Shown here piece by piece: positions 1-64,000 of a DNA stretch of 64,000 nucleotides; the stretch's first letter is position 1; the number at the start of each line of letters is the position of its first letter. Under the pieces are notes generated by a model. It searched no databases and was not told where the DNA came from. It saw only the letters and a program-made list of their open reading frames with translations. The position numbers and the translations under genes were made by a program. Source of the stretch: [Eubacterium] yurii subsp. margaretiae ATCC 43715 (GTDB taxonomy: Bacteria > Bacillota > Clostridia > Peptostreptococcales > Filifactoraceae); the NCBI GenBank assembly GCA_000146855.1, contig GL405246.1:1482158-1546157 (forward strand), read 5' to 3'.

Positions 1-1352
1 TCTTCTCCAAACTCACCGTTATATATCTTTTTTTCACCATTTATATCTATCAACAGTGATTTGCCCCTTCTTGATATGAGCTCTCTTGGGTTAAACCCAG
101 CCAAAAGAAGAGCATCGCTTATCTTCAAATCTACTGAGCGAAACATCTTGACTTTTTTGCCGTTTACTTTTACCGTTATAAAATCCTGTTTTTCATTTTT
201 TATACTACAAGATAGTATTCCAACAGGTGTAACGCATTGTGGTCCTTGTAAAAGTGGATTGTTATTTTCAACATCAGCTATTGACTCTACAGATTTTATC
301 ACCACTCTTGCACTTGGTATCTGGAGATACTCTGCTATCAATTCCCCTATACCCGGTGTCAATGAGCCGCCACCTACTAAAAATACTGCACTTGGCGCTT
401 TCTTGTTAAGCTTTATAATCTCATCAGCTATATTTTTTGCAACTAGAGATATAGAGTCTTTGATTCTATCTAAAATTTCAGCAGTTGTCATCTTGTTTTC
501 AATGCCTACTATATCAGTAAAGACTTGTGTATCTTCATTACAAAGATTGCATTTTATTTTTTCAGCAGAGTTGAAATCAAGCAGAAAATTTTGTGATATA
601 CTTTCAGTAATCTCATCTCCCGCAGTTGAAGTCATTGCATATCCTGTAATACTTCCATCCTTAGTAACCGCAATATCTGATGTGCCTGCTCCTATATCCA
701 CCATAGCTATGTTTAACAACCTCACATTTTCAGGAACTGAAACTTCTATGGCCACTATAGGCTCAAGAGTCATATAAGAAACTGTTAGATTTATCCTGTT
801 CATAACAGAATTAAGAGCCTCAACTACTATCTTTGGCAAAAAAGTAGCTATTACTTCAAGAGATATCTTACTTCCTTTGTGACCTACAGGATTTTTAATT
901 TCATAGTTATCCAATCTGTAAGTCATCACCGTATGTCCGACATTGTAGTAAGATATATTGTCTTTTTCAGAGTCTTTGAGCATATTTGCAGCCTCTTGCA
1001 AAGACTTCGCCTCGATGTTTTTCATTATCTGAGCATCAATCTCTGTTACATCATCAAATTCCACATCCACACTTGCATTTATAGTCTTAAGAGAGCGACC
1101 TGCAGCTGCGATTGCAACTTCAGTCAACTTGATATTTGACTGCTCTTCAAGTTTATTTTTTACTCTTTCAGCTATCTTAGCAACTGCATCTATATCGTGT
1201 ATCTGTCCGTCATACATTACCCTTTTTTTGTGCATTTCAAATGCAACATCTTTTATTATTATCTTTTCATTGTCCCTTTCTCCCAATATACCCATTATAC
1301 TTCCGGTACCTATATCAAGAGCGAAAAAAACTTCCTTCTTGTCATCTTTCAT
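1..1352 (-). CDS. FtsA-like actin-fold ATPase, 3' end cut by window edge
   Basis: The minus-strand frame opens at an ATG at 1352 and stays open to the window edge, giving 450 codons without a stop. The N-terminus carries an actin-fold phosphate-1 motif (ALDIGTGS, about residues 11-18). A second nucleotide motif (MVDIGAGTSDIAV) and an adenosine-type motif (FLVGGGSLTPG) follow in the order expected of FtsA, MreB and DnaK folds. The segment between them fits the FtsA SHS2-type insertion. By family it would be a membrane-associated division or shape ATPase. Clostridia often carry such long FtsA-domain proteins of about 700 residues besides, or instead of, a classical FtsA, so the exact role is uncertain. 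It faces the RNase H gene across a 90-base gap. Confidence 0.8.
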   Translation of the reverse strand, partial: MKDDKKEVFFALDIGTGSIMGILGERDNEKIIIKDVAFEMHKKRVMYDGQIHDIDAVAKIAERVKNKLEEQSNIKLTEVAIAAAGRSLKTINASVDVEFDDVTEIDAQIMKNIEAKSLQEAANMLKDSEKDNISYYNVGHTVMTYRLDNYEIKNPVGHKGSKISLEVIATFLPKIVVEALNSVMNRINLTVSYMTLEPIVAIEVSVPENVRLLNIAMVDIGAGTSDIAVTKDGSITGYAMTSTAGDEITESISQNFLLDFNSAEKIKCNLCNEDTQVFTDIVGIENKMTTAEILDRIKDSISLVAKNIADEIIKLNKKAPSAVFLVGGGSLTPGIGELIAEYLQIPSARVVIKSVESIADVENNNPLLQGPQCVTPVGILSCSIKNEKQDFITVKVNGKKVKMFRSVDLKISDALLLAGFNPRELISRRGKSLLIDINGEKKIYNGEFGE

Positions 1353-1370
1353 AATTTCACCAATAATTAA

Positions 1371-1399
1371 TTAACTTTATAAGCTTTTCGTGATATAAT
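1371..1399 (+). promoter_or_regulatory. Sigma-A type promoter for the RNase H gene
   Basis: A TTAACT -35 element (1371-1376) is followed after exactly 17 bases by a perfect TATAAT -10 element (1394-1399). The RNase H start lies about 50 bases downstream. This is a sequence match only. Confidence 0.55.
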
Positions 1400-1451
1400 A
1401 ATAACATAAATATTGTTTTTTATAAATACTTAATTTAAAAATAGGATGAAT

Positions 1452-2102
1452 ATGGAAAAAAAATTTTATGCAGTAAAAAAAGGAAGACAAACAGGAATAT
1501 TTGAAACTTGGGAAGAATGTAAGAAAAATACTACCGGATATAAAAATGCCCTGTTCAAAAGTTTTAAGACCTTGGCTGAAGCGAAGTCATTTTTAAATGA
1601 TGAAATTAAAGAAGATAACAATATAAAATACCATAGCAGCGAAGATGAAATATTTGTAAGTCTTGGAAAAGATGAAATGCTTGCCTATGTAGATGGTAGT
1701 TATGACAATGAAATAAAATATTTTTCTTCCGGAGGAATAATGTTTTATAATGGCGAAAGCGAAAGCTTCAAATTTGCTTCAAATGATGAGTCTTTGATAA
1801 CTATGAGAAATGTATCAGGTGAAATAAAGGCAGCCATGTTTGTAATTCAAAAAGCTGTTGATATGAAAATGAAGTCTGTAACTATATATTACGATTATAA
1901 TGGAATAGAAATGTGGGCAAACGGCTCATGGAAGACAAATAATCACCTTACAAAGGCGTACAGAGAATTTTGTATTGAAATGTATAAAAAATTAGATATT
2001 CATTTTGTAAAAGTAGAGTCTCACACAAATATAAAATACAATGAGCTCGTTGACAAACTCGCAAAAAAGGCCATAGATGAAGTTAGAGAATCATTAAAAT
2101 AA
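1452..2102 (+). CDS. Ribonuclease H with N-terminal viroplasmin-type domain
   Basis: The protein has about 216 residues. The first 45 form a caulimovirus viroplasmin/RNase H1 hybrid-binding domain (KKFYAVKKGRQTGIF, then a tryptophan and a closing FKSF). The catalytic RNase H fold follows, with acidic residues in AYVDGSYD, SGEIKAAM and IYYDYNGIEMW and a late aspartate in ELVDKLAKKA. It should cleave the RNA strand of RNA-DNA hybrids in the cytoplasm, for example in R-loops and primers. Two in-frame ATGs exist, at 1446 and 1452. The second is chosen because AGGA at 1443-1446 sits five bases before it, while the first overlaps that site. The gene stands alone behind its own promoter. Confidence 0.9.
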   Translation: MEKKFYAVKKGRQTGIFETWEECKKNTTGYKNALFKSFKTLAEAKSFLNDEIKEDNNIKYHSSEDEIFVSLGKDEMLAYVDGSYDNEIKYFSSGGIMFYNGESESFKFASNDESLITMRNVSGEIKAAMFVIQKAVDMKMKSVTIYYDYNGIEMWANGSWKTNNHLTKAYREFCIEMYKKLDIHFVKVESHTNIKYNELVDKLAKKAIDEVRESLK

Positions 2103-2555
2103 ATAAAAAGAGATACTTTTTACTCTTCTCTGCTGTCCTTTGCAATAATGTGGATATACTTATACTGAAATTAAATAGAATAGTTGATATTTCTATTCAC
2201 TTAATATTCTTTGAAAAGTTGAAATTTATGACAATGAAAGAAAAGTTTTATATTATTTATCCACGAATAAAAAAATGTTAGAACTCTATTTAAACTATAG
2301 ATTTAATACTCGTGATACTCTTTAGCATATCTTTTATTAATAAGCCTTTAGTGAATTATTTTTCATAGGATAATCCATCATTCTATTAGATTTTAGTATT
2401 AGCCTTTTACTGTAAATATGATTTTAACGCTAAAAATTAATATGACTTTAGAAAACAAGATAGTATAATTTCAACTTTTTAGAAATTATACTATCTTTAA
2501 TGAATATCAATATTAAATTTAATAAATATACTGATACTTTTACCTCAAAATATTA
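2103..2555. other. AT-rich intergenic region with one long hairpin
   Basis: This gap of about 450 bases lies between convergent genes. No open frame with a credible ribosome site was seen. Its only clear structure is the inverted repeat at 2458-2496. Confidence 0.6.
2458..2496 (-). terminator. 15-bp inverted repeat, probable terminator
   Basis: Perfect 15-base arms (2458-2472 and 2482-2496) flank a 9-base loop. The hairpin lies about 60 bases past the stop of the minus-strand TSP3 gene and is followed on that strand by TGTTTTC. The arms are AT-rich and could also stop transcription from the left. Confidence 0.55.
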
Positions 2556-4190
2556 TTAATCTTCCTCGTCAAAATTTCCAGATATATCACTATAACGTAT
2601 GTTTCCATCAGGTAGACCGTCAAAATCTGTATCTAATTCAGTAGGGTTAGAGTTGAATCGCCAAACGATTATTGATTTTTCACCATTATAAGTTTCTCTT
2701 GGAATGGAATGTCTGTCAAGCAGTAAGTTTATATAATCACTCATGTCTATATCTACACCTATGCCAAGTTCTTCCGCATCAGTCAAACCGTCCCTATCAG
2801 TATCATTGTGTTTGATATCAGTAATTCTTCCGTTTAATTTTATTTTACTGTAATCATCCAGTATAAGCCAATATCCCTCCTTTGGTTTTTTGAGCAATTT
2901 TTTCCTAAAACTTTTTAAATCAATCTCCTTAAACTCCAATTTTCCTCTTAGTTTTTCAATATTATAAGTCTTTTTATCCTTGTTTTCCAAGATATTTAAG
3001 AAATTTTGAACTATCTTAGTCTTTTCATTCATTTTACTTTTTGGTATGTCTTTCCATTTTGACATACCTGCAAATACATCTATACCATATTCTTTTAAAA
3101 ATTTGTCTATGTCTATTACGAAATATTCTCCCTCATCCTTTATCATACCGTATATCTTCTTATTTCTTGTATCTATATTAGTATCTACTATTTTTAATTC
3201 ACCCTCTATATATGATACTATGGTAAGATTTTTTATATCTCCTAAATAGTAAGTCTTATAGCTAAAAGTCAATTTAACAGGAATATCATAAGAAGTTTTA
3301 TATTTCAAAATGTCACTTACCACACCCTTATTATCTTTAAAAGAAGGATATTCCACTAACTCAAGTCCTACATTATCTGATATATCATGATGTACTTTTC
3401 CAGAAATGGATGGAGAAAGCCAATTGTCACTCTCAAGAACATTTTTGCTTTTTATACTCTCATCTGCTGACTGCTCAAAAAGTCTTTCACTATCTATAGT
3501 AACTCCATCTGTCTTAGCCTTGTTCGGATCAAGACCTAATTTTATCTCTTCACTATCACTTAATCCGTCCTTATCTGTATCCGGGCGAAGAGGATTCGTA
3601 TGGTGCTTATTTATCTCTTCATAATCTGTAAGTCCATCATTATCTGAGTCTACTGAATTAGGATCTGTACCTAATTCCTGTTCTTTTATATTTGATACTC
3701 CATCCTTGTCATAATCTTCATCAGCATCGGATATGCCGTTGCCGTCGCTATCTTTCTTCAAAACATCTGTATTCAGATACTTATACTCAAATCCGTCATT
3801 AAGTCCATCCCCGTCAGTATCTTTTTTATTCTTATCGTAACCCATAAGATCTTCCATATAATCAAGTAGTCCGTCTCCATCTGTATCTTTTTCCGAAATA
3901 AGTATAATTTTATCGTTTTCAATTAATATATGGTTTTTTCCATCATTAAATTCTTTTGTTTTAAATAATACATCATCTCCATATGTATAGGTTATTTTAT
4001 CAATTTTATTTTCCTCAGTAGTATTTACTTGACTATCCTCTTTTTTACTTGTTTCATTAATGTTATTATTACCTGACTTACTATTTCTTGTAGTTTTAAT
4101 ACTTGCATTTCCTGTAACAATATTAGAATAAAAAATACCAATTATAACAAAAGTTATACATGCAATATTTTTGATTTTCTTACTTTTCAT
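2556..4190 (-). CDS. Secreted protein with thrombospondin type 3 calcium-binding repeats
   Basis: The chosen start at 4190 has GGGGAG eight bases upstream and gives a typical signal peptide: KSKKIK, then a hydrophobic stretch ending near TGNAS. An ATG at 4214 would put eight extra residues before it. Residues of about 90-220 hold at least five TSP3-type repeats of the form DTDGDGLxD or DSDNDGLTD, which bind calcium in that family. Two more repeats occur near the C-terminus (DTDRDGLTDAEE, DTDFDGLPDG). The central 200 residues are not recognised. No LPxTG sorting signal ends the protein, so it is probably released or held by another partner. It overlaps the upstream membrane-protein gene by 11 bases and should be co-transcribed with it. 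Confidence 0.8.
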   Translation of the reverse strand: MKSKKIKNIACITFVIIGIFYSNIVTGNASIKTTRNSKSGNNNINETSKKEDSQVNTTEENKIDKITYTYGDDVLFKTKEFNDGKNHILIENDKIILISEKDTDGDGLLDYMEDLMGYDKNKKDTDGDGLNDGFEYKYLNTDVLKKDSDGNGISDADEDYDKDGVSNIKEQELGTDPNSVDSDNDGLTDYEEINKHHTNPLRPDTDKDGLSDSEEIKLGLDPNKAKTDGVTIDSERLFEQSADESIKSKNVLESDNWLSPSISGKVHHDISDNVGLELVEYPSFKDNKGVVSDILKYKTSYDIPVKLTFSYKTYYLGDIKNLTIVSYIEGELKIVDTNIDTRNKKIYGMIKDEGEYFVIDIDKFLKEYGIDVFAGMSKWKDIPKSKMNEKTKIVQNFLNILENKDKKTYNIEKLRGKLEFKEIDLKSFRKKLLKKPKEGYWLILDDYSKIKLNGRITDIKHNDTDRDGLTDAEELGIGVDIDMSDYINLLLDRHSIPRETYNGEKSIIVWRFNSNPTELDTDFDGLPDGNIRYSDISGNFDEED

Positions 4191-4674
4191 AATTAGACTC
4201 CCCTTCTTCATCATTTTTCTCTGTTATATTTTCTTCATCCTTAGATTTTTTATCATTTGCAAGATACTTCTTTATTTTTTCGACTAAATACATCACTCCT
4301 AAAATTATTATATATATAACGATATATACCACTGTCATAACTTTAAGCTCAATTATCAGCCACTCCATACTAAATGAAGGAGTATAGAAAAATCCAAAAC
4401 ATCCAATATCATAAGCACCATTAGCATTGTAAATAATCAAACAAACATCATATAAGAGTATACCTGCACAGGCATAAAGAAAATTCGACTCTAAAACTAA
4501 TATATCAAATAAAGGAAATAACAAGAAAGAGAGAAAATATATTAATTGTTCCGTATCTGAATTTTTATATAATGGTGTGTTTGGATAAAATACAAACTGA
4601 AAGAAATATAACCCGAAGTACACCGCCATTACCTTTAGAAATTTTACTAGCTTTGTTTTCTTATCTTTGCTCAT
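4180..4674 (-). CDS. Small membrane protein of unknown function
   Basis: The protein has 164 residues. A basic N-terminus is followed by about four hydrophobic segments: near residues 12-30, 45-60, 65-82, and a long one near 112-135 ending YLVEKIKK. A charged lysine- and glutamate-rich tail of about 30 residues follows and should be cytoplasmic. GGGGATG precedes the ATG at a suitable distance. No family is recognised. Its stop overlaps the start of the secreted TSP3 gene, so the two are probably translated together. It could help export or anchor that protein, but this is inferred from position only. Confidence 0.65.
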   Translation of the reverse strand: MSKDKKTKLVKFLKVMAVYFGLYFFQFVFYPNTPLYKNSDTEQLIYFLSFLLFPLFDILVLESNFLYACAGILLYDVCLIIYNANGAYDIGCFGFFYTPSFSMEWLIIELKVMTVVYIVIYIIILGVMYLVEKIKKYLANDKKSKDEENITEKNDEEGESNYEK

Positions 4675-5037
4675 AAATCACACATCCCCAATAAATTATT
4701 TGTATGTAAATGTTGTTATCCTAAAGATATGTAATGCTAAACTTATAATCATTTAGCATTTTTATAGTCATACCCTACAAATCAATAATATATCAGAATA
4801 GCATATTCTTAATTATAATATCCATTCATATTATTATTGAAATGAATTTAACATTTTAGTTTTTAATAATATTCCAAAGTAGATAGAACTTTATCCATTA
4901 AGTAAAAAATTAAATTTCATAACATTTACAACAATTTATCATCGTGTTAGTATAAAGTATGTAACAAGTTCTACTATGTATATAAGCTATAGTAAGGTTA
5001 TTATAGAGATTTTTTATCCAAAAAAACAATAAAAATA
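4675..5037. other. Intergenic region without recognisable gene
   Basis: These 363 AT-rich bases lie between the membrane-protein gene and tRNA-Sec. No long frame, strong hairpin or riboswitch-like fold was seen. The promoter of the minus-strand pair should lie near its left end. Confidence 0.5.
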
Positions 5038-5132
5038 TGGCGGGAATATGCAGGAATCGAACCTACAAGAGAATTTTTGATTCTCACAATGGTTTTGAAG
5101 ACCACGAAATGCACCAACATTTTAATATTCCC
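5038..5132 (-). tRNA. selC: Selenocysteine tRNA, anticodon UCA, CCA encoded
   Basis: On the minus strand the ends form an 8-bp acceptor stem (GGGAATAT at 5125-5132 pairing with ATATTCCC at 5042-5049). A discriminator G and an encoded CCA follow at 5038-5041. The anticodon loop reads CTTCAAA within a GGT-type stem. A long variable arm (GAGAATC pairing with an AATTCTC stretch) and a T arm holding GGTTCGATTCC complete the molecule. At 95 bases, with an extended acceptor stem and a long variable arm, it matches tRNA-Sec rather than a suppressor or serine tRNA. It implies that the organism decodes UGA as selenocysteine. No selA, selB or selD is in the window. Confidence 0.93.
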
Positions 5133-5145
5133 ATGTCATATTATA

Positions 5146-5817
5146 TTATATATTACTCCAATTTATTATATCAATAGAGTTTTTTGCTAAAAATTCATTG
5201 CACTTTGAAAAATGCCTGCAACCAAAGAAGCCACCATGAGCTGAAAGTGGACTTGGATGTACGCTCTTTAATATCAGATGATGTCTATTTGTTACAAGTG
5301 CCTCCTTTTTTTGGGCGTTCTTTCCCCAAAGTAGATACACTACAGGACTTTGCTTGTCATTCAGCTTTTCTATTATTTTATCTGTCAATATCTCCCAACC
5401 TATGTTTGAATGTGAATTTGCCTTTGCTTTTTCCACTGTCAAAGAAGCATTTAGTAAGAGCACACCTTGATTTGCAAGATAGGTCAAGTCTCCATTTGTC
5501 ATATCCATATCCACATTTAAATCACTTTGTATCTCTTTAAATATATTTTTCAGTGAAGGTGGTAGAGGGATTCCCTTTTTCACTGAAAATGACAGTCCGT
5601 TTGCCTGATTTTCTCCATGATAAGGATCTTGCCCCAAGATTACCACCTTTACATCTTCATATGCTGTAAATTTCAATGCGTTAAATATGTCGTTCATATG
5701 GGGATATATGGTCTTGCTAAAGTATTCTTTCTTCAAAAAACTCCTTATGTCAAGATAATACTGTTTTTCAAACTCCTCTTTTAACAACTCGTCCCAACTA
5801 TTACCTATATTTACCAT
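5146..5817 (-). CDS. ung: Uracil-DNA glycosylase, family 1
   Basis: The protein has 223 residues, the usual family length. Motif A is GQDPYH (about residues 62-67), with the catalytic aspartate that activates water. LLLNASLTV supplies the base-pocket asparagine region. HPSPLS (about 187-192) is the minor-groove loop with the catalytic histidine. It removes uracil from DNA to start base-excision repair. The ATG at 5817 has AAGGTGG just upstream; a GTG at 5826 would add three residues but overlaps that ribosome site. It sits just upstream of tRNA-Sec on the same strand with a 13-base gap, so read-through is possible. Confidence 0.96.
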   Translation of the reverse strand: MVNIGNSWDELLKEEFEKQYYLDIRSFLKKEYFSKTIYPHMNDIFNALKFTAYEDVKVVILGQDPYHGENQANGLSFSVKKGIPLPPSLKNIFKEIQSDLNVDMDMTNGDLTYLANQGVLLLNASLTVEKAKANSHSNIGWEILTDKIIEKLNDKQSPVVYLLWGKNAQKKEALVTNRHHLILKSVHPSPLSAHGGFFGCRHFSKCNEFLAKNSIDIINWSNI

Positions 5818-6126
5818 CTTCCCCACCTTATTACAAATCTATTAATGACAGTATAACTGTTAAAATTAATCTAAACTTTGTCTTCATCAGTAAATTATAT
5901 TTAACTTTTCACTTCCAAAAAATTAATATATTCTATTCAAACTTTATACTTTTTCAAAAAATATCTAATATAATTTTCTATATAATATTTTAAAATCATA
6001 TTTCTAAGAATTATAAATATATTAAATTTTGTTAAATTATATAGTATTATGAATTTATTTCTTCTTATTTCTTTAATATAACAGATATACTAAAAAATAA
6101 ATATTTGAATAAATATTCAAACAGAC
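5818..6126. other. AT-rich intergenic region
   Basis: These 309 bases lie between ung and the TldE-like gene, both on the minus strand. They are extremely AT-rich. I see no gene or strong hairpin. Confidence 0.5.
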
Positions 6127-7296
6127 TTATTTAATATCAAATACTATGCCTCTTTTTGTATCACTTCCAAAGATATAGTCTTTTGACACTCCTAAGAAAC
6201 TGTCCCTGAAAAGCTCATATGCATTTATCTCAACTTCAAAATTTTCAACTCTCTCACTAAGATTGCCTTCTTCATACAAGTAGGCTTTTTTTGTGTTTAT
6301 TAGCACAAGATCGTCTTTTAGCCTAATATCAGCTTGTTCGATATATACAGCTCCGTCTCCTGCAAGTTCTTTCAAAGTCTCATTGCTCGGATTGATATAG
6401 GCTCCCAAAAGTACACAATGAGGGAACTTATCTCCTACTCCATAAGAACAAGCTGTATTTTCTACCTGATATTTCGCAGCTAAGGTCTTATCTGCATAAG
6501 GTCTTTGTATTATTCCATTTTCTATAAGCAAGCTCTTACAATATACATTGATACTTCCCTCCCAATCGAAAAATGGAAGTATACCATACTTATCCGACTT
6601 TGTATCATCAAAGTCTAAAGATGTATATAGTGATAGCTTGTTTGAAAATATCTTTTTATTTATTAAGTCTTTTTCTATTACATTTTCACAAGATAGAAAT
6701 ACTTCAAAAAAATCGTAAATAGCATTTAAGTTTGTAGGAATAATCAGCTTTGTATATTTTTTAGAAACAGCTTTTTTATTTTCAAGTCTGATTAATCTTG
6801 AAATGTCATCTACTATTTTATCTACAACAATTTTCCTATATTCAAATGTAAATAAATTCCCCCTATACTCCACTTCAAATACATTTTTTGCATTTTCACT
6901 GTTTATGTGGAGTTTTTTTAGGTTGGTCAAAGTATGTCTTACATCTGTATGATAATATTTAATTACTATATCCTCAGAAAGATGAGAAATTTTTTCTCCT
7001 ATCTCTTGCAAGAGGTCAAAAAGTTTTTTATCTGAAATTCTCTCTACATCAGCTATGATATTTCTTTGTATGTTTAAAGTATTGGCATTAAAATAAGGAT
7101 GCTTATGATTATTTTCTGCTAAATAAAAACCATAATCATCATCTTCACTGTTTTCCAAGTAACTGATACTAAGAGCATCATTTTCATACAGCCTGAACAT
7201 AACAGTATTTTTTCTGATATTTATAATCTCTTCAACTACATTATTTCTAAAATAGCCTATCTTTTGTTTTTTTTGTATCTCCAATTTTTCTTTCAT
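6127..7296 (-). CDS. Divergent TldE/PmbA-like protein
   Basis: The protein has 389 residues. The second half has the layout of the TldD/PmbA C-terminal domain: a PFFDWEGS-like stretch, then LLIENGII with a basic and tyrosine-bearing continuation, a proline/asparagine YINPSNETLKEL segment, EQADIRLKDD, and a last EINAYELFRDSFLGVSKDY block. TldD/TldE proteases cleave modified peptides, and TldE subunits lack the zinc motif. I see no HExxxH motif here, which fits a TldE-like or degenerate member. No TldD partner lies nearby. The N-terminal half is not recognised. It stands alone between ung and ruvC, and the assignment rests on pattern similarity only. Confidence 0.5.
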   Translation of the reverse strand: MKEKLEIQKKQKIGYFRNNVVEEIINIRKNTVMFRLYENDALSISYLENSEDDDYGFYLAENNHKHPYFNANTLNIQRNIIADVERISDKKLFDLLQEIGEKISHLSEDIVIKYYHTDVRHTLTNLKKLHINSENAKNVFEVEYRGNLFTFEYRKIVVDKIVDDISRLIRLENKKAVSKKYTKLIIPTNLNAIYDFFEVFLSCENVIEKDLINKKIFSNKLSLYTSLDFDDTKSDKYGILPFFDWEGSINVYCKSLLIENGIIQRPYADKTLAAKYQVENTACSYGVGDKFPHCVLLGAYINPSNETLKELAGDGAVYIEQADIRLKDDLVLINTKKAYLYEEGNLSERVENFEVEINAYELFRDSFLGVSKDYIFGSDTKRGIVFDIK

Positions 7297-7430
7297 ACTA
7301 CCACCATTATTGAAAATATTTTATATATAATGTTGTTTTCACTTTATTATTTTTCTCAATTATATCACTATTAGAAATTAATTGTCAATTAATCTGTTGG
7401 ATTTTAAATGCTTGTTAGAATCACTATTAT

Positions 7431-7922
7431 CTATGCCAAGAACAAATCACTATGATTTATACTATGACAATGACATATTGCAAGAGCAAGCCCGTCAGCT
7501 ACATCATCCGGCTTTGGAATGGAATTAAGATTTAAAATTATCTTTACCATTTCCTGAATCTGCTTTTTTTCAGCTCTTCCGTATCCTACCACACCTTGCT
7601 TTACCTGTAAAGGAGTATATTCATATACCGGAATATTGTTATTTACAGCTGATACCATAATTACTCCTCTTGCATGAGCAACATCTATAGCAGTCTTGAC
7701 ATTTTTGTTGAAAAACAGTTCTTCTATTGCAAGAGCTTCTATGTCGTAAGTTCTTATAAGTTCATTGATGTCATCGTGTATTATCTTTATCCTGCTTGAC
7801 AGCTTGGTCTTCGCAGGAGTAGTTATAGCTCCGTAGCTTAGTACCTTGAAGCTGTTGTTCTTGTATTCTATTATGCCGTATCCAACTATAGCAATGCCCG
7901 GATCTACTCCCAACACAATCAT
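7431..7922 (-). CDS. ruvC: Holliday-junction endonuclease RuvC
   Basis: The protein has 163 residues, typical for RuvC. The RNase H-like active site is complete: Asp7 in LGVDPGIA, glutamates 67-68 in AIEELFF, and aspartates near 140 and 143 in KPDDVADGLALA. It cleaves Holliday junctions symmetrically during recombination, working with RuvAB. ruvA and ruvB are not adjacent. The ATG at 7922 is the only sensible start, because the family always begins a few residues before this first aspartate. The gene has its own spacing of more than 100 bases on both sides. Confidence 0.96.
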   Translation of the reverse strand: MIVLGVDPGIAIVGYGIIEYKNNSFKVLSYGAITTPAKTKLSSRIKIIHDDINELIRTYDIEALAIEELFFNKNVKTAIDVAHARGVIMVSAVNNNIPVYEYTPLQVKQGVVGYGRAEKKQIQEMVKIILNLNSIPKPDDVADGLALAICHCHSINHSDLFLA

Positions 7923-8098
7923 TAAATAACTGTTCCTCTCTTATAATATTTATAGCACAACAAATCTAATGAAAACAGTATATGACTTTTTCATTTTTTT
8001 GAAATTCTAATTATTATATTAAAGAATATTAAATTTTCCCTTTAATCAATATATATTTGTTTTTTTCAGAGGCATAACATTTTCAATATTTATACCTA

Positions 8099-9262
8099 TT
8101 ACTTATTTTTTTCTTTTTCCATTTTTTTAATCAAAGTCTTTCTTTCGTTTTGACCTCTGTCGTAAAAACTCTTAGTCTTTATATTAAATCTTTGACTTAT
8201 CTTTTCTATCTTTTTTTCATCTTTTTCATCTATAAGACTTATAGCTATACCTGTTTTCTCTGCTCTACCGGTACGTCCTATCCTGTGGATGTAGTAATTG
8301 TAGTCAGTAGGTACCTCATAGTTGATAACGTGAGTTACTCCGTCTATGTCAAAACCTCTTGCTGACAAGTCAGTAGATACAAGATATTGGAACTTCATCT
8401 TTCTAAATTCATTTAATATATGCTCTCTTTTTTTCTGAGAAAAATCTCCGTGTATTATATCGCAGTCATATCCGCTTATGCTCATATACTCATTTAATTT
8501 TTCTGCGTTTTTCTTGGAGTTACAAAATATTATAGACATAAAAGGTCTGTATTCTTCAAGTACAAACTTTAGAGTGTCATTTTTAAATTTTTCAGTTGTA
8601 TGGAATAAAATCTGTTCTATATTTTCCGTAACTGTCTTTTCCTTAGTAACGTCAATTTTAACTGGATTTTTCATCAGTTTTTTAGCCAAATCAATTATAG
8701 GCTTAGGCATTGTAGCTGACAATAACACTATTTGCAACTTGTCCGGCAGTTTATCCTTGAGCAATACTATATCTTCCAAAAAGCCATACTCAAGCATCTG
8801 ATCCGCCTCGTCTATTATAAATCTTGATATGTGTTTCATATTGATATTACCACTTCTGATATGCTCCAAAAGTCTACCCGGAGTGGCAACAATAATTTGA
8901 GAATTACTTACAAACTTATTTTCCTGTTTTTTAAAGTCATGCCCGCCAACTATATTGGCACAGCTTAATTTCTTATCCACATTCAAGTCGTCAAAGACTT
9001 TTTTTGTCTGATTGGAAAGCTCTCTTGTAGGGCTGAGTATGACAGTCTGAGGTAATCTCAAGTTTTCGTCAGTCATTGTCATAATAGGAAGAAGAAAAGC
9101 AAGCGTCTTACCTGTACCTGTCTGAGCCTTTGCTATGAGATTTCTCTTTTTCAATATTATAGGTATTGCCTCTTCCTGTATCTGTGTAGGTGTACTTATT
9201 CTTAATTTTGATAACTGTGATACAAGTTCAGCTTTTATCTTTAAATCTTTAAATTCCGCCAT
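8099..9262 (-). CDS. DEAD-box ATP-dependent RNA helicase
   Basis: The protein has 387 residues with the complete motif set: a Q motif (STPTQIQEEAIP), Walker A AQTGTGKT (46-53), PTREL, TPGRLL, DEAD (151-154), SAT (182-184), a second RecA domain with STDLSARGFDI, and the arginine-finger motif HRIGRTGRAE. It unwinds short RNA duplexes, probably in ribosome assembly or mRNA turnover. The short basic C-terminus ending KKMEKEKNK resembles compact CshB-like members rather than long DeaD proteins. The gene begins 11 bases after the cobQ-like gene and is likely the third gene of a namZ-cobQ-helicase operon. Confidence 0.93.
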   Translation of the reverse strand: MAEFKDLKIKAELVSQLSKLRISTPTQIQEEAIPIILKKRNLIAKAQTGTGKTLAFLLPIMTMTDENLRLPQTVILSPTRELSNQTKKVFDDLNVDKKLSCANIVGGHDFKKQENKFVSNSQIIVATPGRLLEHIRSGNINMKHISRFIIDEADQMLEYGFLEDIVLLKDKLPDKLQIVLLSATMPKPIIDLAKKLMKNPVKIDVTKEKTVTENIEQILFHTTEKFKNDTLKFVLEEYRPFMSIIFCNSKKNAEKLNEYMSISGYDCDIIHGDFSQKKREHILNEFRKMKFQYLVSTDLSARGFDIDGVTHVINYEVPTDYNYYIHRIGRTGRAEKTGIAISLIDEKDEKKIEKISQRFNIKTKSFYDRGQNERKTLIKKMEKEKNK

Positions 9263-9273
9263 TTCATCCCTCT

Positions 9274-10722
9274 TTACAATCCATTTTTAATAATCTTTTC
9301 CAACTCGTCTATATCTACGTATCTTTCAAATTCTTTTGCTAATTTGTCAATTTGTTCTTCTCTATATTCTGAAAAGTCAATAACTTCTCTATTTTCTTTT
9401 ATATTCTTACTTATTCTTATATTATTTAGAATTTGATTTATAAAGCTTGTATTTTCAAATATCCCAAAACCGCAAAAAGCAACAGTATTGCCTTTTTGTA
9501 TTGCAATTACTCCATCACCATCTTCATGCAAGACATCTTTTGTTTTAATATCAGATGTTTTTACATAATTTATTTCTAATTTTTCATCTATATTTTCAAG
9601 TAGTCCTGCTCTTTTTTCAAAAACAATTTCTTTTCTTACTATCTTTTCCTTGCAATGTTTCACTTTTGCATCAAAAATACCAAGCCCTCTTGTAATTATT
9701 TCTTCATTATTTATTTCTTGGCACAAAAACTCTACACCGTTACCAACAGCAATTATGTTTCCATATCGAACATAGTTTTTAATATTTTCCCAGCCACTCA
9801 TTGACTTTATATCATCAGTCACATTTTTACTTGCAGGTATTATCAGCAAATCTGTCTTTTTATCTATTTCATAAGGCAGGACATAGTTGATATTAATGTC
9901 AGGCATTATCTTGAGCGGTGAAATATCTGTAAAATTTGAAAGGTTCTTAAGTTGTAATATGGAAATATTTATCTTCTCATCATCATATTTTTCAACTTTT
10001 TTCTTAAAATTTAAGGAATCTTCTTCTTCAATGTCCACATCTATGTAGGGCATAACAGAAATTACTTTTACTCCAAGCATTGCCTCAATTTGCTCTATAC
10101 CGCTTTGCAAAATGCTTACGTCACCTCTGAATTTATTTATTATTATCCCCTTGTAGTTAGAACGCCACTTTGGCGGAGTAAGCATTATTGTTCCATATAT
10201 TGAAGCAAATACTCCGCCTTTGTCTATATCCGCCACTAAAATAACAGGTGATTTTGCAATTTCACTCATACCCATATTGACAAAATCACCGTCAAGCAAG
10301 TTGATTTCAGCTGGTGAGCCTGCACCTTCTAAAACAATTACATCATTTTCTTCTTCCAGCTTCTTATATGCAAGCTTTATATGTGGAAGATACTTGGATT
10401 TTATTTGATAATATGTCTTTGCATCATATATTTCATCCTTTTTACCAAGCAAGATAACTTGAGATTTTCTGTCTGAATTCGGTTTTAAAAGTATTGGATT
10501 CATATAGACGGATGGATCTATTTTACAAGCAAAAGCCTGTATAGCCTGTGCTCTTCCAAATTCGTTGCCATCTTTATCAATATAGGAGTTGAGTGCCATA
10601 TTTTGAGATTTATAAGGCGCTACCCTATATCCTCTATCAGACAAGACTCTACACATAGCAGTGACAAAAAGACTCTTACCTGCAGATGAGTTGGTGCCTA
10701 CAAACATTATAGATTTTGACAT
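9274..10722 (-). CDS. CobQ/CbiP-type cobyric acid synthase homologue lacking glutaminase residues
   Basis: The N-terminal half is a clear CobQ P-loop amidotransferase: GTNSSAGKS (9-17), then PYKSQNMALNS, GRAQAIQA, VLEGAGSPAEINL and VADIDKGGVFAS. CobQ amidates corrin side chains using glutamine. In the C-terminal glutaminase-like domain the usual nucleophile motif GICGGxQ is replaced by AVGNGVEF (325-332). The GYEIHxG stretch reads LEINYVK and the GTYLHGxF histidine motif reads VAFCGFGIF. All three family landmarks are therefore gone, while the fold and length (482 residues) are kept. It may use free ammonia or have another job. No other cobalamin gene is present. It lies nine bases after the namZ-like gene. 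Confidence 0.85.
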   Translation of the reverse strand: MSKSIMFVGTNSSAGKSLFVTAMCRVLSDRGYRVAPYKSQNMALNSYIDKDGNEFGRAQAIQAFACKIDPSVYMNPILLKPNSDRKSQVILLGKKDEIYDAKTYYQIKSKYLPHIKLAYKKLEEENDVIVLEGAGSPAEINLLDGDFVNMGMSEIAKSPVILVADIDKGGVFASIYGTIMLTPPKWRSNYKGIIINKFRGDVSILQSGIEQIEAMLGVKVISVMPYIDVDIEEEDSLNFKKKVEKYDDEKINISILQLKNLSNFTDISPLKIMPDININYVLPYEIDKKTDLLIIPASKNVTDDIKSMSGWENIKNYVRYGNIIAVGNGVEFLCQEINNEEIITRGLGIFDAKVKHCKEKIVRKEIVFEKRAGLLENIDEKLEINYVKTSDIKTKDVLHEDGDGVIAIQKGNTVAFCGFGIFENTSFINQILNNIRISKNIKENREVIDFSEYREEQIDKLAKEFERYVDIDELEKIIKNGL

Positions 10723-10731
10723 TGTTGTTCC

Positions 10732-12066
10732 TTATTTATACAAATAGTATTTTTTCGTATTTTCTCTAAAGCTATCTGCTTGATTTCTATACATACTTTC
10801 TATTTCAATAGCAGATTTTTTAGCATCTATAGCCTGAGCAAATGCCTTGTTTCCTGTAATTTTGTAAAACATACTCGGTTTTCCGTTTTTTTCATAGAGA
10901 TTTGTAACAAGTTTTTTCTGCTCGTTTGCAGTAGCTATTATATAATATCCTGTTTTTCCGGGGTTAAATAAGTGATAGTCATACACGTCCAATCTTACCC
11001 CTCCACTTTGCCCCTTTGTCTGAGCGACAAAGTTTACACCGGGAAGATTATAAGAATTAAGTCTTTGGGCAAGAAGACTTGAATTTATGTCCTTGCCTCC
11101 TGACCAATTGAAAAAGTCACTCATGCCTATACCCATATTTTCTGAAGAACCTGTAGCCATATATCCAAATGCCGATTTGATATCAGGTATATATGGTGAA
11201 GTCTGTTTGAATCTAAGCCCTGTATCTTGCCATATCATATCTCTTGAATAATTTTTCATTGGAATAACAACAAGATTTACCCCTATATTTCTATTGAAGT
11301 ATCTTGCCAGCTCTCCGGCAGTCATCCCATGAGCCATAGGCATATTATCTATTCCTACAAATGACTTTGCTACATCTTCGAGCATAAAACCTTCTACATA
11401 CTTACACGAAACAGGATTCGGTCTGTCCAAGACTACAAAGGTCTTATTGTATTTTTTACAAGCTTCCATTGATTTGTACATAGTTGAGATATATGTGTAG
11501 GTTCTTGCTCCGATATCCTGTAAATCAAAGAGCATTACATCTATATTTGCAAGCATAGCCTTAGAAGGCTCTCTTGTATCTCCATAAAGCGAATATACAG
11601 GTAGACCTGTCGATACATCTTTACGAGTGCTCACATAGTCACCGGCTTTGATGTTGCCGTCAATACCATGTTCAGGTGCATATAGCGATGTAAGTTTTGT
11701 ATTTTTATAATTATATAGCACATCTTTGAGATTTTGTCCGTTGGAATTTACGCTTGTCTGATTTACAATAGCTCCAACTCTCTTGCCATCTATAAGATAC
11801 CTATACTCGTCATTAAGTATCTGCTCATCACCAAGCACTACTCTTTGACTGTATAGATTTTGACCTTGAGATTCTGATTGAATATCATTTGAAACTTTCT
11901 CCTTAGACTGACTTTCAAAAGGATTTTCAAATGAAATTTCAAAAGGATTCTCATTTACATACTGAGCAATATACTTATCCAAGATGTCAAAGCTCTCAGC
12001 ATGAGAAAAAATACTACTTTCCCTAATAAAAATAAGCATAATAATTACTAAAAATATCTTTTTCAT
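10732..12066 (-). CDS. namZ: NamZ-like exo-beta-N-acetylmuramidase, DUF1343
   Basis: The protein has 444 residues with a signal peptide (MKKIF, a hydrophobic core, and a probable cleavage site near SHAES). A linker of about 60 polar residues precedes the DUF1343 domain. Family hallmarks include YAPEHGIDG, SLYGDTREPS, DVMLFDLQDIGARTYTY, VLDRPNP, MPMAHGMTAGELA and the glycine-rich FGYMATGSSENMGIG. In Bacillus this family (YbbC/NamZ, GH171) releases terminal N-acetylmuramic acid during cell-wall recycling. It would act outside the membrane here. It heads the minus-strand operon with the cobQ-like and helicase genes. Those partners have no obvious wall role, so co-transcription may not mean shared function. 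Confidence 0.88.
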   Translation of the reverse strand: MKKIFLVIIMLIFIRESSIFSHAESFDILDKYIAQYVNENPFEISFENPFESQSKEKVSNDIQSESQGQNLYSQRVVLGDEQILNDEYRYLIDGKRVGAIVNQTSVNSNGQNLKDVLYNYKNTKLTSLYAPEHGIDGNIKAGDYVSTRKDVSTGLPVYSLYGDTREPSKAMLANIDVMLFDLQDIGARTYTYISTMYKSMEACKKYNKTFVVLDRPNPVSCKYVEGFMLEDVAKSFVGIDNMPMAHGMTAGELARYFNRNIGVNLVVIPMKNYSRDMIWQDTGLRFKQTSPYIPDIKSAFGYMATGSSENMGIGMSDFFNWSGGKDINSSLLAQRLNSYNLPGVNFVAQTKGQSGGVRLDVYDYHLFNPGKTGYYIIATANEQKKLVTNLYEKNGKPSMFYKITGNKAFAQAIDAKKSAIEIESMYRNQADSFRENTKKYYLYK

Positions 12067-12218
12067 AATTTTCTCCGATTTTAATAATAAGTATTAATTT
12101 TGTTGTTTCATTATATCATTTTTTCACACTTATAATCAACACCATAAAAATATTTCAAATTGTTTAGACATTTGAAAATTCAATGAAATTGAAGAAGATA
12201 CTGATATATTAAATATTT

Positions 12219-12247
12219 TTGACAAATTTAACACTCTACGTAATTAT
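12219..12247 (+). promoter_or_regulatory. Promoter for the peroxidase gene
   Basis: A perfect TTGACA (12219-12224) is followed by TAATTA/AATTAT at 12241-12247, giving 16-17 bases of spacing. The peroxidase start lies about 80 bases downstream. Confidence 0.45.
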
Positions 12248-12326
12248 TTGTAACAATGTTTATCTATTTAATATTTTGGATATTATAAGTTAAGTATCAG
12301 CTTTGAATTATAACAGGAGGATGGAG

Positions 12327-12869
12327 ATGGGCTTATACGAATATTCTATAAAAGACGGCAAAGGTAATGATGTACCGTTGTCTGATTATAAAGGAAAGGT
12401 ACTATTAATAGTAAACAGTGCTACAACTTGTGGCTTTACTCCACAATACAATGAATTACAGGAAATATACAGTAAATATAACTCACAGGGTTTTGAAATT
12501 ATAGATATACCATGCAATCAATTTGGAGGTCAAGCTCCAGGTACAGATGAAGAGATAGCAGGATTTTGCTCTCTTAAATTCGGTACTACCTTCCCACAGA
12601 TGCAAAAATCAGATGTTAATGGCGAAAACGAACTGCCTCTATACGGCTTTCTAAAATCACAAAAAGGCTTTGAAGGATTGGGTAAAGGAGCTAAAGCTAT
12701 TGCTCTTACAGCGTTTTTAAAGACGAAATATCCAAATTTTAAAACAAGCCCTGATATAAAATGGAATTTCACTAAGTTTTTAATAGATAGAGAAGGTAAT
12801 GTTATAGAAAGATTTGAACCTACTGCAGATATGAAAATGATTGATGAAGAAATTCAAAAACTGCTTTAA
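12327..12869 (+). CDS. Cysteine-type glutathione peroxidase, probably thioredoxin-dependent
   Basis: The protein has 180 residues. Cys35 in SATTCGFT takes the place of selenocysteine in animal GPx; the codon is TGT, not TGA. Gln65 in CNQFGGQ and Trp146-Asn147 in KWNFTKF complete the catalytic set. A second cysteine in the position of the resolving cysteine (GFCSLKFG, about residue 81) is typical of thioredoxin-dependent members. It reduces peroxides in the cytoplasm. The ATG at 12327 is six bases after AGGAGG; upstream ATG and TTG codons overlap or precede that site. Thioredoxin reductase follows directly on the same strand, supporting thioredoxin as reductant. Confidence 0.93.
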   Translation: MGLYEYSIKDGKGNDVPLSDYKGKVLLIVNSATTCGFTPQYNELQEIYSKYNSQGFEIIDIPCNQFGGQAPGTDEEIAGFCSLKFGTTFPQMQKSDVNGENELPLYGFLKSQKGFEGLGKGAKAIALTAFLKTKYPNFKTSPDIKWNFTKFLIDREGNVIERFEPTADMKMIDEEIQKLL

Positions 12870-13020
12870 TTATTAGCCTTTTAAAATTAGGATAAATTTA
12901 ATTAAGATAGCTGATTAAACAGTTAGACTTAAAAATGAATTTTACTTTTTTCATAACTTATTACTATTGAATTTATTAATCATAAACAATTTTTATTATA
13001 TTATTGTCTTTGGAGAAAAA

Positions 13021-13956
13021 ATGGAAAATTATGATGTTATAATTATAGGAGGAGGTCCTGCCGGACTTACTGCCGCAATATATGCCTCAAGAGCAAGACT
13101 TAGTACTCTAATTATAGAAAAAGAATCATTTGGAGGCCAAATAGTATCTACCGATGGTATAGAAAACTACCCGGGAATAATTGAAGGTGATACAGGTACA
13201 ACCTTAGTGGAGAGAATGAGAAAACAGGCGGAATCTTTTGGTACAAAATTTCTTCGTTCTGAGGTTGTAGATTTTGACTTTTCACAAAAGATAAAAACTG
13301 TAAAGACAAAGGATGAAACTTTCTCAGCAAAAGGCGTGATTTTATCAGTAGGAGCAAGTCACAGAAAGCTTGAAGTTAAAGGTGAGGATGAATTTGCCGG
13401 TGCCGGAGTATCTTACTGTGCTACTTGTGACGGAGCATTTTTCAAAGACATAGAAGTCTTTGTAGTCGGTGGAGGAGATACCGCTTTTCAAGAAGCACTT
13501 TTTTTGACAAAGTATGCTTCGAAAGTCACTATTATTCATAGAAGAGATAGCTTTAGAGCTACTAAAATATTACAAGACAAAGTCGAACAAAATGAAAAGA
13601 TATCTTTCTTGCTTAACAGTAAAATCAAGGAAATAAAAGGCGATGGATTAGTCGGCTCAATTACTGTAGAAAATGTGATAACTGGAGAAGAAACACAGTT
13701 TTTCCCAAATAATGCTTTCAACACATTTGGTATCTTCGTCTTTGCAGGAAATATCCCAAATACAAAGTTATTTGAAAAACAGATAGAATTAAATCCTCAA
13801 GGATATTTTATTGTAGGGAAGGATATGAAAGTCATGGATGGAGTCTATGCAGCAGGAGATTGCATAGAAAAAGAATTTAGACAGGTAGTAACTGCAACAT
13901 CAGACGGGGCTATAGCAGCTTTGGAATTGGAAAAATATATAGAGTTTGAATTTTAA
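13021..13956 (+). CDS. trxB: Thioredoxin reductase
   Basis: The protein has 311 residues. It shows the FAD motif GGGPAGLTAA (10-19), the redox-active CATC (133-136) within the NADPH domain, the NADPH motif VVGGGDTAF, and the closing FAD motif YAAGDCIEKEFRQV. It transfers electrons from NADPH to thioredoxin. The ATG at 13021 follows TTTGGAG and gives the family N-terminus MENYDVIIIGGGPAG; an upstream in-frame start at 12967 would add 18 hydrophobic residues without a ribosome site. It lies about 150 bases after the peroxidase gene, so the two may form an oxidative-stress unit or have separate promoters. Confidence 0.95.
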   Translation: MENYDVIIIGGGPAGLTAAIYASRARLSTLIIEKESFGGQIVSTDGIENYPGIIEGDTGTTLVERMRKQAESFGTKFLRSEVVDFDFSQKIKTVKTKDETFSAKGVILSVGASHRKLEVKGEDEFAGAGVSYCATCDGAFFKDIEVFVVGGGDTAFQEALFLTKYASKVTIIHRRDSFRATKILQDKVEQNEKISFLLNSKIKEIKGDGLVGSITVENVITGEETQFFPNNAFNTFGIFVFAGNIPNTKLFEKQIELNPQGYFIVGKDMKVMDGVYAAGDCIEKEFRQVVTATSDGAIAALELEKYIEFEF

Positions 13957-14036
13957 TATTTAAGGCTTTTTGCGAAAATATATTTTTTATCTTTGCAAAT
14001 AGTCTTTTATTTTTATTCTTCATTTTTTCTCAATTA

Positions 14037-14065
14037 TTGATTATTAAATACTTGTATGTTATAAT
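14037..14065 (+). promoter_or_regulatory. Strong promoter for the SARP-type regulator
   Basis: TTGATT (14037-14042), a 17-base spacer and a perfect TATAAT (14060-14065) lie about 60 bases before the regulator start. Confidence 0.6.
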
Positions 14066-14127
14066 TTGACAAATGAAAAGTTAATAGATTATGAAATTAT
14101 TATGAATTTCAAAGGGAGGTGATTTTT

Positions 14128-17100
14128 ATGAGTACAATCAAAGTAAAATTATTCGGTACACCCTTAGTTACTAAAGATAATGTAGAAGTTCTTTTTCCAT
14201 ACAGTAAGGTCAAGGCACTTTTTTATTATCTTGTTATAAATAAGAGAGCCAGTCGTGATGAGCTTTGCGGACTTTTGTGGTGCGACGATAAGGATGACAT
14301 TGCCAAGAAAAACCTCAGAAATGCCATATATAAGATAAAAAAATCTTTCGATGAAGACATAGTAATATCACCGGACAAGTCCATGGTAATTTTAAATCCT
14401 GATATGGATATTACATCAGATACAGTTTTGTTTGACGAAGATGACGTTAATATATTTGAAGTCTATAGTGGTGATTTTTTGCAAGGATTTTTTGTAAAAG
14501 ATTCTCAAGAGTTTGAAGACTGGATGAGAATGATAAGAGAAAATTACAAAGAAAATTTTGTAAGAAAGATATATAGCCAAATCCATTTTGACCTACAAAA
14601 CAAAGATGTATCAAATATTGAGATGTACTGTAAGAAACTGATTGAAGTAAATGAGTTTGACGAAAAAGCTTACAGAACATTGATGAAGTTTTATAAGTCA
14701 AATAAAAACTACAAAAATGCAATTAACATATATAATAAGCTCTCTTCTGTCCTATCCAAGGAGCTTGGTATTAAACCTGATAAAAAGACAAGATTGATTT
14801 TCAACGATATACTTGACTGCGTCAACGATTCTTCTTACAATAATAATCAATCTTCAAAGGAGTTCTTCTTTGGTAGAGAAAACGAACTTCGTCTATTGGA
14901 ACAAAACTTTGAAAAATTTACCAAAGGCAAGGAGTCAAAGTCTGTAATAATATCTGGAGAGGCAGGTATAGGCAAATCAAGACTAAAAGATGAGTTTTTG
15001 AGCAGAATAAATACAGATGATATACTTATATTTCAAACTAACTGCTATATTGGAGAGAAGAAATTCTTTTTAAAACCTTGGAATACAGTTATATCTCAGA
15101 TATATGAGACCTTATTAAGTGATAAGATAAGCATCCCGCCTCTATGGGAAAATATACTTTCGTCTGTATTTCCTGATTACAATAAAAACGAAGGTATCAA
15201 CTACACAAGTTTGATAGAAAATCTTGAAAATCTTAAATATGACATGATTGGTGATGTTATTTGCAACATATTTGACAAAATATCTGTCAATAAAAAGATA
15301 ATTCTAATATTTGAAGACTTGCAATATGCTGACTCTATGAGTGTATCACTACTAAATACTGTTTCTCTCCATCAAAAAAAATCAGATCTTATTTTCATTG
15401 CGACTTATAGAAACGAATATGACCAATACGTTGAAAATCTAATAACTTCGTTGAAACTATACGATAAACTCCTGCATATTGAGTTAAAAAGGTTTTCCAA
15501 AGATGAGGCTGACAGTTTTATCAAAAATGCTCATCCAAAATATCAAGCTAATAGAAAAATACTTGATAAGATATACGTTGAAACAGAGGGAAATACTTTT
15601 TTCCTAACTGAATATATTAATATTCTAAAGTCAAATGGAAATATAAATATAATGTCATCAAAGATGCAGGACGTAATAAAGAGCAAGTTTTTATACCTAT
15701 CTGAAGAAAGCAACAAGATATTAAATATTACCTCCTTATTTTTTGATGAGGCACCATTAAAAATCCTAAGTGACCTTACAGGATTTAACGAATTATATAT
15801 TCTTGACATAGTTGAAGAACTTGAAAAAAAATATATTCTTAAGGAAATCAAAGATTTAGAAAATATCAGCTTTAAGTTTACTCACCAAAAACTGAGAGAA
15901 TTCGTCTATATGAAACAGTCTGAGGGCAGAAAAAAATTACTCCATAACAAAATAGGAAATTTACTTGAAAGTTATCTAAAAAATACTCCGGTAGATACAG
16001 CACTTTATCATAAATTAATCTATCACTATAAAAATGCGGAGAATGAAGCCAAGGCACTCAAATACCAGATAAAAGTATTAAATTCCTATTTGAATTTTTC
16101 TCATGAGCTCTTCCCAATCCTTACTCCAACTGGACATGAAGATTATAAGTTCACCTACTTCAATAAGCAAGAAACTCTCTCTAACTTTAAAGAAGTGGAA
16201 AATATGCTCAAAATTGCCAAGAAAAAAGAAGGCGCTACACAGGAGATAATCAAGTTGGAGATAGCTTATCTTCACTTAAAGGGCAGATATCTTATACGAG
16301 AAGGAGACTATGAGACAGGTACGAAACTGATACAAGATGTGATATCAAAGGCTATTGATATAGATTACAAAGACTATACACTTGAAGGCTATAAACAGAT
16401 GATATTTTACTATATTCAAACTTATCAAAAAGATTTGATGATTAAATATATAGAGCTTGGCATAGACCTTGCACTTGACCTGAACTACCATAAGGAAGTT
16501 GGTATTTTGCTAAGGTTAAAAGGTCTTTATAAGATAATGTGCGAAAAATATGATGAGGCTGAAAAGTTGCTCAATGAATCTATTAACACATTTAATATCA
16601 CAAAGCAGGTTGCTGAAAAATACTCACTTAACATTGCAGCTGCATATAACTATATCGGTGAGATAAGAAGATTTGAAATGAAGTTTGAAGATGCAATTAA
16701 CTTTTACGAAAAGGCTATAAATATATGTGAAAGCAAAAACTCGCTTATATCCCTTGCAGTATTCAGTATAAATGCAGGACAAGCCGCTTTTGACATGGGC
16801 GATTATGAGAAAGCTAAGGATTATTTTGAAAAAGCAGACGAGCTTTATACGAAGGTTGACTCTATATGGAGAAGATCAGTCGAAGAAGCCTTTATGTCAC
16901 TTATACTTTGCAAGGAAGGTAATTACGCTGAGGCACTTAAGTATCTTAAAAATGCCGTAACTCATTCAAATAAGATTAAAAATCCTCATGAAATCGGAAT
17001 AGTATACAGAGTAAAAGCCGAAATAAGTGTTGCAATGCTCAAAAATGAGGCCATAAATAAGGTTTTTTCAAAATATTTAAAAAATAAACCACAATATTAT

Positions 17101-17181
17101 TGTAATCAGGCCATAAATAATCTCACTAAATCCAACGACGCATACGAGATAGAAATAATAAATAATTTGAATATTTCTTAA
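14128..17181 (+). CDS. Large SARP/BTAD transcriptional regulator with NTPase and TPR domains
   Basis: The protein has about 1017 residues. Residues 1-95 form an OmpR-like winged helix (VKLFGTPLVT, then SRDELCGLLW and NLRNAIYKIKK). A bacterial transcriptional activation domain follows to about 240 and ends with KELGIKPDKKT. An AAA/STAND-type NTPase has Walker A SGEAGIGKSR (about 277) and Walker B LIFEDLQYAD (about 394). The C-terminal 400 residues are tetratricopeptide repeats such as KAKDYFEKADELYTK. Such proteins act as signal-responsive activators. The start is set by a near-perfect AAAGGGAGGTGAT seven bases before ATG. No dedicated target operon is adjacent, since an IS30 element and unrelated cargo follow. 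Confidence 0.88.
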   Translation: MSTIKVKLFGTPLVTKDNVEVLFPYSKVKALFYYLVINKRASRDELCGLLWCDDKDDIAKKNLRNAIYKIKKSFDEDIVISPDKSMVILNPDMDITSDTVLFDEDDVNIFEVYSGDFLQGFFVKDSQEFEDWMRMIRENYKENFVRKIYSQIHFDLQNKDVSNIEMYCKKLIEVNEFDEKAYRTLMKFYKSNKNYKNAINIYNKLSSVLSKELGIKPDKKTRLIFNDILDCVNDSSYNNNQSSKEFFFGRENELRLLEQNFEKFTKGKESKSVIISGEAGIGKSRLKDEFLSRINTDDILIFQTNCYIGEKKFFLKPWNTVISQIYETLLSDKISIPPLWENILSSVFPDYNKNEGINYTSLIENLENLKYDMIGDVICNIFDKISVNKKIILIFEDLQYADSMSVSLLNTVSLHQKKSDLIFIATYRNEYDQYVENLITSLKLYDKLLHIELKRFSKDEADSFIKNAHPKYQANRKILDKIYVETEGNTFFLTEYINILKSNGNINIMSSKMQDVIKSKFLYLSEESNKILNITSLFFDEAPLKILSDLTGFNELYILDIVEELEKKYILKEIKDLENISFKFTHQKLREFVYMKQSEGRKKLLHNKIGNLLESYLKNTPVDTALYHKLIYHYKNAENEAKALKYQIKVLNSYLNFSHELFPILTPTGHEDYKFTYFNKQETLSNFKEVENMLKIAKKKEGATQEIIKLEIAYLHLKGRYLIREGDYETGTKLIQDVISKAIDIDYKDYTLEGYKQMIFYYIQTYQKDLMIKYIELGIDLALDLNYHKEVGILLRLKGLYKIMCEKYDEAEKLLNESINTFNITKQVAEKYSLNIAAAYNYIGEIRRFEMKFEDAINFYEKAINICESKNSLISLAVFSINAGQAAFDMGDYEKAKDYFEKADELYTKVDSIWRRSVEEAFMSLILCKEGNYAEALKYLKNAVTHSNKIKNPHEIGIVYRVKAEISVAMLKNEAINKVFSKYLKNKPQYYCNQAINNLTKSNDAYEIEIINNLNIS

Positions 17182-17199
17182 GAGTTTTAAAATGATAGA

Positions 17200-18298
17200 T
17201 TGTCAAGTTAAGTGCAACACTTTTTTAAATTACTCAAAAAACTTACTTAAAACTTCTAATGGAGTTTTATAACCTAATCTCTTTCTTGGTCTGTTGTTAA
17301 TCATATCAACAAACTCTTTTAGAGATTCATCAGTAATGTTTTTAAATGAACTGCCTTTAGGGAAAAATTGTCTAAGTAGTCCATTTGTGTTTTCATTTGT
17401 ACCTCTTTGCCACGGTGAGTATGGATCACAAAAGTATACATCCATACCTGTATTTTGCTTTATGTATTCATGCATAGCAAACTCTTTACCATTGTCTACA
17501 GTAAAGCTCTTTTTGAGTTCATCAGGTATAGTTTCAAAAGCTTGTATGGTTTTATTACTAAACTCCGTGTCTGTTTTAGTTTCTAACTTAAAAGCTACAA
17601 GAAAACCGGATTTTCTTTCTACATGAGTTCCAAGTAGACCTGTTTTCCTCATACCAAATACAGTATCACTTTCAAAGTGACCGAATCTGCTTCTGTTAGT
17701 ACATCCACTTGGTCTTTGAGAAATATTAACAGTGTTAGGTATTTTACCTCTATTATCATTAGTAGATTTACGTTTTTTATGCTTATTCATAAATCTCATT
17801 ATCTTCTTTATCTCTATAGGTAAAATACCTGAATGAACAGCTCTGTAGATAGTATTATAAGAAATACTGAAAGCTTGTTTTTCTAACTTCGCTCTACCTG
17901 ATATTTGCTCAGGAGTCCATCTTAATTTAAGTCTTTGTATAACATAATTTCTAATTTCTTGATTATGCTTTAAGACAGCTTTTCTGCCACAGTTAGATTT
18001 TCTTTTAAGATACTTTTTTTGAGCATGATGAGCGGCATAAGAGCCGTTGGCATAAGAGTTACGTTTAAACTCACGAGAAATGGTGGAAGGCGAGCGACAG
18101 AGTATACGTGCTATAGCACGTATACTCATGCCTTGTTCCAACATAACTCTTGACTTTTCTCTTTCTTCTATGCTAAGATGAGTGTAATGACTCATAAAAT
18201 ATCAACTCCTTGTATTATTTGTTTGCAAACTCTATCATACAAGTTTTTATTTTCTGAGTCATTATTTTTTTATTAAGTGTTGCACTTATATTGTAAAC
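17200..18298 (-). mobile_element. IS30-family insertion sequence
   Basis: One transposase frame lies between imperfect terminal inverted repeats sharing the core TAAGTGCAACACTT (left from about 17209, right complement ending about 18287). Outside the core the ends still match at about half the positions out to 17200 and 18298, so the outer limits are approximate. No target duplication could be fixed. It separates chromosomal genes from the transporter and ICE cargo. Confidence 0.8.
17230..18195 (-). CDS. IS30-family transposase
   Basis: The protein has 321 residues. An N-terminal helix-turn-helix (HLSIEEREKSRVMLEQG and IARILCRSPSTISREF) is followed by an IS30-type region with KLRWTPEQIS. The DDE catalytic core has an aspartate in FESDTVFG, an aspartate in TVDNGKEF and a glutamate in RGTNENTNGLLRQ. 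The closing INNRPRKRLGYKTPLEVL is the family signature. The frame is intact, so the element may be active. The start has GGAG upstream. Confidence 0.95.
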   Translation of the reverse strand: MSHYTHLSIEEREKSRVMLEQGMSIRAIARILCRSPSTISREFKRNSYANGSYAAHHAQKKYLKRKSNCGRKAVLKHNQEIRNYVIQRLKLRWTPEQISGRAKLEKQAFSISYNTIYRAVHSGILPIEIKKIMRFMNKHKKRKSTNDNRGKIPNTVNISQRPSGCTNRSRFGHFESDTVFGMRKTGLLGTHVERKSGFLVAFKLETKTDTEFSNKTIQAFETIPDELKKSFTVDNGKEFAMHEYIKQNTGMDVYFCDPYSPWQRGTNENTNGLLRQFFPKGSSFKNITDESLKEFVDMINNRPRKRLGYKTPLEVLSKFFE

Positions 18299-18315
18299 CT
18301 AAAATTATTATATTC

Positions 18316-20061
18316 TTACAGCATTTTTACGCCATTATTTTTATTTTGCAACTCTACCATATTTTTATAAATCCCATTTAAAGCAATTAGTTCATTATGA
18401 GTTCCTTGTTCTGCAATATTACCTTCCTTGATTACAATAATACTATCGGCATCTCTAATAGTATTTAATCTATGGGCGATAACTAATAATGTTTTATTCT
18501 TTACTAATTCACTGATTGCTCCCTGTATATAGCTTTCATTATCCACATCAACGCTTGCTGTTGCTTCGTCAAGAATTACAATTGGAGCATCTTTTAATAT
18601 GCAACGGGCAATAGAAATTCTTTGTTTTTCACCACCGGATAAAGTTGCTCCTCCTTCTCCAATCATTGTGTCAAATCCATCAGGAAGTGCCATAATAAAA
18701 TCATAGCATCTTGCTTTTTTTGCAGCTTCTATAACTTCTTCTTTCGTTGCATTTTCTTTCCCCATGGCAATATTGTTAAAAATCGTATCTTGAAATAAAT
18801 AAACTCTCTGGAAAACCATACTGATTTCCGACATCAATTCAGATAGTGAAACATCCTTTATATTTACTCCTCTAATTAAAATTTCACCGGAGTCTACATC
18901 CCAAAATCTTGCCAAAAGATTTGCTACTGTGGATTTGCCTCCTCCGGACTGTCCAACTAAAGCCGTCATTGTATTCTTATTCATTTTGAAACTCATACCA
19001 TGTAAGACCTCTTTTTCGCCATAGGAAAATTTAACATGATTAAAACAAATTTCAGGTTCTGAGGTATCAGATTTTGAAATATGTTTTTTGCCTACATCTT
19101 GTAATTCAGCTTCATTTAACACTTCTTCAATGCGATCCAACGCAGCGTTCATTACAGTAAGCCTTGTAGCTTCTCCATAAAGTGTCTTTAAAGGACTGAA
19201 TAAGTCAAACACAAACAAAATAAGCCCCAACATATACGGAAGTCCCAAAGCTCCTTGATAATTAAGATATAGAGCCACTGCTAAAATAAATGTAATACCA
19301 ATTCCATAAATAATATTTAGACCGGTTGTCCATGGTATTATTTTATTTTCAAATTTTATAGATGTGTCCTTTGAAGATACAAAATTATCTGTGAGAGATT
19401 TAGAATTTTCACCTAAAAGGTTGTAACTTTTAATAACACTTATCCCCTCAGCAAATGATAAAACTGAATCGGTGAGTTTTTCACTTTGTTCTTGTCTAAT
19501 AGCCGCTTCCGATAAAGACATCTTATTCATGCTATTTGCAAGCAGTGTCGCAACCAATGTTACACACACCGCAATCAGTCCAATTCTGTAATCTAAAATA
19601 AACATGAATATTGTTAGTACAAGCGTTGATAATACATAGCTCATCATATTGGCAATCGTACTCATGGAAACTTCTTCAATAAAAGCCATATCCGAGCTTA
19701 AAACTGAATTTATTTTTCCTAAATTACCTGCTGTAAAATATCCCATAGGGAGCTTTCTAAGATGATTGCCAAGCTCCATTCTTTTATCAGCAAAAATCAT
19801 AAATCCGGCTGCACTTTGTAATTTATCGCTTAAGAAGTGAACCACAGCTTGTAATAAAACCACTAAAACAAGTCCTACTCCTACATATAGAAAAGTTTTG
19901 GATGTATTAGTTTTTTCATAAAATCCAATCAAAACGGTAAATGCAATAAATATAGGCATTTTACTTAATATAGATTCAATAAAGGCAAATATAAATGCGG
20001 ACTTTATTCTATTTTTGTATTTACCTGATAAATTTAAAATTCTTGAAATTAATCTAAACAT
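18316..20061 (-). CDS. ABC exporter-type half transporter
   Basis: The protein has 581 residues: an N-terminal domain of about six membrane segments (to residue 300) fused to an ATPase domain. Walker A is VGQSGGGKST (about 375), the signature is LSGGEKQRISIARC, and Walker B is VILDEATASVD, followed by an H-loop AHRLNTI. It begins 8 bases before the end of the upstream half transporter, so the two very likely form a heterodimer. The architecture is that of exporters, though similar pairs (YbtP/YbtQ type) import siderophores. With the ECF genes upstream, the substrate cannot be decided from sequence. Confidence 0.9.
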   Translation of the reverse strand: MFRLISRILNLSGKYKNRIKSAFIFAFIESILSKMPIFIAFTVLIGFYEKTNTSKTFLYVGVGLVLVVLLQAVVHFLSDKLQSAAGFMIFADKRMELGNHLRKLPMGYFTAGNLGKINSVLSSDMAFIEEVSMSTIANMMSYVLSTLVLTIFMFILDYRIGLIAVCVTLVATLLANSMNKMSLSEAAIRQEQSEKLTDSVLSFAEGISVIKSYNLLGENSKSLTDNFVSSKDTSIKFENKIIPWTTGLNIIYGIGITFILAVALYLNYQGALGLPYMLGLILFVFDLFSPLKTLYGEATRLTVMNAALDRIEEVLNEAELQDVGKKHISKSDTSEPEICFNHVKFSYGEKEVLHGMSFKMNKNTMTALVGQSGGGKSTVANLLARFWDVDSGEILIRGVNIKDVSLSELMSEISMVFQRVYLFQDTIFNNIAMGKENATKEEVIEAAKKARCYDFIMALPDGFDTMIGEGGATLSGGEKQRISIARCILKDAPIVILDEATASVDVDNESYIQGAISELVKNKTLLVIAHRLNTIRDADSIIVIKEGNIAEQGTHNELIALNGIYKNMVELQNKNNGVKML

Positions 20062-21844
20062 TCATTTCACCTTCCTTTCTGCTGATTTTCCAATCTTTAC
20101 TAAATAGTGTCGCATCCCATAATTTGCGATATTCTGCTGAAGATTCTAATAAGTCTTTATGTTTTCCATTTGCAACTAAATGACCATGATCCATAACTAA
20201 TATCTGATCTGCATCTACAATAGATGGTAACTTGTGTGCAATAACAATTAAGGTTTTCCCTTTTACAAGTTCACGAATAGCTGCTTCCATTTTTTCTTCA
20301 TTTTCAGGATCTGCATAGGCTGTCGCCTCATCAAGTACAACAATCGGAGCATTCTTCAAAATAGCTCTTGCTAACGATATTCTTTGCCTTTCTCCACCTG
20401 AAAGCATCTTTCCTGCTTCCCCGGCTAAAGAATAAATGCCATTTGGAAGTCTATTTAAGAATTCCATGCACTGAGCTTTTTTAGCTACTTCCATAACCTC
20501 ATCATCGCTTGCAGCTAAATTACCAATACGAATATTCTCTAAAAGCGAAGTATTAAATAAATATTGGTCTTGTGCTACATAAGAAATTTGTTTGTTGAGT
20601 GATTCCAATCTTATATCCTGTATATCTTGTCCCCCTATACTTATGCTTCCATCTAAAACATCATAATAATGAATTAAAAGTTTAGCTAAAGTACTTTTTC
20701 CTGAACCTGATTCACCGACAATCGCTGTCTTTTCACCGGATCTTGCCGTAAAACTTACATTATGAATAACATTCTTAATATAGGTTTCGGGCTGTCCATT
20801 TTCTCCCATTTTGTTTAGCTGATAGCCAAAGCTAACATTATCATATAAAATAGTCTGTCCTGTTCCCTTAAAATCATTTTCTTCCTGCTTTAAAGGAGTC
20901 ATATTTAAGGCTTGTTCTAAAGCAGAAATCTTATAATTTAACTGTGGCATAGTTGGTAAAAATCCAAGAGCTTTCAAGAGTGGCAATCCTATACTTAAAG
21001 AAAGACATAACACTAATATTAAGTTAGAAAGACTTGCATAGCCCATATACACAAAGTAACCACCAAGAGGCAATGTTAAAATAATCGTGCATGGAAGTAA
21101 GGCACTATATAACGCCATCCATGGCCATGCCGTCTTATACCAAGCAAGTGCATAATCTCTGTAATTACTGATATCTTTAGAAAGGCGTTCATAAGACTCT
21201 GTTTGCTTATTAAATACTTTTACAACTTCCATACCGTTTACATACTCAATGATGGTATTATTCATTTTCCCACTTGCCATATAATATGGTCCCATTTGTT
21301 TCATACCTACAGAGTACATAATCATCATTGCAAGAATGCTAAGCGGAATAGAAGCTAATGACATTAACGCAAATCTCCAGTCAACAAAAAACATTGAAAT
21401 ATAAACCATAATAGGAACAATTAGGTTCGCTATTCCTTCAGGAAGTGAATGAGCTAAAAGCACTTCTAAACTGCCAATATCATCCACGAACATTTTTTTG
21501 ATTGTACCAGTACCTTTTTCTTCAACAACACCCAATGGCAGATCTTCCATTTTTTTCTGTAAGGATGTTCGAAGTCCAAGTAGCGTGTTGTATGCTGCTT
21601 TATGGGATACATTAAGACCTAAACCTCCTAAGACAGCTTGCAACACTAAACAAACTAAAATACTGATCAATAAAATAGCAAGTCTTTCAAATTCTAATTG
21701 CTCACCTAAAATAAGTGGATTGATAATCTGATATGCAAATAGAAAGGGTAGCACACCCATAATTACACTAATAAGCATAATAAAACTTGCTAAGTGAATT
21801 GATTTTTTATGCGAACCTGCATATTCAAAAACCTTATTTAACAT
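20054..21844 (-). CDS. ABC exporter-type half transporter, partner subunit
   Basis: The protein has 596 residues with six membrane segments, then an ATPase domain. It carries Walker A VGESGSGKST (about 376), signature LSGGERQRISLARA and Walker B VVLDEATAYADPENE, and an H-loop AHKLPSI. Alanine after the tyrosine replaces the usual D-loop SVD pattern (AYADPENE), as in YbtP-like and MptD-cluster members. It overlaps the EcfA gene by 11 bases and the next half transporter by 8, so it is translationally linked to both. It probably dimerises with the 581-residue protein. Confidence 0.9.
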   Translation of the reverse strand: MLNKVFEYAGSHKKSIHLASFIMLISVIMGVLPFLFAYQIINPLILGEQLEFERLAILLISILVCLVLQAVLGGLGLNVSHKAAYNTLLGLRTSLQKKMEDLPLGVVEEKGTGTIKKMFVDDIGSLEVLLAHSLPEGIANLIVPIMVYISMFFVDWRFALMSLASIPLSILAMMIMYSVGMKQMGPYYMASGKMNNTIIEYVNGMEVVKVFNKQTESYERLSKDISNYRDYALAWYKTAWPWMALYSALLPCTIILTLPLGGYFVYMGYASLSNLILVLCLSLSIGLPLLKALGFLPTMPQLNYKISALEQALNMTPLKQEENDFKGTGQTILYDNVSFGYQLNKMGENGQPETYIKNVIHNVSFTARSGEKTAIVGESGSGKSTLAKLLIHYYDVLDGSISIGGQDIQDIRLESLNKQISYVAQDQYLFNTSLLENIRIGNLAASDDEVMEVAKKAQCMEFLNRLPNGIYSLAGEAGKMLSGGERQRISLARAILKNAPIVVLDEATAYADPENEEKMEAAIRELVKGKTLIVIAHKLPSIVDADQILVMDHGHLVANGKHKDLLESSAEYRKLWDATLFSKDWKISRKEGEMNV

Positions 21845-23303
21845 AGTTTTTCTCCTTCAATAAATTTCCTTTTTTATCCATAAAATCCATGATTAACGCT
21901 TCATTTCCCTTTACAGATATTTTTTTATAATCCTTATCACCGAGCATTAAGACGGAATGACAGGTTTTAAATAACAACTCTAAGTCATGAGTAATTATTA
22001 TAATTGGAATCTCCTTTGCTTTTTCTGTCATTAAATCGGACATAATTTTCATACTTTTATAATCAAGACCTGATGTTGGTTCATCCAAAATTATCAGTTT
22101 ACGACCGAATAAAAACGAAGTAATAATCGCCAATCGTTGTTTTTGTCCACCGGATAATTTCTGCGGATGATTGGTTTTTTTATGCCATAGGTTTGTATCT
22201 TTTAGATATTCTCGTATTTTTTCTAAATCACTTTCAGAGTTTTTATCTTTACAAAATATCAATTCATTTTCTACTGTGTCTAAAAAAATCTGAGCATCTA
22301 CATCTTGTAATACACAATATGAGTTTCTAAGCCTTTCTCTTTGTTTCTGTCCATAGCTGACATCTAAATATTTTTCAGATAATCCGCATAATGCTTTTGC
22401 TAAGGTACTTTTTCCAATGCCATTAGAACCAATCACTCCCATTATTTCGCTCTCTCCAAGCTCAAATGTTAATTCTTCTATCAAAGTTCTTTTACCTTGA
22501 TGAATGCAGGCTTTATTTACTTTGATATAACTTTTAGCAACAATAAGTTCTTTTTCTGATATCAATTCTCTTTCATTAAGTGTTCTTAACTCAAGTTCCT
22601 TACACTTATCATTACTAAGACTCCCATTTGGAAAAATATCACATATTGTACCGTCTTTTATATAAATCAATCTGCTAAAAATCTCTTTTAAATAATAGAG
22701 CCTATGTTCCGCTATAATTATTGTCTTTCCTATTGCCTTCAATCTTAAAAGTATTTCACTGAAGTGTTTTATACTATCGTAATCAAGACTACTTGACGGT
22801 TCATCAAAAAAAATAATATCCGTATCATAGATAAGAGTTCCAGCTATAGCTACTTTTTGCCTTTCTCCTCCTGATAATTCAAAAATGGATTTTTTGCTAA
22901 TGTGGCTTATTCCTAACAAGTCCATTGCTTTTTCAACTTTTTCTTTTAATGTATCCCTGTCTAATCCCAAATTTTCACCCACTAAAGCAATTTCATCTTC
23001 AACTACATTACAAAAAAATTGATCTTTAGGATTTTGAAATACATTGCCAATATATTTAGCTAACTCTCCCTTTTTATATGCCGTTATATCTTTCCCTAAA
23101 ATCTTGATTTCTCCGTCCAAATCACCATCATAAAAGGATGGAATAAGCCCGTTTAGTAATCTTAAAAGTGTCGTTTTTCCGCATCCGGAAAGACCTGTTA
23201 AGACTACAATTTCGCCTTTCTTTACAGACATTTTTAAATTTTTTAATATCAAATCCTCTCCATAATGAAATGATTTGATTTCTGCCTCTAAGATATTTTC
23301 CAT
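21834..23303 (-). CDS. ECF transporter ATPase with two ABC domains in one chain
   Basis: The protein has 489 residues with two complete ATPase units and no membrane segment. The first has Walker A TGLSGCGKTT (about 36-45), signature ELSGGERQKVA and Walker B IIFFDEPSSSLD. The second has Walker A GSNGIGKST (about 292), signature KLSGGQKQRLA and Walker B LIILDEPTSGLD. Canonical ECF systems use separate EcfA and EcfA' subunits; the fused form is usual in MptD-type clusters. It would energise the EcfT/S-component pair encoded just upstream, with which it overlaps by 16 bases. Confidence 0.92.
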   Translation of the reverse strand: MENILEAEIKSFHYGEDLILKNLKMSVKKGEIVVLTGLSGCGKTTLLRLLNGLIPSFYDGDLDGEIKILGKDITAYKKGELAKYIGNVFQNPKDQFFCNVVEDEIALVGENLGLDRDTLKEKVEKAMDLLGISHISKKSIFELSGGERQKVAIAGTLIYDTDIIFFDEPSSSLDYDSIKHFSEILLRLKAIGKTIIIAEHRLYYLKEIFSRLIYIKDGTICDIFPNGSLSNDKCKELELRTLNERELISEKELIVAKSYIKVNKACIHQGKRTLIEELTFELGESEIMGVIGSNGIGKSTLAKALCGLSEKYLDVSYGQKQRERLRNSYCVLQDVDAQIFLDTVENELIFCKDKNSESDLEKIREYLKDTNLWHKKTNHPQKLSGGQKQRLAIITSFLFGRKLIILDEPTSGLDYKSMKIMSDLMTEKAKEIPIIIITHDLELLFKTCHSVLMLGDKDYKKISVKGNEALIMDFMDKKGNLLKEKNYVK

Positions 23304-24001
23304 AAACTCGCCCCCAACAAAATCATCCCTCCGACTATCATTGAGATATCAATAAATGTAATTTTCACCTCATGAAAACTTGTTTTTTTTCCATCGTATT
23401 CAATTCCTTTTGATATAATTGAACAAGTTAAGGTGTCACTTATGTCTATGCACTTATACATAAGAGGAACAAAATATAATTCAAATGTTCTAATTGGTTT
23501 GAAAATGCTTGCTTTAAATCCTCTAATTTTCATGCCGTTGTTTATTTCCTTCATCCTAATAGAGATTTCCGGAATAAAACGAAAAAATACTGTGATTCCT
23601 ATACCTATTCCACCATCAATTCCAATTTTTCTAAATGCAGCAATTAGATGCGAAGAGCTATATGAAGACAGAACTCTTCCCAAGATGAAAAGTGGAGCAA
23701 ATTTCAACACTATAAGTAGCATTGTATATATAGAACCAATCAAAACATTTCCTAAAAGGGGTTTTAGTAAATAAATAAGTCCCCATATTATAAGCAATGA
23801 ACATATCGTTCTAAATGCTTTTTTAATTGAAAATAAGGATAACAGTCCTAAAACAAAAATAAGTGAAAATAAGTATTGCGATTGTTCTCCTACTGTTAAA
23901 ATAACTGAAAATAGTAAAATCAATCCAACTATAGTAAGCGGGTTGATTTTTTCTGATAGTTGGTACTTGTTTATATTATTTTTTTCATCTCTACAAAACA
24001 C
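23288..24001 (-). CDS. ecfT: ECF transporter transmembrane component EcfT
   Basis: The protein has about 237 residues with hydrophobic segments through the first two thirds and the EcfT-type coupling region (SSHLIAAFRKIG, then a stretch with RFIPEI and MKIRGFKASIF). It links the S component to the ATPases at the membrane. The start is taken as GTG at 24001, because AGGAAG lies before it and it overlaps the stop of the S-component gene. An ATG at 24058 would overlap that gene by 68 bases. Confidence 0.85.
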   Translation of the reverse strand: MFCRDEKNNINKYQLSEKINPLTIVGLILLFSVILTVGEQSQYLFSLIFVLGLLSLFSIKKAFRTICSLLIIWGLIYLLKPLLGNVLIGSIYTMLLIVLKFAPLFILGRVLSSYSSSHLIAAFRKIGIDGGIGIGITVFFRFIPEISIRMKEINNGMKIRGFKASIFKPIRTFELYFVPLMYKCIDISDTLTCSIISKGIEYDGKKTSFHEVKITFIDISMIVGGMILLGASLWKIS

Positions 24002-24587
24002 TTTTTTTCTTCCTATCGCTAAAAAATTTGTTGTAAATGTATGTTCCAAAATAAGCACCTATAAATGAAGTCACAATTGCAATCAATAAACAAATCAAGA
24101 TATTTTTAGGTGTGTAAAAATTGTAAAGGAATGTTGCGTAATCGGCTGTAAACATCTTTGGAAATTGCTTTGTAAGTCCTTCGACACCAAATACAAAAGC
24201 AAAATACATAGCATGTAAGGAATATATGAACATACCTGTTCCAAAAGCAATTCCAACTTTCATATTTTTGTTTGTATAGTTCTCTTTTTTACCAATTACA
24301 AATTCCGCCAAAATTCCTGCAATAGCACAAACAGCAATTACCGGCCACATTCCCATGAGAACATAGAAAACACCCATCAATAGAAAGTATAAAAATGCTG
24401 TACCTCTTTGCCCGACCTGTTTACACATAATAACAAAGACCGGTGCTACAATAATTGTTGGCAGGGCTGATGATAAATATAAACTTGGAATCATACCAAA
24501 TGATCCTGTCAAAAATCCCAATCCCATCGTCAAAACAAATCCAATAACAGAAAATACTGCTATTTTTACAATACCTTTTAAATTCAT
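23991..24587 (-). CDS. MptD/Trep_Strep-type ECF transporter S component
   Basis: The protein has 198 residues with six predicted membrane segments and short loops, for example FLYFLLMGVFYVLMGMWPV and GTGMFIYSLHAMYFAFVFG. This fits the Trep_Strep/MptD family of putative S components, which bind the substrate. The ligand for this family is not established. It is the first gene of the five-gene transporter operon, with GGAGGAC before the ATG and a TetR-type operator in the promoter about 100 bases upstream. Confidence 0.82.
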   Translation of the reverse strand: MNLKGIVKIAVFSVIGFVLTMGLGFLTGSFGMIPSLYLSSALPTIIVAPVFVIMCKQVGQRGTAFLYFLLMGVFYVLMGMWPVIAVCAIAGILAEFVIGKKENYTNKNMKVGIAFGTGMFIYSLHAMYFAFVFGVEGLTKQFPKMFTADYATFLYNFYTPKNILICLLIAIVTSFIGAYFGTYIYNKFFSDRKKKSVL

Positions 24588-24677
24588 AATTTTGTCCTCC
24601 TTGATTTTTCAATATGATATATTTCTATTTTCATACAGAAACAATATCCGATTTTATTTTTATTCTTCTAGATTCTG

Positions 24678-24698
24678 AAATATAACTAAGTTATGTTT
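24678..24698. promoter_or_regulatory. TetR-type operator in front of the ECF-ABC operon
   Basis: ATATAACTAAGTTATGT (24680-24696) is a 17-base palindrome with one mismatch. The same sequence with no mismatch lies before tetR at 25379-25395. On the minus strand it falls between a TTGCCT-like -35 and a TATATT-like -10 of the transporter operon, so binding should block transcription. Confidence 0.75.
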
Positions 24699-24715
24699 CA
24701 GGCAAAAAAATTTGT

Positions 24716-25354
24716 TTATATTCCTCGAATCTTTTTCCATCCCTCATTAAAGAACTCTGAAATCAAAGTTGCATTCAATTTTACTTCTTCTTTACTTTTA
24801 GAATGAACTGCTACTTCCGATAAAGCATAAAAATACGCATGGTTGATTAGATGAATTCCTCTATTAGTTATTACATCATTGACATGATCTGCTCCGTATA
24901 TCATGCTTAAAATTTCAAAGTGATTTTTATCTTCTTTCTCAATAATCTCATCTAAAAAGTTGTTAAACTTTGTTCCATAAGAACCAAAAACCAGTAATTC
25001 AAATACATCTTTATGTTCAAAGAAATATAGAACCATTTCAATAGAACCTTGTGCTTTTGATTCCAAAATCTTGGAAATAGTTCCTTTCTTTATATGACTT
25101 TCTCTTTTATAAATATCAAAACTCTTATATTCATATATAGCATAAGAACTTTGTATCTGATTCACAATTGGTTCTACTAATTCGGAGAAAAGAGCTTCCT
25201 TATCTTCAAAATGACCATAAAAAGCACCGGTGGTAACCCCCGCTTCTTTGCATATTGCTCTTAAATTAGCTTTTTCAAAGCCTTGCTCTTTAAAAATTTT
25301 CTTGCCGCAATCTAATATCTTCTTATGTGTTTTTTCATAATCACCATTTGCCAC
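24716..25354 (-). CDS. TetR-family repressor of the ECF-ABC cluster
   Basis: The protein has 212 residues. The N-terminal helix-turn-helix is typical (KIFKEQGFEKANLRAICKE, then GVTTGAFYGHFEDKEALF). The C-terminal two thirds are ligand-binding helices without a recognised specificity. The start is a GTG at 25354, eight bases after AAGGAGG. Two near-identical palindromes, one over its own promoter and one in front of the transporter operon, indicate autoregulation and repression of the transporter. The likely inducer is the transported compound, which is inference. Confidence 0.92.
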   Translation of the reverse strand: MANGDYEKTHKKILDCGKKIFKEQGFEKANLRAICKEAGVTTGAFYGHFEDKEALFSELVEPIVNQIQSSYAIYEYKSFDIYKRESHIKKGTISKILESKAQGSIEMVLYFFEHKDVFELLVFGSYGTKFNNFLDEIIEKEDKNHFEILSMIYGADHVNDVITNRGIHLINHAYFYALSEVAVHSKSKEEVKLNATLISEFFNEGWKKIRGI

Positions 25355-25378
25355 TTTTTAATTCCTCCTTACCCCTAA

Positions 25379-25422
25379 ATATAACTTAGTTATATTATAC
25401 TACCTGCTATCTTAAAATTCAA
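25379..25422 (-). promoter_or_regulatory. tetR promoter with overlapping palindromic operator
   Basis: On the minus strand TTGAAT (25417-25422), 17 bases and TATAAT (25394-25399) form a near-consensus promoter. The perfect palindrome ATATAACTTAGTTATAT (25379-25395) overlaps the end of the -10 box. Confidence 0.8.
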
Positions 25423-25490
25423 GAACAAAAAGTTGTGATATTTTACTTTTATATGGTATAATATAGGGCAACAATCAAATATACGCTTAA

Positions 25491-25620
25491 TGCTTGCTGC
25501 CTTAATTATTCTTTTGTAGCAAGCACAGTCTTTGGATAGCCAAAGACGGAAAAATTGATGAAGCAGGAAATCTTCCTTGCTTCTTTTTTTATCAATTTTT
25601 AGCTTGTTAGGGAGTACCCT
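25491..25620 (+). other. Candidate origin of transfer (oriT)
   Basis: The gap before mobC is packed with structure. There are 8-bp arms TGCTTGCT/AGCAAGCA (25491-25498, 25518-25525) and an 8-bp stem GTCTTTGG/CCAAAGAC with a 4-base loop (25528-25547). A nested hairpin follows: outer arms AAAATTGAT/ATCAATTTT (25551-25559, 25591-25599) enclose GAAGCA-GGAA/TTCC-TGCTTC and a T run. A short TAGGG/CCCTA repeat lies at 25609-25622. Tn1549-like elements carry oriT just upstream of mobC and the relaxase gene. The nick site is not identified, and the nested hairpin could instead be a terminator. Confidence 0.5.
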
Positions 25621-25653
25621 AATACCCCGAAATACTTAAAAAGGAGAAAAACC

Positions 25654-26004
25654 ATGGAAAATAGACAAAGAAATATCCAACTTATTATAAGACTTAATAA
25701 AGATAAAAAAGAGCTTTTTGAAAGAAAAATGAAACTTGCAAAGTGTAAAAACATGAGCCTTTTTATTCGCAAATGTGTTTTAGAAAAGGAAATTTATCAA
25801 GTAGATTTACAGCCATTTGCTGAGTTACAAGGGCTACTTTACAATGCCACAAATAATATTAATCAAATTGCAAAGCACATAAATTCTACAGGAATAATCT
25901 ATCGTGATGATATAAATGATATGAAAAAACAGATAGAACATTTTTCAAAAGAACTTTGGCAAATACATTCTTTACTTTTAAACAGAACTAAAGAAAGTGA
26001 GTGA
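25654..26004 (+). CDS. mobC: MobC-family relaxosome accessory protein
   Basis: The protein has 116 residues. It has an N-terminal ribbon-helix-helix-like segment (IQLIIRLNKDKKELFERKM, then SLFIRKCVLEK) followed by the MobC helical region (NATNNINQIAKHINSTG). Such proteins bind oriT DNA and help the relaxase to nick. AAGGAG precedes the ATG. The stop overlaps the upstream GTG alternative of the relaxase, so both are translationally coupled. It reads opposite to the bulk of the transfer genes. Confidence 0.9.
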   Translation: MENRQRNIQLIIRLNKDKKELFERKMKLAKCKNMSLFIRKCVLEKEIYQVDLQPFAELQGLLYNATNNINQIAKHINSTGIIYRDDINDMKKQIEHFSKELWQIHSLLLNRTKESE

Positions 26005-26009
26005 ATTTT

Positions 26010-27341
26010 ATGGCTATTACAAAAATACATCCCACAAAATCTACTCTTAATCTTGCTATTGAGTATATAACAAAAGCTGAGAAAACAGATGAAAAAATCT
26101 TAGTAAGTACAAATAAATGTCATATATCTACTGCTCATACTCAATTTATTAAAAGAAGACAAGAGTATAATATTAGAGGTACTGTTCTTGCAAGACATCT
26201 TATTCAATCCTTTTTTCCCGGTGAAACAACTCCAGAAACTGCTCATAAAATAGGTCTTGAATTATGTAAGAATATACTTAAAGATGAGTATGAATATGTA
26301 TTATCAACTCACATTGATAAGGGACACATTCATAACCATATCATATTTAACAATGTGAATATGGTGACAGGGAAGTGCTATCAATCCAACAAAAAAAGTT
26401 ATCATCAAATTAGGTATCAAAGCGACAAATTATGTAAAGAAAATACTCTTTCTGTAATTGATGAATATTATGAAATATTCAAGAAAAAATACAAGATTAA
26501 TGGTAAATCTTGGTATGAAAATGAACAGTCAAAACATAGAACTTCATGGAAAAGTAAGCTACAATTTGATATTGATAGAATTATTATAAAATCTAAGGAC
26601 TGGGACGAATTCTTAAAGAGAATGGCAGATCTAGGCTATGAAATCAAATATGGAAAACACATTGCCTTTAAAGCTAAAGAAAAGACAAGATTCACAAGAG
26701 TAAAAACTTTAGGCGAAGATTATACTGAAGATAGAATAAGAGAGCATATCTCAGAAAACAGCAATAAAGAAGACTATTCTATTAAAAAGCGTGTGGGAAA
26801 TATTATTGATATTGAAAGCAATGAAAAGATAAAAGCAAGTAAAGGATATGAATACTGGGCTACAAAACACAATCTTCAAGTTGCTACTGATACGGTTATT
26901 TTAATGAGAGAACAAGGCTTTAAATCCTTTGCTCAGCTTGATGAGTATATAAAGCAAAGTGCAGATAAAAGACAAAATTTACAAGATGAGATTAAGAGGA
27001 TAGAACAAAAAATAACTAATCTTTCTTCTACTATGGAGCAAATCTATATCATAAAAAAATACAAGCTTATTTATCAAGAGTACAAGACTAACTCTTCAGA
27101 TAAGTCATTTTATGATGAGTATAAATCACAGATAACTCTATACAAAAATGCTCTTTCAAATCTTAAAAAACATTACTCTAAAATGCCTGATTCTAAGGAT
27201 ATTTTGAGAGAACTTGATTTGTTGCACGAAAAAAAGAATACCCTAATGCAAGAGTATTCTTCTGTAAAAGATAGTATGAATGAGTTGTATCAAATAAGAA
27301 GAAATTATGAGAAGTATATGGGGAAAGAGAGGGAGAGGTAG
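26010..27341 (+). CDS. MOBP-type relaxase of a Tn1549-like ICE
   Basis: The protein has about 443 residues. It begins MAITKIHPTKSTLNLAIEYI, the usual N-terminus of this group; Tyr19 is the likely nicking tyrosine. The metal-binding motif is HIDKGHIHNHIIFN (about 101-114). The C-terminal third is coiled-coil-like and charged. It cuts one strand at oriT and pilots it into the recipient. The ATG at 26010 is preferred to a GTG at 26001 because it matches the family start. It converges on the defence operon, leaving only 21 bases between stops. Confidence 0.92.
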   Translation: MAITKIHPTKSTLNLAIEYITKAEKTDEKILVSTNKCHISTAHTQFIKRRQEYNIRGTVLARHLIQSFFPGETTPETAHKIGLELCKNILKDEYEYVLSTHIDKGHIHNHIIFNNVNMVTGKCYQSNKKSYHQIRYQSDKLCKENTLSVIDEYYEIFKKKYKINGKSWYENEQSKHRTSWKSKLQFDIDRIIIKSKDWDEFLKRMADLGYEIKYGKHIAFKAKEKTRFTRVKTLGEDYTEDRIREHISENSNKEDYSIKKRVGNIIDIESNEKIKASKGYEYWATKHNLQVATDTVILMREQGFKSFAQLDEYIKQSADKRQNLQDEIKRIEQKITNLSSTMEQIYIIKKYKLIYQEYKTNSSDKSFYDEYKSQITLYKNALSNLKKHYSKMPDSKDILRELDLLHEKKNTLMQEYSSVKDSMNELYQIRRNYEKYMGKERER

Positions 27342-27362
27342 AAAAAAGCCTCATCTCTCTTT

Positions 27363-30300
27363 CTACAATAGATGAGTATCAATAGTAGTATTTCTCAGTC
27401 GCTTTGTGATCATAATTCGTTGACCATCCTTGTCTTTACGAGGTCTAACATAACCTGAGTTTATTAATGATTGTCCGACTCTTTCTTTATACTCATTATC
27501 TAATAACGGTTGTCTCCTATCCCAAACACTTGATAAATCGGAAATTTCCAAAACTGAAGATATATATTGTTTCAAAGTATTTATATCAGAGCGATTATTT
27601 ATCTTTGTTTCAATCAATGATACCTTTGTATCTATTTTTATATTTGACGAGTTTAATACATACTTCATAAAATCTTCATTAAGATTTTCGTTTTCCAATT
27701 CTTCCAATTTGTCTTCATCATCTAATGACTCTATAAACTCATCTTTTAACTCAAACATCTTAAAGGACTTGCATATATAATCAATATTTACCGAAGATAA
27801 ATCTCCCTTTATAATGGCTTCTATGATAGATTTTTTAGTCAGATTTATCCTTTCTACTAAAACAGTGTCCTTTATTGAATTTATTAAATTCAAAGCATTT
27901 TCATCTGAAATTCCACTGTTAACTAAACTATATATTAAATCGTCGGAAAGTTCATATTTTAATAGCGTATTAATAACTATGTCTTCTACCTCTTCATCAC
28001 TATTTGCCAGCAAAGTCAATTCGGCATAATATGACTTATTCCATAACGCTTCGATATTCTTTTCTGTCACTTCAATCAATCTATGGTGAACTAAAGTATT
28101 AACCCTATTTTGCGTTAGATTATGATCGATATTACTTATTGATTCATCTGCGAAATTTATTAAGAATGTAAAAATTTTATCGCTTACCAACGGACTATTT
28201 ATAAAGGTATTACAAATCGATACATTATTTCTTAATATATCTTCATAATTGGTTTCATCCAAGTTATTGCCGAGATATTCAATAAAATCATTACTATATT
28301 CTTCAACCATATTCAAATATGCATCTAAATTATCTGAACAGAACTTAATCTTGTTTTTACGCAATAAGCAATCCAGTATTTTTGTAGTTACGGAGCTATC
28401 CTGTAAATCAGTTAACTTTGAAATTACTGTTTCGTTTTTCTCTACATACTTAAATTTATGTTCATCAGAAATATTGGAATTTAATATTTTAAGCAGTATA
28501 TCTTCGTTGTTAGTATAGTTTTTTTCACTCTTGTTTTCATTTATATAGTTAGATACAATGCTCAAAAAATTATCCTCTACATACTTTTTACTTGACGATA
28601 ATTGCAACGATTTATAGATTTCATTAAATAAACTTCCGTAGTTTATCGTCTTTTCCAATATCGCTTCAGCTATAAATATCAAATTTCTAACATTCAGCTT
28701 ATATGCCTGAATCTGCTCAACAGCTACCAATCTTACTTTATCACAATTTGCTTCTGACACATCTTCAAACTTGATACCCGCAGAATCGATATTATTAATG
28801 AAAAAATCAAATTGTCCCTCGGGTATTAAAGAAATTATGTTCTCGTTTTGTTCTATATATTCCTTAAATACAAATAAGTTATCTAAAGTTATAGTTTTAT
28901 TTGTTACAACTGAAGCCAATATGTTTTTGAAAGTTTCAATGTTTTCATCCTCACAGCAATCTAAAGTATTGACAAGTCTATCCACATTATTTTCCAATAA
29001 TATATTGGAATAGCTTTTTACTATATCAAAGTCAAATTCGTCTAAAATTTTAAGTAAGTCCTTATAATTTGCATTTGTATCAACGGAATCAGCAATAGCC
29101 ACCACATTTTCAGTTCGTTTTTGCTCTAAACAAGACTTTAATACTTTTTTATTCAATATATTGAAACGATTAAAATCAGATAATTTTAAACGACTTATTA
29201 TCTCATCAGGTGATTCAACATCTAAAAAAATATCCAGAAATTTTCCTTCCTTTAATCCTTTCATATATATTGTGTCATTACGCTTCAATGTATTTGATCT
29301 ATCTACATTAAAGTTTCCTTTATAATACCAGTATGTCTCATCCAGTAATCCATCTAAAATCAAAACTCTAATCAATGGAAAATAATGGCTTTCTACAATA
29401 TCAAAATCATCAATTGAAAACAATTCGTCTTTTTGGTCAGTTGTCATAATAGATATAAGCTCCTTGTAGCTATACATCTCAATATCTTTAATTTGTTTTT
29501 GTATTTTTTCCCTATCAGAATTAAGCTTGCTCATTTCAAGCGAAAAATCTTCCGGTAATCTTTCAACTAATGATTTCTTTTCATCATCGGTTAAAACATA
29601 CTTTTCTATGAACTCATTATAAGTAAAATATTGACTTCCGTTTGGATACTTGATATTAAAACTATTCTCAGGTGTTTGACTCCAATCTTTTAGAAATTGT
29701 GGCATCGTTTTAAATTGATTACTATATGGTCTTACATCGGCAGAAATAATTAACGCCATTGCTTCAAACTTATCATTCTCAATTCTACTATTTATGAATT
29801 TAATATTCTCATTTATTTTTTCTAAATCTTTTTTTAAGTTTTGTGCAATTTCTCGCTTATTAGACTCTAATTTATCAAATACAGTTCTTATAAATCCTTT
29901 ATCTTCCTGCAAAAGATCAAATTCATTGGGGAATATATTCTTTAAGGTTATTAGCGCAAATAGCTTGTCGCTCTCCAAATCAATCTGTCCTAATGGTATA
30001 ATTTTAGAGTACACAATATATTCATTAACTATATTTTTAAGAAGTCTCATATCATCTACATATAAAGAAATATCCGCTAAAACGCTTCTATCTGGTGCAT
30101 TTTCAACAGACTTAAAAAGTTCGATAAGCTCATTTTCTGATGTCTTTGAATCCACAATAGGAACAATAGGTAGAATAAAGTCAAAGAATTTAGTTCTGTT
30201 TTTAGAGAAAAACAGACTATCTTTGAGCATGTATATAAACCGGACAGGCTTCTTATCTCCACTTATTTTTACATAATGATTTAAGAGAAAATTTAGTTCT

Positions 30301-31130
30301 CTCAACTTCGTATAAATAGATGTGTTGTTATATCTATCTAAATCTTCAAAAACAACAATTTTTGTACCAGAGCTTCTTAGTAAATAAACTAATTCCTTTA
30401 TGTCTCTATCTAACACCGATTCATCGTTCTTGTCATCATTTACATTTGCTTCTGCACCTTTGAATGTTATTTTAGAAATTCTAAATTTGTTATCTCTATA
30501 GAATATACACAAATAATAAAACATTGGTACAAACAACAATAGAGAACATAAAAGCATCAAAGATGTCCTATCGAATTTTTTATGTAACTCATTAACTAAA
30601 GGTACAAAAGTATCTCTTGTTAACCAAAGAAGTATTGAACATATTATTGATAGAAACGCCAATGACTGTAAACATATACGACATATGCTTTTATTTGATT
30701 TAAAGCCATACTTGCTAAGTGGTATTTTCTTTGATTCTATCTGTGATAAAATTTGATTGATAAGTTGTCTTTCTACACGATTGTCGTCATCTATATCATC
30801 TGCTTTTTGTTTTTCATTACTGTTCTTATCATAATCACAATACGAATCCAAATTGGTAGACTTAGTCAAAGATACTTCTCTTAGACTATCATCATCTTTA
30901 ATATTATTATTATATTTTCCCAAAGAAACGGTAATTACATTGCTTAATCCTTTTTGATGAACATAAGTGTTCCATACTGTACTTTTCCCTGCACCATATA
31001 TACCAGTAATAGCGATATTTTTTATATCGCTATTATCAAAAGCATAATCAAGTGCTTCCGTATATATTTGCTTATTTTCTTTCAGCACTTCCGGAGTAAG
31101 TGCGTTAAATTTATTTTTTTGCTCCTCCAT
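27363..31130 (-). CDS. YobI/KAP-like membrane P-loop NTPase, fourth gene of the R-M operon
   Basis: The protein has 1255 residues. Walker A is GIYGAGKST (43-51). Two hydrophobic segments near 153-171 and 190-211 lie between it and Walker B (IVVFEDLDRY, 258-267). This membrane insertion inside the nucleotide fold is the hallmark of KAP and YobI-type NTPases, which are thought to couple ATP hydrolysis to assemblies at the membrane. A KxxRFIYMLKD-type stretch follows near 300. The remaining 850 residues look like helical repeats and are not recognised. Its ATG lies 3 bases after the Res stop. It could be an effector or sensor in the defence operon; that role is inferred from linkage. Confidence 0.8.
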   Translation of the reverse strand: MEEQKNKFNALTPEVLKENKQIYTEALDYAFDNSDIKNIAITGIYGAGKSTVWNTYVHQKGLSNVITVSLGKYNNNIKDDDSLREVSLTKSTNLDSYCDYDKNSNEKQKADDIDDDNRVERQLINQILSQIESKKIPLSKYGFKSNKSICRICLQSLAFLSIICSILLWLTRDTFVPLVNELHKKFDRTSLMLLCSLLLFVPMFYYLCIFYRDNKFRISKITFKGAEANVNDDKNDESVLDRDIKELVYLLRSSGTKIVVFEDLDRYNNTSIYTKLRELNFLLNHYVKISGDKKPVRFIYMLKDSLFFSKNRTKFFDFILPIVPIVDSKTSENELIELFKSVENAPDRSVLADISLYVDDMRLLKNIVNEYIVYSKIIPLGQIDLESDKLFALITLKNIFPNEFDLLQEDKGFIRTVFDKLESNKREIAQNLKKDLEKINENIKFINSRIENDKFEAMALIISADVRPYSNQFKTMPQFLKDWSQTPENSFNIKYPNGSQYFTYNEFIEKYVLTDDEKKSLVERLPEDFSLEMSKLNSDREKIQKQIKDIEMYSYKELISIMTTDQKDELFSIDDFDIVESHYFPLIRVLILDGLLDETYWYYKGNFNVDRSNTLKRNDTIYMKGLKEGKFLDIFLDVESPDEIISRLKLSDFNRFNILNKKVLKSCLEQKRTENVVAIADSVDTNANYKDLLKILDEFDFDIVKSYSNILLENNVDRLVNTLDCCEDENIETFKNILASVVTNKTITLDNLFVFKEYIEQNENIISLIPEGQFDFFINNIDSAGIKFEDVSEANCDKVRLVAVEQIQAYKLNVRNLIFIAEAILEKTINYGSLFNEIYKSLQLSSSKKYVEDNFLSIVSNYINENKSEKNYTNNEDILLKILNSNISDEHKFKYVEKNETVISKLTDLQDSSVTTKILDCLLRKNKIKFCSDNLDAYLNMVEEYSNDFIEYLGNNLDETNYEDILRNNVSICNTFINSPLVSDKIFTFLINFADESISNIDHNLTQNRVNTLVHHRLIEVTEKNIEALWNKSYYAELTLLANSDEEVEDIVINTLLKYELSDDLIYSLVNSGISDENALNLINSIKDTVLVERINLTKKSIIEAIIKGDLSSVNIDYICKSFKMFELKDEFIESLDDEDKLEELENENLNEDFMKYVLNSSNIKIDTKVSLIETKINNRSDINTLKQYISSVLEISDLSSVWDRRQPLLDNEYKERVGQSLINSGYVRPRKDKDGQRIMITKRLRNTTIDTHLL

Positions 31131-31133
31131 AAA

Positions 31134-33743
31134 TTACACCGTCTCCATCCATTTGTTAATTACTTTCTCAAATTCCCCCATCCTATTATCTTTGTTGAAG
31201 AATGGGAATCCGATTATTCTGTAACCATCTGCAAATAACCCTGTAACTGAATGCTCTTTTTCAATCTGCATTGAAAATGCTTCTTTCCAAGCATCATGAT
31301 CCAGAAGTTGATTGCCTTTAGGTTCAACATATCCTTGATAAGTGAGACTACCTTCACTTCTTTGCTTTCTTACAAACAGCAAAAAGTCAGGTTCAAATCG
31401 CTCTCCAGCTTCAAAAGAATATATTGCCAATTCAGGAATTCTTTCATTCCTAACAACATAGTATTCCAAATTCTTCTCCTTTAATTTTGGTTCTATGTGT
31501 GTTTTAAAATACTTTACAAAAAGCTTTTCTTCGCTCGTTCCGTAGTTGTCATTAAATACATACCAGCTCTCATTTGTTAAGTCTAATCTATATTCTTCAT
31601 TTGAGCAATTATTTTGAGAATTTCCTTTTCCACCATTTCCTTCAATTGACCCTAAGCTGATTTTCTTGTCTTTCAAAATCACTTTAAGCTGCTTAGGTTC
31701 AAATTCTTTAGAGCCTACATATTCAGGCTTGATAGCCATAGCATGCGATGCAACTTTTACTAAAGCGTGCTTCATAGCTGAAAATAAAATCTTTCCATTA
31801 ACTTCATCCTGAGAATATGTTATTTCCACATTAGAGTTTCCGAGAAACTCATCTGAAGTTAAAAATTCCCTCATTGATTTTAGAGATGGATATTTCTCTT
31901 TAAGTATGTCAAAACGAAGCTCCTCAAAGCATTCTATAGCCCCGAGCAAAATATTGTAATCTATATCCTTGAATTTAACACTCTTCAGATTTGTCTTAAT
32001 GGTACTTGTGTTTGCAGTATCATCGCCTATAAGATTTACAATATTTCCTTTGCCGGAAAGGGCTGTATAGTAATATGTTTTTGTCTTCATACTCGGTTCA
32101 AGGGAATGTACTTCATCTCGTCCCTTCAGCAATCTCTTATTAGAAAACACATAGCTCTTATTATAAAAATCACTCTCCTTAAACTCATCTTTAAGAATAT
32201 ATTCCAAAATTATTGGATTAGGTGCCTGCAATCCTGTTTCTATTAGAGCATTCTTCAATTCTGATATATATCTTGAGTCATTTTTACTGTGAAAGTACAT
32301 TGTCTCCAAAATACGATTAGGATTCGATATATCGCCATCAAATTTTCTTTTAAATTTAAGTTCTTCATCATCTACAGCAAATGGACAATACCTCGCACCT
32401 CTTCCAATAAGCTGTGCTTCTTCGATTGTATACTTTCCTATCTTTCCACCTGATTTACTTTGTCTTGTATCATATAGACGGACTATATCAAAGAGATTAA
32501 GTACATCCCAACCTTCATTTAGCATATCTACTGCAAAGATAAGTCTAATTGGATTATCAAGGTCTTCTAAGGAATTAACTAATAACTGATTTTCCTTGTT
32601 ATTATCCGAAGAACTATTCATTATTATTGAAGTATCTTTGGTAAAAGATGTTTTGATTGACTGCTCCAAAAGCTCAAGAGTATCATCCTTTTCCTTGAAA
32701 TAATTTATCGCTTCCGTCAATTTTTCTATTCCAACTAATTTCAAGTTCTGAAGCTCATAGCTCGTCAATTCCTTTAATTTCTTATAAAATTCATCATAGA
32801 AACTCTTTGACTTCTCTTTTTTTTGTGATTTAAGCATAACCACAGGCTTAATATTGAGTTTTAAGTCAGCAAACAAAAACCTCCTATACTCACTCATTAC
32901 GAGAGCCATAAGCGTTCTTGTCCATAAATCGGTATTCGTTGCGAAATTCTGAAAGTCTTTTGTATATCCACTTTCCCTAAAAGAAATAAGAGGATAGTTG
33001 AAGATGATTTTATCCTTATACTTTTGTAATACATTTAAATCTTTTAAATCACAAGTAGCAGTAAATTCAAGCATAATGCTATCCATATTTCGTGACATAG
33101 CATTTGTAACAGAGTATTCCCAGCTTTTAGCAGCTTCTTCTTCGTCTTTAGTAGGTTTCTTAGTTAGTGAATTGATATGATGGCTTTCATCAGAAATAAA
33201 AACCACTTTATTATTCTCAAAGTCATCATAAGTCAGCGAATTTTCCTTCGCTTCAAATAAATCCATATGAAGTTTTTGCGTAGTAGTAAACAATATTTCG
33301 ATGTCGTCATCTAAAACATTACCACTAAAGTTTTCAACCCTTTTTATCTTGACCTTTTCCCCTAAGTACTCTACAACATCATTGAATAGATACTTATTTG
33401 AAATCGGATTAATAAAATTATCAATCGTTTTTTCAAGAACATTGGTCTGATTTACGAAAAATAAAAACTTTCTATACCCTTTTGTATATAAGTACAATAT
33501 CAGACCTGCCATAATGACAGTTTTACCGCTGCCTGTCGCCATATGGAAAAGAGTATGGACTTGCTTATTTTTTCTTAATTCATCATTGTCAAAATATAAG
33601 GCAAAGTTTGTAAAAGCATCAATTTGATACTCTCTTAGAGAGATTTTCTTTGAAAGTCCACTTTTAATAATTTCAGGGAAATCAATGCTCGTACCAAATT
33701 CTTTTGCGGCATCTAATTTTTCGTATAAAAACTGTTCCGACAT
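31134..33743 (-). CDS. res: Type III restriction enzyme, Res subunit
   Basis: The protein has 869 residues. Helicase motifs are complete: Walker A ATGSGKT (69-75), the DEAD-like box SDESHH (184-189) and a motif VI-like LIGRGARYCPF. The C-terminal nuclease is a PD-ExK type, with FEPDFLLF followed by GYVEPKGNQ, so both subunit activities look intact. With Mod it would translocate along and cleave DNA carrying unmodified sites. The ATG at 33743 has GGAGGT upstream, lying inside the last codons of mod, and begins one base after the mod stop. An upstream frame start at 33791 lacks this support. Confidence 0.92.
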   Translation of the reverse strand: MSEQFLYEKLDAAKEFGTSIDFPEIIKSGLSKKISLREYQIDAFTNFALYFDNDELRKNKQVHTLFHMATGSGKTVIMAGLILYLYTKGYRKFLFFVNQTNVLEKTIDNFINPISNKYLFNDVVEYLGEKVKIKRVENFSGNVLDDDIEILFTTTQKLHMDLFEAKENSLTYDDFENNKVVFISDESHHINSLTKKPTKDEEEAAKSWEYSVTNAMSRNMDSIMLEFTATCDLKDLNVLQKYKDKIIFNYPLISFRESGYTKDFQNFATNTDLWTRTLMALVMSEYRRFLFADLKLNIKPVVMLKSQKKEKSKSFYDEFYKKLKELTSYELQNLKLVGIEKLTEAINYFKEKDDTLELLEQSIKTSFTKDTSIIMNSSSDNNKENQLLVNSLEDLDNPIRLIFAVDMLNEGWDVLNLFDIVRLYDTRQSKSGGKIGKYTIEEAQLIGRGARYCPFAVDDEELKFKRKFDGDISNPNRILETMYFHSKNDSRYISELKNALIETGLQAPNPIILEYILKDEFKESDFYNKSYVFSNKRLLKGRDEVHSLEPSMKTKTYYYTALSGKGNIVNLIGDDTANTSTIKTNLKSVKFKDIDYNILLGAIECFEELRFDILKEKYPSLKSMREFLTSDEFLGNSNVEITYSQDEVNGKILFSAMKHALVKVASHAMAIKPEYVGSKEFEPKQLKVILKDKKISLGSIEGNGGKGNSQNNCSNEEYRLDLTNESWYVFNDNYGTSEEKLFVKYFKTHIEPKLKEKNLEYYVVRNERIPELAIYSFEAGERFEPDFLLFVRKQRSEGSLTYQGYVEPKGNQLLDHDAWKEAFSMQIEKEHSVTGLFADGYRIIGFPFFNKDNRMGEFEKVINKWMETV

Positions 33744-33744
33744 A

Positions 33745-35700
33745 TTAGACCTCCGCATAGAAAGATTTTGTGAATGCCTTGTCCGACTCACTTATAGCAT
33801 AGCTTTCATCATCCATATCCGAGTAATTTACATAGAGTTTGTTCTTATCGACTAAGCTGATAAGAGCTTTTTTCTTCTCTTCCAATTTCAATGAATTAAA
33901 TTCTTCATCAGCTTTCTCTAACTCTTCCCTTGTGATATATGGAATAATACGCTCATCAACATATATTTCTTTCTTTATTTTAGAGATTGTTTCTTCTGAA
34001 GCTGCTTGAATTTTTTCAATAAGAGTGCTTGCGTTTTCAAGAAGCTCGCAATAGATAAATGAGCCACCACCTTGCCAATCGGCAGATTTTGATATACCTC
34101 CTTGTTCTCCATCTATCACTTTTTTCATTCTTTCAACAGTAATATTCTGGATATAGTCCATTTGCTCAACACCTATATATCTACGACCCATTTTATGAGC
34201 AACTGCACAGGTTGTGCCAGAGCCAAGATGAAAGTCAAGGACAATATCATTTTTATCTGCTGCTAATGATATTAATTCTCTTATCAAAAACTCAGGTTTA
34301 GTATAATCAAAAATATTTTTTATCCCCAGAAGTTCGGCATGTTTAGTTGCATTGTCATTTGAATATATATTATTTGTTAACTCAATTGTTGATAACGGTT
34401 TCGTTCTATCAATATTGACAATTGTATACTCTCCATTATTATCAACTATTTTAACTTTTTGATATGTCTTAGTGTAAATTCTTGGTCTATCTTTTCCCTC
34501 CTTGAGAACAATAAAGCCATTAGCAAGACCAAAATTAAATAGATTTTCACTCCATCTCCAAGCCCAATCAGCTCTCCTATGCTCGCCATTTTGCCTTTTT
34601 TGATACATGTTATAATCTCCTCCAGGATATAATGTTTTACCTTCAAGTTCTATAGGGTAATCCAATGATTTACTATATTGCAAGCTGTCATAATCAAGTG
34701 TTTGATTTAGCTTATAGTATCCTCTCTCAGCAAAATATTTGTCCTTTTGATTAAATTTATCATCGTCGTGCTTAGGAGCATATATTTTTACATTATGTTT
34801 ATTTTTAGCACACATTAGAACATAGTCGTGATTATTTGCTATTACCGATGAAGATTTTCCACCTCTTTTGGTAACTCTAGGAAATTCTGCAACAAAATTA
34901 TTTATTCCAAATATCTCATCCATTAGTACTTTAGCATAAGCTTGTTCATTATCATCACATTGAACAAAGATAACTCCAGTTTCTCTTAATAACCTTTTTG
35001 CAAGTTCAAGCCTATTTTTCATAAATGTAAGCCAGCCCGAATGATTAAACGCATCATTATAATTAAAGCTGTCTGAACCCGTATTGTAAGGTGGATCAAT
35101 ATAAATGCACTTAACTTTGCCCTCATATCGTTTTAGTAAGCTCGAAAGTGCAATCAAGTTATTCCCTTTGATAATTAAATTATCATTCTCATCAAAAGTA
35201 ACATTGTCTTCGACTCCATCTTTTGTATATCTCTTTGCGTTCGTAAAAACTTTCGGAGCAAGCATTTTGCTAATTTCATCGCTTGCTATAGTCTCATTGT
35301 AGAAAATCTCTTTACGCTTCTGATCCTCCTTATCCTGACCACCTTCAAGGACACAATCTTTATATGGAAAGTCTAATACAACATCATTCGACTTTGAGAT
35401 GAAGTCTCCGCCATTGGTTAATCCGATTTTATTTGTATATCTCGTATATGAATCTGGCAAGAATTCCTTAGACTCAATAAACCAAGCAAAACCTTGTTTA
35501 TCGAAAATAAGTGTTCCATTTACATCCTCAAAAAATCTTTCTTTAATTTTTTCATTTGATAAAAGCAAATGCAACAATTCTTTATCCATTGTCATTACAT
35601 CGCTATAAACTATCGCCTTGAGCAATTTACCATCATCAGAAATATACTTTGAATTTGTCTTTAATACTTCCTCGACTATTTCAAAAATGTTCTTATTCAT
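33745..35700 (-). CDS. mod: Type III DNA adenine methyltransferase, Mod subunit
   Basis: The protein has 651 residues. The catalytic motif IDPPYNTGSD is at about 201-210 and the AdoMet-binding motif DFHLGSGTT follows far downstream, the beta-class order of type III Mod proteins. The region between them should hold target recognition. It methylates adenine in an asymmetric site and guides Res. The ATG at 35700 directly follows the stop of the small XRE gene, whose last codons contain GGAGG, so translation of the two is coupled. No simple-sequence repeat typical of phase-variable mod genes was seen. Confidence 0.94.
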   Translation of the reverse strand: MNKNIFEIVEEVLKTNSKYISDDGKLLKAIVYSDVMTMDKELLHLLLSNEKIKERFFEDVNGTLIFDKQGFAWFIESKEFLPDSYTRYTNKIGLTNGGDFISKSNDVVLDFPYKDCVLEGGQDKEDQKRKEIFYNETIASDEISKMLAPKVFTNAKRYTKDGVEDNVTFDENDNLIIKGNNLIALSSLLKRYEGKVKCIYIDPPYNTGSDSFNYNDAFNHSGWLTFMKNRLELAKRLLRETGVIFVQCDDNEQAYAKVLMDEIFGINNFVAEFPRVTKRGGKSSSVIANNHDYVLMCAKNKHNVKIYAPKHDDDKFNQKDKYFAERGYYKLNQTLDYDSLQYSKSLDYPIELEGKTLYPGGDYNMYQKRQNGEHRRADWAWRWSENLFNFGLANGFIVLKEGKDRPRIYTKTYQKVKIVDNNGEYTIVNIDRTKPLSTIELTNNIYSNDNATKHAELLGIKNIFDYTKPEFLIRELISLAADKNDIVLDFHLGSGTTCAVAHKMGRRYIGVEQMDYIQNITVERMKKVIDGEQGGISKSADWQGGGSFIYCELLENASTLIEKIQAASEETISKIKKEIYVDERIIPYITREELEKADEEFNSLKLEEKKKALISLVDKNKLYVNYSDMDDESYAISESDKAFTKSFYAEV

Positions 35701-35919
35701 TTATTTATCCTCCAAGATATTTTTTTCAATACAGATTAAATCCCCAATATCTGTTCCAAGTTCTTCGCAAATTTTTCCGATAATCGTAAGCGATACAGCA
35801 TCTCCTCTAACCATTTTTGAAATTGTAGTAGGTGATACCCCTGTTTTATCAATCAGGTCTTTTTTCTTCATATTCTTATCTATTAGAGTCTTCCAAAGTC
35901 CATTGTAGTTGAATTCCAT
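35701..35919 (-). CDS. Small XRE regulator of the R-M operon (C-protein-like)
   Basis: The protein has 72 residues consisting almost only of a Cro/C1-type helix-turn-helix (KDLIDKTGVSPTTISKMVRG, then IICKICEELG-like residues). It is the first gene of the operon and abuts mod without a gap. A perfect 11-bp inverted repeat sits at its transcription start, so it probably represses or times its own operon as controller proteins of many R-M systems do. The ribosome site is weak (GGAGTGAGG is rather far from ATG), which may keep first expression low. Confidence 0.85.
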   Translation of the reverse strand: MEFNYNGLWKTLIDKNMKKKDLIDKTGVSPTTISKMVRGDAVSLTIIGKICEELGTDIGDLICIEKNILEDK

Positions 35920-35938
35920 TTTTCTTTCGCCTCACTCC

Positions 35939-35992
35939 ATAATATGGATTTTTCATCCATATTATTATAGCACATATTTTTTTATATTTCCA
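35939..35992 (-). promoter_or_regulatory. Promoter and palindromic operator of the R-M/NTPase operon
   Basis: On the minus strand TGGAAA (35987-35992), 17 bases and TATAAT (35964-35969) form a promoter. An inverted repeat with perfect 11-base arms, ATAATATGGAT (35939-35949) and ATCCATATTAT (35955-35965), separated by 5 bases, covers the expected start point. The XRE ATG is about 20 bases further on. Confidence 0.8.
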
Positions 35993-36001
35993 CAAAAAGA
36001 A

Positions 36002-36029
36002 GCCGGTGCAGTCCGAAGACCACACCGAC
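36002..36029 (-). terminator. Intrinsic terminator after the SSB-like gene
   Basis: On the minus strand a 7-bp stem (GTCGGTG/CACCGGC, with one wobble) is extended by GTC-TTCG-GAC, a stable UUCG tetraloop, and followed by TTCTTTTTG. It lies just after the SSB-like stop and insulates the downstream R-M promoter from the transfer operon. Confidence 0.85.
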
Positions 36030-36035
36030 AATTCC

Positions 36036-36695
36036 TTATCTTTCTGCTTCTTTGGAAGCTTCTTTTTTCTCAGCAGGCTTTTCTTTATCTTCAGCTTTAT
36101 ATTTCTTTATTGCTCCAAGAACAGACTCTTTCTTTTCTTCTTGATTCTTCATTTGCTCTTTGGCTTTAAGAAGCTTAGAAGAAAGTATCCTCACATTGCT
36201 ATACACCTTTCCATTTTCATCAATAGATTTTCTTTCCTGTCCGAATAACTTTACAAAGTCTCCTTTCTTAAAGTCTTTTGGAATATCTCCCTTATCACCA
36301 TAAGCAGAACAATTGGTATAAGTTTTGTTTCCCTTATCATCTTTTGATACAACAGAGAAATTCACTACCTTAAACGTTTCACCATTCATGTTTTTGTTTT
36401 CTACCACATCTACTTCTCCGACTACATTACCTACAATATTTACCAAGTCATCATTTTCTTTTTCAACAACATCATTATCTTTAATAGCTCCATTTTCTTT
36501 AAGTTCGTCAATCATATAGTCAAACTCATCATTTAATAGACTCATATTGTCATTTTTCATATAATCTTTATATAGCCTATCCAAGGCTTTCATATCATTT
36601 ATTCCTTTTTCAAAGCTTATAAATGCCTTTGTAAAGTTCTCATTATTTTCTTCAGACATTTTTTCCAACATATTTCTCATTTGTCTGTAATTCAC
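36036..36695 (-). CDS. SSB-like OB-fold protein of the ICE
   Basis: The protein has 219 residues. The first 80 are acidic and helical. From about 88 to 175 an OB-fold like that of single-stranded DNA-binding proteins is visible (NIVGNVVGEVDVVENKN, then FSVVSKDDKGNKTYTNC and FVKLFGQERKS). A charged tail follows (SVLGAIKKYKAEDKEK). It probably coats the transferred or replicated strand. The tail resembles the C-terminus of the SNF2 protein encoded 52 bases upstream ([15 protein letters not shown]), which suggests a common docking peptide. Both genes read in the same direction. Confidence 0.75.
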   Translation of the reverse strand: MNYRQMRNMLEKMSEENNENFTKAFISFEKGINDMKALDRLYKDYMKNDNMSLLNDEFDYMIDELKENGAIKDNDVVEKENDDLVNIVGNVVGEVDVVENKNMNGETFKVVNFSVVSKDDKGNKTYTNCSAYGDKGDIPKDFKKGDFVKLFGQERKSIDENGKVYSNVRILSSKLLKAKEQMKNQEEKKESVLGAIKKYKAEDKEKPAEKKEASKEAER

Positions 36696-36727
36696 AATAC
36701 ACCTCCATGTTTTTTGTGCAATTTAAA

Positions 36728-36749
36728 AAGGAGCTTGTTATAGCCCCTT
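36728..36749 (-). terminator. Hairpin overlapping the stop codon of the SNF2 gene
   Basis: Eight-base arms AAGGGGCT/AGCTCCTT (one wobble) with a 6-base loop are followed on the minus strand by TTTTTAAA. It lies between the SNF2 and SSB-like genes and would attenuate read-through. Confidence 0.65.
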
Positions 36750-39700
36750 ATCTTTCAACATATTCCTTTAATTTACTTTCTTTTGATTCATTTTCTTTTT
36801 CTTCTTCCTGAAACGACTTGATTTGTCCCAAAATAGACTTTTTTTCATCTGTTTTAGTGTGAAAATTATCTTCCACATCATAGGTAGATTCAAAGTAATC
36901 ACTATCTCTAATATCATTGTCGTATCTGTCAGCTATTCCGTCATTATCCATATCCTTTGCCAAAGGATCATAGATATTTCCCTCATCGTCCATTTCAAGT
37001 CCCAGTGAGTTTTTCAAATCTATAGGATTAACAGTTACAAAGTCGCTAAATTCTACATATTCCATATCTTTTCTTAAAAATTCAAGTGCTTTTTCCTCAC
37101 TCCCAAATTCTTTTATATAATCAGTATTTGTAACAACTTGACCATTGATATACTGAGTGGAAGTAAGCTCTTCTAAGTTAATCTCATATTGAATTTCATA
37201 TTTTTCATTAGGTGTCATAGTATAAGCTATTCCAATGTGCGAAAGATTAGGAAATATCTTATCGAATTTTTCATAGCTATAGCTATCATCCTCATATTCT
37301 CTCTTACAAAAATCAACTATGGCTTTTTTTACATCTTCTATAAGCGGATTGTCATTTTTCTTTTCTTCCACCTCACCCATATCAAGAAGTTTATTTAATT
37401 CTGCAAGTCTTAGAACCTTTGTCTTTAATTCTTCTGCCTTTTCAAAAGACTTTTTTAGTTCTTCTTTTGCATTTTCAAGTTGCTCCTTTGAACTGATAAG
37501 TTTTTCTTCAAGCCTCTTTAACTTTTCAGGCATCCTATCAATAACATTATCAAGTCTTATAATATTTCCGTCGGCACTTTTTCCAAACTCTCCTTTATGT
37601 TTAGTCGCACCATTTAGACTGAATATATGTTGATTTATAAACATATCATAGCTTACCTCCAAGTCCATATTCCTGTATTTGCCTATAAGCTTACTTTCAT
37701 CAATTTTTACCGACTTTATAGCATCAAGTAACCTTTCACCTGCCAATTTCTTATCTATGATTTTTTCTTCACTTATAGTCATTGAAGTAAACTTCTCTTC
37801 TCCTATTCCTTGCGGTTCAACATTTTTCATATCTACCTTTACCGACTCGATCAATTTTTCCGTTCTTACTATTTCTTGAGGATAATCCTTTGCTACCTTA
37901 TCTTCAAGCTTATATCTATTGGATTTAAAATTCGACTCAAGCATCTTAAGTTTTGTAACTTCATTATCTAAGTCCATCTTCTCCTTGATTCTCTTATCTC
38001 CTGTAGCAAGAGCCTTTATCTCAGCATAGTTCAAACTACTTTCATCAATATCTTCAGCTACTCTTACAGATGTTTTACTTGTCATAATTTGTGAAATAAA
38101 TTTTTGCTTATTCTCTATAGTCTGCCATAAATAAGCATCAAAGGTGTTTTCAGTGACATAACGATAGATATTGACTTCCTCATTCTCATTACCTTGACGG
38201 ATAATTCTCCCAGAGCGTTGCTCCAAATCAGCCGGTCTCCATGGTACATCAAGATCATGTAATGCAATTAACTTATTTTGAACATTTGTACCTGCACCCA
38301 TTTTTTGAGTTGAGCCTATAAGTATTCTCACATCGCCTTTTCTAAGCTTTGCAAATAACTCATCTTTTTGTTTATCTGAATTAGCTTCATGTATAAAAGC
38401 AATCTCATCTTTAGGAATTCCTAAACTTACAAGTTTATCCCTAATATCATCATAGATATTAAACTCTCCATCTTCCTTAGGTGTTGACATATCAGAAAAT
38501 ATTAGCTGAGTAGACTTGCTATCTCTTGTTTTATCCCATATTGCAAAGACATTTTTCACGCATATATTTACCTTTGAATTTTCATCATCAGGAAGTAAGG
38601 AATTAATTAATCTTTGGTCAAGAGCCAGTTTCTTACCATCATTTGTAATTTTCAGCATATTATCCTCATCAGGCTCTACTGCCTTATTTCTCACCTTATC
38701 TGCTCTTTCAGATAGACTTTTCAGTATTTCCTTTTGTTCAGTGCTTGGCATAGTTTTAATGACTTCATACTTAGCCTTAGGTACAGGAAGATTAAGCATA
38801 TCTGAAGTTTGAATATCTGCAACTTCCTTAAACATAGACATCAGTTCCGGCAAGTTATAGAACTTTGAAAATCTTGTCTTAACCCTATATCCAGTCCCTT
38901 CAGGAGATAATTCGAATGCTGATTGTGTTTCTCCAAATGTAGAAGCCCAAGAGTCGAAATGCTCCAAACCATTTTTCTTAAGGTCATCATACTGCAAATA
39001 TCTCTGCATGGTATAAAGTTCTGTCATAGAGTTAGAAACAGGCGTTCCTGTAGCAAAGACTATTCCTTTTCCTTTAGTCAACTCATCCATATATCTACAC
39101 TTCATAAACATATCTGATGACTTGAAAGCTTCACTTTGTCCTATTCCTGCCACATTTCTCATCTTAGTATACAAATACAAGTTTTTAAAGCCATGTGCCT
39201 CATCTACAAAAAGCTTGTCAACTCCTAATTCTTCAAAAGTTATTACATCATCTTTTTTAAAATCATCATTCAATTTTTCTAGCCTTACTTCTAATTTCTT
39301 CCTTGTCTTTTGAAGTTCCTTTACTGTAAAACTCTGATTTCTATCATGCTTATATTCTTCAACATAGTCTATTATCTCATCAATCTGATCTTGAATATGC
39401 TTTTGTTGATACTCCTTGGACATAGGAATTTTTTCAAACTGCGTATGACCGATAATAACTGCATCATATTCACCTGTAGCAATCTTTCCGATAAATCTTT
39501 TTCTATTTCTTGGTTCAAAGTCTTTCTTATGAGCAACCATAATATTTGCACTTGGATATAACTGCATAAACTCACGACCTATTTGTCCTGTTAGGTGATT
39601 AGGTACTACAAAAAGTGATTTACTACACATTCCCAGTCTTTTACACTCCATTGCACTTGCCACCATTTCATAGGTCTTACCTGCTCCGACCACATGGGCA

Positions 39701-42700
39701 AGCAAAGTATTGCCACCATACAGACTCCTTGCTATTGCATTTTTTTGGTGATCTCTAAGAGATATATCTGCACTCATTCCGTCAAAGGTCAAATTGCTAC
39801 CGTCATATTCTCTATTACGAATTGAATTAAATTTTTCATTATATCTCTTAACAAGCCTATTTCTTCTTTCAACATCATTAAATATCCAGTTTTTAAACTC
39901 TTCTTTTAGAAGTTCCTGTTTTTGAACTGCAAGCATGGTTTCCTTTTTATTTAATACAGAAGTCTTTGAACCGTCAGGACTTATTACTTGGTCAAATACC
40001 TTTGTTTCTTTCAAGTTTAAGGCATCTTCAATAAGCTTATACGCACTTACTCTACTAGTTCCGAATGCCATTTCTGCAAGGTCATTTCCTTTGTCTTTAC
40101 TCTTACCCTCTACATTCCATTCACTTGTCAAATGTGAAAATTTCACACTTATGTCCCACCTCGCATAACTTGGTGTTTTTAGAGTTTCAAACATAAACAT
40201 TTCTATATCCTTTGTCGGTATCCATGTAGCACCAAGCCTAACATTAATTTCACTTGCCTCAAGTTCCTTAGGCATTATACTTTGTAATTCCAACTTTTGA
40301 TATTCAAGGCTATTTAACTCTTTTGCTAATACTTCTTTTTCATTTTGATTATCATCTGTTAGCATTCTTTCAGCCTGTTTAAGTCTTGATATATAACTAT
40401 CTACAATAGCTATCTTTTCTCTTATATTGCCACTTAGATATTCGTCCTTTGTGACATAGGCATACTTAAAGGAATTACTTCTATCACTACAAGCAAAGGG
40501 CAAGTCATTATCTTCTAAATCAAAGGAAAGTCTTTGATTATTACTTGTATTTTCTTCTCTTATATTTAAAAATATCTCTCCTCTTAACTCTTCAATAAGG
40601 GTATTTCTGTCTTTTCCTGTTAGACCACTCATATATTCAAAATCCACATATCCTTTTTGAGATACAGAAAGTACCAAGGCTTCAAGCGAAGTATCTGCAT
40701 GGTCGATTATCTTTGCCTTTTTAATCGTTCTTTTGGAAAAAATATCTCCCTTAGCCTTAAAATTTTCTTCTTCATCAAGTATTTCTATCGATGAAACAAG
40801 TGGAAAGTTACTATCTTCTTTTAAGGCTCTCGTATTGCTTAGATTGTTTACAAAGCCATGTTTTTTTGAAAATCTGTCGTAGACTTCATTTAATCTTTTT
40901 TGTGCCTCTTTTATTTCTTCTTCGCTAAAATCTTCTTTTTGCCTAAATATAACATCTTTTAAAGCTGTATTTAATTCAAGATAGTCTTTGATTTTTTCTT
41001 TATTTTTATCATTTACATCCTTTTTTATAAAGAGTGAATTTTCTCTGTAATATACTTCATTATCAATAATTGTATATGAAAAGTTTTTGACATCATCTGT
41101 CGCCGGTATACTGCTTATCTCATCTTCTAAAAGTTCTATCTCATCATATCTAGCATTTGAAGATATTTCTTTGCTCGCTCTAGCAAGTAGCTCCTTTAAG
41201 TCAGTATCTTCTTTTGGCAAACAAGCTAAAGTATTTCCAAATCTTCCTGATATCTCTTTCATATCTCCAAGTATCATTTGAGGATTTTCTACAAAATACT
41301 TATTATATGTCAATCCGTTTTCATCCTTTGCCAAGTGTAGCCAGTTATCTTCTCTTTCTCTTATACCATCTCTTTTCTTTAGGAAGATAATATCTGAAGT
41401 TACTTCCGTACCGGCAACACCCTTAAAGGTATCATTTGGAAGTCTTATTGCCCCTAAAAACTCTGCTCTTGCATTGATATACTTTCTGATACTCTCATCT
41501 TTTTTATCCATAGTTCCACTTGACGTGATAAAAGCTATTATACCTCCGTTTCTAACCTTGTCTATGGACTTTGCAAAGAAGTAATCATGAATAAGAAAGT
41601 TATTTTTGTTATACTCTCTGTCATTTAACTTGAAATCCCCAAAAGGTACATTTCCTATTGCAACATCAAAAAAGTTATTTGAAAATGTACTTTCTTCAAA
41701 TCCTTTTATCTGTATGTCACTATTGGGATAAAGTAGCCTTGCAATGCTACCACTTATAGAGTCAAGTTCAACTCCGTAAAACTTAGACCTTTCCATTTCA
41801 TCAGGAAGATTGCCAATAAAATTACCAACTCCCATACTTGGCTCTAATATATTTCCACCCTTAAATCCCATGTCTGATAAGGTAGTATATATACTGTCAA
41901 TTACAGATTTAGGTGTGTAAAAGCTTGTTAGTGTAGATTCTCTTGCTGATTCATATTCATCTTGTGATAGATTATCTTTTAAAAATTTTCTTGCTACTTC
42001 CCATTGTCCACTCTTACTCTCATCAAAAACATCAGAAAGTCCACCCCAACCAACATACTTTGCCAAAACTTCTTGTGCATTAATATCAAGCTGCCTATTT
42101 TCACTTTCAAGTCTTTTAAGCATTGATATGGCTTCAAGGTTATTATTAAGCCTTTCACTTGCTGTTAGGCTTTGTGGTAAAATATCCTCTGAAATTTTAA
42201 AATTTGATATTTTATCTCTTATTTCTTCTTTCTGTTCTTCGTGGTTTTGAAGATTAAACATTCTTAGCAAATCACTTTCAAGCCTATATACAATAACTTC
42301 AGAGCCTGCAATCATACCGCCAAGATACTCCATATTATCCTTGATTGTAATGGTCTTTAGATTGTTTCCCATATCATCAAATCTTGTTACAGTATAATTC
42401 TTGTCTTTGTAATGAACCACATCTCCAATAAGGAGTTTTGGTCTGTCAAAGCTTATTTTTTCAAAAAGCTCTTCCTTGTTATCAAATCTTATTACAGGTC
42501 TATAATTATTGTCTGCTCTTTTTGGCTCAAGTATCAACTCGCTATTACCAAGTCCCTTATTTATAGTTACTTCGCTTATTGTATATTCTTCATTATCCAT
42601 ATATACGCTTGTTCCTATAGATAGGTCTAAGTTTTTATCATCTAATACAACTGTACCTTGTTTCGTATAGTCTAAGATACTTGATTGTATAATCTCTTCT

Positions 42701-44736
42701 TGTATTTCATTTTCTTTTGATACAGAATAATCTTCTATCTTTAAAGAAGTATATTTACCACTATCAATTAATTCATCTACCTTTTGACTTTCTGCAAAGT
42801 TTATTCCTCTGTTAAGATTATATATCTCTCCGTCTACCTCTACTTTTCTTCCTGTATCCTCAAGGCGGATTGCAAAGCTGTCTGTCCTACTTGAAAGTAT
42901 GAATTGAGTTCCAACCTTAATAGCTACTTTCTCATCATTATTTTTATTAGCGTAGTTTTTAAGTTTTCCAACAAATTCATTCATATCTAAAGAAGATAAA
43001 TTTTCTTTAAATTCATCAATCTGATCGCAACTTATCTCATTTCTTACAAGATAGCCTTTAATTATGTTGAACTTTGCAATATCTACGTCTAAAGCCTTGA
43101 GATACTTTATCTTTTCAGAAGTTATTCCAAACTCAGCCTTTTTCATATCATCAATAAGCCATTTTAACTGCTCCATCTTCCATACAGGTATTTTAGTATT
43201 TGCTATTTCTGCAACCTCATTACTTGAAAAACCATATTCTTTAATGGAACTCATAATCTCTTCTAACTGTTCATCGCTAAAGTCATTTATACTGATATTT
43301 GTATGTTGCAAGGCTAATTCAAGTTTGAGTGTGGCAAGCCTACTTATAGCCTCATCTTTGGTTAACTTAAACTCTTCTACAGTCTTATCGACTTCATCTT
43401 CAAAAGTAGTATTAAGCTTTTGTCTAATATCTTCTGTTATTTCATTAGTCATAAGTTTGCTTGAATTATCTTTTGCATTGAAAAAGGGAGCCACATCTGC
43501 TCCCTTTTCTTCGACTTCTATTTCATTTTCTAAACTTCCACTATCTCCTTGACTGTCATCTCCTTGAGTGCTGACATCATCGTTTTGTACTGTTGATCTG
43601 CCTCGCTCTCTATCTTCCAAGCTTTCATCATCTTCACTTTTTCCTCCCTCATAAAGTGAATCGCCTGTCTTTGAATGTCCATTAGGTGATTTAGCAACTT
43701 CTTCTCCTTGTATAGATCTATTAACATATTGTACTTGCTCTCTTCCTGACTCTCTGATAGGTATGTCAATCTCATCACTGCGTATGTCGGATTGGGAAAC
43801 TCTTTGATAAAGTCCTTCTGCTCTTCCAGTTGGTTTAAGGTCTTTTCCTTGATTGTATCTATTATCTCTTCCATACTCTCCATGTGTGAAAACTCGCTTA
43901 CTTGTGTCATCATTTCCTTGCTCATTTGATCGAACAGCATTTTCATTACCTCCTAAATTTTTATCATCTTCATTTCTTTCGTTGTTAGCTATATTATACT
44001 CTGCACTTATATCTTTTGTCAGCACCTGATTTACAGATAGATTTCTCGTCATTTTCATAGCTGTTTCTATGATATTATTACAAGCATTAGAAATACATGA
44101 ACCTATACTTATCAACGAAATTTTATCCAAGTATTTATAATTATCTCTCACATTTTCCATATCAATAGGGTAGTTATGTTTAAACCTATTTGAAACTGCG
44201 TAACTTACAGAATTTCTTATAAAGTGGATAAATGAATTTCTATCCTTATCTTCAATTCTTAGATTATTAGCAAGATCACTAATACTTTCATCTGCATATA
44301 TTCTGCTAAGTGAATATATATTTGCCGTCATAGTGTTACTTACAACATAACCTTGTTTCTCTATCATATCTTTTAACGCTTTTTCATCTCTTGACCTGTC
44401 AAAAGACCAAAGCTCTACCTCATTGACATTATTATCTATAGATACCGTCTGGCTTATATCAAAGATATATCCTACTTTTTGGAAAGTGCTTGTACTATTT
44501 ATGATAGGAATACCTCTTTGTCCCCTCATAACAGTTCTGTTAAATCTTTCTCTCCATACATCAAAACTCGCACAAGCAGTCGCATTTGGATTTTTGTCAT
44601 AGATGCTTATCTGACTTAAAAAGTCATATCTTTGATTATTTCCTATTACTTTTAAAAGCCTAAGATATTCTTTTTCATTATTTAAAATATCACTTTTTAT
44701 AAGCTCTATTATATTGTAAAAGTCATTTGTTCTCAT
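36748..44736 (-). CDS. Giant ICE protein: ArdC-like domain, N6-methylase-like domain and SNF2 helicase
   Basis: The protein has 2662 residues. The first 120 resemble the ArdC antirestriction N-terminus ([20 protein letters not shown], then [10 protein letters not shown]). Near 1025 a methylase-like [10 protein letters not shown] replaces the canonical NPPY, so catalysis is doubtful. From about 1680 a SNF2 helicase has [21 protein letters not shown] (about 1845), ATGTPVSNS, and a C-terminal [15 protein letters not shown] (about 2180). Coiled coils follow. A calcium-repeat-like tail ([15 protein letters not shown]) occurs near the end and recurs in the C40 peptidase protein. Such proteins are core to Tn1549-like elements and may protect or remodel incoming DNA; this is not proven. 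Confidence 0.88.
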
Positions 44737-44770
44737 CTTAACCTCCTTTATTGTGTTTATTGCATAAAAA

Positions 44771-44792
44771 AAGACGATATCGCTATCGTCTT
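44771..44792 (-). terminator. Perfect terminator hairpin after the DUF3800-like gene
   Basis: Nine-base arms AAGACGATA/TATCGTCTT with a 4-base loop overlap the stop codon and are followed on the minus strand by seven T. It separates the cargo gene from the SNF2 gene 35 bases further on. Confidence 0.9.
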
Positions 44793-46041
44793 AAACTAAT
44801 GCTGGCTCACTTCCACCTCTTATAAATTTTTTTGCAAGTTTTTTGCAAGAATAAGCATTAAAATATTCTGAATGTTCTTCTGCTTTTACTTTCATAAAAT
44901 CTTCATATGTCCTATATTCAAAAACATATTCAAGCAATGCAAACATTAGAACAGGATAATCACAAAAAACTCCATCATATCCTGTCCATTCATATAACTG
45001 ATACTTAGAAAATATTATTTCAATCTCTTGGCACAATAGAAACTGTTCTTTAGACAGCTTAAACCACTTGGAAGAAAGTAATTTTTTGGATAAATAATCA
45101 ATTTTATCCAAATCTTCCTTTACCATAATTTCACTCTCTTTCAACTCACATTCAAGCGCTATAATCAATTCTCCGAAAAAATGTGCCAAAATATCTGAAA
45201 TTCTTATTCCAATAGACTCATGTGATTTTCCTTCATCACACGAATTATAATTTCCAATTTTTTTAGCTGCCTCAAGTGTACTATTTTCTTCATCAATCAA
45301 TAGATTCACATCTGTTTGATTAATCTTTCTTTCACAAAGTAATTTATTAAATCCAATAAATATTGGTTCGTATCGCCAACTTAGCTGAGGTTGCTTGAAA
45401 TTTGATACATATGCAGTATCTAAAACAATTAAAATCTGTTCTAATGCATTTGTTTCTATTACTTTCTTTTTAGATGATTTAGCTTTCTCAATAACATTTT
45501 GTATCATGATTTTCAAATCACTTAGCACCTTTTCTATATCTTCTTCATTCTTAATACTCATGAATTTTTTTAATATTTTAGGATTTCTATAATTATACAG
45601 GAACTTTATAATAGTATATAAAAATGATTCTTTATGAAAATCTATTTTAAAATTAATATTTTTTAGAAATTCAATCACTATTAATTCTGTCTTGCTAAAC
45701 ATACTTATGTGAAAAATTATTTCACTATCATCAAGAATTTTAAAAAAGTCTCTATAAAAATTAATTGTATTGTCTACAAAAGATGAGAAACCGTTTTTAT
45801 AGTTTTTCTTTTTAATTATAGTAGCCTTAAATTCCTTGCCTTCATCAATTGTATATATTTCCTTGTATTTATTTTCGAATAAAATGTACCTTTTCCAAAT
45901 CTCTGCTTTTTTAATGTCTTTATATCCACAAAAAAATCCTACATAAATATCTGAATTATTTTCTAGATAAACATTAATTAAGTCTTTCTTTATAGTTATA
46001 TTTCTGTCATGAAAAGCTTCATCGTAGTAAAATTTCCACAC
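44791..46041 (-). CDS. DUF3800-like cargo protein
   Basis: The protein has 416 residues. An N-terminal FYYDEAFHDRNI and a late SIGIRISDILAHFFGEL resemble the first acidic strand and the IQLADLIA-type motif of DUF3800 proteins, which have an RNase H-like fold and occur in mobile elements and defence loci. A nuclease role would be inference. The start is a GTG at 46041 with AAAGGAGG just before it. It lies between dcm and the SNF2 gene, has its own terminator and a 180-base upstream gap, and so looks like an inserted cargo module. Confidence 0.55.
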   Translation of the reverse strand: MWKFYYDEAFHDRNITIKKDLINVYLENNSDIYVGFFCGYKDIKKAEIWKRYILFENKYKEIYTIDEGKEFKATIIKKKNYKNGFSSFVDNTINFYRDFFKILDDSEIIFHISMFSKTELIVIEFLKNINFKIDFHKESFLYTIIKFLYNYRNPKILKKFMSIKNEEDIEKVLSDLKIMIQNVIEKAKSSKKKVIETNALEQILIVLDTAYVSNFKQPQLSWRYEPIFIGFNKLLCERKINQTDVNLLIDEENSTLEAAKKIGNYNSCDEGKSHESIGIRISDILAHFFGELIIALECELKESEIMVKEDLDKIDYLSKKLLSSKWFKLSKEQFLLCQEIEIIFSKYQLYEWTGYDGVFCDYPVLMFALLEYVFEYRTYEDFMKVKAEEHSEYFNAYSCKKLAKKFIRGGSEPALV

Positions 46042-46222
46042 ACTATCCTCCTTTGCACAAAATGTACATATAACTTATAATATATCTTCTATTTTTTTGT
46101 ATTTTTCTAAAATCAAATAAAAAATGCAAACATCATCTCATTTTCTTTACAAAATGCTTTAAGTTTAAATATACTATAGAATTTATAGTTTTTCAATCTC
46201 TATCATAATATTTCTATCCCTT

Positions 46223-47176
46223 TTATACCCCATAAAGTATATCTTCAAGCACATTCACCACAATACTATTCCCAGCTTGTTTATACAATATCGATGACAT
46301 TTTTCCTTTCTTTTGTGGATATATTGTTCTTAGCTTATCAAAATCCTCATCATCAAATCCCATTAGTCTGAAACATTCTCTCTCAGTTAAATACCTGTAC
46401 TTGCCGTTTCCTAAGTCTATCACTCCCGAATTAGGTACTCGTACTTGCTTAGTGGATATAGTATACACATATTTGTCTATTATCTTTAGTCTACCTTTAT
46501 AATTTATGTTCTTTATATTTCCTTGTATATTACTTAGAATTGACTTTTGTCTTACTTCATAAATCTCAGATACTTCTTTTTCAAGAAATTCCGATATGTG
46601 TTTAGTAGGTATTTTTTCAAGTTTTTCAAAATCAAAGTTGTTTTTTCCCAATATACTTACTACAAATATCCTCTCTCGCTTTTGTGGTATGCCAAAGTCC
46701 ATTGCATTTAATACCTTGTACTTGTTTTCATATCCAAGTCTTTCCATTTCGTCCAAATATTGAAAAAAGGAAGTCCTCATATTCTTATCAAGAACTCCCT
46801 TTACATTTTCCCAAAGTACAACTTTAGGTCTCATATTCATTTCTTCAATTATTCTTACCGTTTCAAATAACAGGCTGCTCCTTGTGCCGGTTCCCTTTAC
46901 TCCTCCTTTCTTCTGTCCGATTCTACTGAAATCTTGACAAGGACTTCCATGCATTAGCAAATCCACTCTTTCATTTGGTGCATGATATTTAACAATATCC
47001 TTAGGTGTAAAATCAGCATTATACAAAGCATTGTAACTCTTGACACAATTTTTATCTATCTCTACATAATCAACTACTTTATGTGGTATCTTCTGTCTTA
47101 TCAAAGCCTTTCTTAATGCTCCTATACCGCCAAAAAGTTCCAAAACATTTACTTCATCTATATAAACCACCTCCAC
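46223..47176 (-). CDS. dcm: DNA (cytosine-5-)-methyltransferase
   Basis: The protein has 317 residues with all main motifs: ELFGGIGALR (I), GSPCQDFS with catalytic Cys80 (IV), WENVKGVL (VI), QKRERIFVV (VIII), and the closing QAGNSIVVNV (X). The target-recognition region is short, about residues 190-260. No restriction partner is adjacent, so it is probably an orphan methylase that shields the ICE from host restriction. The start is uncertain: the GTG at 47176 overlaps an AGTGGAGGTGG ribosome-site-like stretch, and no better in-frame codon follows before motif I. Confidence 0.92.
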   Translation of the reverse strand: MEVVYIDEVNVLELFGGIGALRKALIRQKIPHKVVDYVEIDKNCVKSYNALYNADFTPKDIVKYHAPNERVDLLMHGSPCQDFSRIGQKKGGVKGTGTRSSLLFETVRIIEEMNMRPKVVLWENVKGVLDKNMRTSFFQYLDEMERLGYENKYKVLNAMDFGIPQKRERIFVVSILGKNNFDFEKLEKIPTKHISEFLEKEVSEIYEVRQKSILSNIQGNIKNINYKGRLKIIDKYVYTISTKQVRVPNSGVIDLGNGKYRYLTERECFRLMGFDDEDFDKLRTIYPQKKGKMSSILYKQAGNSIVVNVLEDILYGV

Positions 47177-47183
47177 TAAAATA

Positions 47184-47210
47184 AGGGAATAAGATTTTCT
47201 CTCATTCCCT
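47184..47210 (-). terminator. Weak hairpin between topB and dcm
   Basis: Seven-base arms AGGGAAT/ATTCCCT are followed on the minus strand by TATTTTAG. The T run is poor, so it may be only an attenuator or an RNA-stability element. Confidence 0.45.
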
Positions 47211-47220
47211 AAATGTAAAA

Positions 47221-48939
47221 CTATTTACTATAAAGTCTTATAGTATTATTTATCTCATCTTCAATATAATTCAAAAACTTCTCTTTGCTTGCTTTTCCAC
47301 TTGCTATATCTGATAGTTCCATTTCCCACTTAGCAGTAGTTTCGGCTGATTTTAAATTATCTGCCACAATATCTATAAGACTTTTACCTTTTTCAGTTAC
47401 AATCAGATTTTTCTTATCTCTTTCGATAAATCCTTTATAAATTAGGTTTTCTATTATACCTGCTCTTGTTGCAGGTGTTCCAAGTCCTTTTCTCTCAACC
47501 TCAATGTCTTTTTCCAAAGCATCATTTCCAGCTACTTCCATAGCTTTTAATAGCGTATCTTCCGTATAGTGTTTTGGAGCAGTCGTATATTTTTCCTTTA
47601 TTTCTTTGTCATTTATTTCAAGTACGTCACCTATATTTACATTAGGCAAAACAATATCTTCATTTTTCTTTGACTTATACTGTTTTAAATATTTTGTAAA
47701 GCCGTCATCTGCAATCACCTTACCGCTAACTTTAAATTCAAATATATCTCCATGATTTTCAAATAAGGCAATAATCTTTGTTGTATTTTCAATTAAAGGA
47801 TAGCCTACACTTGCATGAAGTTTATTTAATATAAGCGTATATAGTTTTATCTCACTTTCAGCTAGTGTTGATATGTCTTCTTTTAGCGAAACTACTGTAG
47901 GTATAATTGCATGGTGATCACTTACCTTAGTAGAATTGAAAATGACCTTAATACGCTCTGTATCAAAATCATTCTTGCCAAGAATGTTGTTTACAGTACT
48001 TGTAATCATATCTTCTGAAAGATAACGACTACCTGTTCTTGGATAGGTAATTAACTTCTTTTCATAAAGGCTTTGCGCATAATCAAGCGTCTGCTTGGCA
48101 CTATATAAGAAATACTTATTACACTCTCTTTGAAGCGTTGTTAAATCATAGGGTAGATCAGGTTTTGTAATTTTCTCCTTTTTCTCAATATCTTTTACTG
48201 TAATTGTCTTTCCCACTGCTTTTACTAAATCTTCGGCAATTTCAAGCTTGTCAATTCTTTCTGTTGAAAGGGTAAAGTCATTAAGATTAAGCTCTACTGT
48301 ATAGTATTTTTCTTTATTAAAGCTTGCTATCTCATCATCTCTCTTTGCTATCATAGCAAGTGTAGGTGTCTGAACTCTGCCGACAGAGTAATTTTGATTA
48401 TACAGGCAAGAATATAGTCTACTGATGTTCATACCAACAAGCCAGTCAGCTATTGCCCTTACTTGTGCAGACTCAAAGAGATTGTCGTAGTCTTTTCCGT
48501 CTTTCAAATTATTAAAGCCGTCTTTAATTGTTGAATCTTCCATTGATGAAATCCAAAGCCTCTTCATTTTCTTTTTGCAATTTGCTTGATTATATACAAG
48601 TCTAAATATACTTTCTCCCTCTCGTCCGGCATCACAAGCATTGATAACAGTATCAACCTCATTATCATTCATCAGTTTTTTAATTGTATTGAACTGTTTT
48701 TTGGTTGCTTTTGATACTTCGTACTTATACTCTCTTGGAATGATAGGTAAGTCATCAATATTCCACTTTGCATACTTTTCATCATAAGAATCCGGATTTG
48801 CCATTTGTATCAAATGTCCTACACACCAAGATACTCTATATCCGTTGCCCTCATAATATCCGTCCTTTTTACTCCTTGCTCCAATTACCTTAGCTATTGA
48901 TATGGCGACACTTGGCTTTTCTGCTATTACTAATTTCAT
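47221..48939 (-). CDS. topB: DNA topoisomerase III of the ICE
   Basis: The protein has 572 residues, a short TopB. It starts with the TOPRIM domain MKLVIAEKPSVA, and acidic residues follow in NACDAGREGESIF. The active-site tyrosine is in LITYPRTGSRYLSED (about 296). There is no C-terminal zinc-finger domain, as is usual for Tn1549-like copies. It relaxes and decatenates DNA and probably assists conjugative replication. GGAGG precedes the ATG. Confidence 0.95.
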   Translation of the reverse strand: MKLVIAEKPSVAISIAKVIGARSKKDGYYEGNGYRVSWCVGHLIQMANPDSYDEKYAKWNIDDLPIIPREYKYEVSKATKKQFNTIKKLMNDNEVDTVINACDAGREGESIFRLVYNQANCKKKMKRLWISSMEDSTIKDGFNNLKDGKDYDNLFESAQVRAIADWLVGMNISRLYSCLYNQNYSVGRVQTPTLAMIAKRDDEIASFNKEKYYTVELNLNDFTLSTERIDKLEIAEDLVKAVGKTITVKDIEKKEKITKPDLPYDLTTLQRECNKYFLYSAKQTLDYAQSLYEKKLITYPRTGSRYLSEDMITSTVNNILGKNDFDTERIKVIFNSTKVSDHHAIIPTVVSLKEDISTLAESEIKLYTLILNKLHASVGYPLIENTTKIIALFENHGDIFEFKVSGKVIADDGFTKYLKQYKSKKNEDIVLPNVNIGDVLEINDKEIKEKYTTAPKHYTEDTLLKAMEVAGNDALEKDIEVERKGLGTPATRAGIIENLIYKGFIERDKKNLIVTEKGKSLIDIVADNLKSAETTAKWEMELSDIASGKASKEKFLNYIEDEINNTIRLYSK

Positions 48940-48967
48940 TTATCTTCCTCCTGTTTATATAAAAAAA

Positions 48968-48998
48968 GGCGAAAGATCTCATATCATAATCTCTCGCC
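48968..48998 (-). terminator. Intrinsic terminator between DUF4366 and topB genes
   Basis: Ten-base arms GGCGAGAGAT/ATCTTTCGCC (one wobble) with an 11-base loop are followed on the minus strand by seven T. Confidence 0.85.
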
Positions 48999-49049
48999 AC
49001 TAATTTTGTTTATTATTAAATACTATTTAAATACTGTTTAAAGACTATT

Positions 49050-49904
49050 TCAATTAAGTTCATCATCTTCAATATCATCAGTTGTTATCTCATTATTTTC
49101 ATCTGTAGCATCTTTATCTTCAAAATTTTCAACTTCCGGACTTTCATTTTCTCCGTTACTATTGGATTCAGAGAAGAAGTCCTCGTCATCATCTTCTTCA
49201 AAATTTTCTAATTCTTTTTCTTCTTTCTTTTTTAGAACCTTAAAGTAATATCCGCCTCCCAACACTCCTGATACAACAGCTATAAGTAGCAAATATGTTC
49301 CTGTATCACTCTTTTGATTATCTTTTTCTTCCTTTACTTCTTCTTTCACCTCTTGTTTTACAGGTTCTACTTTTACAACTTCTTTCTGTTTTTCCTTAAT
49401 TTCTACCATATTTAGTAAATCATCTTCTGAAACCTCTGTAAGTAGCATTACATTTTCTCCCTTTTCATCGTGATTTATGATTAGATGAAAGGTCTTGCCA
49501 CTCTTAGTCTTAAAGCTTACAAATTGCCTTGCATCTGCAGAATATTTATCTGTCTGTTCTCCGTTACTACCATGATAGATAGGGTACTTTTTATTTGTAT
49601 TATCAACATTTTCTATTAGCGTTGCCTTTGAGTTTGACGGAGTTGTGGGTATACCTTTATTCCCCCCTATATTTTGCTTGTTATTAATATTTGAATCTTT
49701 TGGTGGTTCTTTAGCATTTAACTTATTGGGATACCTTATTTCAATATCTTTATTTTCCTCCCTTTCTTTTTCAATAATTTTTGTAATTATTGGTTTTTCT
49801 TCCTGTATATCATCTCCTTGGGCAAATACATTTATAGTGTAAAATATGTTTAACACAAGGCATATAAGCATGGTAATGATTAATTTTATCTTAGTAATTC
49901 TCAT
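49050..49904 (-). CDS. DUF4366 (CD1107-family) membrane protein
   Basis: The protein has about 284 residues. It has a signal peptide (MRITKIKL, hydrophobic core, cleavage near VFAQG), a proline- and asparagine-rich linker, then the DUF4366 core (ADARQFVSFKTKSGKTFHLI, followed by NHDEKGENVMLLTEVSE). A membrane anchor (about 200-220, LLLIAVVSGVLGGGYYF) and a strongly acidic cytoplasmic tail follow. This family is a constant part of Tn1549-like transfer modules and is thought to belong to the surface side of the channel. The ATG at 49904 is chosen because GAGGAG lies seven bases upstream; it overlaps the DUF4315 gene by 14 bases. Confidence 0.88.
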   Translation of the reverse strand: MRITKIKLIITMLICLVLNIFYTINVFAQGDDIQEEKPIITKIIEKEREENKDIEIRYPNKLNAKEPPKDSNINNKQNIGGNKGIPTTPSNSKATLIENVDNTNKKYPIYHGSNGEQTDKYSADARQFVSFKTKSGKTFHLIINHDEKGENVMLLTEVSEDDLLNMVEIKEKQKEVVKVEPVKQEVKEEVKEEKDNQKSDTGTYLLLIAVVSGVLGGGYYFKVLKKKEEKELENFEEDDDEDFFSESNSNGENESPEVENFEDKDATDENNEITTDDIEDDELN

Positions 49905-50178
49905 CTTTATTCTCCTCATTTTCATTATTATTTTGATTGATTAAAGTTGTTGTTTCTTGTATTTCATAATCAGATTTTTTTACTTCCACTTGCTTTTTCC
50001 TAAATTTTGACATTAAGTCTTTTATAGTTATGTTGTTTTTTCTGCAAATGGCAATAATCTCCTCATTTTCAAGTTCTTCCTCCCTAATAAATAAAGGCTC
50101 CAATTCTTCATCAATCTGAGCCTTCTTAGTTTTTAACTTCTTTATTTTATTTTTTACTGTTGTAAGTTCTTTTTTCAC
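49891..50178 (-). CDS. DUF4315-family small ICE protein
   Basis: The protein has 95 residues. The first 50 are a charged helix (KKELTTVKNKIKKLKTKKAQ), followed by IIAICRKNNITIKDLMSKFR and a polar asparagine- and glutamate-rich tail. This matches DUF4315 proteins found at this place in Tn1549-like modules. Function is unknown. Its stop overlaps the DUF4366 start. Confidence 0.85.
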   Translation of the reverse strand: MKKELTTVKNKIKKLKTKKAQIDEELEPLFIREEELENEEIIAICRKNNITIKDLMSKFRKKQVEVKKSDYEIQETTTLINQNNNENEENKDENY

Positions 50179-50247
50179 ATTTTACCGTCCTTTCTAATGT
50201 TCATACTTTAAATATCTCTACTTCCTATTTACAAATTACTACTATTA

Positions 50248-52527
50248 TTAATTTACTCTACCAAAAGCATAGAAATGTTCTTTCCAATAAGCTGTATTAA
50301 TACTTACAAAGCGTATAGGATTGCCGGCATGTATCATCATTCCATTCCCAGCATAAATGCCCACATGAGAAATAGGACTTCCACTATTATAGGTGTTTTT
50401 AAAGAAGATAATATCTCCTGCCTTTGCTTCACTTGGAGATACAGGACTGCAATAATCTTTGTAAATTCCCCAAGCTGTAGTTCTTGGCATATTCTTTACA
50501 CCTGAATGAGTGAAACTCCAACACACAAATGATGAACAGTCAAAGTTATTCGGCCCATTGGCTCCAAATACATATTTTTTACCTACATGTTTTTCTGCCT
50601 CATTAAATAGTGCCTTAACAGTGCTATCGTCAAAGGCAATACCTGGATTTGAAAAATCAGGATTGTTTACTATTTCAGATAAATCTCTATTTCCACTTCC
50701 AAAGACATCTCCCATATTTCCTTTTGTTGCAAGTAGGGCTTCATAATGTATAACATTGTCCCGATAATCAGAAAATATCTCCCTGATTACAGTATCCATT
50801 TCTCTTTTCTTTAGTGTTACTATGAGTTTCTTATACTCATAAGGTTCTTCATAGGTGTAAGTCTGTCTATTTCCCTTATCATCTATATAAGTTTCAGTTA
50901 CTGTCCTATACCTGATTTCAACTTTTTCTCTATATGACAATTCATACATCTTTGCGAAAAGTTCATTTACTATGCTATTAACTTCACTGGAGTCTTTTAC
51001 TTCTCCATATCTTGAAGTAATGTAGGATAGAAGTTCATGTGTATTATGTCCGATTTGCCCCTCTTTTTCTATGATATACTCATCATATCCTGGGTGATAT
51101 TCTTCTATATTTTCTATCTCATCTTGTAAGCCTTCCTCCAAGTTTTCAAACTGCTGATTGACTTCACTTAGCACATTTTTATCTGAAAGATATGATGTTG
51201 CTAAAACTCCGCTTGTAGAGTTTATCATTCCCGTCATAGATGTGCCTGCGAAGTTAATTAAGAAAATCCCCAAAATAATAAGACCTATGATGATAATCAT
51301 AAGTCCCTTTGCTTTTCGTTCAATTATTTCTTTTAGACTTTTTAAGACATTGACAATTTCTTCTTTAATCCTATCTCTAAGCCTTGATTTGTTTTGCTTT
51401 CTTATTGTATTTTTCATCTGCTTACGCTTTTGAAACTTTTTAAAAGCATTTGCTTTCTTGTATTCATCTGTTTTCTTCAGTTCTTCTTTGGCTTCACGAA
51501 ACTCCAGTTTTGACTTACGCTTTCGTATCTTATAGTCTTTTTTGCTGAGATTGTAGCCTTTTTTGAGCTTTTTGATATTGGAATAGTTTTTTATTCCATG
51601 AAGTAATTTCGAATTGCCATCAGCAATCTTTTCTGCTGCCTCTACCCCTTGATTTTCATCACTTCCATTTGATAGATAATCTCTTACTAACTCACTACCT
51701 TTTGCAAGTCCTGATAAAGCAGATACTTTTATGGCACTACTATTTAGCCTTTGTTTTTCACCTTTAGAAAGCTTATTTCTATATATAGCTTTCTTTGAAT
51801 TTGCACTGCTTTCAAACTCTTCTTTTTGCTTGTCTGCGTTTGAAATGTCATCTTGCTTTCTTGTATAAAGACTTTCGACATAGTTTTTCCTCTTATATAG
51901 TTTCTTTTGAGCCTTATGCTCGCTTATATCACCTCCAGTTATCTCTTGTTTATTAAGTCCGTCCACATCGTAGCTTGACTCAAAATAGTCGCTATCCCTA
52001 AAGTCATTATCATACCTGTCGATTATACCGTCATTATCCAGGTCTTTGCCTAAAGGATCATATATTTCTCCATTTTGACTATATCTTTTCTCAGTTCTTA
52101 CCTCTTTTCTTGTTTTTTCAGCTATTTTTCTCTTTTTTTGTATGTCTATTTTTTCTTTATCTAAGCTAAGTTCTTTATTTTCTCCTATGCTTTTAGACAT
52201 TGATACGATAGAGTTTAGCTCTTTGTTACTTTTTCTTGATACCAAGCTGTCGTTTGTTGTATTTGTGGTGTCTTGAACTTTGCTTATATCATATTCTGTA
52301 TCAATTTTTCTGATATGTCTGCCATTTTTCTTAGAAGTATGTTGTACAGGCTTAGTATCGCAATTTCTCTTGTTTGACTTGTCGTATATCTTGTCTTGAA
52401 ACCTGTCTTTGTCATGGACAATCTTCCCTCTATAATCATCACCATGCTTTAGTTTGGTACTTTCTTCAATATCTATATTTTCCTTACCTAATATTCTTGT
52501 TTCTTCCTTTATTTTCTGCCGTTCCAT
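50248..52527 (-). CDS. C40 peptidase (CD1108-family) transfer-module wall hydrolase
   Basis: The protein has 759 residues. The first 350 are charged and probably disordered. They contain a TSP3-like stretch (DLDNDGIIDRYDND) nearly identical to the tail of the SNF2 protein. A membrane segment lies near 406-427 (GLMIIIIGLIILGIFLINF). The C-terminal NlpC/P60 domain has its catalytic cysteine in NFDCSSFVCW (about 666), histidine in SHVGIYAGN (about 721) and a third polar residue in MMIHAGNP. It should open peptidoglycan for the transfer channel. It lies directly after VirB4, with a 28-base gap. Confidence 0.92.
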   Translation of the reverse strand: MERQKIKEETRILGKENIDIEESTKLKHGDDYRGKIVHDKDRFQDKIYDKSNKRNCDTKPVQHTSKKNGRHIRKIDTEYDISKVQDTTNTTNDSLVSRKSNKELNSIVSMSKSIGENKELSLDKEKIDIQKKRKIAEKTRKEVRTEKRYSQNGEIYDPLGKDLDNDGIIDRYDNDFRDSDYFESSYDVDGLNKQEITGGDISEHKAQKKLYKRKNYVESLYTRKQDDISNADKQKEEFESSANSKKAIYRNKLSKGEKQRLNSSAIKVSALSGLAKGSELVRDYLSNGSDENQGVEAAEKIADGNSKLLHGIKNYSNIKKLKKGYNLSKKDYKIRKRKSKLEFREAKEELKKTDEYKKANAFKKFQKRKQMKNTIRKQNKSRLRDRIKEEIVNVLKSLKEIIERKAKGLMIIIIGLIILGIFLINFAGTSMTGMINSTSGVLATSYLSDKNVLSEVNQQFENLEEGLQDEIENIEEYHPGYDEYIIEKEGQIGHNTHELLSYITSRYGEVKDSSEVNSIVNELFAKMYELSYREKVEIRYRTVTETYIDDKGNRQTYTYEEPYEYKKLIVTLKKREMDTVIREIFSDYRDNVIHYEALLATKGNMGDVFGSGNRDLSEIVNNPDFSNPGIAFDDSTVKALFNEAEKHVGKKYVFGANGPNNFDCSSFVCWSFTHSGVKNMPRTTAWGIYKDYCSPVSPSEAKAGDIIFFKNTYNSGSPISHVGIYAGNGMMIHAGNPIRFVSINTAYWKEHFYAFGRVN

Positions 52528-52555
52528 AAAGTCTTTTTTAGTTTTTTATCATAAG

Positions 52556-54985
52556 CTACCTCACTTCTTCAGGTTTTGTCGTCATCTTCTGATATAAAAT
52601 AGTATCTTTAGGAAACTTATCAATAAATGGAACTATAGTATTTCCAAAAAATAACAATCCCTCACCGTCATTGGAATTAGTGACGTATTTTAATTGTGGC
52701 TTGGATATTTTTAGCTTTCTTGCAAGTATTTCTCTATCTCCGCTTGCTTGATTAAGCATTAGTACAAAGTCTGTATTATCAAAGATATTTTCTATTTCCA
52801 TACTCATCAAAAGATCCTTGACATTTTGAGTAATACCTGTAGGAATACCTCCCCATTTTCTGAAACGCTTCCATATTTCTACGAAATATGCAGCTGTAAG
52901 TTTATCTTTTAAAAGCAGGTGAAACTCATCTATATAGTACCTTGTTGACTTATTTCCTCTATTTAAAGACACCTTATTCCATACTTGATCTTGAATGACA
53001 AGCATTCCAATCTTTTTAAGTTGACTTCCAAGTTCCTTAATATCAAAGCAAAGAAGTTTCTTATTTAAGTCAACATTTGACCTATGATTAAAGACATTTA
53101 AACTTCCGGACACATATATCTCCATCTCCGTCGCAAGTTTTTTCCCTACTTTTTCTTCTTGATTTTTCAACATATCATATAAGTCTTGGAGTATAGGCAT
53201 ATTTTCTTTTATAGGATTTTCAAAATACTTATCATAAATCTTTGGCAAACACCTATCTATTACAGACTTTTCTTCCGCTGTAAGTCCACTACCTCCTACG
53301 ACAAGTTCAAGCATAGACATAATGAAATTTGCCTTATCTTTTAGCGGTGCGTCCCCATCACCATAGTTCATATTTATATCAAGCGGATTAAGATAGTCTT
53401 TTGATTTACTGCTAACCTTGATAACTTCTCCGTCAAATTGTCTTACAAGGTTTCCATATTCTCCCTCTGGATCACAGATAATAACATCATCATCTGTTAC
53501 AAGAATGGCATTTGCTATTTCTCTTTTTGCTGAAAAGGACTTTCCACTTCCAGGTGTTCCAAGTATCAATCCGTTGGGGTTTTTAAGTCTTTTTCTATCT
53601 GCCATAATAAGATTATGACTAAGTGCATTTAGACCATAATAAAGACTATTACTTGAATTGATAAATAGTTCTTCTGTTGTAAACGGCATAAAAACTGCCG
53701 TTGAAGATGAAGTAAGCCCTCTGTTAATCTCAAGTTTATTTACTCCAAGTGGAAGTACACTGATAAAGCCTTGTTCTTGTGAATGGTCAAGTCTTTTAAT
53801 CTTACAGTTATGCTTATTGGCAATGGAACTTATTTGTGCAATAGAGTTTTCAAGTTTTTGTATTGTCTTAGCAAAGTTCATAAAGACAATAGTTACAATG
53901 AACATCCTTTCATCCCTTTTCTGTAAGTCCTTTAAAAGGCTTTTTACATCTTCTCCATAGGTGATTAAGTCTGACGGTAAGATGTCCATATCATAACCCG
54001 ATCTTACCGCCTTTTTATTTTCCTCAATCCTCATCTTATCAATATCAGTATTTTTTCTTTTTACCATCTTAATGGCCTCTGTCTGCTCTATAGCCTTAAT
54101 ATGGAAAGAAATATTGATATTATCATCAATATCTAAAAACTCTGCAAGCATACGATCTGAAAGTTCACTTGCAAGTATTTGAAAATGACTTGTCGCTCCG
54201 ATGAATTTTCCAAACTTAAAGTATCTACTCGGTGTAAAGTTAAACTCGTTTGGGGTAATATATGTCTTTGTACTTTCTTTTCTTTGTAAGTCCTTGTATG
54301 AAAAGGAGAATGTCTTACTTGGATTTAAAATATCATGAAGTACTTTTAATCTTTCTTCTCCTGTAAGACTTTCAGCTCTCACTCCCATACTTTTAAAATT
54401 GGATAATATGTCTATCTCCAGTCTTTCAAGCTTTGAGATTGCCTGTTCCATATTATCTGCCTCTATACCAAAAGTTACATACTTTGATTTTTTTAATCCA
54501 TTATTGCCTTTTAATATTTGACTTTTAAGCATTTCACGAAACTCAAGTCGTATATCATCAAATCCGTCATTTTTATCCGGTATTTGAATTGCTGACTGCA
54601 TTTCTTCGTTTCTTCCAAGTTGATTTATATATGAAAGTTCAATACTTACACTTGGATCAAAAGAATTTAGGAAATTTGCAAACTGATTGAAAATTAAGTC
54701 CCTATCTTCATCTAATACAAGTTGATAGTTAATGTCCTCAAAGATAATACTTTTGTTGAAATGCCTTTCGTCTATCTGGCATATTCCACTTTTTAACATT
54801 CTAAGATATGGAATAGTATCTTCAACTGTATAGCGTTTTGGCTCTTTTTTTAAGATAAGGTTTATAAGTCTGTCTTTATCTTTTTTAATCTTTGTCTTAT
54901 CTTGTTTTAAAGCCTGTTTTTGACTTTTTAATGCCTTTTCGTTTTGCATGAGCTTTAGCTGCTGATTTTTTCTTTTGTTGTTCAA
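52556..54985 (-). CDS. VirB4-like conjugation ATPase
   Basis: The protein has 809 residues. Walker A is GTPGSGKSFSAKRE (about 477), followed by VIICDPEGEYGNLV; Walker B is YYIDEFHLLL (about 683). A late EGLLFFGNTIVPF block is typical of the TraE/VirB4 branch in Firmicute ICEs. It powers channel assembly at the inner face of the membrane. The start is a TTG at 54985, supported by a perfect AAAGGAGG six bases upstream. That site lies inside prgI, so the first 30 codons overlap that gene in another frame. Confidence 0.94.
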   Translation of the reverse strand: MNNKRKNQQLKLMQNEKALKSQKQALKQDKTKIKKDKDRLINLILKKEPKRYTVEDTIPYLRMLKSGICQIDERHFNKSIIFEDINYQLVLDEDRDLIFNQFANFLNSFDPSVSIELSYINQLGRNEEMQSAIQIPDKNDGFDDIRLEFREMLKSQILKGNNGLKKSKYVTFGIEADNMEQAISKLERLEIDILSNFKSMGVRAESLTGEERLKVLHDILNPSKTFSFSYKDLQRKESTKTYITPNEFNFTPSRYFKFGKFIGATSHFQILASELSDRMLAEFLDIDDNINISFHIKAIEQTEAIKMVKRKNTDIDKMRIEENKKAVRSGYDMDILPSDLITYGEDVKSLLKDLQKRDERMFIVTIVFMNFAKTIQKLENSIAQISSIANKHNCKIKRLDHSQEQGFISVLPLGVNKLEINRGLTSSSTAVFMPFTTEELFINSSNSLYYGLNALSHNLIMADRKRLKNPNGLILGTPGSGKSFSAKREIANAILVTDDDVIICDPEGEYGNLVRQFDGEVIKVSSKSKDYLNPLDINMNYGDGDAPLKDKANFIMSMLELVVGGSGLTAEEKSVIDRCLPKIYDKYFENPIKENMPILQDLYDMLKNQEEKVGKKLATEMEIYVSGSLNVFNHRSNVDLNKKLLCFDIKELGSQLKKIGMLVIQDQVWNKVSLNRGNKSTRYYIDEFHLLLKDKLTAAYFVEIWKRFRKWGGIPTGITQNVKDLLMSMEIENIFDNTDFVLMLNQASGDREILARKLKISKPQLKYVTNSNDGEGLLFFGNTIVPFIDKFPKDTILYQKMTTKPEEVR

Positions 54986-55286
54986 GGTAAACCTCCTTTC
55001 TTACACGCTTTTGTGGTTGGTAAAACTTGTGTAAATATACATACTTGAAATACTTCTCAAAGGTCAATCCGTCTTTTTCAAATAGAGTTGCAAAAAATAT
55101 CGGAAGAGTTGATATGATAAGGAATATTATGGCTATATCATTTGGAACAAAGCCTTTAATAAAGATATACACAGGTATTCCAATCATGGCTGCAAAAGTA
55201 AAGCCTATAAGCTGTCTTTGTGTGAGATTTAATGCAACCTTAGTCTTTACTTTATTCAAATCCTTTGGAATAGGTACATACGCCAT
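54897..55286 (-). CDS. prgI: PrgI-family (VirB3-like) membrane protein
   Basis: The protein has 129 residues. It starts MAYVPIPKDLNKVKTKVALN, the PrgI signature, then has two membrane segments (about 28-45 and 48-67). The motif FEKYFKYVYLHKFYQPQKR follows, then a basic tail. VirB3/PrgI proteins anchor VirB4 at the membrane. The last 30 codons overlap the VirB4 start in a different frame, a coupling that fits their physical partnership. Confidence 0.9.
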   Translation of the reverse strand: MAYVPIPKDLNKVKTKVALNLTQRQLIGFTFAAMIGIPVYIFIKGFVPNDIAIIFLIISTLPIFFATLFEKDGLTFEKYFKYVYLHKFYQPQKRVRKEVYLEQQKKKSAAKAHAKRKGIKKSKTGFKTR

Positions 55287-55289
55287 ATC

Positions 55290-55652
55290 TTACCTCCAAT
55301 CTCCATCTATCTTTTTAATCTTAGATATCTGCTCATATACTCTTAAATTTTGACTTTCTTTGTTTTCATCAGTAAGCTTGTCCTTTGATTCTTCTATATT
55401 AGATAGTGCTTCAATATGTTGATAAATACTGCATATTTCATCACTTATCATTGACATTGCAGTATTATTGATTTCGTTATATCTCTCTTGCTTTAGACTT
55501 ATTTCGTTATATTCGTTTCCAATATCTATCACCTTTTCTTCAAGCTCTTCTATTTTTTTGTTATTAGCAATTTTCTCCATGACAATTACAAGCCCTGTTA
55601 CAAGTATTGCAATTATGTTTATTATATTTTTCTTTCTTGTATTTTTGCTCAT
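55290..55652 (-). CDS. Small membrane-anchored coiled-coil protein of the ICE
   Basis: The protein has 120 residues. One membrane segment (IINIIAILVTGLVIVMEKI, about 10-28) is followed by a coiled coil rich in glutamate and lysine (KKIEELEEKVIDIGNEYNE). No family is recognised. The ATG at 55652 has GGAAGAT before it; an earlier start at 55670 would overlap the VirB6-like stop. It sits between the VirB6-like and PrgI genes, so a structural role at the channel is plausible. Confidence 0.65.
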   Translation of the reverse strand: MSKNTRKKNIINIIAILVTGLVIVMEKIANNKKIEELEEKVIDIGNEYNEISLKQERYNEINNTAMSMISDEICSIYQHIEALSNIEESKDKLTDENKESQNLRVYEQISKIKKIDGDWR

Positions 55653-55669
55653 TTTATCTTCCTTTCTCA

Positions 55670-56533
55670 TTAATGTGAGTTCATTACACTCTTAGCAAGA
55701 GTTCCGCTCTTTAACATCATCAGTCCAAGCAAAACTGCATAGCCAAGTATTGAAAATGTACTTGAGTGTATATCACTAATTTTTATGGTCTTAACCAATA
55801 CTGCATATATTCCAAGACAAACCATTAAAAAGAGACCTTGAAAACCTAAGGCGAATAAACCTTTGATATAGTTTGTTCCTATTTGTCCCCATTCTCTGTT
55901 TCCCATAGTTGCAAAAGGTATTGCCGAAACTGATGAATATACATAGATTTCAAACATTCTTCCGTAGACTACTATCATAATAACAACGGATATTCCTTGT
56001 ATTACAATCTTTACTATAGAAGTTTCAAACAAAATCATCATCAATTCTCCAAGTCCCTTGCTTTTTAAAGTATCCATCATCTTTACAATCTGATCTGAGG
56101 TAACGGTAGCAGAGGTGTTTATTACCCCTGCCGCCTTATTTACCATATCTTGTGCAACATCAAAGACTGCCATTGAAAATTCAAAAGCGTGAGATACAAG
56201 CCATACTGCAATCCACATCTTTATGATATATTTGAAAAATTCAAAGCTTTCCGTATCGTTCATATTGTTCTTTTGCATGACTATATTAATAAGCTCTATA
56301 CAAAAGACTGCAGTTATTATTAAGCCAGCTATAGGGATGATGACGCTGTCATTAATACTTTTAATAAAGCTAAACACTTCACCGTTCCACCCCATAGGTG
56401 TCTTTCCTACTTCAGTTGCAATATTATTGACCTGATTGTTAATGTCAAGAAACATCGACTCTAAGTTTGCCTTGATACCTCCGAGCAGAAGTTCTCTAAA
56501 AAATTCTTCTAACTTACCGAAAATATCAAACAT
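55670..56533 (-). CDS. VirB6/TrbL-like channel protein (CD1112-family)
   Basis: The protein has 287 residues with five to six hydrophobic segments (for example SVIIPIAGLIITAVFCIELI and IVIQGISVVIMIVVYGRMF). It has the conserved polar ATMGNREWGQIGTNYIKG motif near residue 210. This is the polytopic inner-membrane component of Tn1549-like type IV systems. GGAG precedes the ATG, 12 bases after the Maff2 stop. Confidence 0.88.
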   Translation of the reverse strand: MFDIFGKLEEFFRELLLGGIKANLESMFLDINNQVNNIATEVGKTPMGWNGEVFSFIKSINDSVIIPIAGLIITAVFCIELINIVMQKNNMNDTESFEFFKYIIKMWIAVWLVSHAFEFSMAVFDVAQDMVNKAAGVINTSATVTSDQIVKMMDTLKSKGLGELMMILFETSIVKIVIQGISVVIMIVVYGRMFEIYVYSSVSAIPFATMGNREWGQIGTNYIKGLFALGFQGLFLMVCLGIYAVLVKTIKISDIHSSTFSILGYAVLLGLMMLKSGTLAKSVMNSH

Positions 56534-56545
56534 AGCTATAACTCC

Positions 56546-56761
56546 TTATTTCAAAACATTTCCAAGTAAAGGAATAAGCTTTAGACCGATTAAGACTATT
56601 CCACCTCCTGCCATAAGCTGCTTTATTCCCTGAGATTTTGCTCCAGGATTGTCATTACCATATCCCTCCATAAGGTTGATAACTCCCCATGCTCCAAGTC
56701 CGGCACCCACTGCCATTACCAATACTTTCAATACTTCTATTGCTTGTGTAAAAAATTCCAT
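56546..56761 (-). CDS. Maff2-family small membrane protein (internal start)
   Basis: The protein has 71 residues with two hydrophobic segments: VLKVLVMAVGAGLGAWGVI, then a glycine-rich linker with YGNDNPGAKSQGIKQL, then GGGIVLIGLKLIPLLG. This is the complete Maff2 family, a VirB2-like small protein of these ICEs. AAGGAGG nine bases before the ATG gives it its own ribosome site, although the same frame is open upstream into an OB-fold domain. Confidence 0.88.
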   Translation of the reverse strand: MEFFTQAIEVLKVLVMAVGAGLGAWGVINLMEGYGNDNPGAKSQGIKQLMAGGGIVLIGLKLIPLLGNVLK

Positions 56762-57073
56762 ATTATTTTTCCTCCTTATTTTTTTGTTTTCAATTTTATT
56801 GTATGACTTCACTACAAAGTTTTTATATGTTTTTTTATCTTTAGTTCTGTTGATGAAATATCCATAGACGTGGATACTATCCCCTTTCAAAAAGTCCTTA
56901 GCTATCTTTGTCTTTTCTCCATAAGCTGAACAATTTATATACTCCTTGCCTTTCCCGTACTTCTTTACAAGGGTAAAATTTACAACTTCAATCTCTTTGT
57001 AGTCCTTTGTAAAACAGTTAAATATAGGTTCTTTAATAAGGTTGGCATTGATATTAATCATTTCTTGTTTCAT
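56546..57073 (-). CDS. OB-fold (SSB-like) domain in frame with Maff2, no stop between
   Basis: From an ATG at 57073 (AAAGGAGAAAAACTAAG upstream) about 100 codons encode an SSB-like OB-fold (INANLIKEPIFNCF, then VVNFTLVKKYGKGKEYINC and DFLKGDSIHVYGYF). The frame then continues through the Maff2 ribosome site as KKIRRKNN and into Maff2 itself. The full frame has 175 residues. Either a fusion protein is made, or the stop of the SSB-like gene was lost and both products arise from the two starts. The OB-fold part resembles the SSB-like protein at 36036-36695. Confidence 0.7.
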   Translation of the reverse strand: MKQEMININANLIKEPIFNCFTKDYKEIEVVNFTLVKKYGKGKEYINCSAYGEKTKIAKDFLKGDSIHVYGYFINRTKDKKTYKNFVVKSYNKIENKKIRRKNNMEFFTQAIEVLKVLVMAVGAGLGAWGVINLMEGYGNDNPGAKSQGIKQLMAGGGIVLIGLKLIPLLGNVLK

Positions 57074-57106
57074 CTTAGTTTTTCTCCTTTTTCTTTTCAA
57101 TAAAAA

Positions 57107-57137
57107 AGCGACTGGACTTATTACTTCTCCAATCGCT
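57107..57137 (-). terminator. Hairpin in the leader of the OB-fold/Maff2 gene
   Basis: Ten-base arms AGCGATTGGA/TCCAGTCGCT (one wobble) are followed on the minus strand by six T, only about 33 bases before the OB-fold start. It should stop or attenuate transcription entering the channel genes. Confidence 0.75.
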
Positions 57138-57220
57138 GATAAATTTAGATTTATTAAATTGTTAATTTTATTAAGTTGGACTTCTTATCCTCATCATATC
57201 TTCTCCTTTTTTGCATAAAA

Positions 57221-57256
57221 AAAGCAGTAAAATCACTTTTATTGACTTACTGCTTT
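57221..57256 (-). terminator. Intrinsic terminator after the FRG gene
   Basis: Perfect 10-base arms AAAGCAGTAA/TTACTGCTTT with a 16-base loop are followed on the minus strand by seven T, directly after the FRG stop codon. Confidence 0.88.
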
Positions 57257-57260
57257 AATT

Positions 57261-58387
57261 CTATACATCTATTCTCAATTCTTTTAGTAATCTTTTTAAA
57301 TTATTTATCTCAGTATATAGACGTTCATTAGAAACTCTGTTTGTTCTATGAACAAATTCATTTCTAAATTTACTTAATCTATTAATTTCATTTAGATTTT
57401 TTTCATACAAATTATTATTCCTACTTACAAGAATTTTTACTCCTTGTAAAAATGATTTGAAATCTGTTGTATGTCTAACTTCTTCTTCTAAAATGTTCCA
57501 CAAAGCTAAAAACTCACCTATTAAATTTTTATCAACAGCTTTATCATCTAAATAGTATTTTTTATCCTTAATAACGTCACAAAGATCTTTCATCTTATCT
57601 TCAATTGGATACAAATTATCTTTACTTATGGGGTTTTCAGAACCCCAAAATTTTTCATTATTCTCAAACTCATAAATTGCTACAATTCTTCTGTTAAAGT
57701 CTAATTCACCTTTGTTAATATCAGAATCAGAAGTAAATTCAGTTTGTACTAAATATCCTTCCTGAAAGAATGGTCTTTTAGAATAGCTACAACTTATACT
57801 TAGCAATCTTATATTCGTAATATAATCTTCAGAATCTACTGAAATTCTTCCTGTTATATATGGAAGTCCTAGTACATAAATATATCCAATATTATCTTTA
57901 TTATCTAATATTGCAAATGAACAAGCTACTTTAAGCGATTGAGTCACATCTAGTAATGGTGTATTACATACTTCATAGTGTTGTAAGATTGCATATTGAA
58001 GTAATTTTATTTTTTTAATTTCTTTTAACTCATCTACATCAATGCAACTATTTTTTTCCAATTCTTTGAGCAATAAGCTTGTTGCGTTTTCTAAAAGTTC
58101 AAATTCAAACTTGATATTTTTCGCATTGTCTGGGCGATATATCGAAGGATATAGCGTAGAATACTTCTTTTTTATAAAATTATTAGTTTGTCCACGATAA
58201 AATAGCATGACATCAGGATTTTTGTATGAAAGCTCAGCTATTTCCATAATCAAATCATGAAATGTTTCAACTTTAATAGTGTTACTCCTTACAAAAGATG
58301 TAACAGTTCTAGAATCTTTTTCAGAAGATGGATATATATCTTTTATTTTTTTGTAAGATTATTATATGTTACTGAATATTCTCTCAT
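57261..58387 (-). CDS. FRG-domain protein, split by a one-base shift in an A7 tract
   Basis: The main frame (57261 to about 58340) encodes an FRG domain with FYRGQ, STLYPSIYR, and LLQHYEVCNTPLLDVTQSL followed by ACSFA, then a C-terminal helical region with NRLSKFRNEFVHR. This frame has no ATG with a ribosome site; only a TTG at 58253 is available. An ATG at 58387 with AAAGGA upstream opens a frame of 14 codons that hits TAA right after an A7 run (58346-58352, minus strand). One extra A would join both into a 375-residue protein. It may be inactivated, phase-variable or slippage-dependent. FRG proteins occur in defence and toxin-like loci; the XRE gene upstream fits this. Confidence 0.75.
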
Positions 58388-58442
58388 TATTAATCCTTTT
58401 TTTATTAATATAGTTTACTATGCTCAGTACACTCATTTTATT

Positions 58443-58937
58443 CTATTCCTCAATTCTTACTTCCAAATCAATAGCTTTGAAAATCACATCTATTCCAAGC
58501 TCATTTTTTACTACTTTTTGAAATAAACCTGCTAATTGGAAGTTATTCAAATCTGTTAAATCATCAGCATCTGGATAATCCTCCATAAGTTGATTGAAAG
58601 TAGAGTCTTCATCATAAGCACATTTACAAATAGTTTCAATATCCAACTTTTTTTCTCTTGTTAGTTCTTCTTTGCTTTCTAAAATGAATCTTTCTCCTTT
58701 GATATCAAGTAATATAGTTTTTTGAATTGGATTTCCAAAATCAAAAAGTTCAGATAATGTGATTTCTAAAGCATTAGCTATCTTATATAAATTTTCTATT
58801 GATATATTCCTTTTCCCACGCTCAACTGCTGCCACATAAGTTCTATCTAAACCACATACAGTTGCGAATTTTTCTTGACTATAACCTTTACTAGTTCTCA
58901 ATTTTCTAATCTCTTGTCCAACCAACTCTTTTATCAT
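58443..58937 (-). CDS. XRE-family regulator paired with the FRG gene
   Basis: The protein has 164 residues. An N-terminal Cro/C1 helix-turn-helix (IRKLRTSKGYSQEKFATVCG, then LDRTYVAAVERGKRN and LYKIANALEI) is joined to about 95 acidic residues of unknown fold. It lies 55 bases upstream of the FRG start and has a promoter with tandem repeats. It could be an antitoxin-like partner or an autoregulator of a two-gene cargo module inserted between virD4 and the channel genes. Confidence 0.88.
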   Translation of the reverse strand: MIKELVGQEIRKLRTSKGYSQEKFATVCGLDRTYVAAVERGKRNISIENLYKIANALEITLSELFDFGNPIQKTILLDIKGERFILESKEELTREKKLDIETICKCAYDEDSTFNQLMEDYPDADDLTDLNNFQLAGLFQKVVKNELGIDVIFKAIDLEVRIEE

Positions 58938-58968
58938 TTGAACCTCCTAACAAAAATATTTTTATTTA

Positions 58969-59012
58969 ATTATACTATTTTTATGACTATAAGTCAACGG
59001 ACTATAAGTCAA
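58969..59012 (-). promoter_or_regulatory. XRE-FRG promoter with two tandem operator repeats
   Basis: On the minus strand TTGACT (58992-58997), 17 bases and TATAAT (58969-58974) form a near-consensus promoter. A 13-base unit TTGACTTATAGTC, itself palindromic (GACT-N3-AGTC), occurs twice at a 15-base period (58985-58997 and 59000-59012); one copy covers the -35 box. Confidence 0.8.
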
Positions 59013-59023
59013 TTTTTGGTTTT

Positions 59024-60829
59024 TTATTGTATATTTATCTTTGTTATTATGGTATTTGAAGTAAGTTTTACTTTATTTCTTGTCTTTATATACTTATCTA
59101 TATCAAACAAATTTCTCTTATCGTAGTCTTGTAAAAGTTTGTAATTCTCATGTTTTGTAATATCATATTTATCAGATAGGAAAGGCCGAACACCTCTAAG
59201 CTGAAAGATACATTTCCCACCGTCCATAACAGTTATTTCATCTTGGCTCATAAGTTCTTTTCCTGTCTTTTGATAATTTAGTCCAAAAGAATTTTGATTT
59301 GATCTTGTTTCTGAGGTATTGTAAAGATCTATAGTTTCCTTACCAAGCGTTTCAGAAAGTTCTTTTAGTGTGGTCTTTTCTTTTCCACCTAAAAATAGGG
59401 TAGAGTCACAGTTTCCTATAATTGTATCTGCATGTTCCTTATAGATTGCCTTTAACTGAGATTGTGCTTGAAGAATAATACTTGCTGAAATCTCTCTACT
59501 TCTAATTGTTGCAATAAGCTTTTCAAACTTTGGAATTAAACCAATATTTGCAAACTCATCTAAAAGACAACGTACATGAATAGGTAGTCTTCCTCCATAA
59601 ACATCATCAGCCTTATCGCAAAGTAAGTTAAATAATTGAGAGTACATAATTGAAACTACAAAGTTGAATGTATCATCTGTATCCGAAATTATGACAAATA
59701 GGGCAGTTTTTCTATCTCCTAATGTATCAAGCTCCAACTCATCTTCTTTCATCAAATCCCTTAGTTCTTGAATATCAAATGGAGCAAGCCTTGCACCACA
59801 AGATATAAGAATAGATTTTGCAGTTTTTCCAGCTGCAAGCTTATATTTCTTATATTGCTTAACTGCAAAATGGGTAGGATTCTTCTTTTCCAGTGCTTCA
59901 AAGAGTCTATCTATCGGATTCATATAATTTTCATCATCTTCTCTAACTTCAGAAGCGTCTATCATATCAAGTAGTGTTGCAAAGTTTTTTTCCTCCATTG
60001 GCGCTTCATACCAAATGTACGCTATAAGTGCAGTATAATATAATTTTTCTGCTTTTACCCAAAAATCTTCTCCGGCCTTTTCTCCCTCTCCCTTAGTGTT
60101 TGCAATTATAGTCTGTACAAGCTTTAAAATATCTTTTTCAGAATGTATATAAGCAAATGGATTGTATTTCATAGACTTTTTAAAGTTGATTGTATTTAAG
60201 ATTTTTATCTCATATCCATTATCCTTGAGCATCTTACCACATTCCAATATTATCGTACCCTTAGGATCGGTAACACAATATGACGAGTGCATTTGCATTA
60301 AGTTTGGTTTTACATAAAACCTCGTCTTACCTGAACCTGAACCTCCGATTACCAACACGTTTTTATTTCTTGCATACTTTGGATTTACAGGTCTGCTATT
60401 CATTGTCAGTCGTTCTGTTCGTGTTAGCAAGATGTTGTTTTGAAACTTCTCGTCCATATATGGCTCGATGTCTTTTTTATTTCCCCATCTTGCGGAGCCA
60501 TATTCTCTGCCATGTCTAAACTTCTTGGCATTTTTACCTTTGGTATAGACAATAAATTTTACTATGGCTACCATAGTTATCCCTGTCAGTATATCTGTAG
60601 AGTGAATGCTTTGAATAAAACTAATGGTACTTAGTTCCAATATACTCTTAAATATTCTATCTATAATATCTCCACCTATATAGCTTCTTACATGATGAGA
60701 AAAAATATTGCCTAAAAAGAAAAATACAAGATAGGGTATGTTTTGCTTTGCAAACTTTGCCTTATCTTGTACTTTAAACAGTCCTTTTATATTTTGTAAT
60801 ACTTCTTTAAATATTCCCGCTGTTATCAA
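59024..60829 (-). CDS. VirD4/TraG-type coupling protein
   Basis: The protein has 601 residues. N-terminal membrane segments are followed by Walker A GGSGSGKTRFYVKPN (about 163), YCVTDPKGT, Walker B CLLDEFANIG (about 425) and the TraG signature ILQAQSQLKAIY. It recruits the relaxase-DNA complex to the channel. The TTG at 60829 lies immediately next to AAAGGAG, an unusually short spacing, so the true start is uncertain. It follows the MT-A70 gene by 8 bases. Confidence 0.93.
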   Translation of the reverse strand: MITAGIFKEVLQNIKGLFKVQDKAKFAKQNIPYLVFFFLGNIFSHHVRSYIGGDIIDRIFKSILELSTISFIQSIHSTDILTGITMVAIVKFIVYTKGKNAKKFRHGREYGSARWGNKKDIEPYMDEKFQNNILLTRTERLTMNSRPVNPKYARNKNVLVIGGSGSGKTRFYVKPNLMQMHSSYCVTDPKGTIILECGKMLKDNGYEIKILNTINFKKSMKYNPFAYIHSEKDILKLVQTIIANTKGEGEKAGEDFWVKAEKLYYTALIAYIWYEAPMEEKNFATLLDMIDASEVREDDENYMNPIDRLFEALEKKNPTHFAVKQYKKYKLAAGKTAKSILISCGARLAPFDIQELRDLMKEDELELDTLGDRKTALFVIISDTDDTFNFVVSIMYSQLFNLLCDKADDVYGGRLPIHVRCLLDEFANIGLIPKFEKLIATIRSREISASIILQAQSQLKAIYKEHADTIIGNCDSTLFLGGKEKTTLKELSETLGKETIDLYNTSETRSNQNSFGLNYQKTGKELMSQDEITVMDGGKCIFQLRGVRPFLSDKYDITKHENYKLLQDYDKRNLFDIDKYIKTRNKVKLTSNTIITKINIQ

Positions 60830-60837
60830 CTCCTTTC

Positions 60838-61380
60838 CTAATCAGAACTCAGAGAAATATCAGAAATTACTTCATTTCCCCATACATCCCATCCATACGT
60901 TTTATTTCTGGCAAATAATTCAATACGTTTCATATCTCCAACAAGTTCTACAATTTTATCTCTTACTATATCTGGCTTTTTACTATGACCTTCAATCGGA
61001 GAAAAAATGAGCTGATGAACTTTATTTGATTTCCTTTTTGGCATTCCTCTCTTTGCAAGCAAACATATCTCAGTATTGCTTCTTGTCCAATGTCCAAGCT
61101 CAAAGAAAGGAGTTTGCTTTTTTTTGTTTAATTTAACCCACACAAAAGCAACAGTTTTATACTCAAACCCCCAAGCATTAATTACTTTGAATCCCTCAGT
61201 CAACTGGGGAAATGTAACCCATAGGAACAATAAACTATCTGGAGATACTATTTCTTTAACAGGTAATGCACAAATGTCTTCAATCTCCATTGTTTTGTAT
61301 TGTTCTTCTGCTATCCCTTGACCTATATTTTTTTCATATTTCCAAGGTGGATCAGCATAAACAATGCTATACCTTTCCAA
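60838..61380 (-). CDS. MT-A70-family adenine methyltransferase
   Basis: The protein has 180 residues. It starts with the catalytic motif YADPPWKY (DPPW at 10-13) and ends with an RIELFARNKTYGWDVWGNE block, the MT-A70 signature. It should methylate adenine in DNA, giving the ICE protection against restriction. The start is a TTG at 61380 with GAAAGGGGG seven bases before it. It lies between PcfB and VirD4 genes. Confidence 0.93.
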   Translation of the reverse strand: MERYSIVYADPPWKYEKNIGQGIAEEQYKTMEIEDICALPVKEIVSPDSLLFLWVTFPQLTEGFKVINAWGFEYKTVAFVWVKLNKKKQTPFFELGHWTRSNTEICLLAKRGMPKRKSNKVHQLIFSPIEGHSKKPDIVRDKIVELVGDMKRIELFARNKTYGWDVWGNEVISDISLSSD

Positions 61381-61474
61381 AATTCACCCCCTTTCTTTCT
61401 AAGTAATAATTTCATACTTTTTATATTTTTTTATAAATACATATATATTTCAATTCCTTTTTTAATAAAATGAA

Positions 61475-61508
61475 AAAACTCACTATATTTAAAATTACAG
61501 TGAGTTTT
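61475..61508 (-). terminator. Intrinsic terminator after the PcfB gene
   Basis: Perfect 10-base arms AAAACTCACT/AGTGAGTTTT with a 14-base loop are followed on the minus strand by a T run, about 36 bases past the PcfB stop. Confidence 0.85.
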
Positions 61509-61543
61509 ATAAAACTTCATATCTTTTTATTCTCTTAATTAAC

Positions 61544-62029
61544 TTATAAGCTTTGCTCCTTCTGCTTATTCTTAACTTTGTCCTTATAGACAGTATTTTT
61601 CATCATATCCTTAAACTTCTCAATATTTTTTCGAATAGATTCTTTTCTCTCAGCCTTCTTTTCTAATGTTGCAAGTGCATTTCTAAAAGCTTTATCCATT
61701 ACTTTCATGTCTTTGGTTTGAAAAAAAACTGAGTATTTACCAGTTTCCTTATCTTTCATTACAGAAAAATTTACTCCATATTTGTTTAATTCCTTTTTTA
61801 ACTCTTTTAAGTCTGTTTTTTCTATAGATATTTCCTCAAGCTGTCCTTTTTTGATTAAGTCTTTTAGCTTTAATTCATTTCCATTTTCTTTAACGAATTT
61901 TTCAAGTCCTCCATGTTTTTTTGCTTTTTTCATAAGTTTTTTCAACAAGTTTAAAAGAATTTTTGCTGTTAGTTTAGTAGTTTCAACCTCAAGACTTAGT
62001 GTCTTTCTTGCTATATCTTCGTTTACCAT
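61544..62029 (-). CDS. PcfB-family (DUF3801) conjugation protein
   Basis: The protein has 161 residues, strongly basic, with a helical N-terminus (LSLEVETTKLTAKILLNLLK), a DLKELKKELNKYGVNFSVMK core and a lysine-rich tail. This is the PcfB/DUF3801 family, found next to coupling proteins and thought to assist the relaxosome. The ATG overlaps the stop of the DUF6017 gene (TAATG), and its ribosome site GAGGAGG lies in that gene's last codons. Confidence 0.88.
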   Translation of the reverse strand: MVNEDIARKTLSLEVETTKLTAKILLNLLKKLMKKAKKHGGLEKFVKENGNELKLKDLIKKGQLEEISIEKTDLKELKKELNKYGVNFSVMKDKETGKYSVFFQTKDMKVMDKAFRNALATLEKKAERKESIRKNIEKFKDMMKNTVYKDKVKNKQKEQSL

Positions 62030-63033
62030 TAAATTCCTCCTCTCATATTGTAACTTACAAGTGCTGAGTAATGTGCATCTATTTCGCTTGGCGCATTATA
62101 CGCTGCGGTTAGAATAAATGCTCTTACATTTCTAATCTTATACTCATTTTCTTTAAGCACTATGGATAAATATTCTAAATGCTCAGCTTTAAGCTTTTTA
62201 AATCTTTCTTTTACTATTTGTGACGGAAGCTTAGTCTGATTGATTTTTACTGTTTCCTTATCGTCAAGCACCATTACATCTGCTAATATCTTCAGTATAT
62301 CATCAAATTCTTTTGCAATAAATTTGTTACCTAATTCAAGGTGTTCATAATATCCTACCTGCTTTCTTAATTCATTTAAGGATTGTTCATATATGTCTTT
62401 GTCCTTTCTTTTAACCTGTCCATCATTCCTCTCTTTATTTTGCAAATATTCTTTATCTATGATAGATTGGTGGATGGAATTATCTGTAGTATTATTTGTA
62501 GTAATCTCTGGTAATGCTTGTGGCATAATGCCATTTTGCATTGATAGATTTTGCTCTGATGCATCGGTGCATTTTGCACTTTTGGATTGGTAGATTTTGC
62601 TCTCTTCCATTGGTGCATTTTGCACTAATGCAGTAGGTATAGTTTTTTCTAAAGTTTTCACCTCCTCTATTTTCTTTTTATTTTGAATTTCAGTATAAAG
62701 CTCCTCTAACTTTTCTGTATTTATGGTATACCACTTTGTCTTATCTCTTGGATCTTTATTATAATTCCCTACAAGTAGAAAGCCCGCTTTTTCTAACTTT
62801 ACAAAAGTTCTTTTTACGGTATCTACGCTCATATAGTCAAAGTCGTTTTCTTGCCAAGCTCTTATTGAGTTATATGTCCAGTATCTTCCGTTATAATAGT
62901 TATTACCTGACTTCTTATTAATTTCTATCCAATAGTTTATCTGCTGTAAGATAAGTGCTTCATTTAAACCTATTTCTCTTGCCAATGTTTTATTAGCAAT
63001 TATTGGCTGTTCATCAAATAAATAAATACTCAT
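62029..63033 (-). CDS. DUF6017 replication initiator-like protein
   Basis: The protein has 334 residues. The first 120 form a RepA/DnaD-like winged helix (FDEQPIIANKTLAREIGLNE, then YWTYNSIRAWQ and DTVKRTFVKLEKAGFL). A low-complexity linker with serine and glutamine follows, and the C-terminal DUF6017 core ends with IRNVRAFILTAAYNAPSE. In Tn1549-like elements it heads the transfer module and probably starts replication of the excised circle. AAAGGAG precedes the ATG. Confidence 0.88.
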   Translation of the reverse strand: MSIYLFDEQPIIANKTLAREIGLNEALILQQINYWIEINKKSGNNYYNGRYWTYNSIRAWQENDFDYMSVDTVKRTFVKLEKAGFLLVGNYNKDPRDKTKWYTINTEKLEELYTEIQNKKKIEEVKTLEKTIPTALVQNAPMEESKIYQSKSAKCTDASEQNLSMQNGIMPQALPEITTNNTTDNSIHQSIIDKEYLQNKERNDGQVKRKDKDIYEQSLNELRKQVGYYEHLELGNKFIAKEFDDILKILADVMVLDDKETVKINQTKLPSQIVKERFKKLKAEHLEYLSIVLKENEYKIRNVRAFILTAAYNAPSEIDAHYSALVSYNMRGGI

Positions 63034-63072
63034 CTAAAAGCTCTCCTTTCCATATTTTTTAGCATAGAAAAA

Positions 63073-63094
63073 GACGATAGATTTTTCTATCGCC
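63073..63094 (-). terminator. Terminator-like hairpin before the DUF6017 gene
   Basis: Eight-base arms GGCGATAG/CTATCGTC (one wobble) with a 6-base loop are followed on the minus strand by five T, 30 bases after the CD1845-like stop. Confidence 0.75.
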
Positions 63095-63124
63095 TCGCAT
63101 TTTTATTATAGAGCCTAAAATTTT

Positions 63125-63409
63125 TTAGATTGATTTTATTGCTTCATTGATTCCCTGTATAAAAGCTATTATTGCCTCTCCAATCATCGGTATCCCGTAA
63201 GGACTTAATAAAAATCCTAATATCAGGGCTTCTATTGCCGCTTTATTGTTGTGCAGCATAAAGAACGAACCTATTGCCACAAATACACACATTAGCATCA
63301 TTAAATATAGGATTGCTGAGCCTATACTAAGCAAGAATGTAAGAAAGGCAGTTAAAATACTTAACAGTAAGCTGATTGGGAATAAGATTATTTTTATTAT
63401 CCATCTCAT
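63125..63409 (-). CDS. CD1845-family small membrane protein
   Basis: The protein has 94 residues, nearly all hydrophobic: segments near 5-25, 27-50 and 60-82, with ALILGFLLSPYGIPMIGEAI near the end. It matches the CD1845 family at the edge of Tn1549-like transfer modules. Function is unknown. Its ATG directly follows the stop of a 21-codon frame, suggesting translational coupling. Confidence 0.82.
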   Translation of the reverse strand: MRWIIKIILFPISLLLSILTAFLTFLLSIGSAILYLMMLMCVFVAIGSFFMLHNNKAAIEALILGFLLSPYGIPMIGEAIIAFIQGINEAIKSI

Positions 63410-63475
63410 TTATCTAACCACCTTCCCTAATGGAAGAAGTAATATGATGGATAGAAATATTTTATTACATATCAT
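63410..63475 (-). CDS. 21-residue leader frame coupled to the CD1845-like gene
   Basis: An ATG at 63475 has a strong AAAAGGAGG upstream. The frame encodes MICNKIFLSIILLLPLGK and three more residues, and its TAA joins the next ATG without a gap (TAAATG). The hydrophobic peptide could be a membrane microprotein or only a device to set translation of the next gene, whose own upstream region has no comparable site. Confidence 0.55.
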   Translation of the reverse strand: MICNKIFLSIILLLPLGKVVR

Positions 63476-63517
63476 AAATTCCTCCTTTTTATATTGATTT
63501 TACGCTTTAAAAAATAA

Positions 63518-63568
63518 GGGACACAGTGCTGAAAGCTCATATTTATCAAACTTTTTTCTCTGTATCCC
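63518..63568 (-). terminator. Hairpin closing the CRISPR transcript
   Basis: Arms GGGATACAG (63560-63568) and CTGTGTCCC (63518-63526), with one wobble, flank a 33-base loop and are followed on the minus strand by TTATTTTTT. It lies just past the degenerate last repeat, where a leftward CRISPR transcript should end, and it also shields the ICE genes. Confidence 0.6.
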
Positions 63569-63574
63569 TATTAT

Positions 63575-63937
63575 ATCTCAAACCCAATCTGGTGATATTC
63601 AAATTGCATTGCTTAAAGATTTGAGAATACAGTATAAACAATTTACATTCCAATCTGGTGATATTCAAATCCACACAAGTACAAGCAAAATTAAGCAAAT
63701 TAACTAAATTTACATTCCAATCTGGTGATATTCAAATTAAAAAACCTTATAGATATTCCTGCTAAGATATTAAATTTACATTCCAATCTGGTGATATTCA
63801 AATTTAGTGATTAGCACCGCAAGGCGACATCCGTGATGTATTTACATTCCAATCTGGTGATATTCAAATCATCAATCCATTTGCATTTTTCTGATATTTC
63901 CCTTTTGATTTACATTCCAATCTGGTGATATTCAAAT
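63575..63937 (-). CRISPR. CRISPR array, six repeats of 30 bp, type I-B-like
   Basis: Five identical 30-bp repeats start at 63641, 63708, 63774, 63840 and 63908. A sixth at 63575-63604 keeps its last 20 bases but is degenerate in its first 10. Spacers are 36, 37, 36, 36 and 38 bases. Read on the minus strand the repeat begins ATTTGAATATC and ends GGAATGTAAAT, the same 3' end I recall for the C. difficile type I-B repeat. The degenerate repeat marks the leader-distal end, so the leader should lie at the right and transcription run leftward. No cas gene is in the window. Confidence 0.95.
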
Positions 63938-64000
63938 CCGTACTTAATATTATCACATATTTACTGATTTTGAAAGTACTTTTTTGTCGACCTTGATATT
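63938..64000 (-). promoter_or_regulatory. Probable start of the CRISPR leader
   Basis: These 63 AT-rich bases follow the last perfect repeat and hold no further repeat. By array polarity they should be the leader, which continues beyond the window. No promoter element can be fixed. Confidence 0.4.

Follow-up and report, generated by a model that had tools for sequence, protein, structure and literature searches.

The 64,000-nucleotide stretch of DNA analysed here (the window) contains a four-gene operon in which a regulator and a type III restriction-modification (R-M) system, Mod and Res, are followed by a membrane NTPase of the YobI/Tmn family. The Tmn defence family is already known; here one of its members closes an R-M operon. 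Our preferred reading, offered tentatively at slightly less than an even chance, is that the operon acts as a mobile cassette with two layers of defence against phages, housed in the cargo site of an integrative conjugative element (ICE), with the NTPase as an autonomous layer rather than an effector that needs its partner. The operon and its borders are as follows.

35701..35919, minus strand: XRE/Cro-type regulator, 72 aa, first gene (Pfam HTH_26, E 7.8e-16)
33745..35700, minus strand: type III Mod, N6-adenine DNA methyltransferase, 651 aa (Pfam N6_N4_Mtase and TypeIII_RM_meth; PADLOC MTase_III, E 1.8e-188)
34201..34950, minus strand: target-recognition region of Mod, spanning about residues 251-500 and exchanged relative to locus L001 (blocks of 18-40% identity)
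31134..33743, minus strand: type III Res, helicase and C-terminal PD-ExK nuclease, 869 aa from its ATG (Pfam ResIII; PADLOC REase_III, E 5e-95)
27363..31130, minus strand: YobI/Tmn-family KAP-type NTPase, 1255 aa, fourth gene (Pfam PF20693, E 3e-106; PADLOC Tmn, E 4e-63)
26001..27341, plus strand: MobA/VirD2-like relaxase, convergent neighbour, bounding the ICE cargo site on one side (Pfam Relaxase)
36036..36695, minus strand: conserved ICE gene, OB/SSB-like by eye, the other border of the cargo site (Pfam DUF3801 below cut-off)

The four genes form one unit (27363-35919, all minus) with intergenic gaps of 0, 1 and 3 bases, and GGAGG-like ribosome sites can be read within the upstream gene of each pair; coordinates and sequence thus agree with the first-pass annotation, which had described a packed unit of this kind. 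Its description of the Mod and Res motifs as intact-looking also holds, given the DPPY motif at residue 202 of Mod, the ResIII helicase, and a PD...VEPK motif in Res that reads uninterrupted. Type III R-M is exemplified by EcoP15I-like Mod/Res, and the operon resembles such systems in the N6_N4_Mtase and TypeIII_RM_meth domains of Mod and in the ResIII SF2 helicase and PD-ExK nuclease of Res, but has an additional XRE gene at its head and a coupled NTPase gene at its end. A near relative of the Mod-Res pair in Mycoplasmopsis cynos (Res 74%) is accompanied by an HTH gene, and no neighbouring NTPase is annotated there. On a Streptococcus salivarius plasmid (L179), Mod-Res is likewise followed by a co-directional second defence module, which differs in consisting of an OLD-like TOPRIM ATPase and a helicase; by its domains it may be called Gabija-like.

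Upstream of the XRE gene lie the predicted control elements.

35964..35992, minus strand: sigma-70-like promoter with extended -10 (TGGAAA-17-TATAAT, TG preceding the -10)
35939..35965, minus strand: inverted repeat, 11-base arms and 5-base spacer, candidate XRE operator over the likely start point (repeat scan)
36002..36029, minus strand: terminator, 12-pair stem, UUCG loop and T run, upstream border of the cassette (terminator scan)

The UUCG terminator noted earlier is confirmed at the upstream border, and comparable stems precede the XRE gene in L001, L003 and L095; the region has 8 terminator-like sites where shuffles have 2.8. Promoter-like sites are not commoner than in shuffles (42 versus 48.5). 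What had been called an 11-bp palindrome over the start point is present as a repeat, but its 11-base arms are split by the 5-base spacer. The 64 kb has four distinct sites with repeats of equal length and a spacer no longer than 10, so that the length of the repeat alone is modest evidence. TCCAT-N3-ATGGA at 35936-35948 overlaps the repeat, and TCCAT-N4-ATGGA is found upstream of the XRE gene in L001. Relatives of the XRE protein are 97% identical in L001, 68% in L003 and 39-58% in L078, L095, L098, L134, L135 and L138.

The NTPase has the following parts.

30981..31004, minus strand: Walker A GIYGAGKS, residues 43-50 (sequence motif)
30504..30686, minus strand: pair of predicted membrane segments at residues ~149-209, lying after Walker A and before the Walker B-like motif (hydropathy)
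30336..30356, minus strand: Walker B-like VVFEDLD, residues 259-265 (sequence motif)
27459..29150, minus strand: C-terminal helical-repeat solenoid, ~residues 661-1224, candidate sensor (AlphaFold2 model)

The Pfam YobI-ATPase match spans residues 23-414 (E 3e-106) and is the only Pfam match of the protein; a tRNA anticodon nuclease domain was not found by this search. The hydrophobic segments (~149-179 and 186-209) fall inside the NTPase domain, and a low-confidence AlphaFold2 model of residues 1-520 (pLDDT 52) places helices at 149-170, 172-182 and 188-213. The earlier view of this NTPase as foreign to ordinary type III systems is upheld. The first-pass annotation could not tell whether the combination was catalogued; the family is, as YobI-ATPase and as Tmn. 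The NTPase of the window matches the 1273-position Tmn profile of PADLOC with E 4.4e-63 (best stretch residues 2-472), and so do all six other NTPases scanned, including its clade relatives in L001, L078 and L096. The C-terminal half diverges from the profile, suggesting that the trigger may differ. Residues 400-1255 are modelled with a mean pLDDT of 83.4, but a fold search with the C-terminal model returned generic helical repeats, with TM-scores of at most 0.20 among the matches listed (50 per library), and we therefore claim no fold name for the solenoid. A PDB sequence search with E up to 1 returned no relative. The nearest protein, at 99%, is from Peptoanaerobacter (Bacillota), and homologues at 78-86% are known from Clostridioides difficile, Clostridium neonatale, Streptococcus suis and S. 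anginosus; viral contigs and phage records yielded no relatives, and plasmid records only distant homologues, all below 60%.

PMC11846954 reports inhibition of phages by Tmn in E. coli, treats Tmn as a system of one gene and describes its mechanism as unexplored. Point mutations in the phage DNA-modification enzyme Nmad5 allow escape from Tmn, but deletion of nmad5 does not (PMC11846954), so modified DNA is not established as the Tmn trigger. The NTPase of the window shares with Tmn the YobI/KAP-type NTPase, the two membrane segments, a length of about 1200-1280 residues and the profile match; it differs in closing an R-M operon, whereas known Tmn is treated as standing alone, and in its divergent C-terminal half.

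The arrangement is not confined to this strain. The full XRE-Mod-Res-NTPase cassette is also present in Campylobacter majalis (L001, Campylobacterota), a Mod-Res-NTPase set in a Gallicola MAG (L005), and cassette remnants in Oribacterium and Veillonella. The linkage thus recurs across phyla, with L001 in Campylobacterota and the nearest protein to the window's own in Bacillota; the cassette as such occurs in both phyla. Compared with L001 in blocks of 50 residues, Mod is 88-100% identical over residues 1-200 and 551-651, with intermediate blocks at 68 and 74% flanking the swapped recognition region. Restriction systems near YobI genes include types I, II, III, ISP, LlaJI-like and BREX, several of them Pfam-confirmed. 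The type I, II, ISP and BREX partners rule out an NTPase specific to type III: the linkage to type III proposed at first does recur, but the association is with R-M in general.

In two loci the NTPase gene is inserted within the operon of another system, namely a type I operon (L096, hsdM-hsdS-NTPase-glycohydrolase-hsdR) and a BREX operon (L122, brxC-pglX-NTPase-nuclease-pglZ); in L120 PglZ adjoins the NTPase, by seed search only. BrxC, PglX and PglZ are not among the four genes of the window by Pfam. Such insertions speak for a direct partnership, in which the NTPase would work with the ATPase or nuclease of its partner, for example by recruiting restriction to incoming DNA at the membrane. 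Synergy of Gabija and tmn, which PMC12735699 cites to earlier work, points the same way. We nevertheless hold this explanation to be unlikely, as the NTPase persists without R-M, partner types switch often on the tree, and the partners in L078, AlwI and D12, show no motor ATPase by Pfam. In the case of Gabija and tmn, the Gabija ATPase is reportedly co-opted.

Of 51 dereplicated YobI loci, 22 had an R-M or BREX gene no more than four genes away and in the same directon, and 15 had one as the immediate neighbour. By the same criterion, KAP NTPase loci scored 2/17 and random genes 0/54. The R-M count uses seed proteins partly drawn from the same loci, and drops to 16/51 when each locus's own seeds are left out. 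The KAP control stood at 1/16 for the regions fetched and at 2/17 (14 dereplicated) once the KAP gene of L094 was added, a strong match two genes before Mod that is absent from the 16 regions, of which L131 and L145 are on contigs under 5 kb. Fisher tests against KAP give p = 0.04 (22/51), 0.05 (19/45) and 0.18 (16/51, own seeds left out), which makes the comparison weak in its strictest form. At these counts R-M linkage as a trait typical of all KAP NTPases is not supported, and R-M families were absent among the 25 listed of the 67 Pfam families matched by 55 KAP neighbours at 13 loci.

These modest differences from KAP are consistent with Tmn and R-M genes simply coming to rest in shared defence islands and ICE cargo sites. 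Elsewhere this cargo site is occupied by different genes (for example XRE-KAP in L134 and L135), no R-M neighbour was found at 29/51 YobI loci and no restriction enzyme beside 12 sampled plasmid homologues, and clustering of the R-M label over the whole tree is only weak (37 to 51 of 500 shuffles as low). Chance co-residence does not, however, account well for gaps of 3-5 bases around the NTPase in the window, L005 and L094, for insertion between hsd genes or between brx and pgl genes, or for the concentration of R-M linkage in the window's own clade (10/12 versus 13/35 outside, p = 0.007, the clade being chosen after viewing the tree), and we think it improbable. The gene is thus found mostly away from R-M in the family as a whole, but not in the window's clade.

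The NTPases of this clade have been paired with type I, II, III and other R-M systems. Within it the NTPase frame is open in 11/11 relatives, while the R-M genes beside it are absent in L002, a remnant in L004, interrupted by a stop in Res in L001 and frame-broken in L094, damage seen in draft contigs that may partly be assembly error. The NTPase does not depend on an R-M partner for its presence. This, together with the unlinked loci and plasmid homologues, makes the original suggestion that it is triggered when restriction fails doubtful. That suggestion corresponds to a guard arrangement in which the R-M complex holds the membrane effector inactive until a phage protein disables restriction. 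The operon position and spacing of the NTPase would fit, and PrrC in EcoPrrI, activated on EcoPrrI inhibition, offers a precedent (PMC12707154). Yet AlwI, HsdR, Res and BREX are too unlike to offer an obvious common holding protein, and with intact NTPases beside absent or broken R-M and most loci unlinked, a guard seems to us the least probable arrangement. The NTPase of the window also differs from PrrC/RloC, which PMC12707154 likewise presents as extra defence genes embedded in R-M operons, in having only a YobI-ATPase domain by Pfam and in being kept open without R-M. In the Orc/CDC6-REase counter-invader operons, as described in PMC10853773, a KAP P-loop NTPase is similarly coupled with another defence module, but the partner is the Orc/CDC6 set and not methylation-based R-M.

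Together, our data suggest a two-layer cassette. Its first layer would be the type III R-M system, with the Mod recognition region exchanged among copies, and its second the Tmn-family membrane NTPase coupled behind Res. XRE would act as a repressor of the operon it heads, making entry into a new host tolerable. A signal of infection may be sensed by the C-terminal solenoid, and the block would be executed by the NTPase domain and its membrane hairpin; this layer would act without R-M proteins and cover phages that evade restriction, for instance by modifying their DNA or by means of inhibitors. We propose that complementary coverage and movement as one unit keep R-M and NTPase together. The occurrence of Tmn relatives beside many kinds of restriction system suggests a reusable second defence layer, although the linkage could also reflect direct co-operation, or nothing beyond shared islands. 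It is conceivable, if unlikely, that the clade forms a plug-in of universal use to methylation-based defence: a single sensor-effector repeatedly paired with type I, II, III, LlaJI-like and related R-M (ISP and BREX outside the lineage) and reading something common to all, for instance how incoming DNA is modified or a shared escape strategy.

A Tmn lineage that keeps company with many R-M types, yet outlives its partner, raises the question of whether it covers phages missed by restriction. Such a lineage would also mark R-M operons as a place to seek second-layer immunity beyond anticodon nucleases, and it shows the ICE cargo site to be an exchange point for layered defence cassettes.

The cassette consists of four genes:

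35701-35919, minus strand: XRE regulator gene (Pfam HTH_26)
33745-35700, minus strand: Mod gene (Pfam N6_N4_Mtase and TypeIII_RM_meth; PADLOC MTase_III)
31134-33743, minus strand: Res gene (Pfam ResIII; PADLOC REase_III)
27363-31130, minus strand: gene for the 1255-residue NTPase (Pfam YobI-ATPase; PADLOC Tmn)

The gene coordinates (27363-35919) confirm the tight packing described in the first-pass annotation, with intergenic gaps of 0, 1 and 3 bases. The promoter, palindrome and UUCG terminator reported there also lie where they had been placed, but the "palindrome" is a pair of 11-base arms around 5 bases, and inverted repeats of that arm length (spacer up to 10 bases) stand at four places in the window, this one included. 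In the NTPase, a Walker A motif at residue 43 and a Walker B-like motif at 259 enclose two hydrophobic segments (about 149-209); a comparison with NCBIfam found no family. In a predicted model, its C-terminal ~560 residues form a long helical solenoid, which is preceded by a long helix (413-461) and found no specific match in the PDB. The layout of P-loop domain, membrane hairpin and solenoid suggests that sensor and effector may be combined in one chain.

That the NTPase recurs beside type III R-M genes, as the first-pass annotation proposed to check, is borne out. Two peptide patterns taken from close homologues, run against the species-genome collection in a non-exhaustive scan, retrieved six loci (L001-L006). 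The complete order is found in Campylobacter majalis (L001; XRE 97%, Mod 63%, Res 93% and NTPase 81% identical to the window), and Mod-Res-NTPase at ~50% in a Gallicola MAG (L005), on a contig that begins just ahead of Mod. In Oribacterium sinus (L004), Res is reduced to its final 73 residues ahead of the NTPase; a STAND-type NTPase gene (5604-9545) takes the place of Mod and most of Res. Veillonella loci combine the NTPase with XRE (L003) or a fragment of XRE (L002) and lack Mod-Res, and in Streptococcus sp. (L006) the NTPase follows a different small regulator, with a Mod-like gene 3 kb away. Mod of the window and of L001 are 88-100% identical over residues 1-200 and 551-651 but 18-40% over 251-500 (blocks of 50), and this pattern points to a probable exchange of Mod specificity. 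Conversely, an HTH gene, Mod and Res (74%) occur in Mycoplasmopsis cynos without an annotated NTPase gene beside them. A Streptococcus salivarius plasmid (NZ_CP054154.1; L179, 5133-12272) carries type III Mod-Res, its Res 37% identical to the window's, and immediately behind them genes for an OLD-like TOPRIM ATPase and for a helicase; we read these two as a Gabija-like pair and as a further case of type III R-M backed by a second layer.

For a broader census, the search for PF20693 was extended to genomes around five of the six pattern-scan loci, and over-cut-off matches were present in 8/391, 5/76, 7/298, 5/61, 10/249, 18/266, 10/299 and 8/150 genomes of these overlapping sets. Leaving out fragments or pseudogenes (G1212, G1148, G437, G1554, G1579) and weak matches (G477, G553, G823), 52 regions were taken, making 58 loci with L001-L006; L080 was dropped for lack of an NTPase by BLASTP, and removal of six loci with at least 90% identity to another one brings the total to 51. 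By seed search, 22 of the 51 have an R-M or BREX gene at most four genes off in the same directon, and at 15/51 it is the immediate neighbour. If L001-L006, retrieved via the window's own relatives, are set aside, the count is 19/45; with each locus's own seed proteins omitted, the count is 16/51. The 29 unlinked loci include L077, with no upstream sequence on its contig, and some with short flanks. The weakest of the linked loci are L004 (counted via its own seed, a C5 methylase four genes away, not via the Res remnant), L075 and L121, and the PglZ of L120 is based on the seed search alone.

Among random genes, 0/54 (20 regions) were R-M-linked. KAP NTPases gave 17 strong matches; of the 16 regions taken, one (L138, C5 methylase) had an R-M gene in the directon, and the seventeenth match lies in L094, two genes ahead of Mod, so that the control becomes 2/17, or 2/14 dereplicated. 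Taking loci as independent, Fisher tests gave p = 6e-9 against random genes; against KAP they gave 0.015 (22/51), 0.019 (19/45) and 0.08 (16/51) with KAP as 1/13, and 0.04, 0.05 and 0.18, respectively, with KAP as 2/14. The excess over random genes is therefore firm; relative to another NTPase family from islands of the same kind, an excess is likely, though not secure. In L094 (736-11936), a KAP NTPase gene, one more gene, Mod and Res of type III, each with a broken frame, and the YobI NTPase all run in one direction.

The partners are diverse.

R-M or BREX partners of YobI NTPases, confirmed by Pfam
L078: D12 and AlwI
L088: D12
L098: LlaJI and AAA_5
L083: Eco57I and ResIII/T5orf172
L096, L081, L118: HsdM and HsdR
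L082, L097, L125: HsdR
L079, L084: HsdM
L094, L127: Mod and Res domains
L110: ISP
L122: BrxC, Eco57I/N6 methylase (read as PglX) and PglZ around the NTPase

In L122 (1054-15821), the Tmn-type NTPase sits within a BREX operon, between the PglX-like methylase and a YhcG/DUF1016 nuclease gene, with PglZ next. L096 (5208-16228) is a type I operon, hsdM-hsdS-NTPase-ADP-ribosylglycohydrolase-hsdR, with a 4-base overlap between the frames of NTPase and glycohydrolase.

A quick-search tree of 47 NTPases, with SH-aLRT as its sole support measure, places the window in a 12-member clade with support 100. Ten of the 12 members are R-M-linked (L004 remnant included), with type III, type I, AlwI, LlaJI-like and Eco57I/ResIII partners, versus 13/35 outside (Fisher p = 0.007, for a clade chosen after the tree was seen). 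All six members from the PF20693 draws (L078, L083, L094, L096, L097, L098) are linked. Over the whole tree, the R-M label requires 13 changes, of which starred branches force at least 10, versus a shuffled mean of ~16, and 37 to 51 of 500 shuffles score as low; clustering is thus weak, and the association is gained and lost often.

Other observations speak against tight coupling. Matches were present in 635 plasmid records, and of the 12 regions selected from these (nine from Pseudomonadota) none was R-M-linked by seed search. Annotation places a cytosine methyltransferase (L170) and a DNA methylase (L176) on the same strand within four genes, which means that some methylases escape the seeds; the 11 regions that carry annotation (all but L167) list no restriction enzyme. 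Two records of the plasmid collection, NZ_CP084075.1 (2.1 Mb, Fusobacterium vincentii) and NZ_LR214986.1 (0.99 Mb, Mycoplasmopsis cynos), are chromosome-like in size. The NTPase frame is full length in 11/11 clade relatives, although R-M is absent in L002, a remnant in L004, interrupted in Res in L001 and frame-broken in both Mod and Res in L094. Because of such cases, the NTPase seems worth keeping without R-M. The methylase of L098 is fragment-like, and some R-M breaks in the clade may be assembly errors. In L001, an in-frame stop at codon 804 of Res (7388-9997) separates the two halves of the PD-ExK motif, while XRE, Mod and NTPase are open. Outside the clade, the NTPase is split or short at 8/40 loci.

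The nearest protein to the window's is from Peptoanaerobacter stomatis (99%). The cassette is flanked by a convergent relaxase gene on one side and a conserved gene upstream. As the window also encodes a type IV coupling protein and a TraG-like ATPase, we take the carrier to be an integrative conjugative element. The same layout, with the relaxase convergent to the last cargo gene, holds XRE-D12 methylase-AlwI-NTPase in L078 and L095, XRE with LlaJI-type pieces and NTPase in L098, XRE-NTPase in L003 and XRE-KAP in L134 and L135; L091, L092 and L102 were left out because their relaxase, near the NTPase, is divergent. UUCG-terminator-like stems lie upstream of XRE in L001, L003 and L095. The site (window 26001-36695; L003, L078, L095, L098, L134, L135, L138) appears as a cargo site beside a convergent relaxase gene, where defence cassettes that begin with related XRE genes are exchanged. 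Among the element's transfer genes are a C5 DNA methylase (46223-47176) and an MT-A70-type methylase (60838-61380), and inside the element an FRG-domain protein (57261-58253) adjoins an HTH regulator. The window also has a selenocysteine tRNA gene (5042-5132, minus strand; Rfam tRNA-Sec, 67.7 bits).

The individual parts of the cassette are already known. Passages of one study report that Tmn inhibits phages, term its mechanism unexplored, and describe phage escape by point mutations in the DNA-modification enzyme Nmad5, whereas nmad5 deletion did not give escape (PMC11846954); passages elsewhere cite Gabija-tmn synergy (PMC12735699), R-M systems coupled to accessory genes, with PrrC as an effector triggered by inhibition of its R-M partner (PMC12707154), and operons that couple a KAP NTPase to Orc/CDC6 proteins (PMC10853773). 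Among the matches listed in searches of open-licence PMC papers, we found no description of Tmn or YobI genes as R-M partners. What we rate as new is the layered R-M and Tmn cassette, together with a Tmn lineage that prefers R-M company. If Tmn sensing were tied to DNA modification, a phage whose modified DNA lets it evade restriction would still be intercepted, and this possible link may be what makes Tmn useful beside R-M.
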